From Verticillium longisporum (lineage: Eukaryota; Ascomycota; Sordariomycetes; Glomerellales; Plectosphaerellaceae), in contig JAETXT010000004.1 in the NCBI GenBank assembly GCA_019188255.1, positions 682,001 through 746,000 of the forward strand: DNA of 64,000 nucleotides. Reading direction: 5' to 3'. The position numbers were made by a program, and so were the translations under genes. The notes beneath the pieces are model-generated. The model did no database searches. It was given only the letters and a program-made list of their open reading frames with translations, and was not told the DNA's origin. This document shows, piece by piece, positions 1 to 64,000 of the stretch (position 1 is the first letter of the stretch; every line of letters begins with the position of its first letter).

Positions 1-607
1 CCCCGTCAAGTCTGACATGCTCGGCAACGTCAAGGTACGTGCAGCCCTCCCTAGATACGAGGCAGCCGACGTTGCACCTTCCAGCCAGCTCAAGTTAACC
101 CTTTTGACTCTCCAGAAAATCCGCGACCGCCTCCTCGCCGCCCCCGCCGAGTCCCTCGACCTCCAGTCCCTCGTCCGCGCCGAGATTGCCTCCAAGAAGC
201 ACGTCGCCGCCGAGGGTCTCCTCTGGCTGACCCGGTACGCCACTCCTCCCAACGGTCACAGAGAACATGGAAAGTAGCAAGGGGCAAAGGAATAAAGCTA
301 ACACGCACATAGCGGCCTCGAGTTCACCTCCATCGCCCTCTCCAAGAACGTCGCCAACCCCTCCGAAGAGCTTGCCGACTCATTCCGCGCCGCCTACAGC
401 AACACCCTCAAGCCCCACCACTCCTTCATCGTCAAGCCCATCTTCAGCGCCGCCATGAGCGCCACGCCCTACCGCAAGGAATTCTACGCCAAGCTCGGCT
501 CCGACGAGGCCAAGGTCGCCTCTGACCTGCGCACCTACCTCGCCGCCCTCGAGAAGATTGTGGCCATCCTCAAGGCCTTTACTGAGAGCAAGGAGGCCAA
601 GTGGTAG
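1..607 (+). CDS. het-c2: Glycolipid transfer protein (HET-C2 type), 3' part
   Basis: Partial gene; its 5' end lies before the window. Exons 1-34, 116-234 and 313-607 (TAG) join in frame through two GT-AG introns. Visible sequence includes VKSDMLGNVKKIRDRLLAAP, the LLWLTRGLEFT block and HHSFIVKPIF, which match the GLTP fold: the W-L-x-R-G-L-x-F helix and the late His that binds the sugar-amide headgroup. GLTP proteins move glycosphingolipids between membranes in the cytosol. In Podospora the orthologue HET-C2 also controls heterokaryon incompatibility. The family is about 200 aa; roughly 149 aa are visible here. The Asp-Asn-Lys cluster is only partly visible (D, N, K around codons 5-11). Alternative calls are unlikely; allelic incompatibility function is inference only. 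Confidence 0.88.
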
Positions 608-1877
608 ACGGGTTGAGACGTTGCGTCAGGGCGGATGTGAAATGTGGGACCTGCATAATGTGGACATGACTTGTTGAAAAGAAGCGATGTAGTTGTGGCG
701 TGCTCTTGGGGAATACGACTGTATTTTGAGCACGACGTGGAGTGTTGATTGGAGCTTCAATTCAATGATGGAGCGCTTTTAGTCTGCCCGATCAATACTG
801 GTCTTCTTAAAATACTCCCTGCTGCTGGGCGGCCAACATGCCTCCTGATGTCGCCGTCACTTGGACGTATTTCGAGTCGATCATTTCACGTTGAAGACCA
901 GATCGACACAAGTAGTGTCTAACCTCAATAAGGTGGGGAGGCAGCAAAGGCTTGGACTGGAACTTCTACTTTGCGCTGCGCATGACACTACACACTTGGG
1001 CACGTGGTTTGAATGAAGCTACAGACGTGGAACCGATCATACCAAGTGAAGGTGGGCCACCCGTGAAAACAAAGCCTACCACATAATTCATCGTGTACGT
1101 TCATCTCGACAGCTCTCCCTATGTACTCATTCCACCACACGGTAACTTCTGGCAGGGCCGTAGTTTTGACAGAGGTCCCTTGTTGACGCCGGCGCTGATT
1201 TGATTGGAGGGGATCAAGTGCAGAAAAGGTGGATGTATTCTGTGGCTCGGTACTTTGTTCTACAGGGCAAGTGTGCCGAGGACCAAGAGAGGCACTTGGC
1301 ACATACCTTAGGCTACCTGGCATCATTTGAGGGCCATCGACCAAGTGAAAACCACTATCAACAGTTTCAACTCGAGAATGTACATGTTTGGAAGTGGAGA
1401 GTCGAGAAAGATCTCATGGCGGAAATTCCCGCATGATATAAACGCAAGGAATCCGTGGATAATGAGAGGCAATGACTACGTATCTCAGCAATCTGGTAAA
1501 GGTGGCGCTAGCGTCATGCGTATGGTGAGGTACCCTGCTGTCGGCATCTGTGAAGCCAAGGAACAGGGGGCATTAGAGGCCTGGTTTAGGGGCTGAGATC
1601 AAGGGAGCGGTTGTATAAGAGCCGCGAAAGGCCCTCATCTCCACACAGAGCTAGCATTCAGATGTGTTCTAACACCGTACCTAACAATTGACTGCGGATA
1701 TTGCCCGCGGGCGACCTCTTCGTCCTGATCATCCTCTCGCTCTCACAGGTACCTAGTCAACCAAAAGCGGCTTGCTCGCGACCACCCCTTGCTCATTTGT
1801 ATTAAGGACGTTTGCAGTTAGTCGGTCTAGCCACTGTTGTCATTCCGCAAGTGATCAGGTAAAATATCAAACGTGCG
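608..1877. other. Intergenic, no supported gene
   Basis: About 1.27 kb after het-c2. Short open frames on both strands show no recognisable domain, no consistent codon pattern and no credible splice structure. I see no tRNA-like or terminal-repeat structure. Confidence 0.5.
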
Positions 1878-2754
1878 ATGGTAAAGTTCGGGTTCGGTAT
1901 ATGGCCAAGGAAAGATTTGGCCGGCTCAGAACCAAGTAAAGCAACTGGTGATCAGCCGCTCTACCCAACACTACCATGCTTTCGATCCATCTCCCGTGAC
2001 GAGATCCAGAACCAGCCTTCGACAAGTTCACGTTTGACAAAGCTACCCGCCGATATTCGACGGAAGGTCTTCGTGACAGCTTTCTGCGAAAGGACGCTTC
2101 ACGTGGATCTCACCTCTGATGCACCCAATCCCTCCGGACCATTGACGCAACATGAGAAATATAATGAACGGGTATGCAAAGCGGACAGGCCTGCATCGTG
2201 CCCCCAAACCAATGTCGCAAGTAACAATTCATGGCGCTGGGAAAGCTGGGTCTGTCACCGGAATCATCCTGACCTCCCGCAAACCGGCATGGCTCAGCGG
2301 TTCGTCCGGTGAGGCCCTTGGCTCCACAACTACATGCCGGGGGTCGGCGGGTTTTGTAACCGTTACGAGAGCCTGTCGCCGGACAATTGCGAGATCGGCA
2401 TAGTGGGTTTTTTGTAAGCTGCAAGCAGGCGGAGTACCGCGAGGTTTGAAGATGATACGCTCGCTGAATAGCCCAATCCATCGCAGTTACTTCGAGACAA
2501 TTGATGTTCTCTACGGTACCAACATCATCACGTTGAGAAACGAGGTCCTAATGCTTCATTTACCCGAGCTACTCGTTCCACAGCGGCTGGAAAGCAACAC
2601 ATACCTGGAGCTCCTCATTAAGGCACGTGAAGTCCGTGAACGCCAGCGCGCTGTTGGCCAGGACTTCAGCAACCTTGCCGTGATACTCGAGCATATTGTC
2701 GTATATGAGGGTGAGCCGGATACGACACCCCGCCGGGAGCATGTTTGCTTTTGA
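1878..2754 (+). pseudogene. Decayed DUF7730-type (F-box-like) protein gene
   Basis: The reading frame opens at ATG 1878 and contains LTKLPADIRRKVFVTAFCERT followed by WRWESWVCHR, the typical start and WRWxSxVCHR block of the fungal DUF7730/F-box-like family. It meets TGA at 2310-2312, in a GGTGAGG context that could also be a splice donor. The same frame resumes as CEIGIVGFL and stops in TAA at 2415. One base lower, SCKQAEYRE continues the expected GFLLSCKQAY motif, so one base seems lost after the T6 run at 2408-2413. A possible intron 2444-2496 then leads to TIDVLYGTN and LPELLVPQRLES, the family's conserved end. I infer a pseudogene, though an intron plus an assembly error could restore it. 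Family function is unknown. Confidence 0.6.
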
Positions 2755-3448
2755 TGCTGGGCCGTGAGACGGGGATTCTCTTCCGCTCTCCGTCTTGATG
2801 ATCACTGCTACACGCGCCTGTCGAGCTTTAGGGCCATGATGCTTACCTACTCAACAGACTGCGAATGCATGTGAAACAATTGATATATAGGAAAATATTA
2901 GTTTCCGTAGCTCTTACATTCGTTCTTTGATCTCCATGTCAGCACTGACGGCCCCATGGTGATGGTCATTGCGGCTTCACTGACGCCGATACAGTAAGGG
3001 TAGTTGCGCCACGGTCGTGGCAGCATTAACGGCGGCAACGACACTGCTGGGGGTGCTAGTGACGGCTGTAGCAGTGATTACTGGTTCAGTGGTAGGTTCC
3101 TCGCCATCAGTGCCAACAAAGACATAATAACCAGGCTCGCGCCGCTTGCGGCCCGAGCCGTATTGTTTCTTTCACCGGCCTTGCATCGCCAGATATCTGA
3201 CTCAAACCAGCAGTAAGTTCTCATTTACGTACTGAATTGTGCTTTGTTAAGTCCATCAAATCGAACAGAGCTATTGGTCTTTCCAGAATGTCACAGAGAG
3301 TGCCAGGTTGGGCCGGATTCGCTGCCTGGACAGGTTTGTACGAGCTCAGTAGAATAAAAACACGTTTTCCGACATACACCTCAAGACCGACTCGAATAAT
3401 CGAGACACAGAACCTTAGCATAGAGATCGACGTTGCACCTAAGCCCAA
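2755..3448. other. Intergenic, nothing recognised
   Basis: Short frames only. A GGC/GTG-rich stretch near 3010-3080 has no coding look and no repeat arms. Confidence 0.4.
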
Positions 3449-4081
3449 ATGCCCCGCAAATCGAAAACGATGAAGAGATTACCCTCTTTGGACTTGCACA
3501 ACGCGAGGGCCGCCAAGAGGTGCCATCTACAAGACGAGATTGCGATACCTACAACAAGCGATGACGACGAAAGCTTCCGCCAACTTGAATTGCGTGCACA
3601 GATCTGGGAGCAGAACCAACGACAACGTGAGATCGCCTCAGAAGCATTCGAAAATGAAGACGGATTTGACACCGATGCCCCAATGGTTGACTACCCCGAG
3701 AGTGACCTAGAAACTGAATATGATTGTCTCTCAGACCCCGACGATGATATAGACGAGCTTGAACAAGGTGTGCACGACATGAACATGCAATATTCGAAGG
3801 ATCCGACGAATGCGACTGATAAAGAGCGAAGTCTGCGAGTTGAGAAGCGCAAGCACACGAAGACACTCAGCCCCGTCGTTCCTTTTACGCCAGATAGGCA
3901 TGCTGGCTCTGTTGGAAGACAACAGATGACCACCCATCTTGCACCGAAACGCGAGGTAATAATGGCCTCACCTGTCCAAGAAGTCTCGGCCACGTCGGTA
4001 GGTACGCGTTACAAAGCCTTGACGTCCTGCACACTCGGTACAGTCCGCAACACAATTGATGGTATCAACGCCCGTTCATGA
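3449..4081 (+). CDS. Hypothetical acidic protein, 210 aa
   Basis: Single open frame from ATG 3449 to TGA 4081. The N-terminus is basic (MPRKSKTMKR). Residues about 30-110 are rich in Asp/Glu, with a charged helix-like segment (residues 45-70) and a long acidic tract ending DDDIDELEQG. The rest is low-complexity and polar. No signal peptide, membrane segment or known domain is visible. It lies alone in a gene-poor region beside a decayed gene. The amino-acid composition looks like a disordered nuclear protein, but it could also be a transposon remnant or a chance frame. Confidence 0.3.
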   Translation: MPRKSKTMKRLPSLDLHNARAAKRCHLQDEIAIPTTSDDDESFRQLELRAQIWEQNQRQREIASEAFENEDGFDTDAPMVDYPESDLETEYDCLSDPDDDIDELEQGVHDMNMQYSKDPTNATDKERSLRVEKRKHTKTLSPVVPFTPDRHAGSVGRQQMTTHLAPKREVIMASPVQEVSATSVGTRYKALTSCTLGTVRNTIDGINARS

Positions 4082-6306
4082 GCGTGGGGCTGTCGCAGCT
4101 ACTCTGGCGACGGGGTGGCAGAAACTGCGTTCGAATCTATGCGAGTCCTGCTTCAAATTCGTATCCAATCGAAGCAGTGAGGTATAAACCAAGCGGTGAC
4201 AATCAGCTTGATAGTTCATCGTCTGGCTTCCTTGCTCTGGGCAACAGCCTCACCATATACACAGTCGGGGGTTTGCCGCTGTTGCCGGAATTCCTGGCTT
4301 AAAGCCACTCGACATTTGATAACATGAGTTCGTTGTTTACATGGCAAGTTGAATTCGTTCCGAGGCTCAGGGTTTCAACATCCGTGGGACCTTGTCTATC
4401 TTCTGCGCATCCAGTCTCCTATCCCACCATGGAAAAGCCTCTGCCGAGTCAATGAGCAATCCCTGAGTTGCAGTGACTGATTAAATGACACTTGTCCTCG
4501 GAGAGGCCGAAATCAAGTCATATCTCACCGAGCACCTCCTCGATCTTCAGACATGATCCTACCAACCGCGGATCATGGTCCGCCACGCACAAGAGCGTTC
4601 CCGAGAAGAAAAGATGGCACACTATGCTACAGGCCGAGAACGCCCACTCTGACCCGCCGTATCAAGCTGGTCTACGCCGTCTTTGTGGCAAGTTTGTGAT
4701 ATAGGATACGGGTCGAGAAGACAACAAAGTCTTGAGCGCCATGGCAACCCTGCTGTCGATTCATTTGAGGCGCTCTAACAAGCTAGACACACAGACACTC
4801 TGGTGACCCCGAAGACAGAGTCGGCCTGGCTGTGCTCTTCCGCTGTGTCCTTTCGCATAGACCAAGACCGAATGCTAAGATATTTGGTGCCGTTTGGCCG
4901 AAAGTCCTGATTGACTGACTCGTTGCCACACCGAAGACTTGCAAGAGACCCCGTTCCTCTGGGCGGACATGACCGGCAGACCTTGGCGCCTGACTTTGAG
5001 AGGAGCCGAGAGCGTGCATCTGGGACGCGCCGAGTACGCCGAGGCGAGGACTACCATTGCGATGAGGCAGAGCGCAAAGCCAAACGTGTCGGACTGTTGG
5101 ACGTGCGACAGGACAGGAAGCTGATGGTTACGCTTGACCGTCCTATCGAAAAGCTACGGCGGCATGTCTCGCATGGGCAAAGCTACGATGGGTTGGCGGA
5201 TCCATAAGCTGTGTCCTTTGATTACCATTTACGAATGAGAATGAGAATGGATGAGTTGAGATTGCATCTGGGCATTGGATTTAAAGAGGGACTTGCCGGG
5301 GGCTGCGGGTTAGAAGCATGAGGAAAGGCTATTTTGCTGCATTCATTCATTGGTGTATCTTGCAAGAAACATTTGATGGGCAGAAATCCCGTCACCTTTG
5401 CCAATCATGTGCACAGACATCACTTTCTACAAGGCCTCGACATCGCCGTCGCGCCGGTCCTCTCTTCCATGCTCATCCAACCATGACCTCCCAGCGCCAG
5501 TGATCTGTGAGTCCGGCGTCCAAGCGTGGCAGCATGCACAAGATTACTTGTTCGACAGCAAATCTTGGTGGCCGACGACCCCGCATACCATATCAGTGTC
5601 CGCCCTTACTTACCTCCCGATTCCTGTCACATGCGATACGCGATTCATGTGCAGTGAAGGCCTTCTGATGCACCCATGACCTGCCGCCCGATTAGTCCAT
5701 ATACTGGGGGACAATGGCATGACGAACGCTACATCCCTGCGATGATCTGAACGAAAAGGGTCCAATAACCCACCCTCATTCGGATGTCATCCCCTACTTG
5801 CCTTCCAAGCCGCCCATTCGGCACGCTCACCTGAAGGTGCCCTACCACCATGGCGGGCCATAGCGAGCCATCACGTACTCTCATTCGCTGGAAACACGCG
5901 TCACCTCATTAATCGAGCCTAGGCCGGTGGTTTGATAGTCCAACGGCACCACAGAGGTGGCCCGAGGAAAATGAACCATCTCGAAAGCGCGAGTGAGGAT
6001 CTGATCGAGCCGTTATCGCTTCGGCCCTTCGGCCGACAGCCAGCCCTGCAGGTGCTCGCGATGGTTGCCGCCAATAGTTCCCCCCATGGCGTTGACATGT
6101 CTCGGCACTGGTCCTTGTCCCATTGTCTCTTATATCTAAGCTCCCGCCGTGCCGGCACCTTTGCGACAATGATTACAACCCGGCACCAGTCGCGGTCGTC
6201 TTGTCGTCACTCTCTGAACACCAGCTCTCCATCGTGAGCGTCCTGTCCTTCTTTTCTTCTTTCCCAAGCAACACATTCATTTTGCATCTTTTTCTTCGGG
6301 CTGACG
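4082..6306. other. Gene-poor interval, with promoter of the next gene at its end
   Basis: No frame here has domain similarity or credible introns. The last ~80 bases (6235-6306) are a pyrimidine-rich leader (repeated TTCTT/TTTC) directly before the ATG at 6307, typical of fungal 5' UTRs. Confidence 0.45.
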
Positions 6307-7964
6307 ATGACGCGCTTCGCCTTTTCATGGCTTTTGGCCGCCGTTCTCCTTGTCTCCAGCAGTCTGGTCCGAGCCGAGGACTGCCAGTGTTCGCCGGAGA
6401 CCCAAAGGGTTACTTATATCGTGGTTGAGATGCCCGATCCCCAATCGACTCAGGCTTCCTTGTTGTCTACTCCCACGCCTATTTTCTCCAAACTTAATGT
6501 CAAGCCCACGGCAACTGCGCATACTGTACCGACCAAGCCTACCAATTTCCCGACTGAGGGTCCTTTTGTTGAGCCACCCAAGCCCGACACTCACCCTGAT
6601 AACACAACGCACACTTTTGGCCCCTGCTCGGCTCCAGGTATCGACCGCAGTGACCCCATCAACATCGTGCCTGCGCAGAATGTTTCGCTCTACTATTCGT
6701 CCTCGGACGAGGAGGAGCCGGGCTCCATCGGCATGAACCTGACCATGAATAACCCTACTGTCGTTCTGGAACACATTGACTCTATCAGCAACGTCATCTG
6801 CAACAACCTTACAGTGACAGTTTTGTTTGAGAATCTTGAAGGCTTCAACGAGGCTGTCAAGGACTGGAGCGATGATGAGGCATTTGTCCTCATCACCAAC
6901 CACATGGGTAACTGCAACGCAGCCCTTGAGCGCGGCTTCTTCCTCGCGTCCGGCGTGTCATCCAATGCTGAAAAGCTGGCTGTCACTGTTAAGGCATCCA
7001 GGAAGGAGCTCGCCAGCATCGCAGGTCAGTGAACTGCTTCCTTGTATCGTGAAATGCTGCTGACACCTTTTCAGAATCTTGCGAGATGGCTTTCACGTCT
7101 CTTCCTGCTGCATCTCTGACCCGCCGTCTCGTTCTGGACCCCAGCGTCTCGCTTAGCTTCGCAGAGGGTCTGCCTGAGAACACTGTGCTCTTCTCTGACG
7201 GGCAGTACATTGACGTCACTGCCGAGGAGGCCTGGTTCCAGTCCACCATCACCTTCTCCGGATACCTCAAGTACAACTTCTGGAGGTTCCGCCTTGAGCA
7301 CCTCTACTTTGATCTCGATGCCAACTTTGCTTCCTCCGCCGCTGTATCGGCCGAAATCAGAGCATCCTTTGCCGAGACCATCCGCTACTCACCGGACGTT
7401 CTAGCGTGGTCTCTCGTCGAGGTCCCCGGCATCGTCTCTCTCGGCCCAGGCATTGCCTTTGGCCTCGCTCTTGATGTCGAGGCCACCGCGGCCGTCGGTC
7501 TCCACGCTGGTGTCGACGTCAACATACCCGCCGGCAACGTGCATGTCGACCTTCTCGACGGCTCCAAGTCCGCCACTTCTGGCTGGGAGCCTCAATACAA
7601 CAGCTACGCCAACATCTCCCAGGCTGCCGATGTGCGCCTCGACGTTGGTGCCGATGTTACCGTCCAGCTGGCCTTCAAGCTCCTTGGTGGCCTCGTCGAC
7701 CTGTCTAGTGGTGTCACTGCTTCGCCTGGCATTGCCAACAAGTTCAAGCTGCGCGGTGAACAGGATGCCTGGGTCGGAGGCACAGGTGCGCAGATTGACG
7801 CGGGCTTCGAGGTTCCCAAGGACGGTCTCGTGTGCGCCGAAACGAATGGTGTCGAGTTTGCATCGGACTTTTACTTTAACGTTTCGGCGTTCGCGACCAA
7901 GTTCTGGCAGCGGGATCTGTACAATGTCAGGGTGCCATTGTGGGATGTTTGCTACAGCTTCTGA
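6307..7964 (+). CDS. Secreted DUF7029/DUF7223-like protein
   Basis: Exons 6307-7024 and 7075-7964 join through a 50-bp intron (GTCAGT...TTTTCAG) to give 535 aa. The N-terminus is a clear signal peptide (basic start, hydrophobic SWLLAAVLLVSSSLVRA, cleavage near residue 23). A Pro/Thr-rich linker covers residues ~35-110. Next comes a block with MNLTMNNPTVVLEHIDSI and VICNNLTVTVLF, which resembles DUF7029. The C-terminal half, rich in Val/Ala beta-strands (LALDVEATAAVGLHAGVDVN and following), resembles DUF7223. Several N-glycosylation sites are present (NNT, NVS, NMT-like). No catalytic residues are known for these domains. It is likely an extracellular or cell-wall protein. The domain names are from memory of family patterns, with moderate certainty; secretion is firm. 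Confidence 0.75.
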
Positions 7965-8413
7965 TAAGATGGAGGCCATGAGATGAGATATCTTAGTTCT
8001 TAATGTAATTTTTATTCCGTCATCATGATTTCGCACCAGGTACTAGGCGTGCCTCAGTCGCTGCCCGACTTGACAGCGTCTGCCGATGAGTGGCCCGGAG
8101 AGTAAAGTCCGGTCCGGCTCCAGTGCTGTGGGGCCGGCCCCGCCGAGACTGGGTAACTGGTTCCCGAGCCGGCTGGCGCTGCCCAGACGTCAATGACGGA
8201 GTCTGACGTGAAGTAGGAAAATAATGATCGCGCGAAAACAAGCAGGCTTCTTGAAGATTGCGTGGACATTTAACAGCTCCTGCTGCTGCGAGAGAAAGCC
8301 ATCGTCAAGATTCATCCGAACATCCTCTCCCAGAGACTATCCAACAGTACCACGAACTTTCATTCAGCCGGCCACTTTTGTATTCCGCATTTTTCCATCC
8401 AAAGCCGCTCGTC
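7965..8413. promoter_or_regulatory. 3' flank and upstream region of phosphomannose isomerase
   Basis: 449 bases between two head-to-tail genes. It contains a GC-rich patch (GGGGCCGGCCCCG near 8130) and CCAGAGACTATCC-type leader sequence just before ATG 8414. No ORF is supported. Confidence 0.35.
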
Positions 8414-9687
8414 ATGTCGTCCACAGACCGCATCTTCCAGCTTAGCGGCACATGCAACAATTACGATTGGGGCAAAAAGGGAAAAGACTCCCTCGCCGCC
8501 CGCCTTTGCGCCAACACACCGAGCACAGATTTCAAGATTGACGATGATCAATATTACTCAGAGATGTGGTTCGGCGACTACCCAGACTTTCCTGCCCGTG
8601 TTCTCTCTACTGGAGAGCTTCTAGCAGATGTCCTGCAAAAGAATAAGAAGACTTTATTGGGGGATAAGGTCAACAACGAACTCGACAGCCAACTGCCCTA
8701 CCTCCCCAAAGTAAGACTTGCCCCCCCCCTCTGTCTTAGGCAAACTCATCCTGACTTCCAAAGATTCTCTCTATCGCCAAAGCCCTTCCCCTGCAGATAC
8801 ACCCGAACAAGGAACTGGCGGCCAAGCTCCACAGAGATGACCCCCAAAAGTTCACCGACCCCAATCACAAGCCCGAGATCGCTATCGCACTATCTGATTT
8901 TGAGGTCTTCGCCGGCTGGAAGCCGACAAAGCTGATTGCGCCGCTTTTCAACATCCCGGCCCTCCGCGCCTTCATACCCAACGCCACCTCTCCGTGGACG
9001 CAGTCAACTCTGCGCGAGGCTACGCGCGCCATTCTCCTCGCGGACGACGACAAGGTCATTGCGGCACAAGACGCCCTGGCGCAGCTCTCACGCGACGACC
9101 TCGGCGAGAACAAGTACATCTTCGACCTGCTGCCCCGGCTAAAGCGGGACTTTGGCGCGCAGGATCCCGGCATCCTCGTGGCGGTCGTCTGCATGAACTT
9201 TATGAAGCTCAAGGCCGGCGAGGCGTTGTTCATCCCGGCCGACGGCATCCACGCCTACCTCTCCGGCGACATTGTGGAGTGCATGGCGCGGAGCAACAAT
9301 GTGCTCAACACGGGCTTCTGTCCCAAGGGCGATCGGGACAACGTCGACTTGTTTAGTGATGCATTGACCTTTGCTGTGCACCGCCCGTCGGATGTGGTGC
9401 TTACACCGAAGCGAAGCGAGCGCGGCGCGAATCGCAAGACGCTCCTTTACGGGCCCCCGCTCAGGGAATTTGACATGCTCTTGACGAACTTGCAGGAAGC
9501 CGATGAGGAGGTCATTTCAAAGGGTCAAGGACCTGGCGTTGCGATTGTTACCAAGGGCGGGGGCGTCCTCGAAGGCAATGGCCAGAGGTTTGATGTGAAG
9601 GAAGGATTCATCTTTTTCATTGCGCCGGAAGTCGAGGTGAAATGGCAAAGCAAAGGGGGGTTGCAAGTGTTCACGACGGTCGTGTGA
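8414..9687 (+). CDS. pmi: Mannose-6-phosphate isomerase, type I
   Basis: Exons 8414-8710 and 8764-9687 (53-bp intron GTAAGA...AAAG) encode 406 aa. The enzyme interconverts fructose-6-phosphate and mannose-6-phosphate in the cytosol, the first step toward GDP-mannose for glycosylation and cell-wall mannan. Type I PMI marks are visible: the NYDWG start, EMWFGDYP, the zinc-binding QIHPNKELAAKLH (Gln110, His112), NHKPEIAIAL with Glu137, and PADGIHAYLSGDIVE with the last zinc His. The length fits the family (400-450 aa). The upstream in-frame region lacks a better ATG, and MSSTDRIFQL is the usual fungal start. The gene looks intact and single-function. Confidence 0.93.
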
Positions 9688-10348
9688 GTATTATTCTAAT
9701 TACAGTCGGCGGCTTCCACACATTGCTCAAGCCCCAGCCATTCCGTAAGGGAATTACTATTTTAGGCTTTGACCGCCCAGTATGAAGCGTTACATAACGA
9801 AGAATGCTACCCAAATGGGATGACTGAACCTCGGAACAAGGATGTGTCAATCAAAGTTGGGGTGGACACTCGCTGTGCCGCAGCCAGCAGTGGTCCTAAA
9901 AGGATGAAGGATTCGGATGGCGGTCAGAGCGTACCATGTAAAGTGGTCCACACCCCAGTTATGTATCTCAGTTGCGAATGGGCCTTGGTGGTCCATGTCC
10001 CCTGTGCGATCGCCCGCAGCAAGGGGTAGATCTTCGCCCGAGGCGGCCGCCGTTGGTGTTGTGTTCAAGGGACGTGGAGTGCCATATGACGTCTTGTTAG
10101 CCATCCTTCACTAAGAAAACATTAGCAACTGAGATCATGCCCGAAGCCAATCACACTGTATTCTACAGGCGAATGGTCAGCTATCCCAGGCATCACGCCA
10201 ATGTGGCACAACCCGTTCATGGTTTAATTACCACTGTCTCCTCTTTATAATTATGACAATACCTCGTTGCTCACCCGCTGTTCAAAGAACCGGTTCAACT
10301 ATAAAGTCTTCCACGGCTGTAATTATACTTACACCACGAGCTACCAAG
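9688..10348. other. Intergenic, promoter of small secreted protein gene
   Basis: 661 bases. A TATAAAG-like element lies near 10300 (CAACTATAAAGTCTTCC), about 50 bases before ATG 10349. No other gene is supported. Confidence 0.4.
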
Positions 10349-11086
10349 ATGCTGCAAACATCGACAATTCTACTGGCTATTGCACCACTGTCTGCCCTCG
10401 CGCAGTGGTGAGTTCCCATCTCAAAACACTACTGGCAATTAGCTAATCAGGTACTCAGGGACATCAGCACCAACTTCACGTTCACACTCTACCCTTCTGA
10501 TGCGGGAGACAGCTGCGAAGGCGGCGGACAGGGGGGCATCACCTTGACCACCGAGACGATACCCCGGCACGAAACCTGCATTGACATCGAAGAGATATTC
10601 GGAGGTAACGAGCGGATGGGATTCCTTAACGACACGTTTTCTGAACGGGTCACCTACCCCAACTACGTTGATGTGGACAAACTGCCACCGCCGGGCATTG
10701 AGTGGTACATCACGAGCGACTCAATCGACTACGACCCGGCTAAGAATTGGTCCGTCATTTGGTTCGAGCAGCGCAACCAGTCGTCCGACGGCAAGTCTGA
10801 AGAAGGCAAGGACGGTCGCTGGGTTCTCGACACCTATGGCGGGAACAATGATTGCCAGAGAGACGACGTTATCGAGTTTCCGTGGTACGAGACCAGCTGC
10901 CAGACTGGCGAGACTGGCCGGTGCGAGTTCGTTCCCCACTCTATCAAGAGCATCAAGTTACGTCCATTCTTCCATTACGACTTTGGCGACTGCCAGACCT
11001 GGGCTAAGTATGGCGCTGCTGCGACGTTGGTGCCCCGGGTGTCTGCCGCTATTGTCACGACTATGGCGTTCTTCTTGTTCCTGTAG
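10349..11086 (+). CDS. Small secreted, probably GPI-anchored protein
   Basis: Exons 10349-10407 and 10459-11086 (51-bp intron GTGAGT...CTCAG) encode 228 aa. A signal peptide is evident (MLQTSTILLAIAPLSALAQW). The mature part has at least six cysteines (SCEGGG, HETCID, NDCQRD, TSCQTG, GRCEF, GDCQTW) and several N-glycosylation sites (NFT, NDT, NWS, NQS). The C-terminus ends in a hydrophobic tail (AAIVTTMAFFLFL) after small residues, as in a GPI-anchor signal. No enzyme domain is recognisable. It could be a cell-wall or effector-like protein. It sits between phosphomannose isomerase and pectate lyase without an obvious functional link. Confidence 0.7.
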
Positions 11087-11828
11087 AATCCATATTTGCA
11101 GATGGTGTGTCAGACATTGTGGGTGTTGGAGATGACGCTCCAGTAGTTCGGCACTGCAAGCGATGGCGTCTAATGATGCGACTTGTGTTAGTTGCTTTGA
11201 TATAAGGCGCCGCGGTCTTTTGTAAAAACGACCAGCATGAACATAGCACTTCTTGCCGCAAGCATCTCTTGTTTGACTGGTCTGACAGGTTTCAAGCCGT
11301 GTAATGATATCAATGCTGTCGGCACTACTTGAAGGCACAGAGTCCACTAAATGATCTCATCACCTCGAACACTTGCGAGCCGCCGGGCCTTGCAATGGTG
11401 GGAAATTCGGAGATAATGGGTAGGCATAGAAGAGGACTTTGACGCTTAAGCGATGCAGGCTATTTGGAATACAACTACGGCCAGAGAACATCCCATAAGG
11501 CGTACGAATGCCCTGGGCAAGCATGTGCGATACGCTGGAGACTACCTTTGATTACTTTGGCCATCGCCAAACGCGTTTTTAAGTCTGGCTTAAGGGCCCA
11601 GGCTAAGACCATGTCTAGCCTGTTGGCACCTATCCTCGTCATTCCAAGCTAGTTCACTTTCTCTCGCCGATACTACGAACTGCAACTGCCATGATGAGAG
11701 GGTTTGAATCTTGTTGAAAATGAATGATGTAAATTGAATATCCACCAAGAAATGCATATTTCACCACATCTTCCCAAATTCGTCCTCCACAGTCCCAGCT
11801 GGACTAGTTGATCATATCGTGTCGACGA
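11087..11828. other. Convergent 3' flanks, no gene seen
   Basis: 742 bases between the convergent ends of the small secreted protein and the pectate lyase. AT-rich patches only; no supported ORF, repeat or RNA structure. Confidence 0.45.
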
Positions 11829-12826
11829 TCAGCCAACGACTCCAGTTCCAGCCTGGCTCTCGATCAAATCACACACACAGCTAGCAGCATCGACATCATA
11901 ACTGTAAGGCGGCGCCACAAAGCTGCCCACCTGCGTAATGTCAATGTCCGAGTTGACGTAGACATTGTCCCGCTCGACAGCCCAGCCCTCGAGCTTGGCG
12001 TCGAGGTCCGTGACGATGGCGAGGCGCGTGTTCTCAAAGTACGTCGACTCGACGAGGACCTGCGCGTTCTCGCGCGAGTTGACGCCCGACGTCGGGTTGT
12101 CGAGGTAGCACGAGCTGTAGATGTGGCCGGTGCCGAAGCGGATGGAAGGCATGCGCGAGTTGACGTTGATGAAGCTGTTGTGGTGGTATGTCACGTGCAT
12201 TGTGCCGGCGTCCTGCTTTGTGTTGCCGCTCGAGTGGCCGATGAGGGAGCCCTTCCACTAATTTGCCGTCAGATACATTCGGGGACTTATGTACGCGGAG
12301 GGAAACTTGCGTGGTCGTGGAACTTGGTCCACGAGACGGTGACCCAGTCCGAGGCACGCTTAATGTCGAGCAGACCATCGTAAAAGTCCTTGTTGCCGAC
12401 GATGCCCGCGTTGGAGAGATCGAGATGGTCGATCCAGATGTTGGTGCTGCGCTCGGCCTCAACAAGGTCGCCGCCCCGGGGCGCCATGCTGAGATGAAGG
12501 TTGCGCAGGATGATGTTGTCTACCTTGTACATCCGCAGGCCACCTCCAGTCAAGCCGGATTTGGCACCGAGGCCGAGAACCGAGGTGTTGTTCTCTACAC
12601 GGAGGATGCCGCAGCCATCAATGATTCCACTGACGTGAATAACGCCGCTGTTCTTCAGAGCCGCCGTGAACTGGCTGCATGTGGTCACAACAACAGACGG
12701 GGCATTGCCTCCGCCAGTGGTGGCAGCGCCGTAGCCGACAAGCTCGTCGACAGCAGCGTTGCCACACTGAGCCACTGCAGTGCCGACAGCAGCGAACAAG
12801 GCCAGAGCGATCTTGCTGTTCAACAT
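11829..12826 (-). CDS. Pectate lyase, PL1 family
   Basis: Two exons, 12311-12826 and 11829-12257, give 314 aa. The intron (12258-12310) uses a GC donor (GCAAGT) and an AG acceptor, since only this joins FHDH to WKGSLIGHS, the unbroken PL1 motif. The enzyme is secreted (MLNSKIALALFAAVGTAVAQ signal peptide) and cleaves polygalacturonate by beta-elimination. Family marks are visible: NIWIDHLDLS (vWiDH), DFYDGLLDIK with calcium-binding Asp, WTKFHDHWKGSLIGH, and YHHNSFINVNSRMPSIRFG with the catalytic Arg in RMPSIR. Length and start are standard for fungal pelA/pelB enzymes. Its presence indicates growth on plant cell walls. Confidence 0.93.
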
Positions 12827-13650
12827 GTTTGCAGAAGCTCACAGGATATAATAAGGCCTTGGAAGAATGCCGGTGATAGATTTCGTAGTTTTGAGAGGCT
12901 CGTGATGTAGAACGCGATAGCGACTGATGAGTGGCAAACAGTTGTAGGTAGGCTCAGAGTGGATCTGTTGACCTTTATACTAATGCCGAGCCGCACAATG
13001 TCTGCCCAGACCTCGAACGTGCTCCAATGCCGACTTGCCGAGTCTTGAAATCTGTGAAGCATCTTCAATTATCCACCAGTGTTAGGATTCATGGCGCGAT
13101 AGCCTCGTTGTTCACGCATCATGATTTGGTTGGCCGGGATGGCATAGGGTCAGAAGCGATCGGATATGCATGAGTGATGGTCAGGAGGTTCGATGAAAGG
13201 CCCCCAAGTCCGAATTAACAGCCTTTTACAGATGATGTGCCATCCCTGATTGATGAGAGAAACATGGTTCGGCCGTCTCGTCACCCATCTAGGCTTTCCC
13301 GAGCCATCTGGCGCTCAGCCCAAGTCGGCGATCTGCCGCTGACAATCGAGCTGTTATAATATGCCGCCAATCAAAGCCTCGAGGTAGATGCGATGGATCT
13401 CGTGGGGTAGTTGCGTAATCCTTGTCGTATGCAGAACACGCGCATGAGGCTGCTTCCGCGCTCCATTCAGTAATGATGTGAACACCCTCGGCAGCGATGC
13501 CGTTTGTATTGACGACCTTCCAGTTGTGGGAGGACAGCAGCAAGCCAAGCCCGAAATGGACATGAGGGGTGTTGGAATTGCGGTCATGTTTCGAGGGAAC
13601 CATTTCTCCATCAAAAGCCTCTTCGGAACATGGTATATTGTCTTGCAGTC
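12827..13650. promoter_or_regulatory. Upstream region of pectate lyase
   Basis: 824 bases. The lyase promoter occupies the left part and the 3' flank of the TrpRS gene the right. Short frames on both strands show no domains. Confidence 0.35.
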
Positions 13651-16003
13651 CTATGACGACGCAGGTGTCGCCTCGGTAGCAGCAGCCGGCGCTTCAGCGG
13701 CACCGGCATCCTTGGCACCCTTTTCTTGGGCCTTGGCCGCCTTCTTCGCATCAATTTGCCTCTGTTTCTCCAGCTTCTTGAGCTGGTTCTTCGTCAGCTT
13801 TCCATCTCCCTCACCCTCGGCCTTGCCTTCGCCATCGGCTTTAGGCCTAACAGCCAGGTCGGCGAGGGCCTCTGAGCCGCGCCAGACCAAGGGACGGCGA
13901 GCCATGAACTGTGCGACAGTCTCATCGGTCACCTTCGCCCTCCTCTCCTGGAAGCCCGTGCAGAATTTGGACAACTCCTCGGCACACCTGGCTATCGTTA
14001 GTGGTGCAAAATTCTTTGAGGAGCGGGCAGCCCTTACCTCTTCTTGATCTCGCCGGTCATCATCTTGCCCGACCTGTAGTCCTTCTCAATTTGAGCCAGC
14101 TCCTCGTCATCCTATGACCTGTCAGTGAGTGTGAAGAGCGTAGGAGAGTGAACCCGTACCTCAAGGAAGAATCGAAGATATTGATAGCTGACATCGACAT
14201 CGGGGTTGGCTCCCAGCGCACGTTGCTCTTCCGCCGTCTCGCGTCCGCCGCTGTAAGCGTACTTGTTCATCTTGGACAGGACCTGCTTGGGTGTGTCGAA
14301 CATGAAGATGGCAGAGGACGCGACAGATGCCGACATCTTGGAGCCAGGTCCCTGCAGGGCGTCGAGGAACCGAGAATGGATGAGCGAGGGCTTCGCGTAC
14401 TTCAGGCCCTGGCTGATGTCTCTGGTCAAGCGGAAGTAGGGGTCTTTTGAGTATTAGCATGAGGTCTCACATGTGGCTGCTTGAGTGGCGAAGCCCATCA
14501 ACAGAGGAAGTGCGGGTCAAAGAACAGGCAGATATGGGTGAGGAGTGACGCAAACATAGCGACGAAGATCATTCAAAAGGACTCACCTTGGTCAATAGCA
14601 CAGGGAATGAGGCAACTGGGTTGCGTTAGTAGCTGCGTTGACATCAAACAGGACACCATGCTGGTCAGGGTTCGTACGGAATCTGGCTGGAGCGGGCTTC
14701 ATCTGTGCCGAAGATGTGTGGAAATGACGGGGCGAAGGAGGCTGAGGCCTGAATGGCGGCAAAGTGGACCTGCACACCGTTAGTGAGACTCGGCAGCAAC
14801 ACCTCTGTTCCCTTACTTTGCCGATAGAGGAGCTGCCATCGAAGCCAAAAGCCGCATTGGCAGTGTTGACAGTGATCCTCTTGGACACCTTGGAAATGGT
14901 CTCGTAGAACTTGCCGCCAACATAGTCGTAGTCGTTGAAGAGGAATGTCCTGAACACCGGTCAGTATGACTTCAATGGTCCACCGACTGGTATAGCACGA
15001 ACCTGTCAGGGCTGAAGCCAATGGCCAAGATATCCTTGGCGTTGGATTTGGTGTATTGCTTCACTTCCTCGACGCTTTTGCTGGTTAGCCCAGTTCGGCG
15101 GCAACAGGTGTACGGCTGGCAACGTACGTTCGCTTCTCGGAGAAGAGGAACTTTTCATCTTTGGCAGCGTGTTAGTCCAGAAACGGAAGCGCAGCTACAC
15201 ATGTCTGTGCGTTGGTGTAGGTCAAGCCGCAAAACGTACCATCCGTCATCATGATCTGCAAGATGTCAGTCGTGCCATGGGAATCGCATGTCCAGTCTCA
15301 ACATACCACAAGCGGCGCATCCAGTACATCCGACAGCCACTTGGTGAGCGTGAAGGGACTGATACGTTAGTCATCAGCTTTCACCTCGCTTACAAGTCTA
15401 CACGAAACTCACATGACGTGTCCAATGTGCATCGAGTCAGAAGAGGGACCACGGCCTGTACGCAAACTGCATCAGCACATGATTCTACTTTATGTTGACC
15501 ACCATTGCCCAGTATTGTTGGCGTACCAGTGTAGATGAAGAAGGGAAGGTTCTTCTCGTATCGGTCGAGAATCAGGTCGAGGTCGCGGTGGGAGAAAACA
15601 ACGCCTCGTCGGAGGAGGTGGTGCGGCTTGACGCCGACGACACGTTCGAAACGCTCGAGCATGGCCTCGTCGATGAGCTTGGTGCCAAACTCGTCCACGA
15701 GTTTCTGTACTACACGTCAGCCGTCTCGATCGGATCGTGTAGGACGGTGAAAGTAGTACCCTGTAGTCAATGGCCTGAATCTTGCCATCTTCGCCGACCT
15801 GGACAGATCAGCCCTCGTTCACCACCTTGTCGAGCCAGCGGCTTAGGCGGATGGCCGATTGCCCGCTCCATGGCCTGGCACAGAACACTCACAGCACCAG
15901 AAACATTCCAGGGGTCGATCTTCTGCTGCGAGGAGTCGGCAGAAGCCTCGCCGACGGCGGCGGGCGGGACCTCCTGGGCGGGAGCTTCGGGGGCGGCAGA
16001 CAT
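13651..16003 (-). CDS. wrs1: Cytosolic tryptophanyl-tRNA synthetase, 14 exons
   Basis: Exons (5' to 3'): 15893-16003, 15760-15798, 15527-15704, 15413-15455, 15307-15358, 15240-15255, 15128-15158, 15003-15080, 14817-14949, 14678-14769, 14587-14615, 14160-14443, 14038-14111, 13651-13987. They sum to 1497 nt, 498 aa. The enzyme charges tRNA-Trp. The class Ic core is clear: [22 protein letters not shown] (HIGH box), [42 protein letters not shown], and GPGSKMSAS (KMSKS-type loop). A Lys/Ala-rich tail ([15 protein letters not shown]) follows. All junctions are GT-AG. Exon 6 is only 16 nt. ATG 16003 ([11 protein letters not shown]) is the normal start; the open frame upstream is treated in the findings. 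Confidence 0.93.
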
Positions 16004-16738
16004 GGTGATGGTCGCAACGCGGGGTCGATACTCGTGCGCGTTGGCGGGGTGCTCGGAGGTCGTAAGCGACGAAAGTCGTGTCAATGCTGCCAGAGACTTG
16101 GTCGTTACTGGACGTCTGAGCAAAAAGGCCTGCTAGAGCTCGCTCCGAAAGCAGTCAGGACAGGAGGTACGGTGGACACGTCGCGGACTTTCAAGATCGC
16201 GGAGGAGAGGTCCGAATTTCTGGCCGCATTCGTGAGTCAACGGCAGGTGATGCGAAGTGGCAGGAACAACCCCGCGGCTGACTAAGGAGCTTTCGGTCAG
16301 GAGTCGATTACCCCGCCTTCACCGAGTTCTCGCAGTCAGAATGTTGGGAGCTATGATGTTGTGGATTGTTTGTTCGCCGAGAACAGAGTAAGGAATACAG
16401 CCTTTCTTCGAGCCAATCTAGAATGGACGCTTCTGTTATCATTTTTCGAGCTCGCAAGTTTGTCGGGCTTCGCATCGACGAATCCCGTCGAAGACCCTTT
16501 CGATCAGTCCTCAATCTGAAGCTTGCCAGCACAATCCTCGCCACACGCAACGCCATGACCTTCATTGTACAGCTAACTGTGAACAGAACGACTATCAGCG
16601 GCCTTTAATGTCGCCAATGTATGTTACGTCAAACGTGGCATGCTGTCGCCAATGCGGATGGCTGTCAAGCTCACGCCTCCATCAGCAAAATGAGACGCTG
16701 AGCTGCCATCTTCATCAACTCGGATGATTTTCCATGGC
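16004..16738. other. Intergenic between TrpRS start and the downstream gene's end
   Basis: 735 bases. 16004-16137 is open in frame with the TrpRS start and lacks an ATG. The rest shows no supported feature. Confidence 0.45.
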
Positions 16739-17994
16739 TCAAAAAGTCGTCATCAGCTTGGGATAGTCATCCGCACTCGCTCTCAGGTCCTTGAAAATAG
16801 ACTCCGAGTCACTGTCGCCCAGATGCTTCATGCGATCGACATCGTCATCCTCCAGATCCTTCAGCACCTCCTCTGGCTCCTCCTTGCCAGTCTTCTGGTC
16901 CTTCTGCTGCGGCTCAACGGCCTTCTCGATACCGCTGGACTCGCCAATGAGCAGGATCTGCGCGTTGGGGTAGTCAAAGTGCGCCGGTTTCGAGGGTAGC
17001 CAGCGACGGCCCTGGAACTCGTCTTGGATCCTGCAATCGGTGTCAGCAAGAAAATCGCGGTATCGGAGCAAGCAGAGACTGACTCCTTTGAGAAGCCCGG
17101 CCCCTCGGGCAACTGCGTGTTGGCGGGCGAAGGTTGCTCGGGGTTCTTGGTGCTCAAGATGAAGCTGCCCTGTGCCTTGACACCCAGGTCCTTCTGTACC
17201 TCCCCCAACTCGCCAGGCAGGGTGATCATGTACGCCAGATGGCTATCGCGCCCGGTGCTGGTGATCACATACACGCCCTCGGCGGCCGGCGTGGCGGGAG
17301 GCGTCGTGCTCGTCCCCTGCGTCTTGGTCACGTTCTCTGCGCCTTGCAGGAAGGTCTCCTTCAGCTCCTTGAAGCTCGCGCCCGACTTTTCGACAAACAC
17401 CATGAATCGGTCCTTTCCGCTCTGAGGGAGGACCTTCTTCGGCAACGCGAGCAGACGGCCATAGCCCGCCTCTCCGATGGGGCCCACGACGAGACGGGCA
17501 TCCCGGGCGAGAGGTCGCAGGATGAAGTAGCTGCGCTCAATGTCGTTGACCTGCGGAGGCTCATCAATGTTGACACGCGCGCGGATGAAGTAGTAGATGA
17601 GACCCTTTTCGAGGATGCTAGAGGGGACGTCGGGGTCTTCGTGGGGCTTCTCGGCGGTGTCGCTTTTGCTGGTGGGCTTGGCATCGACCTTGCTGTCGCT
17701 TTCCTCGTCCTTACTGTCGCCCATTTCCGTGTCGTTGTTATTCTTGGTCTGTTCATCGGCTTCATCGTCTCGTGACCGGTCTGTTGTGGTTGTGGGCTTG
17801 GACTCGCCACTCTTGCCAAAGCTTTCTTCAATTGTCGTCTGTTTCCCATCGTCGGACTCATCTCTCTTCACGCGCTTTGCGTCGGGCGAGGCTCCAGTGT
17901 CCTGTTTGTCAATGACATGCTTCTCGCCGGCAGCAGCATCACCGTGAGCGCCATCAGCCTTGGCACGGGCGTCGTCAGATCGTGTCGCGACCAT
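16739..17994 (-). CDS. Conserved fungal protein, acidic N-terminus (sometimes labelled BTB transcription factor)
   Basis: Exons 17084-17994 and 16739-17030 (53-bp intron GTCAGT...GCAG) give 400 aa. Residues 1-125 are low-complexity and highly charged (Asp/Glu/Lys/Ser, many TEE, DDE runs), with a KRVKRDESDD nuclear-localisation-like patch. Residues ~130-330 form an ordered block with GLIYYFIRARVNIDEPPQVN, YFILRPLARDARLVVGPIGE, ALPKKVLPQSGKDRFMVFVE, and an Arg/Trp-rich end (GRRWLPSKPAHFDYPNAQIL). This block is widely conserved in ascomycetes, often annotated as BTB domain transcription factor, but I see no BTB fold signature. The tail (EEVLKDLEDDDVDRMKHLGD) is acidic. Function is unknown; a nuclear location is likely. 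Confidence 0.72.
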
Positions 17995-18239
17995 CTTGAT
18001 GATTGAATTCTGTAGATCTCGAATATTGACTGAATGCTGGAGACGAGAAGATGAATGTCTCGTAACCGAAGAAGAGAAGGTAAAATGTTGGTTTCCAAAA
18101 CAGCTCGAGCGAATGGTGATGTCATCTCAGCCTTCTACATCATCCACCCTCCGAGCGCGCGGGCCCGTTCCCATGGCAAACGCGTCCTTCGCGTCGCGTT
18201 GCTTTTTTTTTTCTTTCCTTTTCTGTTTTTCCGGCCCAG

Positions 18240-18665
18240 TCAGCCGTTGAGTCTCTCCGTGACATAGACCAAGACGCCGAGCGACGCGTTCATGAGCGGC
18301 AGGCGGAACTTTAGGCCGCTCTTGGCCCGGCCCCAGGCGCCGGCGCCGGTCCAGAAGAGGACGAGCCCGAGCGTCGGCAGGCTGCCGCGCGTCGACGGCC
18401 AGGCCAGCATGGCGGCGGTCAGGAGATACCAGGCGCCGACGTAGCGCATGTGCTTGGGAATGTCGTCTCTGAAGGGCACGACGGGGTAGAGTTTCGCTGC
18501 CGAGAGCTGCGTCTTCCGATAGGTTCGCGCGTGGAGGGTCGGGAGTGCGTCGCTCAATCGGGCCACGGCTGCGATGGTGAAGTGGAGAGAGAGGACGATG
18601 GCCGGGAGAGCGGCGAAAAGAGACAACATCGTGGATGGGTTGTGGATGGGAGGCCAGAGGGCCAT
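18240..18665 (-). CDS. Small four-helix membrane protein, DoxX-like
   Basis: Single exon of 141 aa from ATG 18665. Four hydrophobic segments are visible at about residues 12-33 (LFAALPAIVLSLHFTIAAVA), 75-92 (VGAWYLLTAAMLAW), 97-113 (TLGLVLFWTGAGAW) and 120-138. A second ATG at codon 13 (MLSLFAAL) might be used. The pattern of helices and short loops resembles DoxX/DUF4267-type membrane proteins, with no catalytic residues to name. It stops at TGA 18240, just beyond a T/C-rich tract at 18204-18235. The product is probably real but its function is unknown. Confidence 0.6.
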   Translation of the reverse strand: MALWPPIHNPSTMLSLFAALPAIVLSLHFTIAAVARLSDALPTLHARTYRKTQLSAAKLYPVVPFRDDIPKHMRYVGAWYLLTAAMLAWPSTRGSLPTLGLVLFWTGAGAWGRAKSGLKFRLPLMNASLGVLVYVTERLNG

Positions 18666-20223
18666 GGCCAGCGCTTCTGGTCGAAGGAATGGTCAGGAGG
18701 TCGGAGATGATGCTTATCTCTTGTCTTGTCTGGTCTGAGCGCGTAGGTGAACTTTGTCCTACGGTACGGTATTGCGTTACATGCCGACGTCATTGACGCG
18801 AACTCGGCAGCGATTGGTCGTGTCTCATTCACTACTGCCTTTTCGCGATGCTCGCAAACGACGCAGAACTCGGGAGCCGACGCGTCGGGATGTGACGCAT
18901 CGTTTTTTCGGTCTCTGGAGTTCTGCGCCATAATTACATGCCGTAGGGTTCGATCACAACGAGGCATCATGAAGAGGGACTTCCCTCATGTCAGAAGGCG
19001 ACGACTGTTCAATTGTCCAAAATGTCGGTGCAGAAACATCATGAACAAAACTGGATCGCTCGTTAATGACGTTCATCGGCAGGCTACCATCCATCATCTG
19101 ACATTGGCAAGCCCGACATGGTGCGATGCTCAAGAAACCCAAACCACGGCACCTGGTTGGTGGAGACAGGAAGGGTGCAATGCCTCAACAGGTCGAGAGA
19201 GGTCAGCTTCTCTCGACATCATCTCCGACGTTGCATCCGAAAAGACCAATGCTGTGAATCCCCCACTCGTATACCGCACAAACGTTTTCCATGGCTACCT
19301 ATGAACCCCGAAATGTCTTAGGGTGGTCGTGCGTCAAGATGGCCTTGACTGCCACATCTGCAAGATCCTTATGGACTGCTTCAAATGCTGTACTGAAGAG
19401 CCCTAGGAGAGTCAAGCTCGGCCTTATGAGCCAGCTTCTGCCCCCAAGGCGCAACAAATACAATGCTCTCCTCGAAATTTCCAGAGGCAGAGTGAGCCAA
19501 AAGGACATCTTTCTGCTGGGGAAAAGCCACTCAATTCGATCGTTATTGTGTTGATCCCGTATTTACATCGAAGAGGATGACGACGAGCCTATTTCACTGA
19601 CGAGAACATGCGACTCTTCAGAGAGAAGTCGGTCCCGGGCCATGCTGGCCTTGTCTTGTGAACTTGATCTGAAGTGGATCATTACCCATCTCTTAAAAGC
19701 TTGAATGGAGAAGTGCCAAGACTGCTCGGCAGCCGGGAGCCTCAGACGGGTGCGTCCAGCCTGGCTTGTCGATGTGGAAAGAAGTGTCTGGTCCCGGGCA
19801 AACAGTGCAACTCGATCGTATCTCTGGCACTGTCAATCCAAAGGTGGGTCGAGCGGTTCCACAGGGACGCGACCGTTGGCAACGGCATATGGTATGCGGC
19901 TGCTCTGTCTGATAACGGTCACCTATCGCCTTGCAAGCGGTCATCTTGAGATGTCGGCATGAGAGATGCTGGGATTGAAGGATGTATTCTCGATGTTTGG
20001 CTGGGTACCTGCATATATGTAGGCAGGTAGGTAGGTAGTCGTACGCATTTCCTCGTCATGGATGGGGCTTGTGAACGATAAAACATCTGCCGCAACACTC
20101 CTGTAGCCAAGGACGAACAATCAATGCAGTAGGTACTTTGTGTTCCTTAGGTACCTAGGTAGGTAAGTAGTCAAGATTAATGATACAGTGCTCCATCATC
20201 AAGCAAAAACACAAAAATATTAA
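18666..20223. other. Intergenic, TAGG microsatellite near the tRNA
   Basis: 1.56 kb without a supported protein gene. Short GGTA/GTAG repeats lie at 20020-20040 and 20148-20172 (TAGGTACCTAGGTAGGTA), a common low-complexity motif in such genomes. Confidence 0.5.
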
Positions 20224-20335
20224 CGACGCCTGCAGGATTCGAACCTGCGCGTGCGAACACAATGCCTAGTCTATCGAACGTCGGAGGACGCTCATCAATA
20301 GCAGGGCATCGCCTTAACCACTCGGCCAAAGCGCC
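20224..20335 (-). tRNA. tRNA-Ser (anticodon GCU) with intron
   Basis: Read on the minus strand, the 5' end GGCGCTT pairs with the 3' end (AGGCGTC, then discriminator G). The A box TGGCCGAGTGGTTAAGGCG and B box GGTTCGAATCC are canonical. The anticodon stem ATGCC/GGCAT frames loop CTGCTA-A, so the anticodon is GCT, reading AGC/AGU. An intron of about 31 nt follows position 37. A long variable arm (TGTG-TTCG-CAC type) supports a class II serine tRNA. The total of 112 bases fits a spliced nuclear tRNA transcribed by RNA polymerase III. Confidence 0.93.
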
Positions 20336-20775
20336 GTTGAGTGAGGGGCGTAGGTGTGCGGAGACATCATGACCCCGCACAAGGAGAGGTGGTACGTCAA
20401 CTGGCATCCGTCATGCCGGTGGTTCGCGGCAACTTCTCCATGGGCGGTATTGCAACAGCTGTGTAAGATTCCTTCGTAACTTATGGTATCCCATGAGGAT
20501 GGTTGAAAATGACGGAGGCGGGGGATGATGGCTTTACAAAAAGCTGCAAGTGAAGTAAGAAAATTTGTCTCAAGATCTGGTGCCAAGTCCAGGAATTACA
20601 GTGTGGACCAGTCTTCAAGATCACGTGCCACCAGCTGAGTCCCCACCTCTCACTGACTCAGCACCCGGACGCGGAGGTTCACGGCGGCTGTCGTCATACC
20701 ACCCCACTACAGCTTAACCCTCAACCACAGTCGTTACCATCGTGAGATTTACCCTCACCCCACCCTCCCTTCCCC
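20336..20775. promoter_or_regulatory. Upstream region of ribose-5-phosphate isomerase
   Basis: 440 bases between the tRNA and RKI1. A CACGTG-like core (ATCACGTGCC) lies at 20620-20629 and pyrimidine-rich leader sequence (CCCTCACCCCACCCTCCC) just before the first ATG. Confidence 0.35.
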
Positions 20776-21744
20776 ATGTTCCGCCTCGTGCGTCCATCTT
20801 TCTTCTGCCCTCAAGCAACAATTACCAACAAGATACCCCTTCCCTTCCTTCCCCGGCTTCACTTTGCTCCCGAAGCAGCCTCAACAGCAGCCCGCACCAT
20901 GTCCACCCTGTCCCCCGTCGAGTCCGCCAAAAAGGCCGCCGCCGCCCGCGCCGTGTCCGAACACCTGCAGCCCAGCCACCGCTACGTCGGCATCGGATCC
21001 GGTAGCACAGTCGTCTACGTCGTCGACGCCATCGCTGCCAAGGGCCCCTCGTTCTGGGGCGAGATGACCTTCTTCCCCACCGGCAGCCAGAGCAAGGGCC
21101 TCATCCGGGCCGCCGGCCTGCGCCTCTGCAACCTCGACGACAGGCCCCTGGAGAGCGGCAAGCCCGTGACGCTGGACGTCGCGTTCGACGGCGCCGACGA
21201 GGTCGACGCCGAGCTCAACTGCATCAAGGGCGGCGGCGCCTGTCTGCTGCAGGAGAAGCTCGTCGCCATCGCCGCCAAGAAGTTTGTCGTCGTCGCCGAC
21301 TACCGCAAGCTCTCGAAGAACCTGCTCACGCAGTGGAAGGCTATCCCCATTGAGGTCCTGCCCATGGCGGCGCCCGATGTCCTGAGCCAGCTCGTGGCGC
21401 TTGGCTCGACCGGGCCCCTTGTTCGCCCCGGTGTCCCTGGCAAGGCCGGCGAGGTCGTGACGGACAATGGCATGTGGATCATTGACGCGCCGTTTGCGCC
21501 GCTGAAGCTGCTGAGCGAGGGCGCCGGTGCGGAACGTGCCGCTGACGGCTCGTGGGGCGTCAAGGCGCTGGCGGACGAGATTGTCAAGATTCCTGGTGTT
21601 GTCGAGGTTGGCATCTTTTTTGGTCTCGACGGCAGCGAGGCGGCCAAGGTGGGCAAGTTTGGACTGGCCCAAAAGCCTGTGGCGGCATACTTCGGCATGG
21701 AAGATGGCAGTGTCAAGGTGACGAACGCGGCGGGGTCGGAGTAG
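20776..21744 (+). CDS. rki1: Ribose-5-phosphate isomerase A
   Basis: Intronless; 322 aa from ATG 20776 or 281 aa from ATG 20899. The enzyme interconverts ribose-5-phosphate and ribulose-5-phosphate in the non-oxidative pentose phosphate pathway. RpiA motifs are clear: YVGIGSGSTVVYVVDAI (phosphate loop), DVAFDGADEVD (catalytic Asp pair), KGGGACLLQEKLVA (catalytic Lys/Gly loop) and VVADYRKLSKNL. The second ATG has the stronger context (CACCATG) and MSTLSPVESAKK is the usual family start, so the shorter form is likely the main product. The 41 extra residues (MFRLVRPSFFCPQATITNK and on) are basic and look mitochondrial; see the findings. Confidence 0.93.
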   Translation: MFRLVRPSFFCPQATITNKIPLPFLPRLHFAPEAASTAARTMSTLSPVESAKKAAAARAVSEHLQPSHRYVGIGSGSTVVYVVDAIAAKGPSFWGEMTFFPTGSQSKGLIRAAGLRLCNLDDRPLESGKPVTLDVAFDGADEVDAELNCIKGGGACLLQEKLVAIAAKKFVVVADYRKLSKNLLTQWKAIPIEVLPMAAPDVLSQLVALGSTGPLVRPGVPGKAGEVVTDNGMWIIDAPFAPLKLLSEGAGAERAADGSWGVKALADEIVKIPGVVEVGIFFGLDGSEAAKVGKFGLAQKPVAAYFGMEDGSVKVTNAAGSE

Positions 21745-22242
21745 GCTTGCTTTAAAAGTTTCAAAATAATAGAGGTCGTGTGATGAGTGTCAAAGACTTC
21801 ATCAATGCATATTGTAGATCCGTGTCGTTTATGCTAGTTGCACGATGCGTGATTCTCTGTACTGTTGCCGTCATGAAGGCGTTGGTAGCCTTCATGAAAG
21901 CTGATATACATATTCTCTGTCAATTGAGATGAGACAGTATGCTTTTGACAGTTCCCTGACCGTGCTTATCATCTCCTCCATAAGGAAGGAACAAAACAAT
22001 CCGTGTCACTTTCGTTATTCAATAGCTGCAACATTCCCAGTCAAACAATATGCAAGTCCGTTCCTTCCAGTTCTCAATATAATACTGTTCTTAAACGTCG
22101 GCTGTCTGATCTATTCTTATTCTTGAATTCCCCAGTGCTCTGTTCTTCCTCTCTTTAACCTTTCTTCAGAAGGAACCTCATCGTCCGAAAGTCCGACTAC
22201 TACTTCATCTTCAACATAAGCAGTCCGATCTCAAGACCAAAG
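21745..22242. other. Intergenic, no gene seen
   Basis: 498 AT-rich bases between two same-strand genes. No repeat or ORF of note. Confidence 0.45.
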
Positions 22243-23731
22243 ATGAAAACCTCAACGTCCAAGGTCGCAGCCCTCGTCTGCTTCCTTCTCCTCAGCTCTG
22301 CAATGGCCTCAATGGCGGCTTGGTCTACAGACATGGGAGACCAGCTTGTCCTCCAGTCTCCCACTTCCCACCTTTTGTACCACAGCAGCTGCAACACCTC
22401 CACCGATCTCGTCTTCCCAGTCAACGACCCTTTCATCTTGGAGACCGAGTTTCCCCCCAAAGAACACGGCAGCCTGGCCGGCGTCGGCTGGTTCGACGCC
22501 GTCACAACATGGGTCCTTCCTCCAACGCAGCTCGTCTCTCGAGAGTATGACTGACTCTCTCTCTAGGCTTGTCTCTGGTATCAAGACTCCTCAAACAACC
22601 TCGTGTACGCTCGCTACGAGTGCAACGCCACCAGCGGCGCCTACGCGCTTCACAACTCAGAGATCATCTCGACAGCTCTTCCCGATAGCATTGCGCTCCA
22701 TAATCGTACGGCGCTCAGTGCCGTCCTCCTTGGCGCCGAGGAGGGCATTCGAGTCTACGCCCACGATGAGGAAAGAAGGATCCATGAACTTTCGTTCCAT
22801 AACCCAACGGGCTGGCTTTATGGTGGATCGGTGGCAGACCAGCCGGGAAACGGGCTTGCGCTGGCATCTGCTGCGTCGGCCGAAAAGGAGGTCACCGTCA
22901 TTGTGCCGGGCGAGCAAGGCATTCAAGTGCTCCATAAGGACATCAAAGACACTGTTTGGGACAGGTGTAAGTGTGAACGCAATCAACCCCTTAAATCACG
23001 CCGCTGACAGTGTCCATCAGCAACCACTTCGATATCTGGCGAGATGGCTTCATTCCCATCCAACAATCTCCACTCCCTAGCCCTCACAACCGACGAGGAA
23101 GGATCATCCTCCCTCTTCTACATCGGAACCGACGCAAGGCTCCATCACCTCCTCTCCCCACCCAACAGCCCAGAAACCTGGGTCCCACAGCCCACCCAGC
23201 CCCGCGACCTCTGGCCAAAGGCCCAAACCCCCTCCGTCCCCCTAACCATAACCTCCCGCCGCGGAGCTCGCGTCTTCACACTCTACTACCAGGCCTCCCC
23301 CACGGAGATCGCCTCCGCAACCTTCAACGGAGAAACCTGGTCCACGACCCTCCTCCCCCTCCTCCCGCCCCCCGGAGATAAGCCCCTTCCTAACCCCCGA
23401 TCCCACCACCCCGCGCACCGAGCCCCCGCAGCCCAGAGACGTCAAGGCTCCCCTCTCAAAACCAGCCCTCATAGCCCTGTGCACGATCCTGCCCGTCGTC
23501 GTCGTGCTAGCCTTCTGCGCAGCGTGCCTCTTCACACACCGCAGGCGCCAGGCAGCCGCGAGGCACGGCCCCCGCCGCGCGCCGTCGAGAACCAGACCGC
23601 GCTCGACGGATCTGGCGTTCCGACACGTCAGGCCGTACAGCGAGTTTGGCGAGCTGAGCTGGGAGGATGGCGTGAGCGAGGATACGACTACCGCCAGCCC
23701 GTGGCGGAGGAAGAGGGGGTGGACGTGTTGA
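22243..23731 (+). CDS. Lectin-like type I membrane protein, frame broken near 23370
   Basis: Likely exons 22243-22512, 22567-22966 and 23021-23731. A signal peptide starts it (KVAALVCFLLLSSAMASMAAW). The extracellular part has repeated blades: YQDSSNNLVYARYECN, GIRVYAHDEERRIHELSFHN, SSSLFYIGTDARLHHLLS and RGARVFTLYYQAS. These resemble the fungal fucose-lectin-like beta-propeller family. After WSTTLLPLLPPP at 23368-23373 (C6 run) the frame must shift one base to reach a Pro/Thr linker, a membrane helix (ALIALCTILPVVVVLAF) and a basic tail (HRRRQAAARHG) ending at TGA 23731. Without the shift the frame runs to 23775 with no helix. The first intron donor is uncertain (22501 is an alternative). 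The ligand is unknown. Confidence 0.6.
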
Positions 23732-24240
23732 TGAATCGGGCGCTCTACTCGGCAAGATTGAGGGTTCACCCATGAGGTCGGCACACGCATTGGGTCAGCT
23801 GACTTCATTCTGGGAGAGCAGTTTCGGGAATCTGTGGCTGCGAAATGTATGACAAGTTGTGAAGAACGAGACGTGGCTTCATCCTGCTTGTGAGGAATAT
23901 GGGCGGTTGGACCTCGACGTAAATTATTTGGCTAGTTAACAAACAGAATACATTGCGTAAAAAAGTCACAGGTCTATGGCTACTGCACTCGATGAAACCG
24001 GTGTACATGATATTCATTTGGTATCGAATTAACATCTATAGGACGTTTCAACCGACATATTGTCATCGTCAACACAAGGTATTATTTCTAGTCATTACGC
24101 AGAATAAGAGATGCAGACATGCTGCTCAAGCAACCAGCCACCAACGCCATCTATGCCACTATTTCCTTCACTCTCGGTCCCAGACCTGATCCTCCAGCTA
24201 TCCATTATCCATATCAAAGACTCCCCACAGACCGCAACGT
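23732..24240. other. Convergent 3' flanks
   Basis: 509 AT-rich bases between two convergent genes; nothing recognised. Confidence 0.45.
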
Positions 24241-26145
24241 CTAAGCCGCACCGCCAGCAGACAGTGTGGTAGTGTCGAGCTTCTTCCACCTGGACCCAAG
24301 ACTCGCCACAAAGGCCACACCCGCGCCGGCAATAACAAGCGCAAACGTCACACGAAGACCGTCCATGTAAGCCTCGATGACAAGCGGGACGACTTCTGTG
24401 GGGAAGGCGTTGCGGATCTCAGTCGCGCCAGTCAAGATAACTTGCTCTTGGGAGATCTGGGGAGCTGTATCGCGAAGGGTCTTGAGGATGGTTTGGAGGA
24501 AACCAGCCTGAGCACCGGCAACGTAGAAGGCACCGCCGATAATCTGGAAGACTGGTTGGTGTTAGCAGAGATGGCCATGTCGAAGCTGTCAGCGCCACAG
24601 GAGAAACTTACAGAGCAGAATGGCCGTCTTGGAGGCGAGGTCTTCGGGGGTCGAGGTTCCCTGGACGGCAATCATCGGAATCTGGAACGAGGCGCCCCAG
24701 GACAGGCCAGCGAGGGCCTGGTAGCCGATCCACTCGCCGCTGCCGCTACCAATGTCGAGCGTGTAAATCAGGCCAGCCGCCACGGTAGAGACGGCAGCGG
24801 ATACGACGAGGATGGGTGTGTAGTGCCCATACATGGTGATCGAGATGCCCGAACTAACGGTAGCGATGGTGACACCGATGATGAGAGGCAGATTGCGCAC
24901 ACCGGATTGCGTGGGGGATTGGTTGTCGACCGACTGGAAGTAGATGGGCAGATAGTAGATCAGGGTGAAGTAGGCGCCAGCGTAGAAGAACATGTAAATG
25001 CTGGAGATGTAAAGCGTGCGGTCTTTGATGAGGCGCGGGGCAATCATGGAGCGCTCGCCTTGGTACCATTGAAGTACACCAAACGCAATGGCCATGAGGA
25101 CGAAACCGACAATGAGGCCAATGACGACGGAAGAGTCCCAAGCATGTTCAACGCCGCCGTACTGGAAGGCGAGCAGGAAAGAGATGGTGGCAGCCATGAT
25201 GAGGGCAGTGCCAAGGGGATCCATCTGCAGAATCTTCTCCTTCAGAGGTGCCTCAACGGGAATGGCGTGAGGAGGTGTCTGGAACCAGAACAGAATGATG
25301 GCAGCAGAGACGGCACCCTAGTCAAGTCAGTCTGGGGAGTCGGAATGAGGTTCAGGGACTGGGGCAACGCACGATGGGCAGGTTGATGTAGAAGCACCAA
25401 CGCCAAGTGACGTGGTCGGAAAAGACGCCACCAACGATGGGGCCGATGACCGAGGCAATACCGTACGAAGCACCGATAGCACCAGTGTATGCGGGGCGTT
25501 TGGCCGGAGGAGCGGCGAATCCGATAATGGTGTAGGCTCCGGAACCGATACCTGCGGCACCAACACCGGCAATGGCACGGCCGACAATGAGAGCGATGGA
25601 GGTCGGGGCGACGGCACAGATAAGCGAACCCACTTCGAAGATGGCGATCGAGATGAGGAAGCTAATCTTCAGCGGGAAGTACTTGTACGCCTTGCCCCCT
25701 GAGAAAGAACCACTTATCAGCACGGTGATCTCAAGGTGGACCAGTCTCGGGAAGTCAGTCACTTACAGGTTGACTGGAAGGCGGCCACGGTCATGAAGAA
25801 GGCGGCGCCGTACCACGACACTTCGTCCAAGCGCTTAAATTCGTCGGTAATCTTAGGGATGGCTGTGCCGACGATGGTCATGTCGAGAGCAACAAGAAAG
25901 ATGCTAAGCATGAGGGCGACAAAGACGAAAGTCAAGCGCATGCCTGTAGGGTACTGGAGTTCTTCGGCCGGTGCGGCGTCCTCGACACCCTTGTCTGGCT
26001 GCGTCTGCGTCTGTGCCTCTTCATCGACGTCGGTGGTCGAGCCATACTCCTTCTTGGCCTCTTCATACGCCGATGGTGTCACGGAAGGGGACCTCTCGGG
26101 TTCCTTCTCAGGGTTGCCCCCTAGGTTACTGGCGGTCAGAGACAT
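24241..26145 (-). CDS. MFS drug:H+ antiporter, DHA2 (14-helix) type
   Basis: Exons 25767-26145, 25373-25698, 24612-25317 and 24241-24551 give 573 aa, introns 55-68 bp. The N-terminal ~65 residues are cytoplasmic and polar. The helices that follow carry family marks: [17 protein letters not shown] (helix 1), [38 protein letters not shown], and motif [20 protein letters not shown], characteristic of antiporters. [11 protein letters not shown] is also typical. The length and helix number fit DHA2 exporters such as TOXA-type toxin or drug pumps. No secondary-metabolite synthase lies next to it, so the substrate is open. The 2.7 kb upstream of its ATG has no other gene. Confidence 0.88.
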
Positions 26146-28894
26146 GACGAGGAAGCCCCTTGGTGTTTGTTGATGGGTTGGGTAAGGTCAAGTCAGGGCT
26201 GATGTGGTGTCGTGCTACCGTGATAAGGTTGGTAGTGAGCAAGGACCCGCGATGTAAGTGTGTGAGAGGCTTGAAGGAAGGGATGGGCCGTGTAAGATGG
26301 CTTCGGGGCGTGCCTTATGTAGCACACTGCCTTTCCACTGCGATGAAGAAAGAATCTTACCAAGACGACCATGACGGTCTGCCTCACATCATCTCTGTAT
26401 ACTTGCTGCCTCAGTTCCGCAAGGGCAGGGGGTCCGCCTGGTCTGTTTCTGCCCATGGCTGCTCTGTCCCTCCTGCGCAGCAAGTTCTCGCCCGGGCTTA
26501 GAACCGAGACCGAGAGTCTCGAGGTGACCAATGCACGTGTTCGGAGACATCTTTGGTAATGCCGGCTCCACGGAGATTCGGGCGGACAGGGATAGAGAGG
26601 GTGATTCATCTGGCCGGGTAGGGGTGGTGGTACATGTGTGCCATGCTTTGCCTGGAAATGGCCAGACCAGGCGACCTGTGTCCAGCGGCAGAATTGCGCA
26701 CGACGACGAGGTACATTGTTGGGTACGTACCGTACCTCACAGCTCATACGCGGGCAGCAAGCGGCTGGGCACCAACATGCCTATTGGTAATCGGTGGGCG
26801 GGGTGTCAGGATGTCATGGTAGCCGGTAAGCCCTACGAGAAAAGGTGAGAATCCCTCCATTGTTGAGCTGCAGCACGGTGGCCCAATCCGGGCATCGATG
26901 TGGTGAGATGATCCGCTGGTGGGTTTTGCCCGTTGTCCAAGGGGGGCTGCCTTGTGGATGGCGAGATGAGATGAGCAATCCAGAGTCCTCGTGCTTTGCG
27001 GGCCTCAAGTCGGCCTGCGCCTTGGCTACCTAGCGCCCTGTCTGCGGACAAAGTGTGTGGCCCATGCCCGCGTCCGTTGCCCTGTGGCCAGTTCCATTGG
27101 CCTTGACTTGGGAGGGAGGCTTGGGAGGGTGGTGGAGCTTGCAGATGCTGGCTTTGTGGATGCTGGCTTTGCGGACTTTGGATGGCGTTAGCGCGCTCGA
27201 AGGGTACCGCCCGTGGAGTTATGGGTTTTCTCCGTGGGTGGGTTTCTTCCGACAATGGGTTTCTACCGATGGATGGGATTTGGCCCTTTTTGAGGGTGTG
27301 TGTGTTGGTACAGCTGAGCTGCCGGGCTTAACCAAACTCCAGGCATCATTCGTGGTCTCGGGCGCGTCTAGCAGCCCGTGTCTCTCATCAGTTCGCAACT
27401 TGGTCGCTGTGACGTAGGCGACCGTCTGCAGAGCTGCCGACGATGATGTTTTGTTCAAAGAGCCAAGGCGACGAGGTGTTGAGCTCATCGGAGACATTTG
27501 CACAGCTCAAACGGAGACTTACGGAGAATGGATCCGCTGTATCCTGCCTTTTCACTGCATCGCATCATCGCACCATCGCACCCCAACGCTGAGGCCAACC
27601 GCCAAGATAGCATGTGAAGGGGTACACTATGGCGGTTGACAGACGACCTCGGAAGTAGGCAGAAAGAACAATGGAATGCGAAGTGAAGATGCAAGCGCAA
27701 GCCCCCGAATCGCCGCGGAGTTTGGGCGCAGAGGAAATTTGTCAGATGGGCGCGATCAACCAAGACAAAAGTACCTCGCCCAACGCCAGACGCCAAACGC
27801 CCCCCAGCACCCAGAATTCAGAGGAACAAAAGCTCGGCGGTGGAGATGATGCTACGGACTACTGTACCGTAGCATCAGCGCGACTGAAACATGGATTGCC
27901 AAAAGTAACGGCCGCCTCGCATGAGCGCCAATAGGCATCGGGTGTGCGCGTCAGATTAGCAGCATGCCAGAATGGAGAGCGGCGAACAGCCATTCACGTC
28001 GTCGCCGTCGCACGACGGCCGTGGCATCAGCAGATTCGTCCGTTCGCGTCGGTCGTTGCTGTCCGTCAGCATACTAGCGGTGGGAAAGCTGATCTGCGTC
28101 GAGACAGAAACCTTATCTGCTGGGATCTGTCGCGCCAGCGCGCCGGCGGGACTGCTTCTGACCTGGGGCTTGTTGCTGGCGCTTTTGAGATTAGGCGGAC
28201 AGGGAGCAGGAATCCGAATCCGCGCAAGGGCCGTATTCCCAGACGAAAGGGTGTCGAGATTGGTCTGACGTGATCATTTATGAGCGAGCAAGCTAGCAAA
28301 TGATTAGCGACGTGGGTTCGGGAGGTCCGGGTCCCTCACTCCTGGTCAGATATGAACCGCCGGGTTCTTGACCTCCATCTTCCTAAGATTCAGGCTGTCC
28401 GTCGTCCGGCTGGGGTCACCAAAAACACGAGGATGGATGCAATCCCGAGCTGGAAGAAGTCGATAGAATGGCGAACAAGCCGTGTCTCTCTGCATTGCCT
28501 GAAGGAGCGAGCCCTGAGACGGCTGCCTACGAAAATGTTGATTATTGATCAAATTCATGTGGAGCGCACTGTACCTACACATGTGTGGCCGATGCGCATC
28601 CAATGATAGATTGCAGGGACGAGATCAATACACTGTGTAAGCCTGCACTTTCCTTGCCAACATCATCATAGCCACTGCCTGCCATCAATGACAACACCAC
28701 CTTCCTTGAATAGGTACCTACCTAAGGTAGGTGGTTCCTGCTACCTTTTCCTCGTAGACCCGGCTTTGTCATCATGATTCCTACTACGAGCTGACACAGC
28801 CTTGCAAACTGCATCTTGGATGACTCCTCTCCCCCTTGTTCTATACAGCTTTCTACCACTGCACGATAACACCGGGAACATTCTAACCGGATGC
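26146..28894. other. Long gene-free interval between MFS pump and Mo oxidoreductase
   Basis: 2.75 kb. A short direct repeat GATGCTGGCTTTG occurs twice at about 27144-27172, and a TAGGTACCTACC-type motif lies at 28711-28733. No domain-bearing ORF, RNA gene or terminal repeats were found. The left end must hold the MFS promoter; the right end is the 3' flank of the oxidoreductase. Confidence 0.45.
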
Positions 28895-31800
28895 TCAAAT
28901 GCCAGCACCTCCGCCCTCCTCGTCCTCGACACCCTTCCACGCAGGCACTAGCAACGTCTGCGGCGCCCTCACCTTGATCTGCTGGTTGACCCAGGCTTCC
29001 ATCCTTGACAAGCTCCGCTTTCCCTCCACTACCGCATCGTAGAACCCTTGATACCACATGGCCTGGCTGACTGGCACCAGCGCCGTCAAGCCACCATCGA
29101 TGTGAGCCAGATAGACATGAAGCGCCTGTAGTGTCTCCATCACCTCGTACGGACTGCGCTGCGAGTCTCGACTCGGGAACAGTGCGTCTCTCAGCTTCTC
29201 CGCTTTCTTGCTGCCGCGCTGGCTGTCCTCGCCCAGTTCGCGGATATACGTCTCGAATCGACGCCGCATACCCTCGGCAATGCGGCGGAGGACGCGCAGC
29301 CCTGCTTCGATTTCAAGATCGTGCACGAGATCAGGAATCAGGTCTCCATAGATCTCGGAGAGGTGTTTAATGCTTTCGTAGGCTTCACCAAGCCATTCTT
29401 CCAGTTGTCGCTTGCGCATGGAGTATTCAGCAGCCATGGAGGTATGAGCCGACTTGTTTGATGCTTCGACCTCCGCTGCAGACTGAGGCTCGGGAACGTT
29501 AATTTTTCCAGTGTCAGTCACCTTTTCGATACGAACGGCACCAGCTTTAAAAGTCGGCTGTTTCGAGATAGGGTCCCATCGCTCTGCGTCCGTTAGCGCT
29601 GTTCAGAGCATGAACACACCAGGTCACGTCTTACCAACTGTGAGCTCGTTCGCAGCCCGCGCCCGTCCGTCTTTGCCATCCCAGTATCCAAAATGAAATG
29701 GCAGGAACACCTGTCCGACCTTGGTACCGCCGACCCTAGCCCGTACCTCGACTGCACCCCTCCGTGACCTGACGATTACCATATCTCCCGTCTGAATATC
29801 CAGCTTTTCAGCATCTTCAGAGGCGATGCGCACTTCAGGCTCGGGACAAGCCTTCTGCAGCGACTTGGCGCGACCAGTCTTTGTGCGCGTGTGGAAGTGG
29901 AACACGTTCCTCCCGGTTGACAATCGGAAGGGGTATGTTTCGTCTGTACCCTCCATCGGCTCGAAATAGTGGCACGACTTGAGAATGGCGCGCCCAGCAG
30001 GATTCATACCGGAATACGCTTCCTTCGAGTACGGCGCGCCAGTCTCCAAGTCGTGTCCGAAACTCTCGCAGACGTCAAGGTCAGTGAAAAACTTGCCGTC
30101 GGTAAAGAGACGTTCCGTTCCAGTAGGATTCGCCTCGTTACACGGCCACTGAAGTCCAGAGCCGCCGCTAAGCTTCTCATAAGACAGGCCGCTGTAATCG
30201 CAAGGTCGACCCTTTGACACACTTTTCCACGCCTCGAACACATCCGCCGCGTCTTTGAACGGAAAGAGGCTCTGTCCGTCTTTATCCTGGAAGCCCATTC
30301 TCCTGCCGTAATCCATGAAGATATCAAGATCACTCTTGGCCTCCCCGGGCGGCTCAACAGCCTTGTGGGAGAGATGCACCGTCCGGTCAACGTTTGTAAA
30401 ACATCCCTTCTTTTCGCCCCATTGCGCCGCCGGCAGAACGACATCGGCGACCGCAGCTGTTTCCGTCAGGTATATGTCCTGACACACAACCAAAAGGCTC
30501 GAACTGGTTAAGATCTTCCTGACGCGGGGCAGATTTGGCAGGCTGACCAGGGGATTCGTTCCCGAGATCCACAACATCCTAACCGAGCCATCCTCCATAA
30601 AGTTCAACAGGTTCTGCACATGGGTCGGTTCGTTCCAGTGGGGGACCTGGATATGTTCGATGTTCCACAGCCTTGCGAGTTCCTCCATGTGGTCTGGGTT
30701 GAGGTGGTTGCGAAACCCGGGGAATTCGCCGTCGCAGCCTGCCTCGCGGTTGTTTTGTGCAGTCGGCTGGCCGTTCATTTGCAAGACGCCGCTACCGGGT
30801 TTCCCGATCAGCCCACGGAGGAGATTGATGTTGTTGATCTGGCAGGCGCTTGCCGTGGCTTGATTGGATTGATAGACTCCCTGCAATGCCGTCGAAAGTA
30901 GGCTCTTGGTTTTTCCGAGAATCTCGGCGGCTTTCTGTAGGTCCTTGACAGGAACACCGGTGATCCTTTCGACGATTTCAGGTGTGTAGTCCTTGACCGT
31001 CTGTTCGAGATCCTTGAAACCGACAACGTGCTTTCCGAGCCAGTCTTGGTTGTACCACTTGTTCTTGAACATCAAATGCTGAATTCCGTTGAGAAGAGCC
31101 ATATTCGTCCCGATCCTGGGTGACAAGTGAACCGTGGCTCTCCTCGCCGTCTCCGACAGCCGCGGGTCGACGACAATGAGCTGTGGGGGGTCTGGCCCTT
31201 CAAGCCTGTCTAGCACCCTGCTCCACAGCACCGTCTGCGTCGCAGCCATATTGTGGCCGACGAAGAAAAGACAGTCTGTGTAGTCGATATCAGTATACGA
31301 CCCAGGCTGCCCATCTGACCCGAAGGACTCTCGCATCGACGCAGCTGCCGTAGCTGTGCACAGACGCGTGTTGCCGTCCCTGCTTCTCCATTAGTTGTCA
31401 TCCACACATGGGACAGGGTTCGCTTTACATGTGAAGCGTATGCAGTCCTGCCTTTCCTACCAAAGCCAGGGCATAGTATTCCTCGAGGAACAGCTGCCCG
31501 CTCGTATAGAAGGCTATACTGTGACTGGTGAGTCTCTCCATCAGCGATTTGGAGCGCTCGACAATGAGGCCCATGGCCTCGTCCCACGTGGCGCGTTCCA
31601 GCTTTCCGTTCCGCCGAATCAGGGGGTGCTGCAAGCGATCAGGGCTGTTGATGCCCTTCCACCTGGTGACAAGGTCAGCTGCTGCACCCATACATAGACT
31701 TTGAGCACGCTCACCCGTGAAGCCCCTTGGGCCCGAGCCTCCCCTTGTTCACCCGATCCGACGCCCTGCCCCGAACGCCGACGACCTTGCCGTCCTTGAC

Positions 31801-31998
31801 GCCAATGTCGAGACCGCACCCATTGCTGCAGAGGACGCACGCGCTCTGCACCCACTTCTCCGGCTCCTCGTCGTAGGCGTGGTCGACGCGAGTCGGCCAC
31901 TCGTGCTTGTACGGCGTCCGGGGGCCGTAAATGTCCTCTATGCAGTTCCGGCCGCAGTGGGCCGGCGGTTCGCCGAAGTTTCGTGAGCCTGATGGCAT
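28895..31998 (-). CDS. Bacterial-type molybdopterin oxidoreductase (DMSO-reductase superfamily, NasC/NarB/FdhF-like)
   Basis: Exons 31715-31998, 31429-31662, 29635-31379 and 28895-29583 (introns 49-52 bp) give 983 aa. The N-terminal Fe-S module has Cys54-x2-Cys57-x3-Cys61 (CVLCSNGCGLDIG). Gly89 stands where the fourth Cys is usual (NKGRLGPKGLHGW). Next come the molybdopterin domain (WKGINSPDRLQHPLIR; DGNTRLCTATAAASM with Cys180 as probable Mo ligand; LLRGLIGKPGSGV; AAVADVVLPAAQWGEKKGCF) and the cofactor-binding barrel (DMVIVRSRRGAVEVRA; VFLPFHFGYWDG; AANELT). A helical ~140-aa extension ends it. Known relatives bind two molybdopterin guanine dinucleotides and reduce nitrate or oxidise formate. 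There is no flavin or haem domain, so an external electron partner is needed. Substrate unknown; probably of bacterial origin. Confidence 0.85.
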
Positions 31999-32314
31999 GG
32001 TTGATTCCGGTTCCAGTTCGATGCGACTCTGAGGGACGAATGGCTGAGAGTGAATACTGAGGGCTTGGACACACAAATTGTTTGAGCAATAACGCGACTG
32101 CTATTGGAAAGCAGCGACGCTTCGGTGCCACGGACTTATGATGCGACACTGACGAGCTGGTGCGTCATGGTCCGGGCCGGTTTTGTGGGGCCAATTGAAG
32201 CTTCTCCGGAACGCTCGATTGAAGGTCTTGAGGGCTGACGTGTAGCCGTCTGGGATCACGGTGTTGTTGAAAGGGAATTCTTGTCCCGCCGGAATAATAT
32301 CAGCAGCTTTCATA
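31999..32314. promoter_or_regulatory. Divergent promoter between Mo oxidoreductase and mobA
   Basis: 316 bases separate the two start codons, so the genes can share control. Two CCAAT boxes are visible, one inverted at 32103-32107 (ATTGG) and one direct at 32191-32195. No clear HGATAR nitrogen-regulator site was seen. Co-regulation is inference. Confidence 0.45.
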
Positions 32315-33052
32315 ATGACGGCCAGCCCGGCCCAGACCAGTCGGTCCATCAAAGCAGTGATCCTCGCCGGAGGCAAGTCATCGAGACTCGGTCGGCCAAA
32401 ACATCTGCTCCAAACGCCACAACTGACGCCATTGTATCATCATCAGCTTCAACTCATCCGATCTGTCCTGCCAAGTTGCCAGATATTCATCTCGCTCGCC
32501 CAGGAGTCGCAGCAAGACGAGATGCTCTCCAGCCTGGAAGTCGTCAACAGGAAAGACGCATCTTTGTCGAACAGATGTGGTGCTCAAGACAATTCTATAT
32601 TCATTCTCATGGATCAGTCACCCAATGGGACCGATGTCTCTTCTGGCCCTGCCTCTGGGCTCGTTGCGGCTCATGCATACGATCCAGAGGCTTCCTGGCT
32701 AGTGGTGGCCTGCGACTATCCACTCGTCCCGGCAGAAGCTCTTCAGAAGCTGCTGCATGGTCCCGATCATCCTGTCAAGTGCTTCAAATCCTCTGAAGGC
32801 TTCTGTGAGCCGCTGCTCGGGTTATGGTCCCCGGAAGCGTTGCGCACGCTCACACAAAGAGTTACAGAAAGGAGACTGAGCCCTTCGGCAGTAGTCAAAG
32901 AGGTTGGGGGTCACATGTTGGAAGTGCCACAGGGTTTTGACTGTTGGGTTGCGAATGTCAACACAGCGGAAGAATGGGCGCAAGTCCTGCAAAGGTGGGA
33001 CGACATTGGTTTATATGAAGTACAGATCTCCGGGTTCGACAAGAGTAATTGA
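32315..33052 (+). CDS. mobA: MobA-type molybdenum cofactor guanylyltransferase
   Basis: Intronless, 245 aa from ATG 32315; an in-frame upstream stretch has no ATG. MobA transfers GMP from GTP to Mo-molybdopterin, forming the MGD cofactor used by DMSO-reductase-family enzymes. The N-terminus has the nucleotidyltransferase signature AVILAGGKSSRLGRPK (residues 14-29). WLVVACDYPLV matches the MobA acidic metal-binding block (usually ACDMPFL). CEPLLGLWSPEAL and a late CWVANVNTAEEW (usual N-x-N-T-P/A-x-D/E) complete the fold. It is divergent from the oxidoreductase and nearly touches the 3' end of moeA (26 bases). Related sugar or CTP transferases are possible, but the context favours MobA. Eukaryotes normally lack this enzyme. 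Confidence 0.82.
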   Translation: MTASPAQTSRSIKAVILAGGKSSRLGRPKHLLQTPQLTPLYHHQLQLIRSVLPSCQIFISLAQESQQDEMLSSLEVVNRKDASLSNRCGAQDNSIFILMDQSPNGTDVSSGPASGLVAAHAYDPEASWLVVACDYPLVPAEALQKLLHGPDHPVKCFKSSEGFCEPLLGLWSPEALRTLTQRVTERRLSPSAVVKEVGGHMLEVPQGFDCWVANVNTAEEWAQVLQRWDDIGLYEVQISGFDKSN

Positions 33053-33078
33053 TTACACGGACGATCTGACAACCACTA

Positions 33079-34409
33079 TCATGTACTTAGGATGTCGAAC
33101 TCTTTGAAAGGATAACATGCAACATCAAGCTCCTCTTCATCCAATATTTTCCCTTCATTAAGCTGTATCCAGCAATTAGCATCGAGATAGGGTGCAACTT
33201 TAGCTGGGCTTTGCTCCTTGCTTATTTCCACGAGGAAGCCCCCATCAGGCATCTGTTTTATCTTCCCATGCTTGAATAATGTATGAGAACCCGTGCCGTC
33301 TGGCATTTTGCCGAGATGACCTTGCTCTAGCCGTCGAGGGAGAAGTTTTGCGATTATCGGCTTTTCGGGGGGCTTGCCCAGGAGGCATTTGATAAAAGGT
33401 CGCACAAGGAACTGGAACGTTGCCGCAGCTGCCCCTGGATTCCGGGCAGGCCGAAGATAGTCACGCTGTGAGCTCCTCGCGAAGGGATTGTTCCGAATAA
33501 CACCGGATGACCAGGTCGTATCCGTAGCCCATGAAACTCGATGGCGGCGCCGAGGCGGCGCAATGACGGTAATAGGAAGTCGAATTTCCCAACTGATACG
33601 CCGCCGGTTGTGATCAAAAGGTCGAAGTCCTCACTTTCGGCCGCTCGCTGAAGTTGTGTTGCCATTTCACGGGCATCGTCCGGAAATGTTCCGAGAAACG
33701 ACACGTGTGCCCCAGCCTCCGCCAAAGCCGCGGTGAGGTACGGGCCGTTGGCATCTGGAACGTGGCCAGGGCCTGTAGTCGCGATCTCTTTTCCAGAAGA
33801 CCAGAGTCCGACGCGAGGTTTCTTCCAGACCCAAATCTCCGTCACTCCTATTGAAGCTAAGACCAAGATGTGCTGTGGTTGGACCGTCATCCCAGGCGAA
33901 AGAAGTGCAGCGCCATCCTTGATATCGTCACCTGCAACACGTCTGTGTTCCCCGGCGGCGACCGGTCTTGTGAGCTTGATCATCCTACCGCGGGCATTTT
34001 TGGCGTCCGTCACGGTTGACGTTTCTTCGATCTTGATGCACGCGTCCATTTGATAGCCTGAGACAGGTTTGGTTGGAAAGATTCCGCCAGTCATAATCTC
34101 AAGGCACGGTAGAGTCGAAGAATCAATGTGAGACTCGTGAAGTCTTGGGTCATCTCCTGCAGCTATCGTGCCGCAGACCTCCAAAACCAGCGGGTGGTCG
34201 ATTGAGGCATTCCTTGTGACACTTGATGGCACCACATATCCATCCATAGCCGATGTGTCGTACTTTGGTGTGGCAACAAGGCTGTCAAGAGTCTTGGCTA
34301 CAACATTGCCGACGGCTTCCTGGAGGGGAATACATTGCGTTCGCAAGTTTTCTGCTGTCAGTGCGGCTACTTCATTGACCCTGCCTAGTGCTACTTCGTA
34401 GGAGACCAT
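33079..34409 (-). CDS. moeA: Stand-alone MoeA-type molybdopterin molybdotransferase, one frameshift
   Basis: MoeA inserts molybdate into (adenylylated) molybdopterin. The first frame, ATG 34409 onward, has MVSYEVALGRV, YDTSAMDGYVV (S-A-M-D-G-Y signature), IMTGGIFP (usual MTGAxxP), VGLWSSGKEI (usual STGDEL), LLITTGGVSVGKFDF and GLRIRPGHPVLFG. At 33440/33441 the text goes from FGLPG to NPGAAAATFQFLVRPF only by adding one base (CCCGGAATCC). The second frame then runs to the stop at 33079 with MoeA domain IV sequence. The intact product would be about 443 aa. Fungi normally carry MoeA fused to MogA (CnxE/gephyrin type), so this is an extra, bacterial-style copy. The break may be an assembly error or recent inactivation. 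Confidence 0.8.
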
Positions 34410-34694
34410 GATGGATGATACGAAAGGGTCGCATTAGGAAAGCTGAATGTGGCTCGACTCACAATATGGCGATCCGTGTTCCGCTCCGTCATGTAGTCAT
34501 GGCTTTTTTGGCGATTCTTCCTCAGCAGATTTTGTCTCAATCGTTAGGTATCGAATCCATTGCGTGACGTCAATATTCGCTCACACGATACTGATGAGCA
34601 ACTCCACCTTTCACGAACAGGCAGGCTCGGTATGCCTTCGATAGACCTGTTAGTCATGTATCCATGGAATTGTTCGATCCACCCGATTCCTCCT
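34410..34694. promoter_or_regulatory. Upstream region of moeA
   Basis: About 285 bases between the moeA ATG and the inverted-repeat element. No motif is clear enough to name. Confidence 0.3.
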
Positions 34695-34978
34695 GGCAAG
34701 CGGGTTGCAAAAAAAATGAGACGTACTGAATGCTTCACCCCAGTCCCTCTACCTAGAATAACTGCACAACACTACTACGAGACACCTACAAGATCTAGAA
34801 TTATAGTGACTATTGAGTTTATAGATCAGTATAATGTACACTATTTTAAAGAAAGGCTTTTCGCCTAGACTGAAGCTCTGGAGTCGTTATAGAAATGTAT
34901 AGCTGAATAGCTGGGTAGTAGGAATGGTTATGGGGGAGGGATCTGGTACGTCTCATTTTTTTTGCAACCCGCTTGCCT
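34695..34978. mobile_element. MITE-like element with 32-bp perfect inverted ends
   Basis: A 32-base arm at 34695-34726 (starts GGCAAGCGGGTTGC, then A8, then TGAGACGTAC) is repeated exactly in inverse orientation at 34947-34978. The 220 bases between are AT-rich and non-coding. This is the form of a non-autonomous DNA transposon. Target-site duplication is not obvious. It lies 285 bases upstream of moeA. Confidence 0.65.
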
Positions 34979-35089
34979 GGTCTCCTAGGGAAACGAAAGA
35001 ACAAGTACCTAGTATTCTGCGTTGTACGCAGTAACCAGGCTGCCAAGACACAGCTGAACTTTGATTGTCCGTGATACGCTAACCAAAGC

Positions 35090-35750
35090 AGACTTTAGTG
35101 AGGAATTCGGCACAAAGTATACCCGGGGTAAGTATAAGTAGTAGGAGGTTAGTCTTCCGTAATTTGCTAGTTCTCTTCCGCTATTCTAATATCGCCCTAA
35201 GTCCTTAACTATACTAACGCCCGCGCTACTGCTATATAGCTCGCTATAGCGTAGCATAACCTAGTTATTGTAGAGGCTATAAGCCGCTCGTTCTTTTAGC
35301 TACTCGCTACGTTTAAGGTGGTAGCCGAGACTATAGCCCTAGGCCTATATTACGCCCGCGCTATCGTATGCGCTAAGGAGAAGGCCGAGTAGTACGCTAC
35401 GGAGCGCGCTATTATTATTAACGACGATGAAATTAATAAGGAGGAGGATAAGCAAGAAGAAGAGGAAGTAGGGGAGGAGGTAATAGCTTCTATAGCTATA
35501 GCTAGTATTATAGCCCTAGCCCCCGTTCCTATAGGTAGTTATTCTATAGAGTAGGCAGAGCGTACTATATACGCTTAGGAGTCTATCACTACCTCCCTCG
35601 CTACCCTAGCTATAAGTCTCTATATACCCTTTCTCCGTAATAGCTTATTAACTTAATCTATAATAATATTACCGTTAATTATTAAGGTCTATGCCTTCGA
35701 GTATTACTTTGTTTTATTATTATATATTAAGTTAATAGCCTCTAGGCCTA
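35090..35750. repeat. RIP-like mutated repeat remnant
   Basis: A long tract very rich in TA dinucleotides (CTATAG, GCTATA, TATATA) and poor in CA/TG. A frame with many TAG stops in place of Trp or Gln codons is still faintly readable (35390-35560). This is the footprint of repeat-induced point mutation on an old transposon. Its right side is cut by the Fot-type element at 35751. The original family is not recognisable. Confidence 0.6.
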
Positions 35751-37610
35751 ACGTAATCCACAAGCGAGTGGTTCACCCATGCGAGTGGTTCACTTCACCC
35801 CGACCCGACAAACATTCCGAGGAAAACCTCAACCCAAACGCCGTAAATCAATTAAAATCACTCCTCCTCGTCTTTTGCAGACGATGAGATAGCTACCTGA
35901 CAAGTTCTCGCGTTGTGGCCGGTCTTCCCGCATACGCTACAGCATCGTTTCTTCGGCTGGGACCACGACGCGGGACCCGGGTTCTGCAGCGTTTCCTCTT
36001 TTATCTGGATATCTACTTCCTTCTGAGCAATCTTGTCCTGTCCCTCGCCTACAGCCATGCTTCCTCCTTCCCGGAGACGTAGCTTTTTGGCCCTCCGGCG
36101 TCGGCTTAGTGTAGCATTTTCCTCTCGAAGGATCATAACCTCTGACTTCAAAAGAGCGATCTGGTGCATAACACCCCGCGTCCCCTTCGCAAGATAGTCA
36201 ACAGCATCTAAAATTGACGTTGGGGAGCTTCCCTGGTGGCGTGAGATTCGCCCTTTGATGAAGTCAGTCTGGGAACCTGCCTCGAGCAGGTTAGTGGGCG
36301 TCTTAGAGACCCAAGAATCACGCTCCCCGTGGGACGTCCCCGGAGGCGTCGTCGTCCTCAACCTCACATCCAGCTTTGACAGGACTGTTTCCGGGTTATG
36401 GGGGACAAGCCCCGCTCCTCGAAAGCCTCCCTGGATGTTTTTTCTGTCATTGCTTGCTGAAATGCAGCCGAAAACGCCGGGAAGAAGTCCTCTTTGCTGA
36501 TGTGCGTTGTACCCGCCCTCATCCTATCCTCGATTTGCCGACCGTATGCTTTCTTTAGTGGGCCAAAACACCCAACATCGAGAGGCTGGAGTAGATGTGA
36601 CGAATGAGGAGGCATACAGAGTGTGATGATGTTGTTCTCCTTGCAGTAGAGTTCGAAGTCGACCGAGTGGTGACTTTCGTGGCCATCCAGGATCAGTAGG
36701 CGATAACCGCCCGAAGTACGGGACTTTGTATGCCTGTCAAAATGCCGAATCCATTCCAGACCAATATCATTCGTCGTCCAGCCGTTTGGAGATGTTGCGA
36801 TTCTCCAGTCGCGAGAAATCGCGTCGTCCTGGTACCAGCTCGAGAGGTGGTACTTGCCCGAAACCACGATGAACGGCGGGACGGAGAAACCCAACGCGCC
36901 AACGCCCTGGATCACCGTAACCCATTCCCGGTTGCCTGGCTGCCTCATCTTCACATTGGACCGTCTTTCCGAACTGGTCACGACCATTCCGTTGGCGATA
37001 ACGCCCATCTGGAAGCCGGTCTCGTCAAAGTTGTACATGTCAGCCTCTTGGATGCCGTACTTGGCGATCATGTTATGCACGAGGCGGAACCACGCGTTTA
37101 TCGCGTCCGGATCTTCGCATTGGGCCCTCTTGTAGTCGTACTTGCGAAAGAAACGCGTCCGGAGCTCTGGTTGCCGTTTGACGAAGTTTGCGGCCCAGTT
37201 CTTCCCGACGCGTGGCGCGTCACGGTCGGCAAGCAGGCGATTCGCCATATCTCCGACCTCACCCAACCGGGGAGGGTAAGATCGCGCATCTAGGTCAAGG
37301 ATATATTCGACAATAGTTTTCTCTTCTAGTACTGTTAATTTGGCAGAATTGGGCGGGCTTTCGCGTCGGGAGGGTTTGCCCTTCTGGCGTCGGAGGAGCG
37401 TCGTTAAGGGGACGGTGTAGATCCTCGCAGCACTCCGGGCGCTTAGGTTCGGGTCATTGTCCATAGCTTGGATAGCAAGGAATAATTGACCTTCTTTTGA
37501 AAGAGTCTCCATCGCGGGCGGAGGTGGAATCTGTAGAATTCAGGTGTAGGTCGTGGGCCCGGGCGAAGTGAACCACTCGCTTGGGTGAACCACTCGCTTG
37601 TGGATTACGT
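35751..37610 (-). mobile_element. Fot/pogo (Tc1-mariner superfamily) DNA transposon, 1860 bp
   Basis: Both ends share a 46-base inverted terminal repeat starting ACGTAATCCACAAGCG, with one mismatch. Each arm contains the unit GCGAGTGGTTCAC twice. The element is flanked by TA on both sides (35749-35750 and 37611-37612), the target duplication of this superfamily. It encodes a DDE transposase on the minus strand. Its normal base composition contrasts with the RIP-like DNA around it, so it inserted later. Confidence 0.9.
35858..37512 (-). pseudogene. Fot/pogo transposase with CCHC knuckle, frameshifted
   Basis: ATG 37512 opens a frame with an N-terminal helix-turn-helix (LSARSAARIYTVPLTTLLRR), a CENP-B-type DNA-binding part (GKNWAANFVKRQPELRTRF) and a DDE domain: YNFDETGFQMG, LLILDGHESHHS, PPHSSHLLQPLDVGCFGPLK. 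Near 36400-36413 the frame shifts: after EERG the text HNPETVLSKLDVRLRTTTPP continues one base over. The rest holds a coiled coil (LLKSEVMILREENATL) and a CCHC zinc knuckle (CCSVCGKTGHNARTCQ), ending at 35858. The family length is about 540-550 aa. With the frameshift, the coiled coil and knuckle are lost, so it is probably inactive unless the break is an assembly error. Confidence 0.8.
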
Positions 37611-38505
37611 TAAATGAAATTCGTTTTTATTATATTCTAGAAATCTTTAATCTATTATTTATAATCTTCTATTAAATTATCGGTAACGTTATCCGCTAAT
37701 TCCTAAGAGGGCGTTACTATGTAGAACCCAGGGTAATTCCACCAACGTAACACCACGGAATCTAGGTCTTAGGTAGGCTAATGACTATCGTGATAGCTTC
37801 ATTACTAACCAAACAAGTCAATATTTGCAAATAGGGCCAAACAACTAAATCCGATACCCATATTTGACTTGTTTGGTCGGGGTGCAGCGCTGGAGCTCAC
37901 CGTTTGAATAAATGAGGAGAAGTGTTAGCATAATAGTACTACTTCACAAATGAGTTAGTATCGGATTTTCATTTCACCATGAGACGCATTATGCTGTCAT
38001 GAAATGGTTAGTCAATCTACGCACCTGAGCGAGCTCACTATCTGAACAAGTAAGGAAACATGTTTACATAGTAGAACTAATCTATAAATGAGTTAGTTAG
38101 TATTGGGTTTCTATTTCACTATAAGATCCGTTATGCTGTCATGAAATGGTTGGCAAGAAAACGCATAGCTTCGCGAAGAGGTAAAGATGATCAAGCAATG
38201 CGAGGCCAAACTCAAGGAGGACATAATCGAGCTGGAGAGACCGAACCGGTGTTGAAGACACGGTGTTCGAATTATATTTCATTCAAGTCCTCGATGGCAC
38301 GAGCTTGTACCTCGGGACTATCCCTTTCCTGACCGAGCACAAGAACTAAGCCACATATCCCATGACCTCCGTGGGGTTCGACCTGATGGTTCTTTCGTGC
38401 TGATCGAATCTTCATTTAGAACCAAATCTCGCATGAACTATCCCTCGAATGGATTCGCTTTTGATCATGAAAACCACATCACACACATGTCCATCGCAGT
38501 CTCTC
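37611..38505. repeat. Decayed repeats: hairpin and diverged tandem pair
   Basis: AT-rich and gene-free. A 70-base palindrome spans 37808-37877 with 14-base arms (ACCAAACAAGTCAA). Two ~120-base copies lie in tandem at 37893-38010 and 38031-38151, each starting GAGCTCAC and ending TGCTGTCATGAAATGGTT. They differ mostly by C/T and G/A changes. They look like remnants of a repeated element affected by RIP. Confidence 0.55.
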
Positions 38506-40096
38506 TCACCTGGCAGCCTCTGAGACGACCTCGGGCGACAGCTTGCCATCGACACGCCCACCCTCCTCATCCGACCCGGCCACGCTCCCCGCAGGCCCCT
38601 TTTCGTAGCCGTACTCGACAATCTCGGGGTGGCGCCTCTCCCAGAACAGCAGGCCGAGCTGCACGAGGACGGTGAGGCCCGTAAAGGCGGTGACGAGGGG
38701 GAAGCCGACGGGGTAGCGGGGCGCGTCGGCGACGCGCCAGGCGCGCAGCGGAATGGTGGCGTGGCCGACGTAGACAATGGTGACGGTGGCGGCGACGATG
38801 ATGGCGCGGGCCTCGGGCTCGCGGCGCAGGATCTCGGCGAACCAGGCCATGAGCGAGGAGGAGCCGGCGTTGGTGGCGTAGGTGAGGAAGTAGAAGCTCA
38901 GGACGACGCGGTCGTCGGGCGGCCAGGCGCAGAGCACGGCGAGGAAGAGGCCGTGGGAAGGCGGCGCTGCCGATGCTGACCTGCCAGCGCCAGTGCTTCC
39001 AGTCGGAGAGGGCGTTGAGGCCGACGGTCGTGACGATCTGCAGGGCGTAGCCGCCGAGCGGCAGCACGTTGACCTGGTAGACGCTGTAGCGGCGCGACCC
39101 GTCGGCGTTGGTCAGCGACTCGAGGTACAGGACAAAGTAGGCGTTGGCGCGGTGCGCCCAGGCGTTGAGGGCAAAGGCGAAGAGGAAGAAGTAGGTGACG
39201 GGGTGGACGACGATCTGGCGGAGCTTGCGGCGCAGGGCCGCCGGGCGCAGCATCGAGGACGTCTTGGCGCCGAATGAGGCCATGCGGTCGCGGGCGAGGA
39301 CGCGCTCGGCGGGCGAGAGCCAGAGGGCGCGCGTGATGGCCGGGCTGTCGGGGATCGTGAAGAAGGCGATGAGACCCTGGCCGATGGTGGCGGCGCCGGC
39401 AATGACAAACAGCCACTGCCAACCGTGCAGGCCGTGGACGCCGTCCATGTTGCGGTAGAGGGCGGCCTGGAGGGCACCGAGGAACATGGCGCCTGCGACG
39501 TCCGAGACGGTGAAGAGGGCCAGGCGCTCGGCGAGCACGCGCGGCGTCTACCAGTTGATGATGAGGGCGACGACAGAGGGGCAGAAGGCGTCCGACAGCA
39601 GACCGAGGAAGAAAGGCAGCGCGTAGACCGTCTCGGCGCTTTTGGCCTTGTAGGTGAAGAGCACAAAGAAGCCCCAGGCCATCTCGCAGAAGGGCAGAAA
39701 GAGCGACGGCCGCAAGCGTGTCTGGATGAGCTGGCCCGGCACGAGGCCAATGGCATAGCCGATGCTGAAAAAGGTGTTGAAGAGAACGAGCTCGTTGCCG
39801 TAGAGCGACAGCGACTCGCGCATACCCGAGACGTAGGCCTGCGTCGTCGCGCTCTGGTCCATCTCCTTCATGATACCGGCGAGGAACATCCAGGCGAGCA
39901 GGAAGACATCGAGCTTGAAGACAAGCACATGGCGCGGGTTGCGAAAGTAGGGGATGACCTTGGCGATGTGCTTGAAGACGCCCGTGACTTCGGGTTCGGC
40001 TGTCGCGTCGTCGTACGTCGGCGCAGCGACCGTGTTGCCGTAGGAATCGGCAACATCATGGGCCTGTGCCGCGTTGTCCGATGGTGAGATGGCCAT
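38506..40096 (-). pseudogene. Dal5/allantoate-permease-type MFS transporter, broken
   Basis: From ATG 40096 (MAISPSDNAAQ) the frame shows the anion:cation symporter family: MDQSATTQAYVSGMRESLSL, SIGYAIGLVPGQLIQTRLRP, LPFFLGLLSDAFCPSVVALI. At 39548-39550 the expected Tyr of NWYTPRELA is a TAG stop (TGGTAGACG). The frame then continues as RLALFTVSDVAGAMFLGALQ, IPDSPAITRALWLSPAER and ALNAWAHRANAYFVLYLESL. At 38955-38957 one extra G/C (TTCCCACGG) shifts the frame. The end, LFLAVLCAWPPDDRVVLSFY to SEAAR, is in the next frame. About 529 aa would be the full product. Two lesions beside a transposon suggest a true pseudogene. Substrates of relatives are allantoate, ureidosuccinate or pantothenate. 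Confidence 0.8.
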
Positions 40097-40999
40097 GCTG
40101 CTTGGGCTCGGGCAGCGACTGTGCTCTGGTATGGAGGCTACAAGATGTCGTCCCGAGCCATCATCACCAACAACGACCACGGCCGAAGACCCTTCTTATC
40201 ACAAGATCGACCAACCGCCACCAGCTAGCTTCACAGCATGGCACCAAGCTCGCCATAGTCTCGATATCGTGCCCGCTCCGACGGCTGCCAATCACAAAGG
40301 GCTCAAGGGTCTGATCGGCGGGTCGCCCGACTCGTGCCTGTGGAGAATGAAGCGACCCATGGTCGAATTGAGGGCGTTGCTGGCAGATGGCGCGATCGCC
40401 CTGCTGAACGTCGACATGGCGGGAAGACTCCGCGGGGAAGAAATGTCGGACGGCTGCCGACGACGTGAGAAGTGATCATGGTCTGAGGATTGGGACGCAG
40501 CAGTCGAGTCTTTTTTTCTTGGTAATGGTGATATGGTTTGTCGGGATGAGGTGCTGGGCAACGCCTGGGAATTCATCTCCATTGAATAATGTTGGTCTAG
40601 ACCGTGGTCCATGTCCATGTGTGGGTTGGCCGATGGCAGGGAACCATGGCAGGGAACCATGGCAGGGAAAAAAAAAATCATGCATGATTCGCATTTAGTC
40701 TCGAGTCAAGGGGGTTGTATCGTGCATCCTTTTGAGTTGCTTCACATGCACATAAGAAGCTTGATGTGTCTTGTACGTCTTGACGTAGACCACCATGTCA
40801 CTTGGGAAGAATAGCATGAACACCCGCGATGAAAGACATGGCTATTCCGGCAAGACGACATGCTATATGAGATTGCTCGACCCGCTCCATACGCCGTACT
40901 CCATGCGTGCATGCACTCACTACCTTTTGCACTATGCCATAGGGGCCATGGCCAGGGATGAAACTGACCATGCTGACTGACACCGGTTGCGCATTTTGC
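40097..40999. other. Intergenic with short tandem repeat
   Basis: 903 bases. GGCAGGGAACCAT is repeated in tandem about 2.5 times from 40635, followed by an A9 run. No gene is supported. Confidence 0.5.
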
Positions 41000-43336
41000 C
41001 TATCCAATGTTGAACTCGCTTGCGCTGTTCATGACGGTCTTCATCTTCATCTTCATCCTCCTCTCCATCTCGGCCAGGTCCGTGTCGGCATCGAACAGAC
41101 TCTCGCGTGCCGAGTCGCCGGCGCCCTGCTTCCTCTTCTTCGACGCCGCCGCCTTCATGGCCGTCTTCTTGCCATCGTGCCCACCACGTCCGACGCCCTG
41201 CGGCGCCTCGCGCAGTCCATAACTCTTGGCTGTGTGTCCGAGGTGCAGCTCGGTAATGTCGAAGACCTTCCGCTCCTCCTTGGTGTGTGTCGCGTAAGCC
41301 CGCACGTGCGAACGGAAGCCCTTGCGTGCCGCCTCGAGCAGCGCCGCACCTGATGGAATGAGCAGACGCTGCTCAATGTGTAGCTGTAGAGCCTCGGCTC
41401 GCTGCGAGAAGCTGCGGCTGTCCTCCGGTGGTGGCTTGGCGTCCGTGTCGACGGGGAATGGCATGTGCGTCGCAAGACCGCGGTGCAAGACGCCCTCGAA
41501 CGATTCCGCTTTGGGAACAGATGTCGCCGTAGTGAGATAGTCGACGTAGCCTTCCTCGCATCCGGGCTGCAGGAATAGCACGGCTTTACCGGGGCGACCG
41601 GCACGGGCTGTACGACCGATACGGTGCACATGGTCGGCGGCGCTGAAGGCCGGGTCGTACTCGATGACGAGCTCGACCGAGGGCACGTCGAGACCACGGG
41701 AGGCAATATCGGTGGTAATGAGCACGCAAGGTTCGGTGCAAGTCGAATAGGCGGCCAGCGTGCCGGTCCGCACGGGTTGTGGAAGGGAGCCGTGAAGCTT
41801 GTGGAGGACGATGTTGGGGTTGGCGGGGGATGCGAGGTAAGCCGCAGGGGCTACAGTGTTGGCCGTGACAGCCGTCGACTCGGTCTTCCTGTCGGCCTTG
41901 GGCGGTTCTTTCAGCAAGTCGAAGTGATAATCGACCGAGTCGGCGCAAGACATGAAAACGATAGCCTTCATGACAGATCCACGACGGGCAAATGTCGATT
42001 TCAGCAGCGCAATCAGCGACACGAGACGCAACTTTGCCGGCACAATGTAGTGTGCTTGCTTGAGTTGCGCAGGCGCCGAGAATGCGACTGGCTGCTGCTG
42101 CTGCTGCTGCTCCTCACCCTCTCCGTTCACCACCTCGTCTTCTGCCGTGATGTGTACAGCATCCTCCAAACTGATCTCGCCCAGCCTTTGCACATCCATC
42201 TTCATCGTTGCCGAGCAGAGCACCGTCACACGGCGCTTGGGCAGCAGTTCCAGCGAGACACCGTCCTTTGTCCTGTTGCTGAGGTCGCCGGCTCGGATCT
42301 TGCCGACAATCTCGCGAAGGTCGTCTTCGAAACCCATCTCCATGAGGCGATCACCTTCGTCGAGCACGAGCCATCGCACCGACCCGACGTCGAGGGCTTT
42401 CGTGTTGGCCAAGTGATCCGTCAGTCTGCCAGGCGTCGCGATGAGAATGTTGACGCCCTTTCGCAGTCGGCTCTTTTCCGAGTGCTTGCTCTCGCCACCG
42501 ATGACGGTTGTGCTGACGAGCCACTGCGGGAGCAGCTGCTGCAGCACGAGATCAATCTGTCGGCACAGTTCGCGGGTGGGCGCGAGGACCATGGCGAAGA
42601 GCCCAGAGTCGCGGCGCACCTTGCCCTCGTCGGCCACGGCGAGGATGCGGTGCAGAATGGGCAGCAGATAGGCGAGCGTTTTGCCGGAACCCGTCTGCGC
42701 CTGGACAAAGGCGTCGCTGTCCTCCTTGATGAGCTGCGGGATGACCTTGGCCTGAATGGCCGTCGGTGCCTTGAGCTTGACCTTGCCGGACAGATCCTGA
42801 GCCAGGCGGCGAGAGATTCCGAGGGCGTGGAAGCTGGCAGCCTCCTCAGAGAGAGGTGCATTGGACGGTTGGGCTGGCTCGGCGTCGGGTTTGGATTCGG
42901 CGCTCGGGTCGTCAAAGACGGTGCGCGCCATGGGATTGGATGTGAATAGCTTCGACGTGACCTGTCCCTTGGCCAGACCAGTGCCCTCCCGCTTGCCGAT
43001 GACTATGCTTCCGGGCGGCAGCTTGCCGGTCTGGTAGGAGGAGGGCATGTGAGGGTCGGCTCGCATCCGTTTCGCGGGACGCTGGTCTAAGTCGTCGCCG
43101 TCGCCGCCATTCTGTCGGGGGTTCGGCTTCGAGGGGTTCGGCTTCGAGCCGGGGATGTAGCGTTGTTGGCTCGAGGGGAAGGGTTCGGTGGGCTTCGTTG
43201 TTTGGGGGGTTGAGGATCGATTGGCGTTCCGTTGCGCCTTGAGGCGATCTCTCCATTTCCCGCCCTGGAACTTGACCTGCGTCTTCGCGGGAGCATCGCT
43301 GACCGCGAAGTTGAGGATCATGCCATCGTCCGCCAT
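41000..43336 (-). CDS. dbp7: DEAD-box RNA helicase Dbp7
   Basis: Intronless, 778 aa from ATG 43336 (MADDGMILNFAV, the usual Dbp7 start). It is a nucleolar ATP-dependent helicase for 60S ribosomal subunit assembly. The helicase motifs are present in order: ALGISRRLAQDL with TAIQAKVIP (Q motif), AQTGSGKT (I), APTRELCRQ (Ia), ATPGRLTDHL (Ib), LVLDEGDRLMEMGF (II, DEGD instead of DEAD, as in Dbp7), CSATM (III), VFMSCADSVDYH (IV), ITTDIASRGLDVP (V) and HRIGRTARAGRPG (VI). A Gln6 run follows EDEVVNGEGEE. The basic C-terminus (KKTAMKAAASKKRKQG) fits a nucleolar protein. The open frame extends upstream without need, as the conserved start is internal. Confidence 0.95.
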   Translation of the reverse strand: MADDGMILNFAVSDAPAKTQVKFQGGKWRDRLKAQRNANRSSTPQTTKPTEPFPSSQQRYIPGSKPNPSKPNPRQNGGDGDDLDQRPAKRMRADPHMPSSYQTGKLPPGSIVIGKREGTGLAKGQVTSKLFTSNPMARTVFDDPSAESKPDAEPAQPSNAPLSEEAASFHALGISRRLAQDLSGKVKLKAPTAIQAKVIPQLIKEDSDAFVQAQTGSGKTLAYLLPILHRILAVADEGKVRRDSGLFAMVLAPTRELCRQIDLVLQQLLPQWLVSTTVIGGESKHSEKSRLRKGVNILIATPGRLTDHLANTKALDVGSVRWLVLDEGDRLMEMGFEDDLREIVGKIRAGDLSNRTKDGVSLELLPKRRVTVLCSATMKMDVQRLGEISLEDAVHITAEDEVVNGEGEEQQQQQQPVAFSAPAQLKQAHYIVPAKLRLVSLIALLKSTFARRGSVMKAIVFMSCADSVDYHFDLLKEPPKADRKTESTAVTANTVAPAAYLASPANPNIVLHKLHGSLPQPVRTGTLAAYSTCTEPCVLITTDIASRGLDVPSVELVIEYDPAFSAADHVHRIGRTARAGRPGKAVLFLQPGCEEGYVDYLTTATSVPKAESFEGVLHRGLATHMPFPVDTDAKPPPEDSRSFSQRAEALQLHIEQRLLIPSGAALLEAARKGFRSHVRAYATHTKEERKVFDITELHLGHTAKSYGLREAPQGVGRGGHDGKKTAMKAAASKKRKQGAGDSARESLFDADTDLAEMERRMKMKMKTVMNSASEFNIG

Positions 43337-43689
43337 ATTGTCCGTCGCCCTTTGTGGTGGTGAGGTTGAGCAAGCAGGCGGTGGCAGCGAGAGCAGTCGC
43401 AGCATGTTAGGGTCCTGCCGCATGAAGAAAAAATCATGGCTTATCGCGATAAGCTTCTGAGTGGGTCGACCCCGCGGACTCGAGGGATGGATGGAAATGT
43501 AGATGCGGGTATGCAATAAAGCAGCGGTATTCAATTTATGAGGTATCTAGTCAGAACACAAAGAGACATGATATTGGTGATGCTCATCTGCGTGCTCAAC
43601 ATTGCTCTGTATACGCTCGGTGTAGTCTGACCCTCTACGTGAACATGGATATCCTCTGCTCTGATGTCATTTTCCCACCCGTGACATGT
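43337..43689. promoter_or_regulatory. Upstream region of dbp7
   Basis: 353 bases between the dbp7 ATG and the end of ERG8. No distinct element is recognised. Confidence 0.3.
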
Positions 43690-45471
43690 CTAAATCCACC
43701 CCGCATACTCATCAAGGCTCTCACTCCGCACACCATCAACCTCTCCCTGAACACGGAGCAGCTTGACCTTGCCACCCTTCTTCGCGCTCCACTCCTCCAG
43801 GAAAGCCTCGATCCGCTTCTCGGTCTCGGCGCCCTCCTCGACAAGCAGCGCCAGGGCATCAAAGCCGCCAGCACCGGGCACGACACCTCCATACACGCCC
43901 TCGACGCCGCTCAGCGCATCCAGCAGCTCGCTCTGACCCTCCGGCTCGATCGGCACGCCGCTCGCCGCGCCCATCTCCCTGACGAGCTCCCTGACGCCGG
44001 CGACAGCCTCGGCAATCGCCGCCGTGCGCCCCGCGCGCAGAACCTCGGCCAGCGCCTCGTTCCTCGCCTGCAGGGCGTCCCAGAGCGCCTTGCTCGCCTC
44101 GGGCTGCGCCTGGCGCCACGCCAACACACCCTTGACCATGCCGACCGTCTGGCTTCCGCAGTCGACGTCGCACATGCGCAGCACGACGCCCGCTGGCAGC
44201 TTCACCTCGCCGCCGACCTCCGTGTCCCACGCGTCGCGCGCGTCGACGCGCGCGACGAGCTTCTCGGCGAAACCGGCCGTGCCGGGCGCCGGCAGGTCCG
44301 AGAGCAGCTCCGGCGAGAACCGCCTGTACCGGCAGGGGCCGAAGGCGGCGGGCGCGACGGCGAAGCCGCTACCGACCTTGCCCTGGGCCGCGCAGTGGGC
44401 CGCCTGTGCGAGGTTGTGCAGCGTGTGGCGGCCGGCCTCGGAGGTGAGGTCGAAGAGGGACGTGGGCAGATAGTGCGTCAGCAGGGCGGCGGTGAAGGAG
44501 GTCACGAGGGCGGCGGAGGAGCCCAGGCCCGTCTTGTGCGCCTCGGCGAGGGTGTTAGGGTAGGGTGCTTAACGGCCAGTCGAGGGATCGGCGTTCGGGG
44601 GCAGCGAGTAGTAGTCGATGTCGGCTAGAATGGTGAGAGAGCGGAGGCGAGGCTGTGAGAGTTGGTTTGGCGACCAATCTGGTGGATGTAGGTGAGGGCG
44701 TAGGTGAGTGTTGTTTCTACAAAAGGGTTTGGTGTGATGGAGGCGCCACTGGACTGTCAGCTTGAGGCCATGCGTGGTTTGAAGAATATAGTTGAACCGA
44801 TAGCTGCACGGTCGAACCAATGTTTGACTGCACTTTATGTAGAAGCCGTACCTCTGGATGCTTCTCGCGCCCATGAGTATGCTGATTGTTGAGATATTGA
44901 TCCGTCGAAGAGTCTAGCTTCCGTCCTCAGAAAAAAATCAAACATCTCATGATGAACTTGAAAGGTATCCCAATCATCAGACCTGATAGACCAGCACTCG
45001 CCAGCCAAGAAATGCAGTCCAAATGCCCCCCTCTGCCTCATCCCCAATCGCCCACTCGAGCTAAATCCCCTTGAAGCATACGCAACCCCAACCGAACTTT
45101 TAAGTAGCATAAACACCGAAGAAAATGCAACAACCCTCGCATCCAGCAGAAAAGAAAAGAAAGAAAGAGAGAGAAAAAAAAAAAAGAGAGAAAAAAGGAA
45201 AAAGCACTCACACCTGCAGCTCCGTAACCTGCACGCCCCCCTCCCCAAGCCGGAACCCATACCGCCACCCGGCACCCTCAAACTGCGGGCTGCTCACGAC
45301 AACCTCGCTCAGCTGCACGCCCTCGACGCCAGAGGTCAGCTCGCCGGCGAGCACGCTGATGCGCGCGCTCAGCCCAAACACAAGGCCCGTGTAGCCGCGG
45401 TCGAGGACGAGGTAGCCGCCCGCCAGGAGGACCTTGCCCGGGGCGGAGACGGCGGTCGCTTTCGAGGGCAT
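43690..45471 (-). pseudogene. erg8: Phosphomevalonate kinase (ERG8), damaged copy
   Basis: GHMP kinase of the mevalonate pathway. Exon 1 is 45214-45471 (MPSKATAVSAPGKVLLAGGY, VLDRGYTGLVFGL). A 460-bp intron with a purine-rich tract follows, and exon 2 starts at 44753 (SSGASITPNPFVETTLTYAL). Between about 44690 and 44650 one base is missing, since LTILADIDYYSLP follows in another frame. A TAA stop sits at 44569-44571, just before LAEAHKTGLGSSAALVTS. The rest is colinear (HNLAQAAHCAAQGKVGSGF, CRYRRFSPELL, VVPGAGGFDALALLVEEG) to the stop at 43690. The conserved Asp of GSGFDVA is Ala (codon 44359-44361). Three lesions suggest a pseudogene. ERG8 is essential in yeast, so another copy or sequence errors must be considered. 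Confidence 0.72.
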
Positions 45472-46246
45472 CGTGGGTTGTGTTGGCGTCTGCGTTCGAT
45501 GGAGGGCAGGACGCAAGACGGCGGGCCGATGGATATTCTCTGGACGTGCGGGATACAGTGGATGCCGACTTTTGCAATTGGATTTGACGGCGTCACGGTG
45601 ATGTCGAGGAGCAAAGTATGAGACGAGAGTATGAGGCCATGAAAGACTCAGTACAGGGGAGGGGTAAAAGACCCCGCGATGGTGCGGATGCGCCGCACGG
45701 TCCACTTCGCTCCCATGGAACACCACATCAACCATACCATGTCAGTAAAGCATGGCATAGCAACATACGTCACAAAGGATGCATTCATACAAATGAACGT
45801 CAACAAGTTTCATTAGCTTGCCGATATAATACAAGCAGCAGGATCCCTGATCTGCAATGATCTCCTCCGCCGATCCTCTAGCTGCGTCCTCTGACGCTCT
45901 TTGCTTGTATATAGGGGAGATGGTCTAACCAGGCGCGAGGCCTCACCGGGAACGCCGTCCCCCGCCGCGCTGTATATGCCGCGACTGTTTTATCCCTCCG
46001 CAAACGCCATACACAAAAACTCGAGCAACGTCAAGTCGACACAAGGAGACGCCGGCGCCGCGCCGCTCCACTGCGATGCGCACACCAGCAGTACCACCCA
46101 TCGTACCCAGACACCCCAGTCTCCGTTCCCTCTGCCAATCGCACTCATGGGGTATCAAACAAGGCAGACGAGGGCGAAAAACAAAGGAAAATCGCGAGAG
46201 GAAAAAACCACGCCATCGAAAACTCGCTCCGAGACCCCAACCCCCC
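45472..46246. other. Intergenic between ERG8 start and PPR gene end
   Basis: 775 bases; no ORF, tRNA or repeat supported beyond short frames. Confidence 0.45.
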
Positions 46247-49200
46247 TCACGCAACAACTGCGCCCTCCTCACCACCGCCACCGCCAAGCAGCTCCAGCAC
46301 CTTGTTGACCACGGCACTGGGATAGCCCCGCGACAGCATCTCGCCTACAACAATCTTGGCCTTCTCGCGCTCCTCTGTGGCAAGGAACGCGCGCGTCATC
46401 GCCTCATACGTGCTCGGCTCGCGCTTGCTGTGGCCGACAGCATTGTAGATGGCGTACGCCCGCTCAATGTTCTTCTCAGCAGCCCAGCCGTGAATCAGAG
46501 TGTTGGCGATGTAGGGCGTCAGCTCAATGCCACGACGACGCATGAGACCCAGGATCGGCTCCGTGTCGGCAACACGGTGGTTGGCGACCATGGCTTCAAA
46601 GAGTGCTTGGAACAGGCTGGCATTGACCGGCATCGAGTGATCCTTGACCACGTCATCGAACACCTTGCGAGCGCCCTCCATATCATGGAGCACGCAACCT
46701 CGTGCGTGGATCAGAGAGGCGTAGTGCACGGGCTCGGGCTTTTGCCCAGAAGCGCGGATTGCCTCGAGTACCTTCTCGGCAGCATCCATGTCGACAGGCT
46801 CCAGCGTGGCGTGGGTGTCGACAAGGAGCTTGTTGGTGTGTGCCGTGGGCATGATGCCCCTGGCCACCATGCGCTCGTAGTAGGCGAGAACCTTGGACTT
46901 GTCACGCTTGGTGGTCAGGAAGAACTGCATCATGCTGTTGTAGGGCGCAGGGCGCGCCTTGTAGTTGGGCATCGCCTCCATCTCATCGAAGAGCTGCTCG
47001 GCAAACTTCTCATCACTCACACGGCACAGGGCGTTGACAATGGTACCGTAGGTGACCGAGGTGGGCTTGATGTCGAGTGCACGCATCTCGGCAAAGTAGA
47101 ACAGACAGTCGTCGATCCGGCGAGCCTTGCCGAGCTTGCCGATCAGAGCGTTGTAGAGGAATGAGCTGGGCTCAACACCCTCGGCCTTGGCGCGGTGGAA
47201 AATCTTGACAGCCTCGGTGGCCTCGTCGAACGTCTTGGTGGATTCCTTGAGGGTGGTGATGTACAGGCCGAAGGTGTTGGCAGACGGCGTCGAGCCCATC
47301 TCGAGGAGCTCCTGGTGGAACTGCTCTGCCATGTGGCGGTTGCCCATGGTGAGACAAGCACCAACCATAGCATCGAGAATCGAAGACCATCCGTAACGGA
47401 CCACTGCATACTGAGGCAGCATGGGAACGTCGGTGCGTGCCATGGCGAGAACGTCGTGGCACAGATCCATCTTGCCGTCGCGCGCAGCAGCCGAGATGAG
47501 CTTGGCGTATGTGATGTAGCGAGGGTGGCGGCCCGCCCGGCGCATGTTGCGGAAGCGAGATAGAGCCTCGTTCAGGCGGGGGCCCTTGCGACCGTGGCTG
47601 CCCTCGAGCTCATCAGAGATCATGGACGAACCCTTGAAGTCGGTGTTGTGTGCATAGGGGTCAAAGGTGTCCTCGAAGCTGGAAACGATTGCCGTGGATC
47701 CGTAGGGAGAGTTGAAGGCCTGCTGGGGACCGCTCGAGACCTGCGACGCCATTTCACGGGGATCGGCAATACCTCGCACCGCCATGAAGCGGTGGATGAA
47801 GTCAAGACCCTCCTCAATCTCCTCGGCGCTCTGCGGACTAACGGCGCGAATCCTCTGGAACATGAACTCGCACTGAGTCAGTCCCTCAGCAACCTGGCCC
47901 GAGCCGATCATGGCAACCGCAAACATGGCAGCTGGATCAATAAACGCTGGTGTCACCTGCATCTCGGGGGCGCTGAGGACGTGCCAGTACCTAGCGGCAG
48001 CTGCGACATCCCCTGGCGGACGCTCATGGCCAAGAGTGCCATGGCCGAGGTGGCAGTCTCGGGATGGTTGAGTGGCACATTCGCAAATGCGGTCATGGCA
48101 GTGTACTTGTCACCACTGTCGGCAGCACGGGTGGCGACATTGTTCATGGCGCTCAACCTGTCGACACTGTTTTCGCCCTCAATGAGCTGGGCCCACTGGA
48201 GAGCGTCCTGGAAGATGCCGCGCTCGACAAAAGCCTGGACGAAGCCAGAGCTGACAAGAGCATCCTTGATGTCCGAGGCGCGGACGCCATACTCTTGAAT
48301 GATCTTCTCGTAAAACTTCATGGCGCCCTCAACCTTGTCGGAAATGACGTAGGCATTGATGACAGCGGCGTAAATGTGCGAGTCCATGCGGTCCTGAAGA
48401 GAAGTGTCGCCGTTGTCGTCGGCGATGGCAAGCGCACGGTACTCGTCGTACACCTCGACAGCGCTGATGAGGTCGCCAGTAGCAGCAAACGAAGTGATCA
48501 TGGCGGGGAACATGGCGGCGTAGGGCACAACTCGGTTCAGCTCCATGTGCTCATAGAGACGGAGCATCTCGGAGCATCGCCCGGCGCGGGCACAGGCGGT
48601 AATGAGCTGGTAGTAAGACTCGGCAGAGTACGCAGCACGGTACGTGGTGACCGACGTCTCAAACAACTTCATGGCCCAGTCCAGAGGATCGTCCTCGGAC
48701 AAAATGGCGTGATCGAACTCCTGAGAAGCGAACATGAACTTGCCAGGCTCGTCCATGCCACCGAAGCGAACGCGCTTGTCCTCGAGATCCTTCTTCAACG
48801 AAGCGACCTCGAGAGAACGCGAGGCAAGGAATCCGACAAGGATGTTGTACGTGTCACTATCGGGAATGGCCTTCTGCTGAAGCATGTGAGTATAGACCTC
48901 GCGAACCTTGGAGACGATTTCGTTCTTCTCCGTGGTCAGCTGGATGCGCGACATGAGCAGCGCATTGTAGGCTCCGGCGATGGGCCTCACACCGGCAACG
49001 AGCATGGCCTCGAAGACGGCGGGAATCTCAGCCCAGCGACCATCTTGCGACAGCTTGGTCAGGTGGTCCGCGTAGGTTTGGGACTGAGGGTCGATCGGGG
49101 GTGTCGCCGAGCGTGCGATGCTCGCCGGAGTGTAGGAGCGCTCGATTTCAGGCGTCAGGGCGCGCTCGAGCAGGGCCGGATCGATGGGTGTCCCGGTCCT

Positions 49201-49788
49201 GACTGATTCAGCCACGGCCTCTTCAAGAGCCTCTTGGCGCTCCCTGATCTCAATCTCCTTCTCGATGGCAGCATTGATGTGAGCGAGGGCTGCCTCGGCC
49301 TCACGCGGGACTGACGGGACGTCTGCATCCTGTGCATGGGCCTCGGCCTCGAACTGCTCCTCGCTGGCGAGCTGCCTGGCATCGCCAACGAGAATGGAAG
49401 CTGGCGAAGGCTTCCATTCGATCTGCTTCTGAAACTCAAACTGCGTCCATTCTTCTTCTGCGACCTCGCCAGCCTCCCCAGCAGCGTGCTGGTTCTGGAG
49501 GTGCTCAAAGTATGCGTCTAGCCCTCCATTGGTGCTGACCTTTTGGGGTCGATGGTCGAGCGAGAGACCGGCAGCGGCACGCTCGGTGTTGAAGGCGGAC
49601 TGGAAGTGGGTGCCCTGAAGACGACCGAAGCGGGTAGTGTGCCTGCGGGCGAAGGAGGGTCGGTTCTGGGAGTTGAGGGCGTGAGGGTGTGTGACGGCGA
49701 CAAGAGACTGAGCGTATCCGTGGCCGAACGACTTTGCGATTCCTTGACGGAAAAGAGCCTGGTGCAGGTTGCCAAAAATGGTGGGCAT
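46247..49788 (-). CDS. cya-5: CYA-5-like mitochondrial PPR protein, one frameshift
   Basis: Two overlapping frames, 47953-49788 and 46247-47962, form one gene of about 1180 aa. Pentatricopeptide repeats run through residues ~280-1150 (for example AYNALLMSRIQLTTEKNEIV, DSDTYNILVGFL, FLYNALIGKLGKARRIDDCL, TYGTIVNALCRVSDEKFAEQ, IANTLIHGWAAEKNIERAYA). The architecture and text match Neurospora CYA-5, needed for cytochrome oxidase subunit 1 expression in mitochondria. The start is basic and Ser/Thr/Ala-rich, as in a presequence. At the C4 run 48010-48013 the frame goes from MSVRQG to DVAAAARYWHVLSAPEMQ only with one extra base. As the gene is needed for respiration, an assembly error is the likelier reading. 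Confidence 0.8.
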
Positions 49789-52700
49789 TTAGACGGAGGG
49801 AAGGGAAGGGATCTGGGACATATTAGACCAGGAACATGCATTTTCAGAAAGTGCCTGAGGTTTGAGCTGAGCGCAACGCGTATCACGAGCGTTATGCTGA
49901 TGATGCTTTGCCACGACATCCGAGGAAGCCGTGTGCATCAGGCTCGAAGACGACAGCGCAGCTGACAAGCAAAGGCCTGAGGCCGGTGATGGGGTGCGGG
50001 TGGCACTCACGAAGGAAGGGTATATGCGCGATTGCAGGTTCATTTGACAGCAGCTGGGCCGTCAAACAAACGCGCGTACCGGATTAATTGATGGAATGAT
50101 GGTTTGGGGGGCGTAGAAATGGCGTTGAATGAACTGGACAATGCAGGGAAAGAATGTGCGAAAGGACCGCTGAAGAGGAAAAAGTGTGTGGGTGAGCGAT
50201 CGAGGAAGCCCGGGTCGTGATGATGGAGGGAGGATCTGGGTTGGTGGAGGTACTTGGGTACCTTGGTACTTTTGGTAGCTGCTGGGGAGTGGCCCTCGCT
50301 AGGTACTACTGTACATCAGTCGTGGCCGGGGGGGGGGGGGGGTGGGGATGGAGGAGGGGCCACCAACGGTAATGCTGCGGGAAGCGTGGTGATGGTGAGC
50401 AAGAAGGAAGCAGTGATGGGCGAAGAGCTGGCAGGAAAATGGCAGGGCCTGGCAGGCTTGTGGGGCCGGCTCTCTGACGCATCCAAGACTGGGGAAATTT
50501 TTCGCGTGGACTCGGGAGGAAGGCACCAGTGGCAGGTCGGCATTGGTGGTAGAACGGGGCGAAGCCTGCCCTCCAAGCTCCAGCCCTGGCCGGTACAGGG
50601 AAGGTGCGAGGGAGCCCAGCTGTGACTCAGGCAGACGGCAAGACGCGTCCTGAGGCCGACTGGCCGAGGGTGTTCGGACTCTTGCCTACGCCGCTTGGCC
50701 GTGCCCGCCACGACTTGCTTTTGGCAGTGCATTTGCTTCTGATGACCCAAGAGGCCGAAGAGCATTGGGTTAGCAGCTCCAGAAGCACTGTCCTTGACAT
50801 GGCGAGGCCGTATCCCATCAGCTCGCATAGGCCGAATCGCCTTTTCCCAGGACTCAGCTGCTGTCAGGGGCATGCACTGCCGACGGACAGCCCAGGACTT
50901 GGAATTGGACCTGGACCCCCGAATCAGGACGTCGTCGAGTCGCGCTCGCACCGGGCGCTCGATCCGCATGTCGACGTGCGCGTCATCACCAATACGCCGA
51001 TATCACCGGCCAGGGGCCGAAGGGGGCAAAAACACGATCACGGAGGATCCAATGCCATACGCTCCCTTCTGTTCCCGTCCAGCCGGTTCTTCCCCCGCAG
51101 ATCGGGACGCAGATACGCGCCAGGCTGCCATGGCCACAAAGTTCTCGTTACATTCAACGGTCAGCCTGGTGACCACACTGGCTTGTCGCCTGAGGATGCA
51201 TTTTTCCACGCGGTGTATGCATATCTCGTACTTCGCATTTTGAGCATCCCACCGCGGCTTCGACGCTGCTGACATTGCGCGCCTTGCTGAGGGCTGTCAG
51301 AGTTCGACACCAGGAGCGGATCAGCGGGGCACGCGACAGATTCAGGCCATTCAGGGCCTTCTCTCAGGGGGCTGTCCCCTGTAGTCCGTCCCCTGCAAGT
51401 CCCGCCCCATGGCGAGAAGAACCCGGCAGCCCTCTCGCTCGGGACCAATGAGGTGGCCCATGTCACAGGGAGAAGCCGGAAGGCGCGGGCGCCCCGCCTC
51501 TCTAGTGGCCCTGTCGGCATGCACCCAGCTGTCCGGTGCCCCCTTTTACGACGATGCCTTCACCTCGAGTCCCATTGGTGAATCATCAGCCCTTGGCCTA
51601 CCCCCCTCCGCCCCGCCATCTCGCCCGAGCTGGCAAGCAGAGATTTTCCCCTCGACCTCGAAATGGCAGTGTTTCGAGAAGCCAGTTCACATTGAGCCCC
51701 CTTGAAATCAAATTATCCCCTATTTCGGGGAACGGAGGACTCGAGGCACAACATGGCCTCTGCGCTCTGCCGGCGAGGCAGATCCAATCTGCGACGCCCC
51801 TCTGAGACCCTGAACACGGACGAGGCGCAATCTGCTCAGTCATCTTCTCGAAGATGACAGAATGTCGCTTGTTGGTCGCACAAATGGGGGACTTCTTGAC
51901 CCTGTCCCGAAGCGGGTTGTGCTGTTCGCTCGGTCGGCCGGTCGGTTCTCTAGCCTTCCCGCCGCATCCAGCCCGTTCAACCCGTCCCAGGATCCCACGC
52001 GACAGAAAATCAAGCTTGCAAGGTCTCTTGGGTCTTGGTTAGGGCAACTGGACCACTGGCACCCTCCACCTTTTGCCTGTCACATGGGCACGGTGAACGA
52101 AAATGAACCGCCGGCGCGCGGGCACCAGGCCGTGTGTCGCCCTCTTGGGGGGAAATAGTAGCCTTCTGTCCGAACACCGATGCGGTTCGGGCTTTGCGGC
52201 GGCTTACTCCCGGGTGCCCGTCGTAGCGCAATCGTCCCAGGACAGCAAGGTGGCGGCGACTTTCTGTCTGACAAGTGCCTTGCTTGGGTCGCGGACACTT
52301 ATTTGTCCGCCAGGCACTACGCACTTGCGCAGCGCTCATACCATTATGTGTGTATGTACGCGCCGTTGTGTGGTCGCTGAACCTTTCGTCATTCTGCATC
52401 TGCACTCGCGTGGAGATGATGGGCCATCCGCACGCCTGCGTTGGATCCCGCGTGGGGCACGCCGGCTGCATGACGATCCGCTGGACGCTCCCACTGTCCC
52501 TCCAACGTCCCAGGCTCGGTCACATTGTAATGAGTGCACGTAGGGGTATTTGAGTTTTCGATTGAGTCTTGAATGAACGGAAGGGTTACTCGCTTCTACC
52601 CGTTGACAATAGACAACAGCAAAGGGAAAACCCGCCAGTGATCGCCTGGCGTATCGTTCCAACCCCCTCTCCATTTTCCCTCTCAACATGTCTATGATCC

Positions 52701-52936
52701 AGATATACCCTCCATTCAGGAGTGTCCTGGCCGTTGTTCATGTCCGCTGAGGACCCCCCCTACCCCTTGTATAACCATCAAACGCCGTCGCTGCAAACCG
52801 ATTCAAAAACTCCCCACCGTCCATCCCTTGCGTGCCGGCAAGGGAAAAACGGCTGCCGCATTCCAAGTGCCACCCTGAGACCACAGCATATCTTAACATG
52901 ACACCCCCGCCGTTTCCGTCGAGGAACGCCAAATCT
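49789..52936. other. 3.1-kb gene-free interval with G15 run
   Basis: The left part holds the CYA-5 promoter. A run of 15 G lies at 50328-50342. Open frames of up to 222 codons (50604-51272, plus strand) have no domain, biased composition and no conserved look. No RNA or terminal repeats seen. Confidence 0.45.
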
Positions 52937-53386
52937 CTATAGTGTGGCCTGCGGCCTGACGCTCATGAGCGGCGCAGACTTGCTCGCCGTGATGCCGCTG
53001 CTTCGCGCTGGTTCTTCGACCTCCTCGTTGTCGGGGTCTGAGATGCCGATGCGGCTCGCGACTGCTTGCTCCTTCATCAGGGAGAGTCTGTCTGAGTCAG
53101 CATGGGGGGTGTTCGTTCCCAATGGGGTAAAAAAAAAGGTTCAACGTACTCGTCGGCGCTGACGCCAGCCAGGTCCATGTTGACCTTTTGAAAGTCAAAG
53201 GGCGCCGACTAGAGATGATTAGCAAGTTGTTCTGACAGAAGAATTTATCAAGTGTAGACTCACGATGACAAGTCGGGGCTTCTCCTCCTTGCGCCTCGGC
53301 AGGCTCATCATCTTGTGGACCCGCATGTAGAATCCCCTGATGCCATCGGGGGAAGCCGACCTCGTCTGGGTAGCAAAGGCAACCAT
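52937..53386 (-). CDS. Small CRIB-like protein, 110 aa
   Basis: Exons 53264-53386, 53150-53208 and 52937-53087 sum to 333 nt. The start ATG 53386 gives MVAFATQTRSASPDGIRGFY. A basic patch (LPRRKEEKPR, residues ~30-39) precedes ISAPFDFQKVNMDLAGVS, which fits the CRIB consensus I-S-x-P-x-x-F except that the two His are Lys and Asn. Then ELSLMKEQAVASRIGISDPD, a helix-like segment, and an acidic/Ser tail follow. CRIB motifs bind Cdc42/Rac GTPases, often beside basic lipid-binding patches. Large empty flanks on both sides (over 2 kb each) suit a gene with long regulatory regions. The GTPase-effector role is inference; the spliced ORF is firm in frame. Confidence 0.6.
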
Positions 53387-55673
53387 GATGTCGACGGTAG
53401 TGAAAGTTGTTGTAAAAGAAATAGGGAGAGGATTCGCTCCTGATTTTCCAGTTGTCTATGGAAGAGAGAGAGAGAGAGAGAGAACGGCCTGCGTTGCTGC
53501 TGCGGTTTGCTATTGCTGTCGCTGTCGGTTGCGCGTGTGGCGTATGATAACCACTATATCGATCCAGGAGGGCAAATAAATTGGTGCTACCGTGGGGCGA
53601 GACAAGGACCAAGGACGATATGCCGGGGCGCGTTGTTGATGGGGGCTCGCGTTTGTGTTTTTGTCTTGTCTTGTGGACCAAGTGAGGGTGAAGTTGTCGC
53701 AGATGCAGACAAGATGAGAGAGAGGGAATGAAAGAGAGTGTGTTTGTTGGACGAGCTGGTTGCTATGAGGAAAGGGCAGCGAGGCAAAGGCAGGAGAAGG
53801 GACGGGTGCTGGTGGGATGTATATAGCTTCCTCCCTCACGGTTCACCTTCTTCCCTTGTGGTGAGACAGCCTTTCCATCGGCTGCGAACGATCAGGTCTG
53901 CGTTCCAGAGGTGGGTTGGACAGGTTCACTAGCGCCATGTACGTGTTGAGTGTAGGTGTCTAGAGAACTCTCTTCTCTCTTTCTCTCTCGTCCCGTCTCT
54001 TGGGACGAAAGGGGGAGAAGGGGGTGTGGGCTTTGCGACGGATTCGTTCGAGATGAGGAATGTTCATGCGTCGCAGACGGTGTCTGCGTGCGGCGGCGTG
54101 CAGAGGGGCGGTATTGGGATGCAGGGTCCAAGGCACGACAGGGCTCGCTTGCGACGAAAGGGTGAACGACCCCGAGAACGAGAGACCGCGCGCTGTCATC
54201 ATGCGCATGTTCTTTTTTCCCCCTTTGTCATTGTCTCTGTGCAGCCGCGAAGAGAGGAGGTGAGCGCGGGTTTCTCCTTTCCTGGCCAATGTCTGAAACC
54301 TGCCGCGTGCGTTTGTCCTCTCATGCTCCCTCATATTGTTGTTTTTTTGGGGGGGGGGACGGGTGGTGAGAACGGGCCTCACCCAACCCGTTGTAGTGAG
54401 TGAGCGGCTCGCCAGCTGCTAAAGGTTCTGGCCCAGGCACCATCTTACAGCGCTTCACAGCGCGTGAGGTCTTGAGTGGGGGGGAGCCGCTTCAGGTTTC
54501 AGATGCTACGCTGGCTGGACCTTCTTCACCCCCATTCCACCCGCTCACTCGCTACCACTCTACTTCAGGCGCCCCTAAGAGGACCCAGAGGGCTCTAGAT
54601 TGGGGGTTTTGTCTCTCTTTGGGGCGACCTGCCACGCGTGGAGAGGGGTTGCGTTGGTGCTGTCTCTCTCTCGCTCGCCCGCCCCCGCCATCGTTCATGC
54701 AGGCGTTGGGTTGGATGGATTGGGGAGTGAGGGTGGTTCAAGCCAGAGGAAGCGTGTGTCGGGTTAAGATTAGATGAATGCGGGAGATGTGATGCATGGA
54801 TTGGACTCGGTGGCCTGCGGTCGGTTGGCCTGAATTGGGGACAGCCTGCCCGATTCAGGTTGATGGCCCTATTAATCGTGGGCGAGCGATCTGCGCTTGC
54901 GATATTATGGCAGATCTACTCGAGACGCTGGACTACATGCTGTAGATCATGACGGGCGGGGCCAACCAAGGTGACAAAACCGCCGGTTGCAGACATCGTT
55001 GTGGGCAAGCGGGCGTTGGCCAACGTTGCGACTCACAGTCAGTCAGGGGCGGCCTCGTGAGGGTTCACCACCGGGGTTCCCTCCTCTCCACTGGCATTCT
55101 GTTTCTTTGCGTCCTCGGACACAAGGGAATGAAGAGACGCTTGCGGCAGCGTGCGCTCGTCCCCCTGACTTGGTGCTCGCATCACGCAGCTTCCGTGTTC
55201 GTCCCAATTCCTCCGACTACCAGGGTGACGGGTCTCGGGTCTCACACGACCTTCCAAACCGGTGCCCAAGCGCGGCAAGCGATGCTCTATGTCTAGCACC
55301 CTCTCCAGCTGGGCCTCATCTCACGAACCATTGGGAGAAGAAAACATTAAAAAAAATATCAGGGTCATGAGGATTAATGCAGGGACTTTAAGCGAAGAAA
55401 AAGCAAATCGTTGGTGTGTTTTGACCATCACCGGCAAGACAAACACTCGCCATCTGAATCACGACTTCGGAGTCTTCCGTGGTCTCGACGTCGTTCCCTG
55501 AAGTGAGTCTCTCCAGGTCGGACCCCTAGTTTATCGAGATAGCCGAGGGGGCTTGGGCCTGGCCTCTGTGACGACCTCTCTAACAACTGCTGGTGTTCTC
55601 TCCCCCTCCTTTCGTGTCGCGGCCAACATGAAGGCGATGCCCCATGTCTGAGTTTTTTTTTTTTTCTTTACCA
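53387..55673. promoter_or_regulatory. Long upstream region with GA and T/G runs
   Basis: 2.3 kb. A (GA)n microsatellite lies at 53464-53482, GA/CT-rich stretches at 53700-53740 and 53965-54000, and a T7-G10 run at 54342-54358. These are typical of long fungal 5' leaders of the small CRIB-like gene. The right end is the 3' flank of the aldehyde dehydrogenase, with a T13 run near 55653. No other gene is supported. Confidence 0.4.
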
Positions 55674-57199
55674 TCATTTCGGGTAGTCCTTCAGATGGAA
55701 GCTCTTGAGCTTGACAAAGGCCTCGAACCCGAACCGGCTGAGCGTCACGCCCTTGCCGGAGTTCTTCCATCCGGTCCAAGCGAGATCCTAGAGGGAAAGA
55801 AAGAATGTTTGTTAGCCTGGGAAACAAGAGATTCGAGGAACATGCCAGACGTACGGGACTCGGGTAATCAGCCCTGTTGACGAATACAGTACCAGCCTCG
55901 ACGTGCTCCGCCAGTTCGTATCCCTTGTCCGTGTCCTTGGTCCAGATGCTTGCCGTGAGCCCAAATTCGCTGTCGTTCATCAGCTTGACCGCCTCCTCGT
56001 CACTCGACACCTTCTGCACAGGCAGCACGGGGCCAAACGTCTCCTCCGTCATGACCGTCATGCTGTGGTCCACGCCCGTCAGCAGCGTCGGCTTGACAAA
56101 GTTGCCCTTGGGCGGCAGGTTGGCGAACGACTCGTTCTCGGGCGTCGCATCCTTGGCGCCCTTGTCCAGGGCATCCTTGATGTGCGCCTCGACCGTCTCC
56201 TTTGAGCGCTTCGAGATGACGGGGCCGACCTGTGTGGCCTTGTCAAAGGGATCACCGAGCTTGTAGCCCGCCAGGACCTTCTGCGCCGCCTCTACAAAGG
56301 CATCGTGCACACTCTCGTGGACGTATACGCGCTCGATCGAGCAGCAGCTCTGGCCCGAGTTGAAAATGGCACCGTCAACAATCTCCTCGGCTGCCCAGGC
56401 GACGTCGACGTCGGAACGCACATAGGCGGGATCCTTGCCGCCAAGCTCGAGGCCGACATTGACAATGCGGTCTGAGGCTGCAGACTGGATGGCAAGACCA
56501 CCGGCGACAGAGCCTGTGAAGGCGACGGCCTTGATGAGGGGGTTGCGGACAATGGTCTCAATCTGCGTCGGAGAACCGGAGTGGAAGTACTGCAGGACGC
56601 CCGAGGGCAGACCCGCCTCCTCGAAGCTCTTGGCGACCTGCTCGACAATGGTGGGGGTCTGGGGCGACGGCTTCAGGATGACCGTGTTTCCGGCCAGCAG
56701 CGCTGGAATGAGCGAGTTGACCAAGATGAGGTAGGGGTACTTGCCGATGGTCAGCCAAGGGAGAGACATCAGGGGAAGGGCTAGTGCAACCTACGTTCCA
56801 AGCAAAGATGACAAGAATAGGTCCCACAGGAACCTTGCGAATGAAACGCTTGAACCCCTTCTCCGCCTCGCCGTCTGTGTCCTTGAGAACGTCGTCACTG
56901 ATCTTGAGGAGGTAGTCGGCACGCTTGATGGCGGTCGTCACTTCGCCAGGCGTGTACGAAATGGGACGGCCCATCTGGACGGTCAACTCCTGACCGAGAT
57001 CATCCTTCTTGTCGGCGAGAGACTTGAGAGCCTTCTTGACGATCTCCTGCCTCTCGGCGAGAGTCGTCTTGCGCCATGATTCAAAAGCGGTGGTGGCGGT
57101 GATAGGGAGGTTGTCTAAGTCAGCCTGGGAGATGCCACTGCGGGTGAGGATGCCCTCGTTCGTGCTGGGCGAGATGGTGGTCAAGGTTTCAAGCGACAT
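55674..57199 (-). CDS. NAD(P)-dependent aldehyde dehydrogenase
   Basis: Exons 56795-57199, 55855-56739 and 55674-55787 give 467 aa. The enzyme oxidises an aldehyde to the acid with NAD(P). ALDH marks are in place: VPVGPILVIFAWNYPYLILV, NTVILKPSPQTP, AVAFTGSVAGG (Rossmann loop), VGLELGGKDPAYV with Glu233, and FNSGQSCCSIERV with catalytic Cys267; the 34-residue spacing is standard. EETFGPVLPVQKVSSDEEAV and the C-terminal WTGWKNSGKGVTLSRFGFEA complete the fold. ATG 57199 (MSLETLTTISPSTNEG) begins at the usual N-terminal strand. No targeting signal is seen. The short form without an N-terminal extension resembles succinate-semialdehyde-type enzymes; the substrate is not certain. Confidence 0.92.
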
Positions 57200-57589
57200 G
57201 TTGGTCAAGTGATTTGTTGTGTTTGTAGATGGAGAGATGAATTACGATTCTCCTCTTGAGGAGGAGGCAAACGTTTGTGGCCACCACTTGTTGATGCGGT
57301 GCCTGATTCAGGGCGTGTGAGATCACTGAGGGGCAACAGTGCCCCGCCATCGTGCACCGCGACCGGCGACGCCACTGGGCTTTGCTCGATAAGGGAGGCT
57401 CCCCGATTAGATAAGACCCGGCAGCAATCGCGCTGGGGATCCACCAAAAATTTGCTCCGAGTCTCCAACTGCAGACTGATGATCTTCAGCATCACGACTA
57501 TTCGATACCTCGCGCACTGCTCAGAATTGCTGCCTCTTTTGCCCTTCTTACGCCTTTTCGTACAAGATCTCGATTCAAAGGCCTTGAGC
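57200..57589. promoter_or_regulatory. Divergent promoter, aldehyde dehydrogenase / ESF2
   Basis: 390 bases between two divergent start codons. It includes GATAAG (57399-57420 region, GATTAGATAAGACC) and a pyrimidine-rich stretch before ESF2. No specific regulator is inferred. Confidence 0.4.
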
Positions 57590-58543
57590 ATGGCTCCCGA
57601 AAAGAGGAACGAGTTCCTCGACGCCGAGGACAGCGACGACGACCAGAGCCAGGGCTACGATTCGGAAGCCGAAACCCTGCAAAAAGGCGGCCGCACATCC
57701 AAGCGCAGAAAGCTCGACGAATCCGACAACGAAGACATCCTCTCAGACAACGAGTCCGCACCCCCCAGCGACGCCCCCGACTCCGCCGCCGACGCCGACG
57801 CCGACGCCGACAACAGCACATCCAAGTCCTCCAAAAAGGCCAAGCCGTCCCTGCCCGCGCCGGCCTCCAAGGCCCTCTCCCACAAGAACCTCATCGCCTC
57901 CGAGGCCGCCATCCGCAAGTCCGGCGTCGTCTACCTGTCCCGCATCCCGCCCTACATGAAGCCCCACAAGCTGCGCACGCTCCTGACGCCGCACGGCGCC
58001 CTGAACCGCATCTTCCTCGCGCCCGAGGACCCTGCGGCGCACACGCGCCGGGTGCGCGCCGGCGGCAACAAGAAGCGCCTCTTCACCGAGGGCTGGGTCG
58101 AGTTCGTCAACAAGAAGGACGCGAAGCGCGCGTGCGAGCTCCTCAACGCGCGGCCGCTGGGCGGCAAGAAGGGGTCGTACTACCGCGATGACATCTGGAA
58201 CCTGCTCTATCTGAAGGGGTTCAAGTGGAACAACCTGACGGAGCAGATTGCGGGCGAGAACGCGGAGAGGACGAGCAGGATGCGCGCCGAGATTGCTAGG
58301 ACGACTAAGGAGAACAAGGAGTTTGTGGCCAACATGGAGAGGGCAAAGGTTATCGATGGTGTCAAGGCGAGCAAAGAGAAGAAGAGGAAGAGGGCGGACG
58401 GCGAGGACGGCGAGCCGTCGAAGGCTGGTGCTGCGTCGGAAGAGAGGCCAATGACGTTCAAGCAGGTGTCGTTGGCTAAGAGGAACACGGGGGCAGACTC
58501 GCAGCCGGAGCACGTCACAAGGGTGCTGAGCAAGATCTTCTAA
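57590..58543 (+). CDS. esf2: Pre-rRNA processing factor Esf2 (ABT1)
   Basis: Intronless, 317 aa from ATG 57590. It acts in the nucleolus in the small-subunit processome and stimulates Dbp8. The N-terminal ~100 residues are acidic, with NLS-like KRRKLDES and a (DA)n run. The RRM-like domain covers residues ~105-210: SGVVYLSRIPPYMKPHKLRT, LLTPHGALNRIFLAPED, KKRLFTEGWVEFVNKKDAKR and ACELLNARPLGGKKGSYYRD. The conserved tail DDIWNLLYLKGFKWNNLTEQ follows, typical of Esf2/ABT1. The C-terminus is Lys/Arg-rich and ends RVLSKIF. The gene looks intact. Confidence 0.94.
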   Translation: MAPEKRNEFLDAEDSDDDQSQGYDSEAETLQKGGRTSKRRKLDESDNEDILSDNESAPPSDAPDSAADADADADNSTSKSSKKAKPSLPAPASKALSHKNLIASEAAIRKSGVVYLSRIPPYMKPHKLRTLLTPHGALNRIFLAPEDPAAHTRRVRAGGNKKRLFTEGWVEFVNKKDAKRACELLNARPLGGKKGSYYRDDIWNLLYLKGFKWNNLTEQIAGENAERTSRMRAEIARTTKENKEFVANMERAKVIDGVKASKEKKRKRADGEDGEPSKAGAASEERPMTFKQVSLAKRNTGADSQPEHVTRVLSKIF

Positions 58544-58739
58544 ACTAAAGCGGAAGGGAATCAAGCGTTTTGCCTTTTCATGAATATATGCATCATCGAG
58601 CGTATTCAAGGAGTCGTGGTATTCAGTGTGCGCCTGATAATCCCATGTCACTCATCATTCGACACTTATCCTGATTTCGTCGTCTCTCATGCATTTCAGG
58701 CAAGGCTTCTGGTCCCTTTCCATCTACCAAGTTCCCACA

Positions 58740-60457
58740 CTATTCGCGGATAGCCAACTCGTCCATGTCCTCCAGCAGCTCATTCATGTCGACCTTCGGG
58801 CCCTCATCCTCGCCCTCCGTCTCCGCGATGCTCATGGCATCAGGATCCACCCGCTGCGGCTGCTGAGACTTGTACAGCGCCATGGTGGCACGGTACTCCT
58901 CGTCCTCCTCGACATCCTGCAGGAACTGCTCGTACTGGGCGTCCATGCGATCCTGGTCGGCCTGCTTGGGCAGCAGCTCGCCCTCGTCCTTGGCCATGCG
59001 CTTGAGCTTCCACTGGCGCTTGCGGTTCTTCTTGCGGCGCGGGTAGTGCTTTTTGACGAGCATGACGTCCGGTATCCTCGAGCTGTACGTGTTGGAGGAT
59101 TCGATGGCCTCGAACTCGGGGTTGTTGAAGTTGGTGCCGGTGATCATGTAGCCTAAAGCCTGTTAGCGTTCACCCCTCAGGAGCGCACGTAAGGAAGCAT
59201 AACATACCCATAGCCGAGTCACCGGGCTGCAGCAGGTTGCCCAAATGTGTGCGCACAAAGTAGGTAGTGTCATTGACACCAAGGTCAGAGGCACGGGCGA
59301 CCGTCGCCTCGGCGGCGGCCCACTTTCCGCGGGTGACACCGGTCCTCTCAATGTCCATGACGACAAACTCAACCATTTGCGTCGTATCGGCCAACGACTG
59401 GAAGGGCGAGCGCCAGTAGACCGGCGAGCTGACGTCGGAGATCTGAAGCGTGCTGGGATCGACAAAGTACACAGAGGTACCGATCTTGTGGCACAGAACC
59501 AGGGGCGTGATGTTGCCCTGCTGCTTGGCCAGCTTTATCGGCAGCGCGACAAGGTCATCTCTGCAGATGGGGACGAGCTCGACGGACGACGAGAACTTGT
59601 AGGACTTGGTGGCGGTGTGGACATCCTGGGAGATGAGCTCCTGCGACTTCTTGACCTTGACGGGCACGACGGCGTTGAGGAAGTCGACAAACTTGTCGGC
59701 CTGGTTCTTGTGCGCGAAGAAGAAGTCCATGCCCGAAGGCGCCTCTTTGATGTTCAGGGTTTCCTTGTGGGCACAGTGCTTGAGGATCTGCTGCTCGAGG
59801 AAGAGGAAGGTGCGCTGGTGAGGGCAGTTCTTCTGTCGGACCTGGACGACGGATCTCCAGACTGGTCCATGTTAGTCGGCATCTACACTGCGCGCGATCA
59901 AAGGGACGTACCGTGGGCAGTGAAACTCTTGGCGCACTCAGGGCACTGAGCATAGGCTACGACGTAGATGGCCTCAAAAGCCTGCTGCAGCAGCACGCCG
60001 TCCTGCACCTCCTGAATCGTGATCTTGACCTTGATACGTTTTGAATGCGGCTCGGTCCAGACGAAGGAAGCGTCGATAACTCGGACTTTGTTGAGGCCTC
60101 GCAGCTTCTTCAGGCAGAGGGCAAGGAGCTCGCGAGACTCGGGCTGGGCGACGATCCTAGAACACGTCAGCGATGGCCATTTTGTGAGCTACAAGAGTGG
60201 CGCACCATGACTGAGGAGGCAGCAACCACCGATCGCAGTCACGGCAGAATGTGAGAGTGGCCTCGCGCTGGACGCCGTTGGAGATATCGCAAGTCAGTCG
60301 CAGACAAGCCTGGCAAATGGTACCGGTCGAGCCGTCAATAGGGGCACCGCTGCATAGGTGTTAACACTGATCAAAAGAATTTGAGACACCAGAGTGCAGA
60401 GGCTCACCAGTTGTGGCAGAGCACAGTAGCGACAGTCGTCTTCCTGGTGAACTCCAT
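58740..60457 (-). CDS. nmd3: 60S ribosomal export protein Nmd3
   Basis: Exons 60408-60457, 60206-60349, 59912-60156, 59208-59861 and 58740-59152 give 501 aa. Nmd3 is the adaptor that loads pre-60S subunits onto Crm1 for nuclear export. The zinc-binding CxxC pairs are visible (LCHNCGAPIDG, ICQACLRL, FCRDCDRW, QCPECAKSF), then the eIF5A-like and SH3-like parts (MDFFFAHKNQADKFVDFLNA, KSQELISQDVHTATKSYKFS, GVNDTTYFVRTHLGNLLQPG). The C-terminus has a basic segment (YPRRKKNRKRQWKLKRMAKD) and an acidic Leu-rich end (MNELLEDMDELAIRE), the usual NES. All introns are GT-AG of about 50-58 bases. Confidence 0.94.
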
Positions 60458-60947
60458 GGCTGGGTTGGTGCCGGTCTGGCGACAATGTCTCGCTTCGGTG
60501 GTGGGGTTGAGCGCCGAGGGGTCGACGGACGCAAAGATGCTCCGACGCGCACAGCGGTCGAAAAATTGCAGCCTTCGAGCTGGCTTTTCGTGTGTCGGTC
60601 GAAGAGATGGAAAGTAAAAATCCGCACACACGCAAATGTATAGTTTCCTTTGAAGATGGCCGGCGCCTAGTTCAAACCAGACGGTGACAATGACGAAGTG
60701 GGCGCCAGGACGTCGATATGGAGGGGTTCATTCTGGATTTTTTCTTCGACTATCGCCCCCGCCTGATAAGATAAGCAACTCGAGCCCAAACTACGCCAGC
60801 GCAGCCTGCCCCCGCCAGCCCCGCGCTCGTGTCTGAATATGAGTCACATGATCTTGGAAGAGGCAAAAGTGCGTTTCCTCGAACGATTCCCATGTGTTGC
60901 ATTATGTAATACGCTTCATACTCGGTCGTGATGATAAATCAGCTCCA
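60458..60947. promoter_or_regulatory. Upstream of nmd3, 3' flank of kelch gene
   Basis: 490 bases. No ORF supported. GATAAG occurs at 60766-60776 (CTGATAAGATAAGC), a double GATA motif. Confidence 0.4.
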
Positions 60948-62012
60948 TCAGGCAAACTGCAGCTTCCAGAGGTCACCCAGCCGAGAGTTGTCCTCGGCGA
61001 GACCTCCATGGACGATGATGGCGTCAGTGCCATCCTCTTTGTGCGCCACATCGGCATCAAACCAGCCGCGCGAGGAGGGGGTGTCGCCTTCGTCTGTGAA
61101 ACCGAGCTTCGTCCAGATTTCGTGGTCGATGTCGAATGCCCAGACATCTGAGAGCATCTTTCCTGCTCCAGCGTGACCGAGTGCACTGGGATCCCGTTCG
61201 CCAAAGAGCGTAACGAGCAGATCCTTGCCTTGTGACCGGACAACGACGAGAGCAGCGACACTGCGCGCCTCGGGCCCCTGGATGCCATCTGCCTGGAACA
61301 AGATGGTCGACCACGTCTCCTGCGCAATGTCGAACACGTCAATGGCTCCGCCCTGCTCATGCTCGCCATCGAAACCGTTCATTCTGTAGATTTTCCCCTT
61401 GGAAAACGCGATTGATGTTCCTCCGCGTGTCGGCGGCGGGGCGGCCGGCAGGGCAGTCCAGGTCCTCGACTCGACGTTGAAGGACCAGAGGTCTGCCTTG
61501 CGGCCTTTTTCGGGACATCCAGCGTGAATGTAGATGGTGTCCACGCCATTGGAGGTCGCTGCGTGATAACTTCGCCCATCGACAAACGGCACCGACGGGT
61601 CCGCTGGCGTGATCAACGTCCAGCTGCCGTCAGCGGGCGTATACCGCCATACGGCGCCGTTTTCTTCAACGGGCGCCATGGCGATGCCGCCGCGGCCGGA
61701 GAACAGATAGAGGGCATCCTTGATGGCCACGCACGATGAGCCGACGCGAGGCGAGGGCGCATTCTGGGGTGCGGGAATCGTTTGGACAGATGACGTGCCT
61801 GGACATGTTAGCTGTGTCGCTCATACGGAATGAGAACACTGCATGCCTTCACCCAGGCTAATAACATCGAACTGGTTATCGATGGGTTCTCTGGGAAGGA
61901 GCTCTCCGCCGAATATGTACGCAGCTGATCCGAGTACAGCAATGGTTTGAGAGGAACGCTGAAGCCGTTGGCTTTCGGCGAGCTTGGTCCATGAAGCTCT
62001 GATATTGGCCAT
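60948..62012 (-). CDS. Kelch-repeat protein
   Basis: Exons 61853-62012 and 60948-61798 (54-bp intron GTGAAG...CCAG) give 336 aa. The start ATG 62012 (MANIRASWTKLAESQRLQRS) agrees with the beginning of kelch propellers; an in-frame ATG at 62045 would add 11 residues. Kelch blades are seen as repeated GG-x-W patterns: SAAYIFGGELLPREP, DALYLFSGRGGIAM then AVWRYTPADGSWTLI, DTIYIHAGCPEKGRKADLWS then ESRTWTAL, KIYRMNGFDGEHEQG, VWAFDIDHEIWTKL and DAIIVHGGLAEDNSRLGDLW. It is probably a soluble six-bladed propeller, related to fungal kelch and nitrile-specifier-like proteins. The binding partner is unknown. Confidence 0.85.
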
Positions 62013-62722
62013 GATTAATGAGGAGACTATTGCTACTGCAGGCATTTACACTGGAGGGTCGATGCATGAAATTGACCGCAGCCCACTGATTTGTCGCGAT
62101 TGAGGTACGATGAAATACCCTGATGGTTATGGCTCGTCGTTGATCTGCAACCCCGCCACGCGCTAATTACGCTGTTCAGCCTCCTCGGTCTCCGAGTCGG
62201 CGAATACCACCACCTACATAGATGCCCTTATATTATGAGGTCGCCACCACGTGGTGAGGTTCAGACCTACCTTGACTCCAGGATTGACGTTGCACTAGCT
62301 CGATTTCTTTTAATGTTAGATAACACACAAGCAAAATTACTCGAACTCATTTACCTGCCCAATGGCTGGTTCAGATCAGATTGTCTAGTCAATTTTGTTA
62401 GATGTACGACAAATATATCACCCCAGTCTCAGTGGCCGCTGTGCCGAGAAGATGATCACCAGCCTGACTGGATATATTCTTTGTAGCTGAGGTCTCGAAA
62501 TTAGCTGACTTCCCGGAGACCTCAAAAATGACACAGGTTCAGGATGAAGCCATAAGCATAGTAGTACACCAATGAGCCGACATGCACTGGTACTCACTAG
62601 GTTAACATCAAACTCGTCGTCAGGACTGCCACCAAGCCTCATTCTGGTCGACCATGAAGCCTCCCATGCACATTGCAGTAGTCAATTTCGGCCAACACAT
62701 TCATTTCTCTCGCCTGCAACGC
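62013..62722. other. Intergenic, no gene seen
   Basis: 710 bases including the kelch gene promoter; AT-rich at 62300-62420. Nothing recognised. Confidence 0.4.
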
Positions 62723-64000
62723 TCAAAAGATATCCCACAACGATATCTTCCCATCCTTACTGCCTGCCGCCAGCCAGTGCGCCGCCTCAGCATGCGCAAT
62801 CCGTCTCTCCCTGACACTGACCTCTCCCACCCTCCGCGCCACGGCGCCGTCACGCTCCTCAGCACCACCAGCCGCCTGTGGTGCCTTCAGCACACCCGCA
62901 AACGCAACAGCATAGCACCCGACCTCATGCCACTTGAGCACGGCAACCTCCTTCATCGTCTTGCCCGAGTACACGCGCACCATGGCGTCCCAGCCGCCGG
63001 TCGCAAAGACGCGCCCGTCATCCCGAAACCGCAGGCTCTGCTGGCCCGAGTGCTTCGTGTTGACCACCTTGAGCGGCTGCTCGAGCACCTCCATGCCCGC
63101 GGGCGGCGGCACGGGATGCCGCGCGACGACGGCGTCGGCCGAGGACGTCACGAAGGAGAGCCCGTCGGGACTGACGTCGAGGGAGAGCACGGGCTGGCTG
63201 TGCGGCTGGGCGCGGTACGTCGTGTTCCACGTGCCGCTGACGGCGGACAGGTGCATTGCTGTCGTGACGCCGTTTTCGTAGCCGGCGAGGAGGGTCAGGG
63301 AGCCGCCTTGCGGGACGAGGGCGAGGGCCATGACCATGCCGTTTTGGCCGGGGGACTTGACCGTGTGGCGACGGGTCTGGGTGGGGAGGTGGTAAATATC
63401 AATCTGCGCGTTGGTCAGCACGTGGCATGAACAGCAATTCAAGGGCGGAAAATGCTATTTTCAGCAGTGAATGAGAGACAAGGCTATCGAGGTAGGGTGC
63501 GCGTACTGATTCGGAGGCGAGCGTGTTGGGGACGGCGAGGAGGAGCTCGGGATCGTCGCCGGCGGGCGGGGGATCGGTGGGGACGCAGGCGGCAAAGGCG
63601 CAGAAGTTCATAGTGTTCACGTCTATGAGATGCAGAAGCCAGGGCTGGGGGCGGGGTTCGGACGTGTCGTCGAGGGGGAGCTTCTTGCTGAGGTTCGCCT
63701 CATCGGACGTGGCGAGCTTCCATACGGCTAGCTTGTGATCACGGCCATGTCTGTGTTCGTGTGAGCTTGGCGAGCATCAAAGGGGGAAGAGAGCTTCCAA
63801 GTTGGGCAGCCAGTTCAGGCCGTCAGACGGCGGGATCGACGCACGTAATGATGCGGTCGGCGCCCCAGCCTTGAATGCCGAGAATAGCATTGTCATGGGG
63901 TCGCCAGACGGCTGTGGGCCTCATGATGGTGAGGTCCCAGAGGGCGACATAGCCCCCGGCGTCACCACTGGCGAGACGGTCATTGTTGCCGACAAAGGCG
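62723..64000 (-). CDS. asa1: ASTRA-associated protein 1 (WD40), 5' end beyond window
   Basis: Three exons are visible: 63845-64000 (continuing outside), 63507-63750 and 62723-63403. Asa1 belongs to the ASTRA/TTT assembly that supports PIKK maturation and chromatin work. WD40 repeats: [97 protein letters not shown] and [18 protein letters not shown] at the C-terminus. [10 protein letters not shown] and [20 protein letters not shown] match the Asa1 insert. The splice acceptor for the last exon (GCGCAG before IDIYHLP) keeps the frame. The visible part is about 360 aa of a roughly 400-450 aa family. Confidence 0.85.

Follow-up and report, generated by a model that had tools for sequence, protein, structure and literature searches.

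A probable conserved fungal gene cluster for a bis-MGD molybdoenzyme, seen in Verticillium longisporum

The locus described here bears on whether a eukaryote can carry the genes needed for making and using bis-MGD. According to the accessible portions of reviews, the DMSO reductase family and the dinucleotide cofactor are lacking in eukaryotes, and a survey with 250 eukaryotes counted, in its accessible part, only the SO, XO and MOSC families there (PMC6147048). Among the best matches in the open-access literature searched, the accessible text described no fungal bis-MGD enzyme and no fungal MobA; the portions available of PMC5863371, PMC13233505, PMC11898892, PMC8703953 and PMC12345182 contained nothing on point.

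The window, a 64,000-nucleotide stretch of the genome of the allodiploid Verticillium longisporum, carries at 28,895-34,409 genes for an oxidoreductase, a MobA-type nucleotidyltransferase and a stand-alone MoeA, flanked by ordinary fungal genes (DEAD-box rRNA helicase, PPR, aldehyde dehydrogenase). All three genes were confirmed where an earlier sequence-only reading had placed them, and its proposal that this eukaryote holds the genes to make and use bis-MGD was supported. With regard to cofactor and enzyme family, it is quite probable from the sequences that a bis-MGD molybdoenzyme cluster, conserved in fungi, is represented here by one of its copies. A second, syntenic copy of the region, about 92% identical, was found on the same contig (C11:3.10-3.14 Mb). 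This copy had been overlooked by the sequence-only reading, as had a frame break in MoeA, a glycine at the position of the fourth Fe-S cysteine and an additional C-terminal helical domain. The transposon-rich tract reported beside the cluster was overstated: one Tc5/pogo-type DDE transposase was found, together with one short unstranded element (34692..34980) with 49-nt inverted repeats at both ends (86% complementary) just upstream of MoeA, followed by ordinary genes. The element is probably a mere neighbour of the cluster.

The oxidoreductase gene (28895..31998, minus strand) has four exons (31998-31715, 31662-31429, 31379-29635 and 29583-28895) and encodes 983 amino acids, which share 97% identity with V. 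longisporum BN1708_006324 (P0001). Intron 1 (31663..31714, minus strand, 52 nt, GT..AG) was placed by the reading frame and by homology to P0001; introns 2 (31380..31428, 49 nt) and 3 (29584..29634, 51 nt) of the same strand have GT/AG ends. The Pfam domains Molybdop_Fe4S4, Molybdopterin and Molydop_binding all exceeded their cut-offs in the window exons and in P0001, as expected of the DMSO reductase (bis-MGD) family, and the dinucleotide-binding domain PF01568 was present. Between the two genomic copies, dN/dS was 0.10 (982 codons), and the oxidoreductase is, as judged from these codons, under purifying selection; the second copy has a single-base frame break.

The Cys-type Mo-ligand motif (NTRLC) noticed in the sequence-only reading is present in the stretch DGNTRLCT. 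Its predicted ligand Cys180 (codon 31358..31360, minus strand) aligned, via P0001, with the ligand cysteines in DGNPRLCM of Desulfovibrio NapA and DHCARLCH of FdhF, in agreement with the Ser, Cys, SeCys or Asp ligand of the DMSO reductase family. Cys-Thr was found at this site in 114 of the 120 proteins listed, the other six being gapped there. The Fe-S motif (CVLCSNGCGLD...GRLGPKG; 31723..31839, minus strand) has three cysteines and a glycine at the fourth position. This column held Gly in 96, Leu in 2 and a gap in 22 of the 120 proteins listed, and Gly in 65 and Asp in one of 66 bacterial relatives; Cys occurred in neither set, and two proteins have a Cys one residue beyond. The AlphaFold model of the whole protein, built from 15 sequences, had a middling pLDDT of 60.7, too poor for active-site geometry; by sequence and fold of this model, the best PDB matches were HDCR FdhF and Desulfovibrio NapA.

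Many database entries name such proteins 'nitrate reductase' or 'periplasmic nitrate reductase'. An enzyme of the Nap/Nas type would agree with the fold match to Desulfovibrio NapA, with DGN[TP]RLC at the Mo-ligand stretch of both enzymes, and with genes for HPP and SLAC1 membrane proteins, families permeable to nitrite or nitrate, beside some bacterial relatives. This assignment is nevertheless doubtful. P0001 stayed far under the cut-offs of NasC (422.9 of 1100), Halo NasA (355.6 of 1000) and NapA (327.7 of 930.55); the ligand Cys is followed by Thr, not by His or by the Met expected of Nap/Nas; and the four-Cys [4Fe-4S] motif expected of Nap/Nas is interrupted by the Gly at the fourth position. 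Desulfovibrio desulfuricans NapA (PDB 2NAP, 2JIO, 2V45) has both the fourth Fe-S Cys and Cys-Met, and the fungal enzyme differs from it further by its extra C-terminal domain and its eukaryotic, probably cytosolic setting. The genome also has genes of the sulfite oxidase family, to which the ordinary eukaryotic nitrate reductase belongs. A link to denitrification was rejected, as NirK over the cut-off was not found in the genome (three weak matches). Nitrate is accordingly named here as a possible but less favoured substrate of the oxidoreductase.

At 80 bacterial loci, the most recurrent neighbours were a small subunit (40), HPP (11, not all adjacent), SLAC1 (7) and transporter-like proteins (5); the Pfam scan covered one or two members from each of three clusters (small subunit, HPP and SLAC1). 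A neighbour cluster at nine loci was discarded as an artefact, being the oxidoreductase gene read backwards. No conserved electron-transfer gene stood out beside the bacterial relatives at the 80 loci, where many ORFs were mechanical. No HPP transporter was found near the fungal cluster, the HPP genes of the genome being located on C13 and C15.

Formate dehydrogenase was rejected. Formate dehydrogenase H/HDCR FdhF (TIGR01591, PDB 1AA6, 7QV7) lies in the same branch as the fungal enzyme and gave the highest family score (521.6 bits) and the best PDB sequence match, but this score is under the cut-off of 666.25 and the fungal enzyme is without the Cys/SeCys-His pair. FdhD had no match in the genome at E <= 0.01 (six frames, exon by exon), which counts against formate dehydrogenase. 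Arsenite oxidase AioA, likewise without the fourth Cys and equipped with a [3Fe-4S] cluster, is distant in sequence (TIGR02693, 131.7 of 359.05 bits).

The last approximately 160 amino acids of the oxidoreductase (28955..29434, minus strand) form a helical domain with a predicted ferritin-like bundle fold, which is fused in the fungal oxidoreductase and in many bacteria has a small gene of its own. The window domain had no Pfam match at all, DUF892 included; among 45 sequences of the domain, DUF892 was matched in 5 (best 0.0056) and DUF2383 in 6 (best 8.4e-05). A ferritin-type di-iron site looks absent because none of the columns that are invariant or almost so in these 45 sequences holds Glu, and in this the fungal domain seemingly departs from E. 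coli YciF (PDB 2GS4), bacterioferritin and Dps.

The stand-alone MoeA gene (33079..34409, minus strand) encodes MoeA_N and MoCF_biosynth in both the window copy and the second, open copy. These domains are shared with CnxE/gephyrin and bacterial MoeA, but the fusion to MogA that marks CnxE/gephyrin is absent; PF03454 was not matched in the two proteins scanned. The gene might be a duplicate of fungal CnxE rather than of bacterial origin, and no bacterial donor was resolved in the tree. Such a duplication is unlikely, since the stand-alone MoeA formed a fungal clade of its own (100/100) on a long stem and did not group with the two CnxE copies of the V. longisporum genome, which were the sole CnxE rows in the tree.

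In the window copy of MoeA, the reading frame is broken once, by a single base near 33441. Between the two copies, dN/dS was 0.26 before the break (320 codons); after it, the three frames gave 0.44 (115 codons, no stop), 1.02 and 1.81. One-base indels are a usual error of long-read assembly, and the breaks in MoeA and in the second-copy oxidoreductase may be either genuine or assembly artefacts. If genuine, they could be taken, along with a dN/dS of 0.45 for the MobA-like gene (245 codons, between the two copies), as signs that the cluster is decaying and non-functional in V. longisporum and survives only in other fungi. We regard such decay as distinctly unlikely, as the counterpart of each broken gene elsewhere in the genome is open, full-length oxidoreductase and MoeA are present in the V. 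longisporum BN1708 records, and the low dN/dS of the oxidoreductase argues against it.

The gene for the MobA-like molybdenum cofactor guanylyltransferase (32315..33052, plus strand, 245 amino acids) is divergent from that of the oxidoreductase. The protein scored 75.3 bits against PF12804 (cut-off 27), and its NTP_transf_3 domain has the LAGG..R.G..K loop characteristic of MobA. PF12804, the LAGG loop and a conserved Asp and Asn are common to it and E. coli MobA (PDB 1E5K, 1FR9), from which it differs by its divergence (PDB match E 3e-6), a score below the equivalog cut-off and a eukaryotic host. Asp134 and Asn216 were invariant in the 25 sequences aligned of 74 MobA matches (two probably bacterial), and the LAGG loop was seen in all 19 aligned rows long enough to show it. 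For the partner MobB, only two matches were obtained in the genome, both below the cut-off. That the protein serves another nucleotide or substrate, and that the oxidoreductase uses bis-molybdopterin without a nucleotide, is improbable. The MobA equivalog model TIGR02665 was indeed missed (51.9 of 151.85 bits), and the MobA tree was weak, with fungal rows not in one group and two junk rows (L157, L165), and gives a hint only. The equivalog cut-off is strict, however: it was passed in 3 of the 10 bacterial genomes searched and in 1 of the 14 control genomes. Moreover, in the NCBIfam ranking MobA-type models (up to 71.7 bits) stood above the MocA model (24.4). Retention of the loop, the Asp and the Asn, linkage of MobA to MoeA on 13 contigs and the PF01568 domain of the oxidoreductase likewise favour MobA function. 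Contamination of the assembly by bacterial DNA, named as a refuter in the sequence-only reading and suggested by the bacterial type of the proteins, was ruled out as exceedingly improbable because of the three short GT..AG introns, the ordinary eukaryotic flanking genes, the syntenic second copy and counterparts of the proteins in further V. longisporum records.

In the oxidoreductase tree, rooted on NasA-like and FDH-like rows, a fungal clade of Ascomycota, Basidiomycota and one chytrid (100/99 support) was nested among bacterial homologues, and this nesting argues for bacterial ancestry of the oxidoreductase. As far as these sequences show, the family is old in fungi, so that a private transfer into V. 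longisporum was discarded. The broader proposal of bacterial transfer thus holds for the oxidoreductase and is left without a resolved donor for MoeA and with a weak tree for MobA. Membership in a long-established eukaryotic family, which had been named as evidence against the proposal, applies in part; the family itself goes unrecognised in the accessible portions of the reviews.

With regard to co-occurrence and synteny of the trio, suggested as a check, linkage was found in several other Ascomycota, where the oxidoreductase shares contigs with MoeA and MobA. Taking equal length as the same contig, the 120 oxidoreductase, 74 MobA and 120 MoeA rows listed gave 24 contigs common to oxidoreductase and MoeA (7 of them < 65 kb) and 13 common to MobA and MoeA, compared with 0-1 once the lengths were shifted. 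Locus tags were adjacent or had a single tag between them in Corynascus, Thermocarpiscus, Fusarium, Monosporascus and Helicocarpus; in one Penicillium, oxidoreductase (N7451_012123) and MoeA (N7451_012413) were not adjacent. The oxidoreductase also occurs in Penicillium chrysogenum. The organism-named matches of MobA, and those of MoeA among the 120 listed, were all from Ascomycota. No match to MobA or (among the 120 listed) stand-alone MoeA was obtained in the oxidoreductase-bearing Basidiomycota or chytrid, which does not establish absence, as these searches need shared words.

Most likely, to judge from their genes, bis-MGD is made in these fungi and serves a cytosolic reductase that transfers oxygen atoms. 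We infer that molybdopterin would be made by the common eukaryotic pathway, and that Mo would be inserted by CnxE or, for the bis-MGD branch, by the dedicated stand-alone MoeA, giving the latter a role beyond that of CnxE. The MobA-like protein would then add GMP from GTP to yield bis-MGD, which would be loaded into an oxidoreductase, soluble and probably cytosolic, with Cys180 holding the Mo. The reaction would be an oxygen-atom transfer, most likely one in which a small oxyanion or an oxidised compound is reduced, and the C-terminal ferritin-fold domain may act as a scaffold or partner-docking module. More tentatively, and at somewhat less than even chance, a complete bis-MGD branch that has a Mo insertase and a guanylyltransferase to itself may have been kept in fungi since before the split of chytrids, Basidiomycota and Ascomycota. 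It would serve an uncharacterised enzyme class with a three-Cys Fe-S site (no Cys in some Actinobacteria), a Cys-Thr active site, a ferritin-fold partner domain and a substrate new to eukaryotic molybdoenzymes.

The fungal gene set contradicts the reviews and the survey with 250 eukaryotes (PMC6147048), as far as their accessible portions go. With relatives of these bacterial-type genes in many fungi, a widely accepted rule on eukaryotic molybdenum may be wrong. If confirmed, the finding would add one more molybdoenzyme family to the eukaryotes, would provide a testable identity for the many fungal proteins that currently carry the name 'nitrate reductase', and would open up a clade of uncharacterised bacterial enzymes whose Fe-S site is unusual.

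The oxidoreductase search scored at least 7,999 candidates, and the best 120 of 7,741 matches were listed; all organism-named rows among them were fungal. The matches listed covered Sordariomycetes (Colletotrichum, Fusarium, Trichoderma, Pyricularia, Chaetomiaceae), other Ascomycota (Eurotiomycetes with Aspergillus and Penicillium, Dothideomycetes, Saitoella), Basidiomycota (Filobasidium, Naganishia, Crassisporium, Rhodotorula) and the chytrid Rhizophlyctis. The MobA search yielded 74 matches, of which the organism-named ones were Ascomycota (Colletotrichum, Monosporascus, Fusarium, Cladorrhinum, Aspergillus) and the weakest looked bacterial. Organism-named rows among the best 120 of 7,844 stand-alone MoeA matches were likewise Ascomycota. 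Linkage was counted across the listed rows, with equal-sized contigs treated as one and shifted values as control (0-1 contigs in each comparison). The oxidoreductase and MoeA lists had 24 contigs in common (7/24 under 65 kb), the MobA and MoeA lists 13, the oxidoreductase and MobA lists 3, and all three lists 2; several common contigs were chromosome-sized, so that sharing there does not equal adjacency. Locus tags of trio members were adjacent or one gene apart in BN1708_006323/006324, VTI28DRAFT_6390/6392, VTK56DRAFT_6061/6062, FIESC28_10028/10029, ACLX1H_008926/008927, FOQG_10084/10085, ACHAPU_002321/002322, DL766_006346/006348 and AJ79_03241/03243. One Penicillium provided a counter-example, with tags far apart in number (N7451_012123 versus N7451_012413). 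One Monosporascus database protein (P0027, 1241 aa) combined oxidoreductase and MoeA domains, as a merged gene model or a true fusion.

A genome scan for oxidoreductase relatives matched at least 595 stretches, 574 of them relatives. The best 80 loci were kept (48-62% identity; bacterial except for one archaeal-labelled assembly), and a long stop-free stretch was obtained from 66/80. Downstream of the oxidoreductase, some bacterial loci carried membrane protein genes of an HPP cluster (L023, L028, L029, L042, L044, L047, L054) or a SLAC1 cluster (L032, L037, L039, L045, L046, L050), each cluster being named from the Pfam match of one member.

Two oxidoreductase trees were calculated. The quick tree used 95 rows, made up of the window protein, 26 named fungi, 15 unnamed proteins, 49/66 bacterial rows and 4 outgroups. 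The careful tree, computed under a mixture model, used 54: the window protein, 16 named fungi, 7 unnamed proteins, 28 bacterial rows and 2 outgroups. In both, the included named fungi and some unnamed rows formed one clade (quick, 99 SH-aLRT; careful, 100/99). The unnamed protein P0109 was its sister (87/66), and the closest bacterial rows were Planctomycetota and Myxococcota (93/91). Within the fungi, the careful tree branched first to the chytrid and an unnamed row (83/93), followed by Basidiomycota (81/87) and Ascomycota with Saitoella basal (85/30, weak); the first forks were unresolved in the quick tree. The root was less sure than the fungal clade because the outgroup branch was long. 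These trees are most simply read as a single ancient gain, with vertical inheritance and losses thereafter. The positions of Paecilomyces among Sordariomycetes and of Plenodomus with Microdochium in the quick tree hint at transfers between fungi. Thirteen fungal stand-alone MoeA proteins and the second genomic copy formed a 100/100 clade separate from CnxE, the MoeA-MogA fusion of this fungus; the tree resolved no donor. The MobA tree was too weak to place fungal MobA.

Among curated family models, P0001 (V. longisporum BN1708_006324, 97% identical to the window protein) scored highest with Fdh-alpha (521.6; cut-off 666.25), followed by NasC (422.9/1100), Halo NasA (355.6/1000) and NapA (327.7/930.55); none reached its cut-off. 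The Fe-S motif read Cys-Cys-Cys-Gly in 84 of the best 120 of 7,741 proteins, the others being truncated, gapped or odd gene models. The fourth column held Gly in 96, Leu in 2, a gap in 22 and Cys in none; two unnamed proteins had Cys one residue further on. All 4 outgroup rows retained four Cys. Arsenite oxidase carries a [3Fe-4S] cluster, and by analogy the oxidoreductase likely does so too. The bacterial relatives showed Cys-Cys-Cys-Gly in 50/66 and Ser/Thr-His-Asp-Gly/Asp in 16/66, all Actinomycetota (L052, L061, L065, L069, L071, L072, L074, L078, L080, L083, L085, L089, L093, L096, L097, L098). These members of the bis-MGD clade seem to have lost the cluster altogether, since all three remaining Cys are replaced by Ser/Thr-His-Asp. 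The Mo-ligand Cys was followed by Thr in 114/120 of the same best matches (6 gapped) and in 66/66 bacterial rows, the motif having been partly selected for among the best 80 loci by the scan's peptide patterns, DGNTRLCT being one of them, whereas the outgroups had Met (three NasA-like) or His (one FDH-like). No FdhD match was found in the genome. The protein thus resembles a bis-MGD oxidoreductase from the Nap/Fdh branch, yet it lacks features that define nitrate reductases as well as features that define formate dehydrogenases.

The oxidoreductase gene comprised four exons (983 aa) and the MobA gene a single exon (245 aa). The window spans C11:682001-746000 of a 72.0 Mb genome (16 contigs), in which families single-copy in most fungi were paired (NuoG on C12 and C13; CnxE on C3 and C14). 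The trio cluster was present twice, both on C11, and the closest named proteins among the listed oxidoreductase and MoeA matches were from V. longisporum, which makes this allodiploid or a very close relative the probable host. The second copy (C11:3.10-3.14 Mb, L007-L010) aligned with window 13306-64000 as pieces of 85-94% identity, colinear from 13306 to 33052. Its MoeA was flipped relative to MobA, a rearrangement at the cluster edge, and the segment from window 50608 onward was inverted relative to the remainder. The window MoeA had one single-base frame break near 33441 and its counterpart an open frame of 460 codons; the oxidoreductase, conversely, was open in the window, its counterpart carrying one single-base break. 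Every gene type is thus open in at least one of the two copies, and both breaks are possibly assembly errors. Comparison of the copies gave dN/dS values of 0.10 (oxidoreductase) and 0.45 (MobA); for MoeA the value was 0.26 in the part preceding the break and 0.44 in the part following it (best of 3 frames tried). Directly upstream of MoeA, 49-nt inverted repeats (34692-34980; 86% complementary, spaced 191 nt) bounded what looks like a small non-autonomous transposon. A DDE_1 transposase of Tc5/pogo type was located at 36364-37539.

PMC10609526 restricts the DMSO reductase family to prokaryotes and leaves eukaryotes with XO and SO enzymes only; PMC6147048 lists SO, XO and MOSC as the only eukaryotic families, and PMC11434336 speaks of the dinucleotide cofactor for bacteria. 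No report of a fungal bis-MGD enzyme was found among the papers listed in the literature searches. Database names of the listed oxidoreductase matches include 'nitrate reductase' and '4Fe-4S Mo/W bis-MGD-type domain-containing protein', so the sequences themselves are not new. In the papers searched, neither the bis-MGD conclusion nor the conservation of the trio as a unit in Ascomycota appears to have been recognised. The sequence-only reading had correctly observed a bis-MGD trio and taken it as probably gained by this fungus from bacteria. The core of that interpretation stands, but its scope was wrong, being too narrow: relatives of the oxidoreductase are spread through many fungi and form one old clade.
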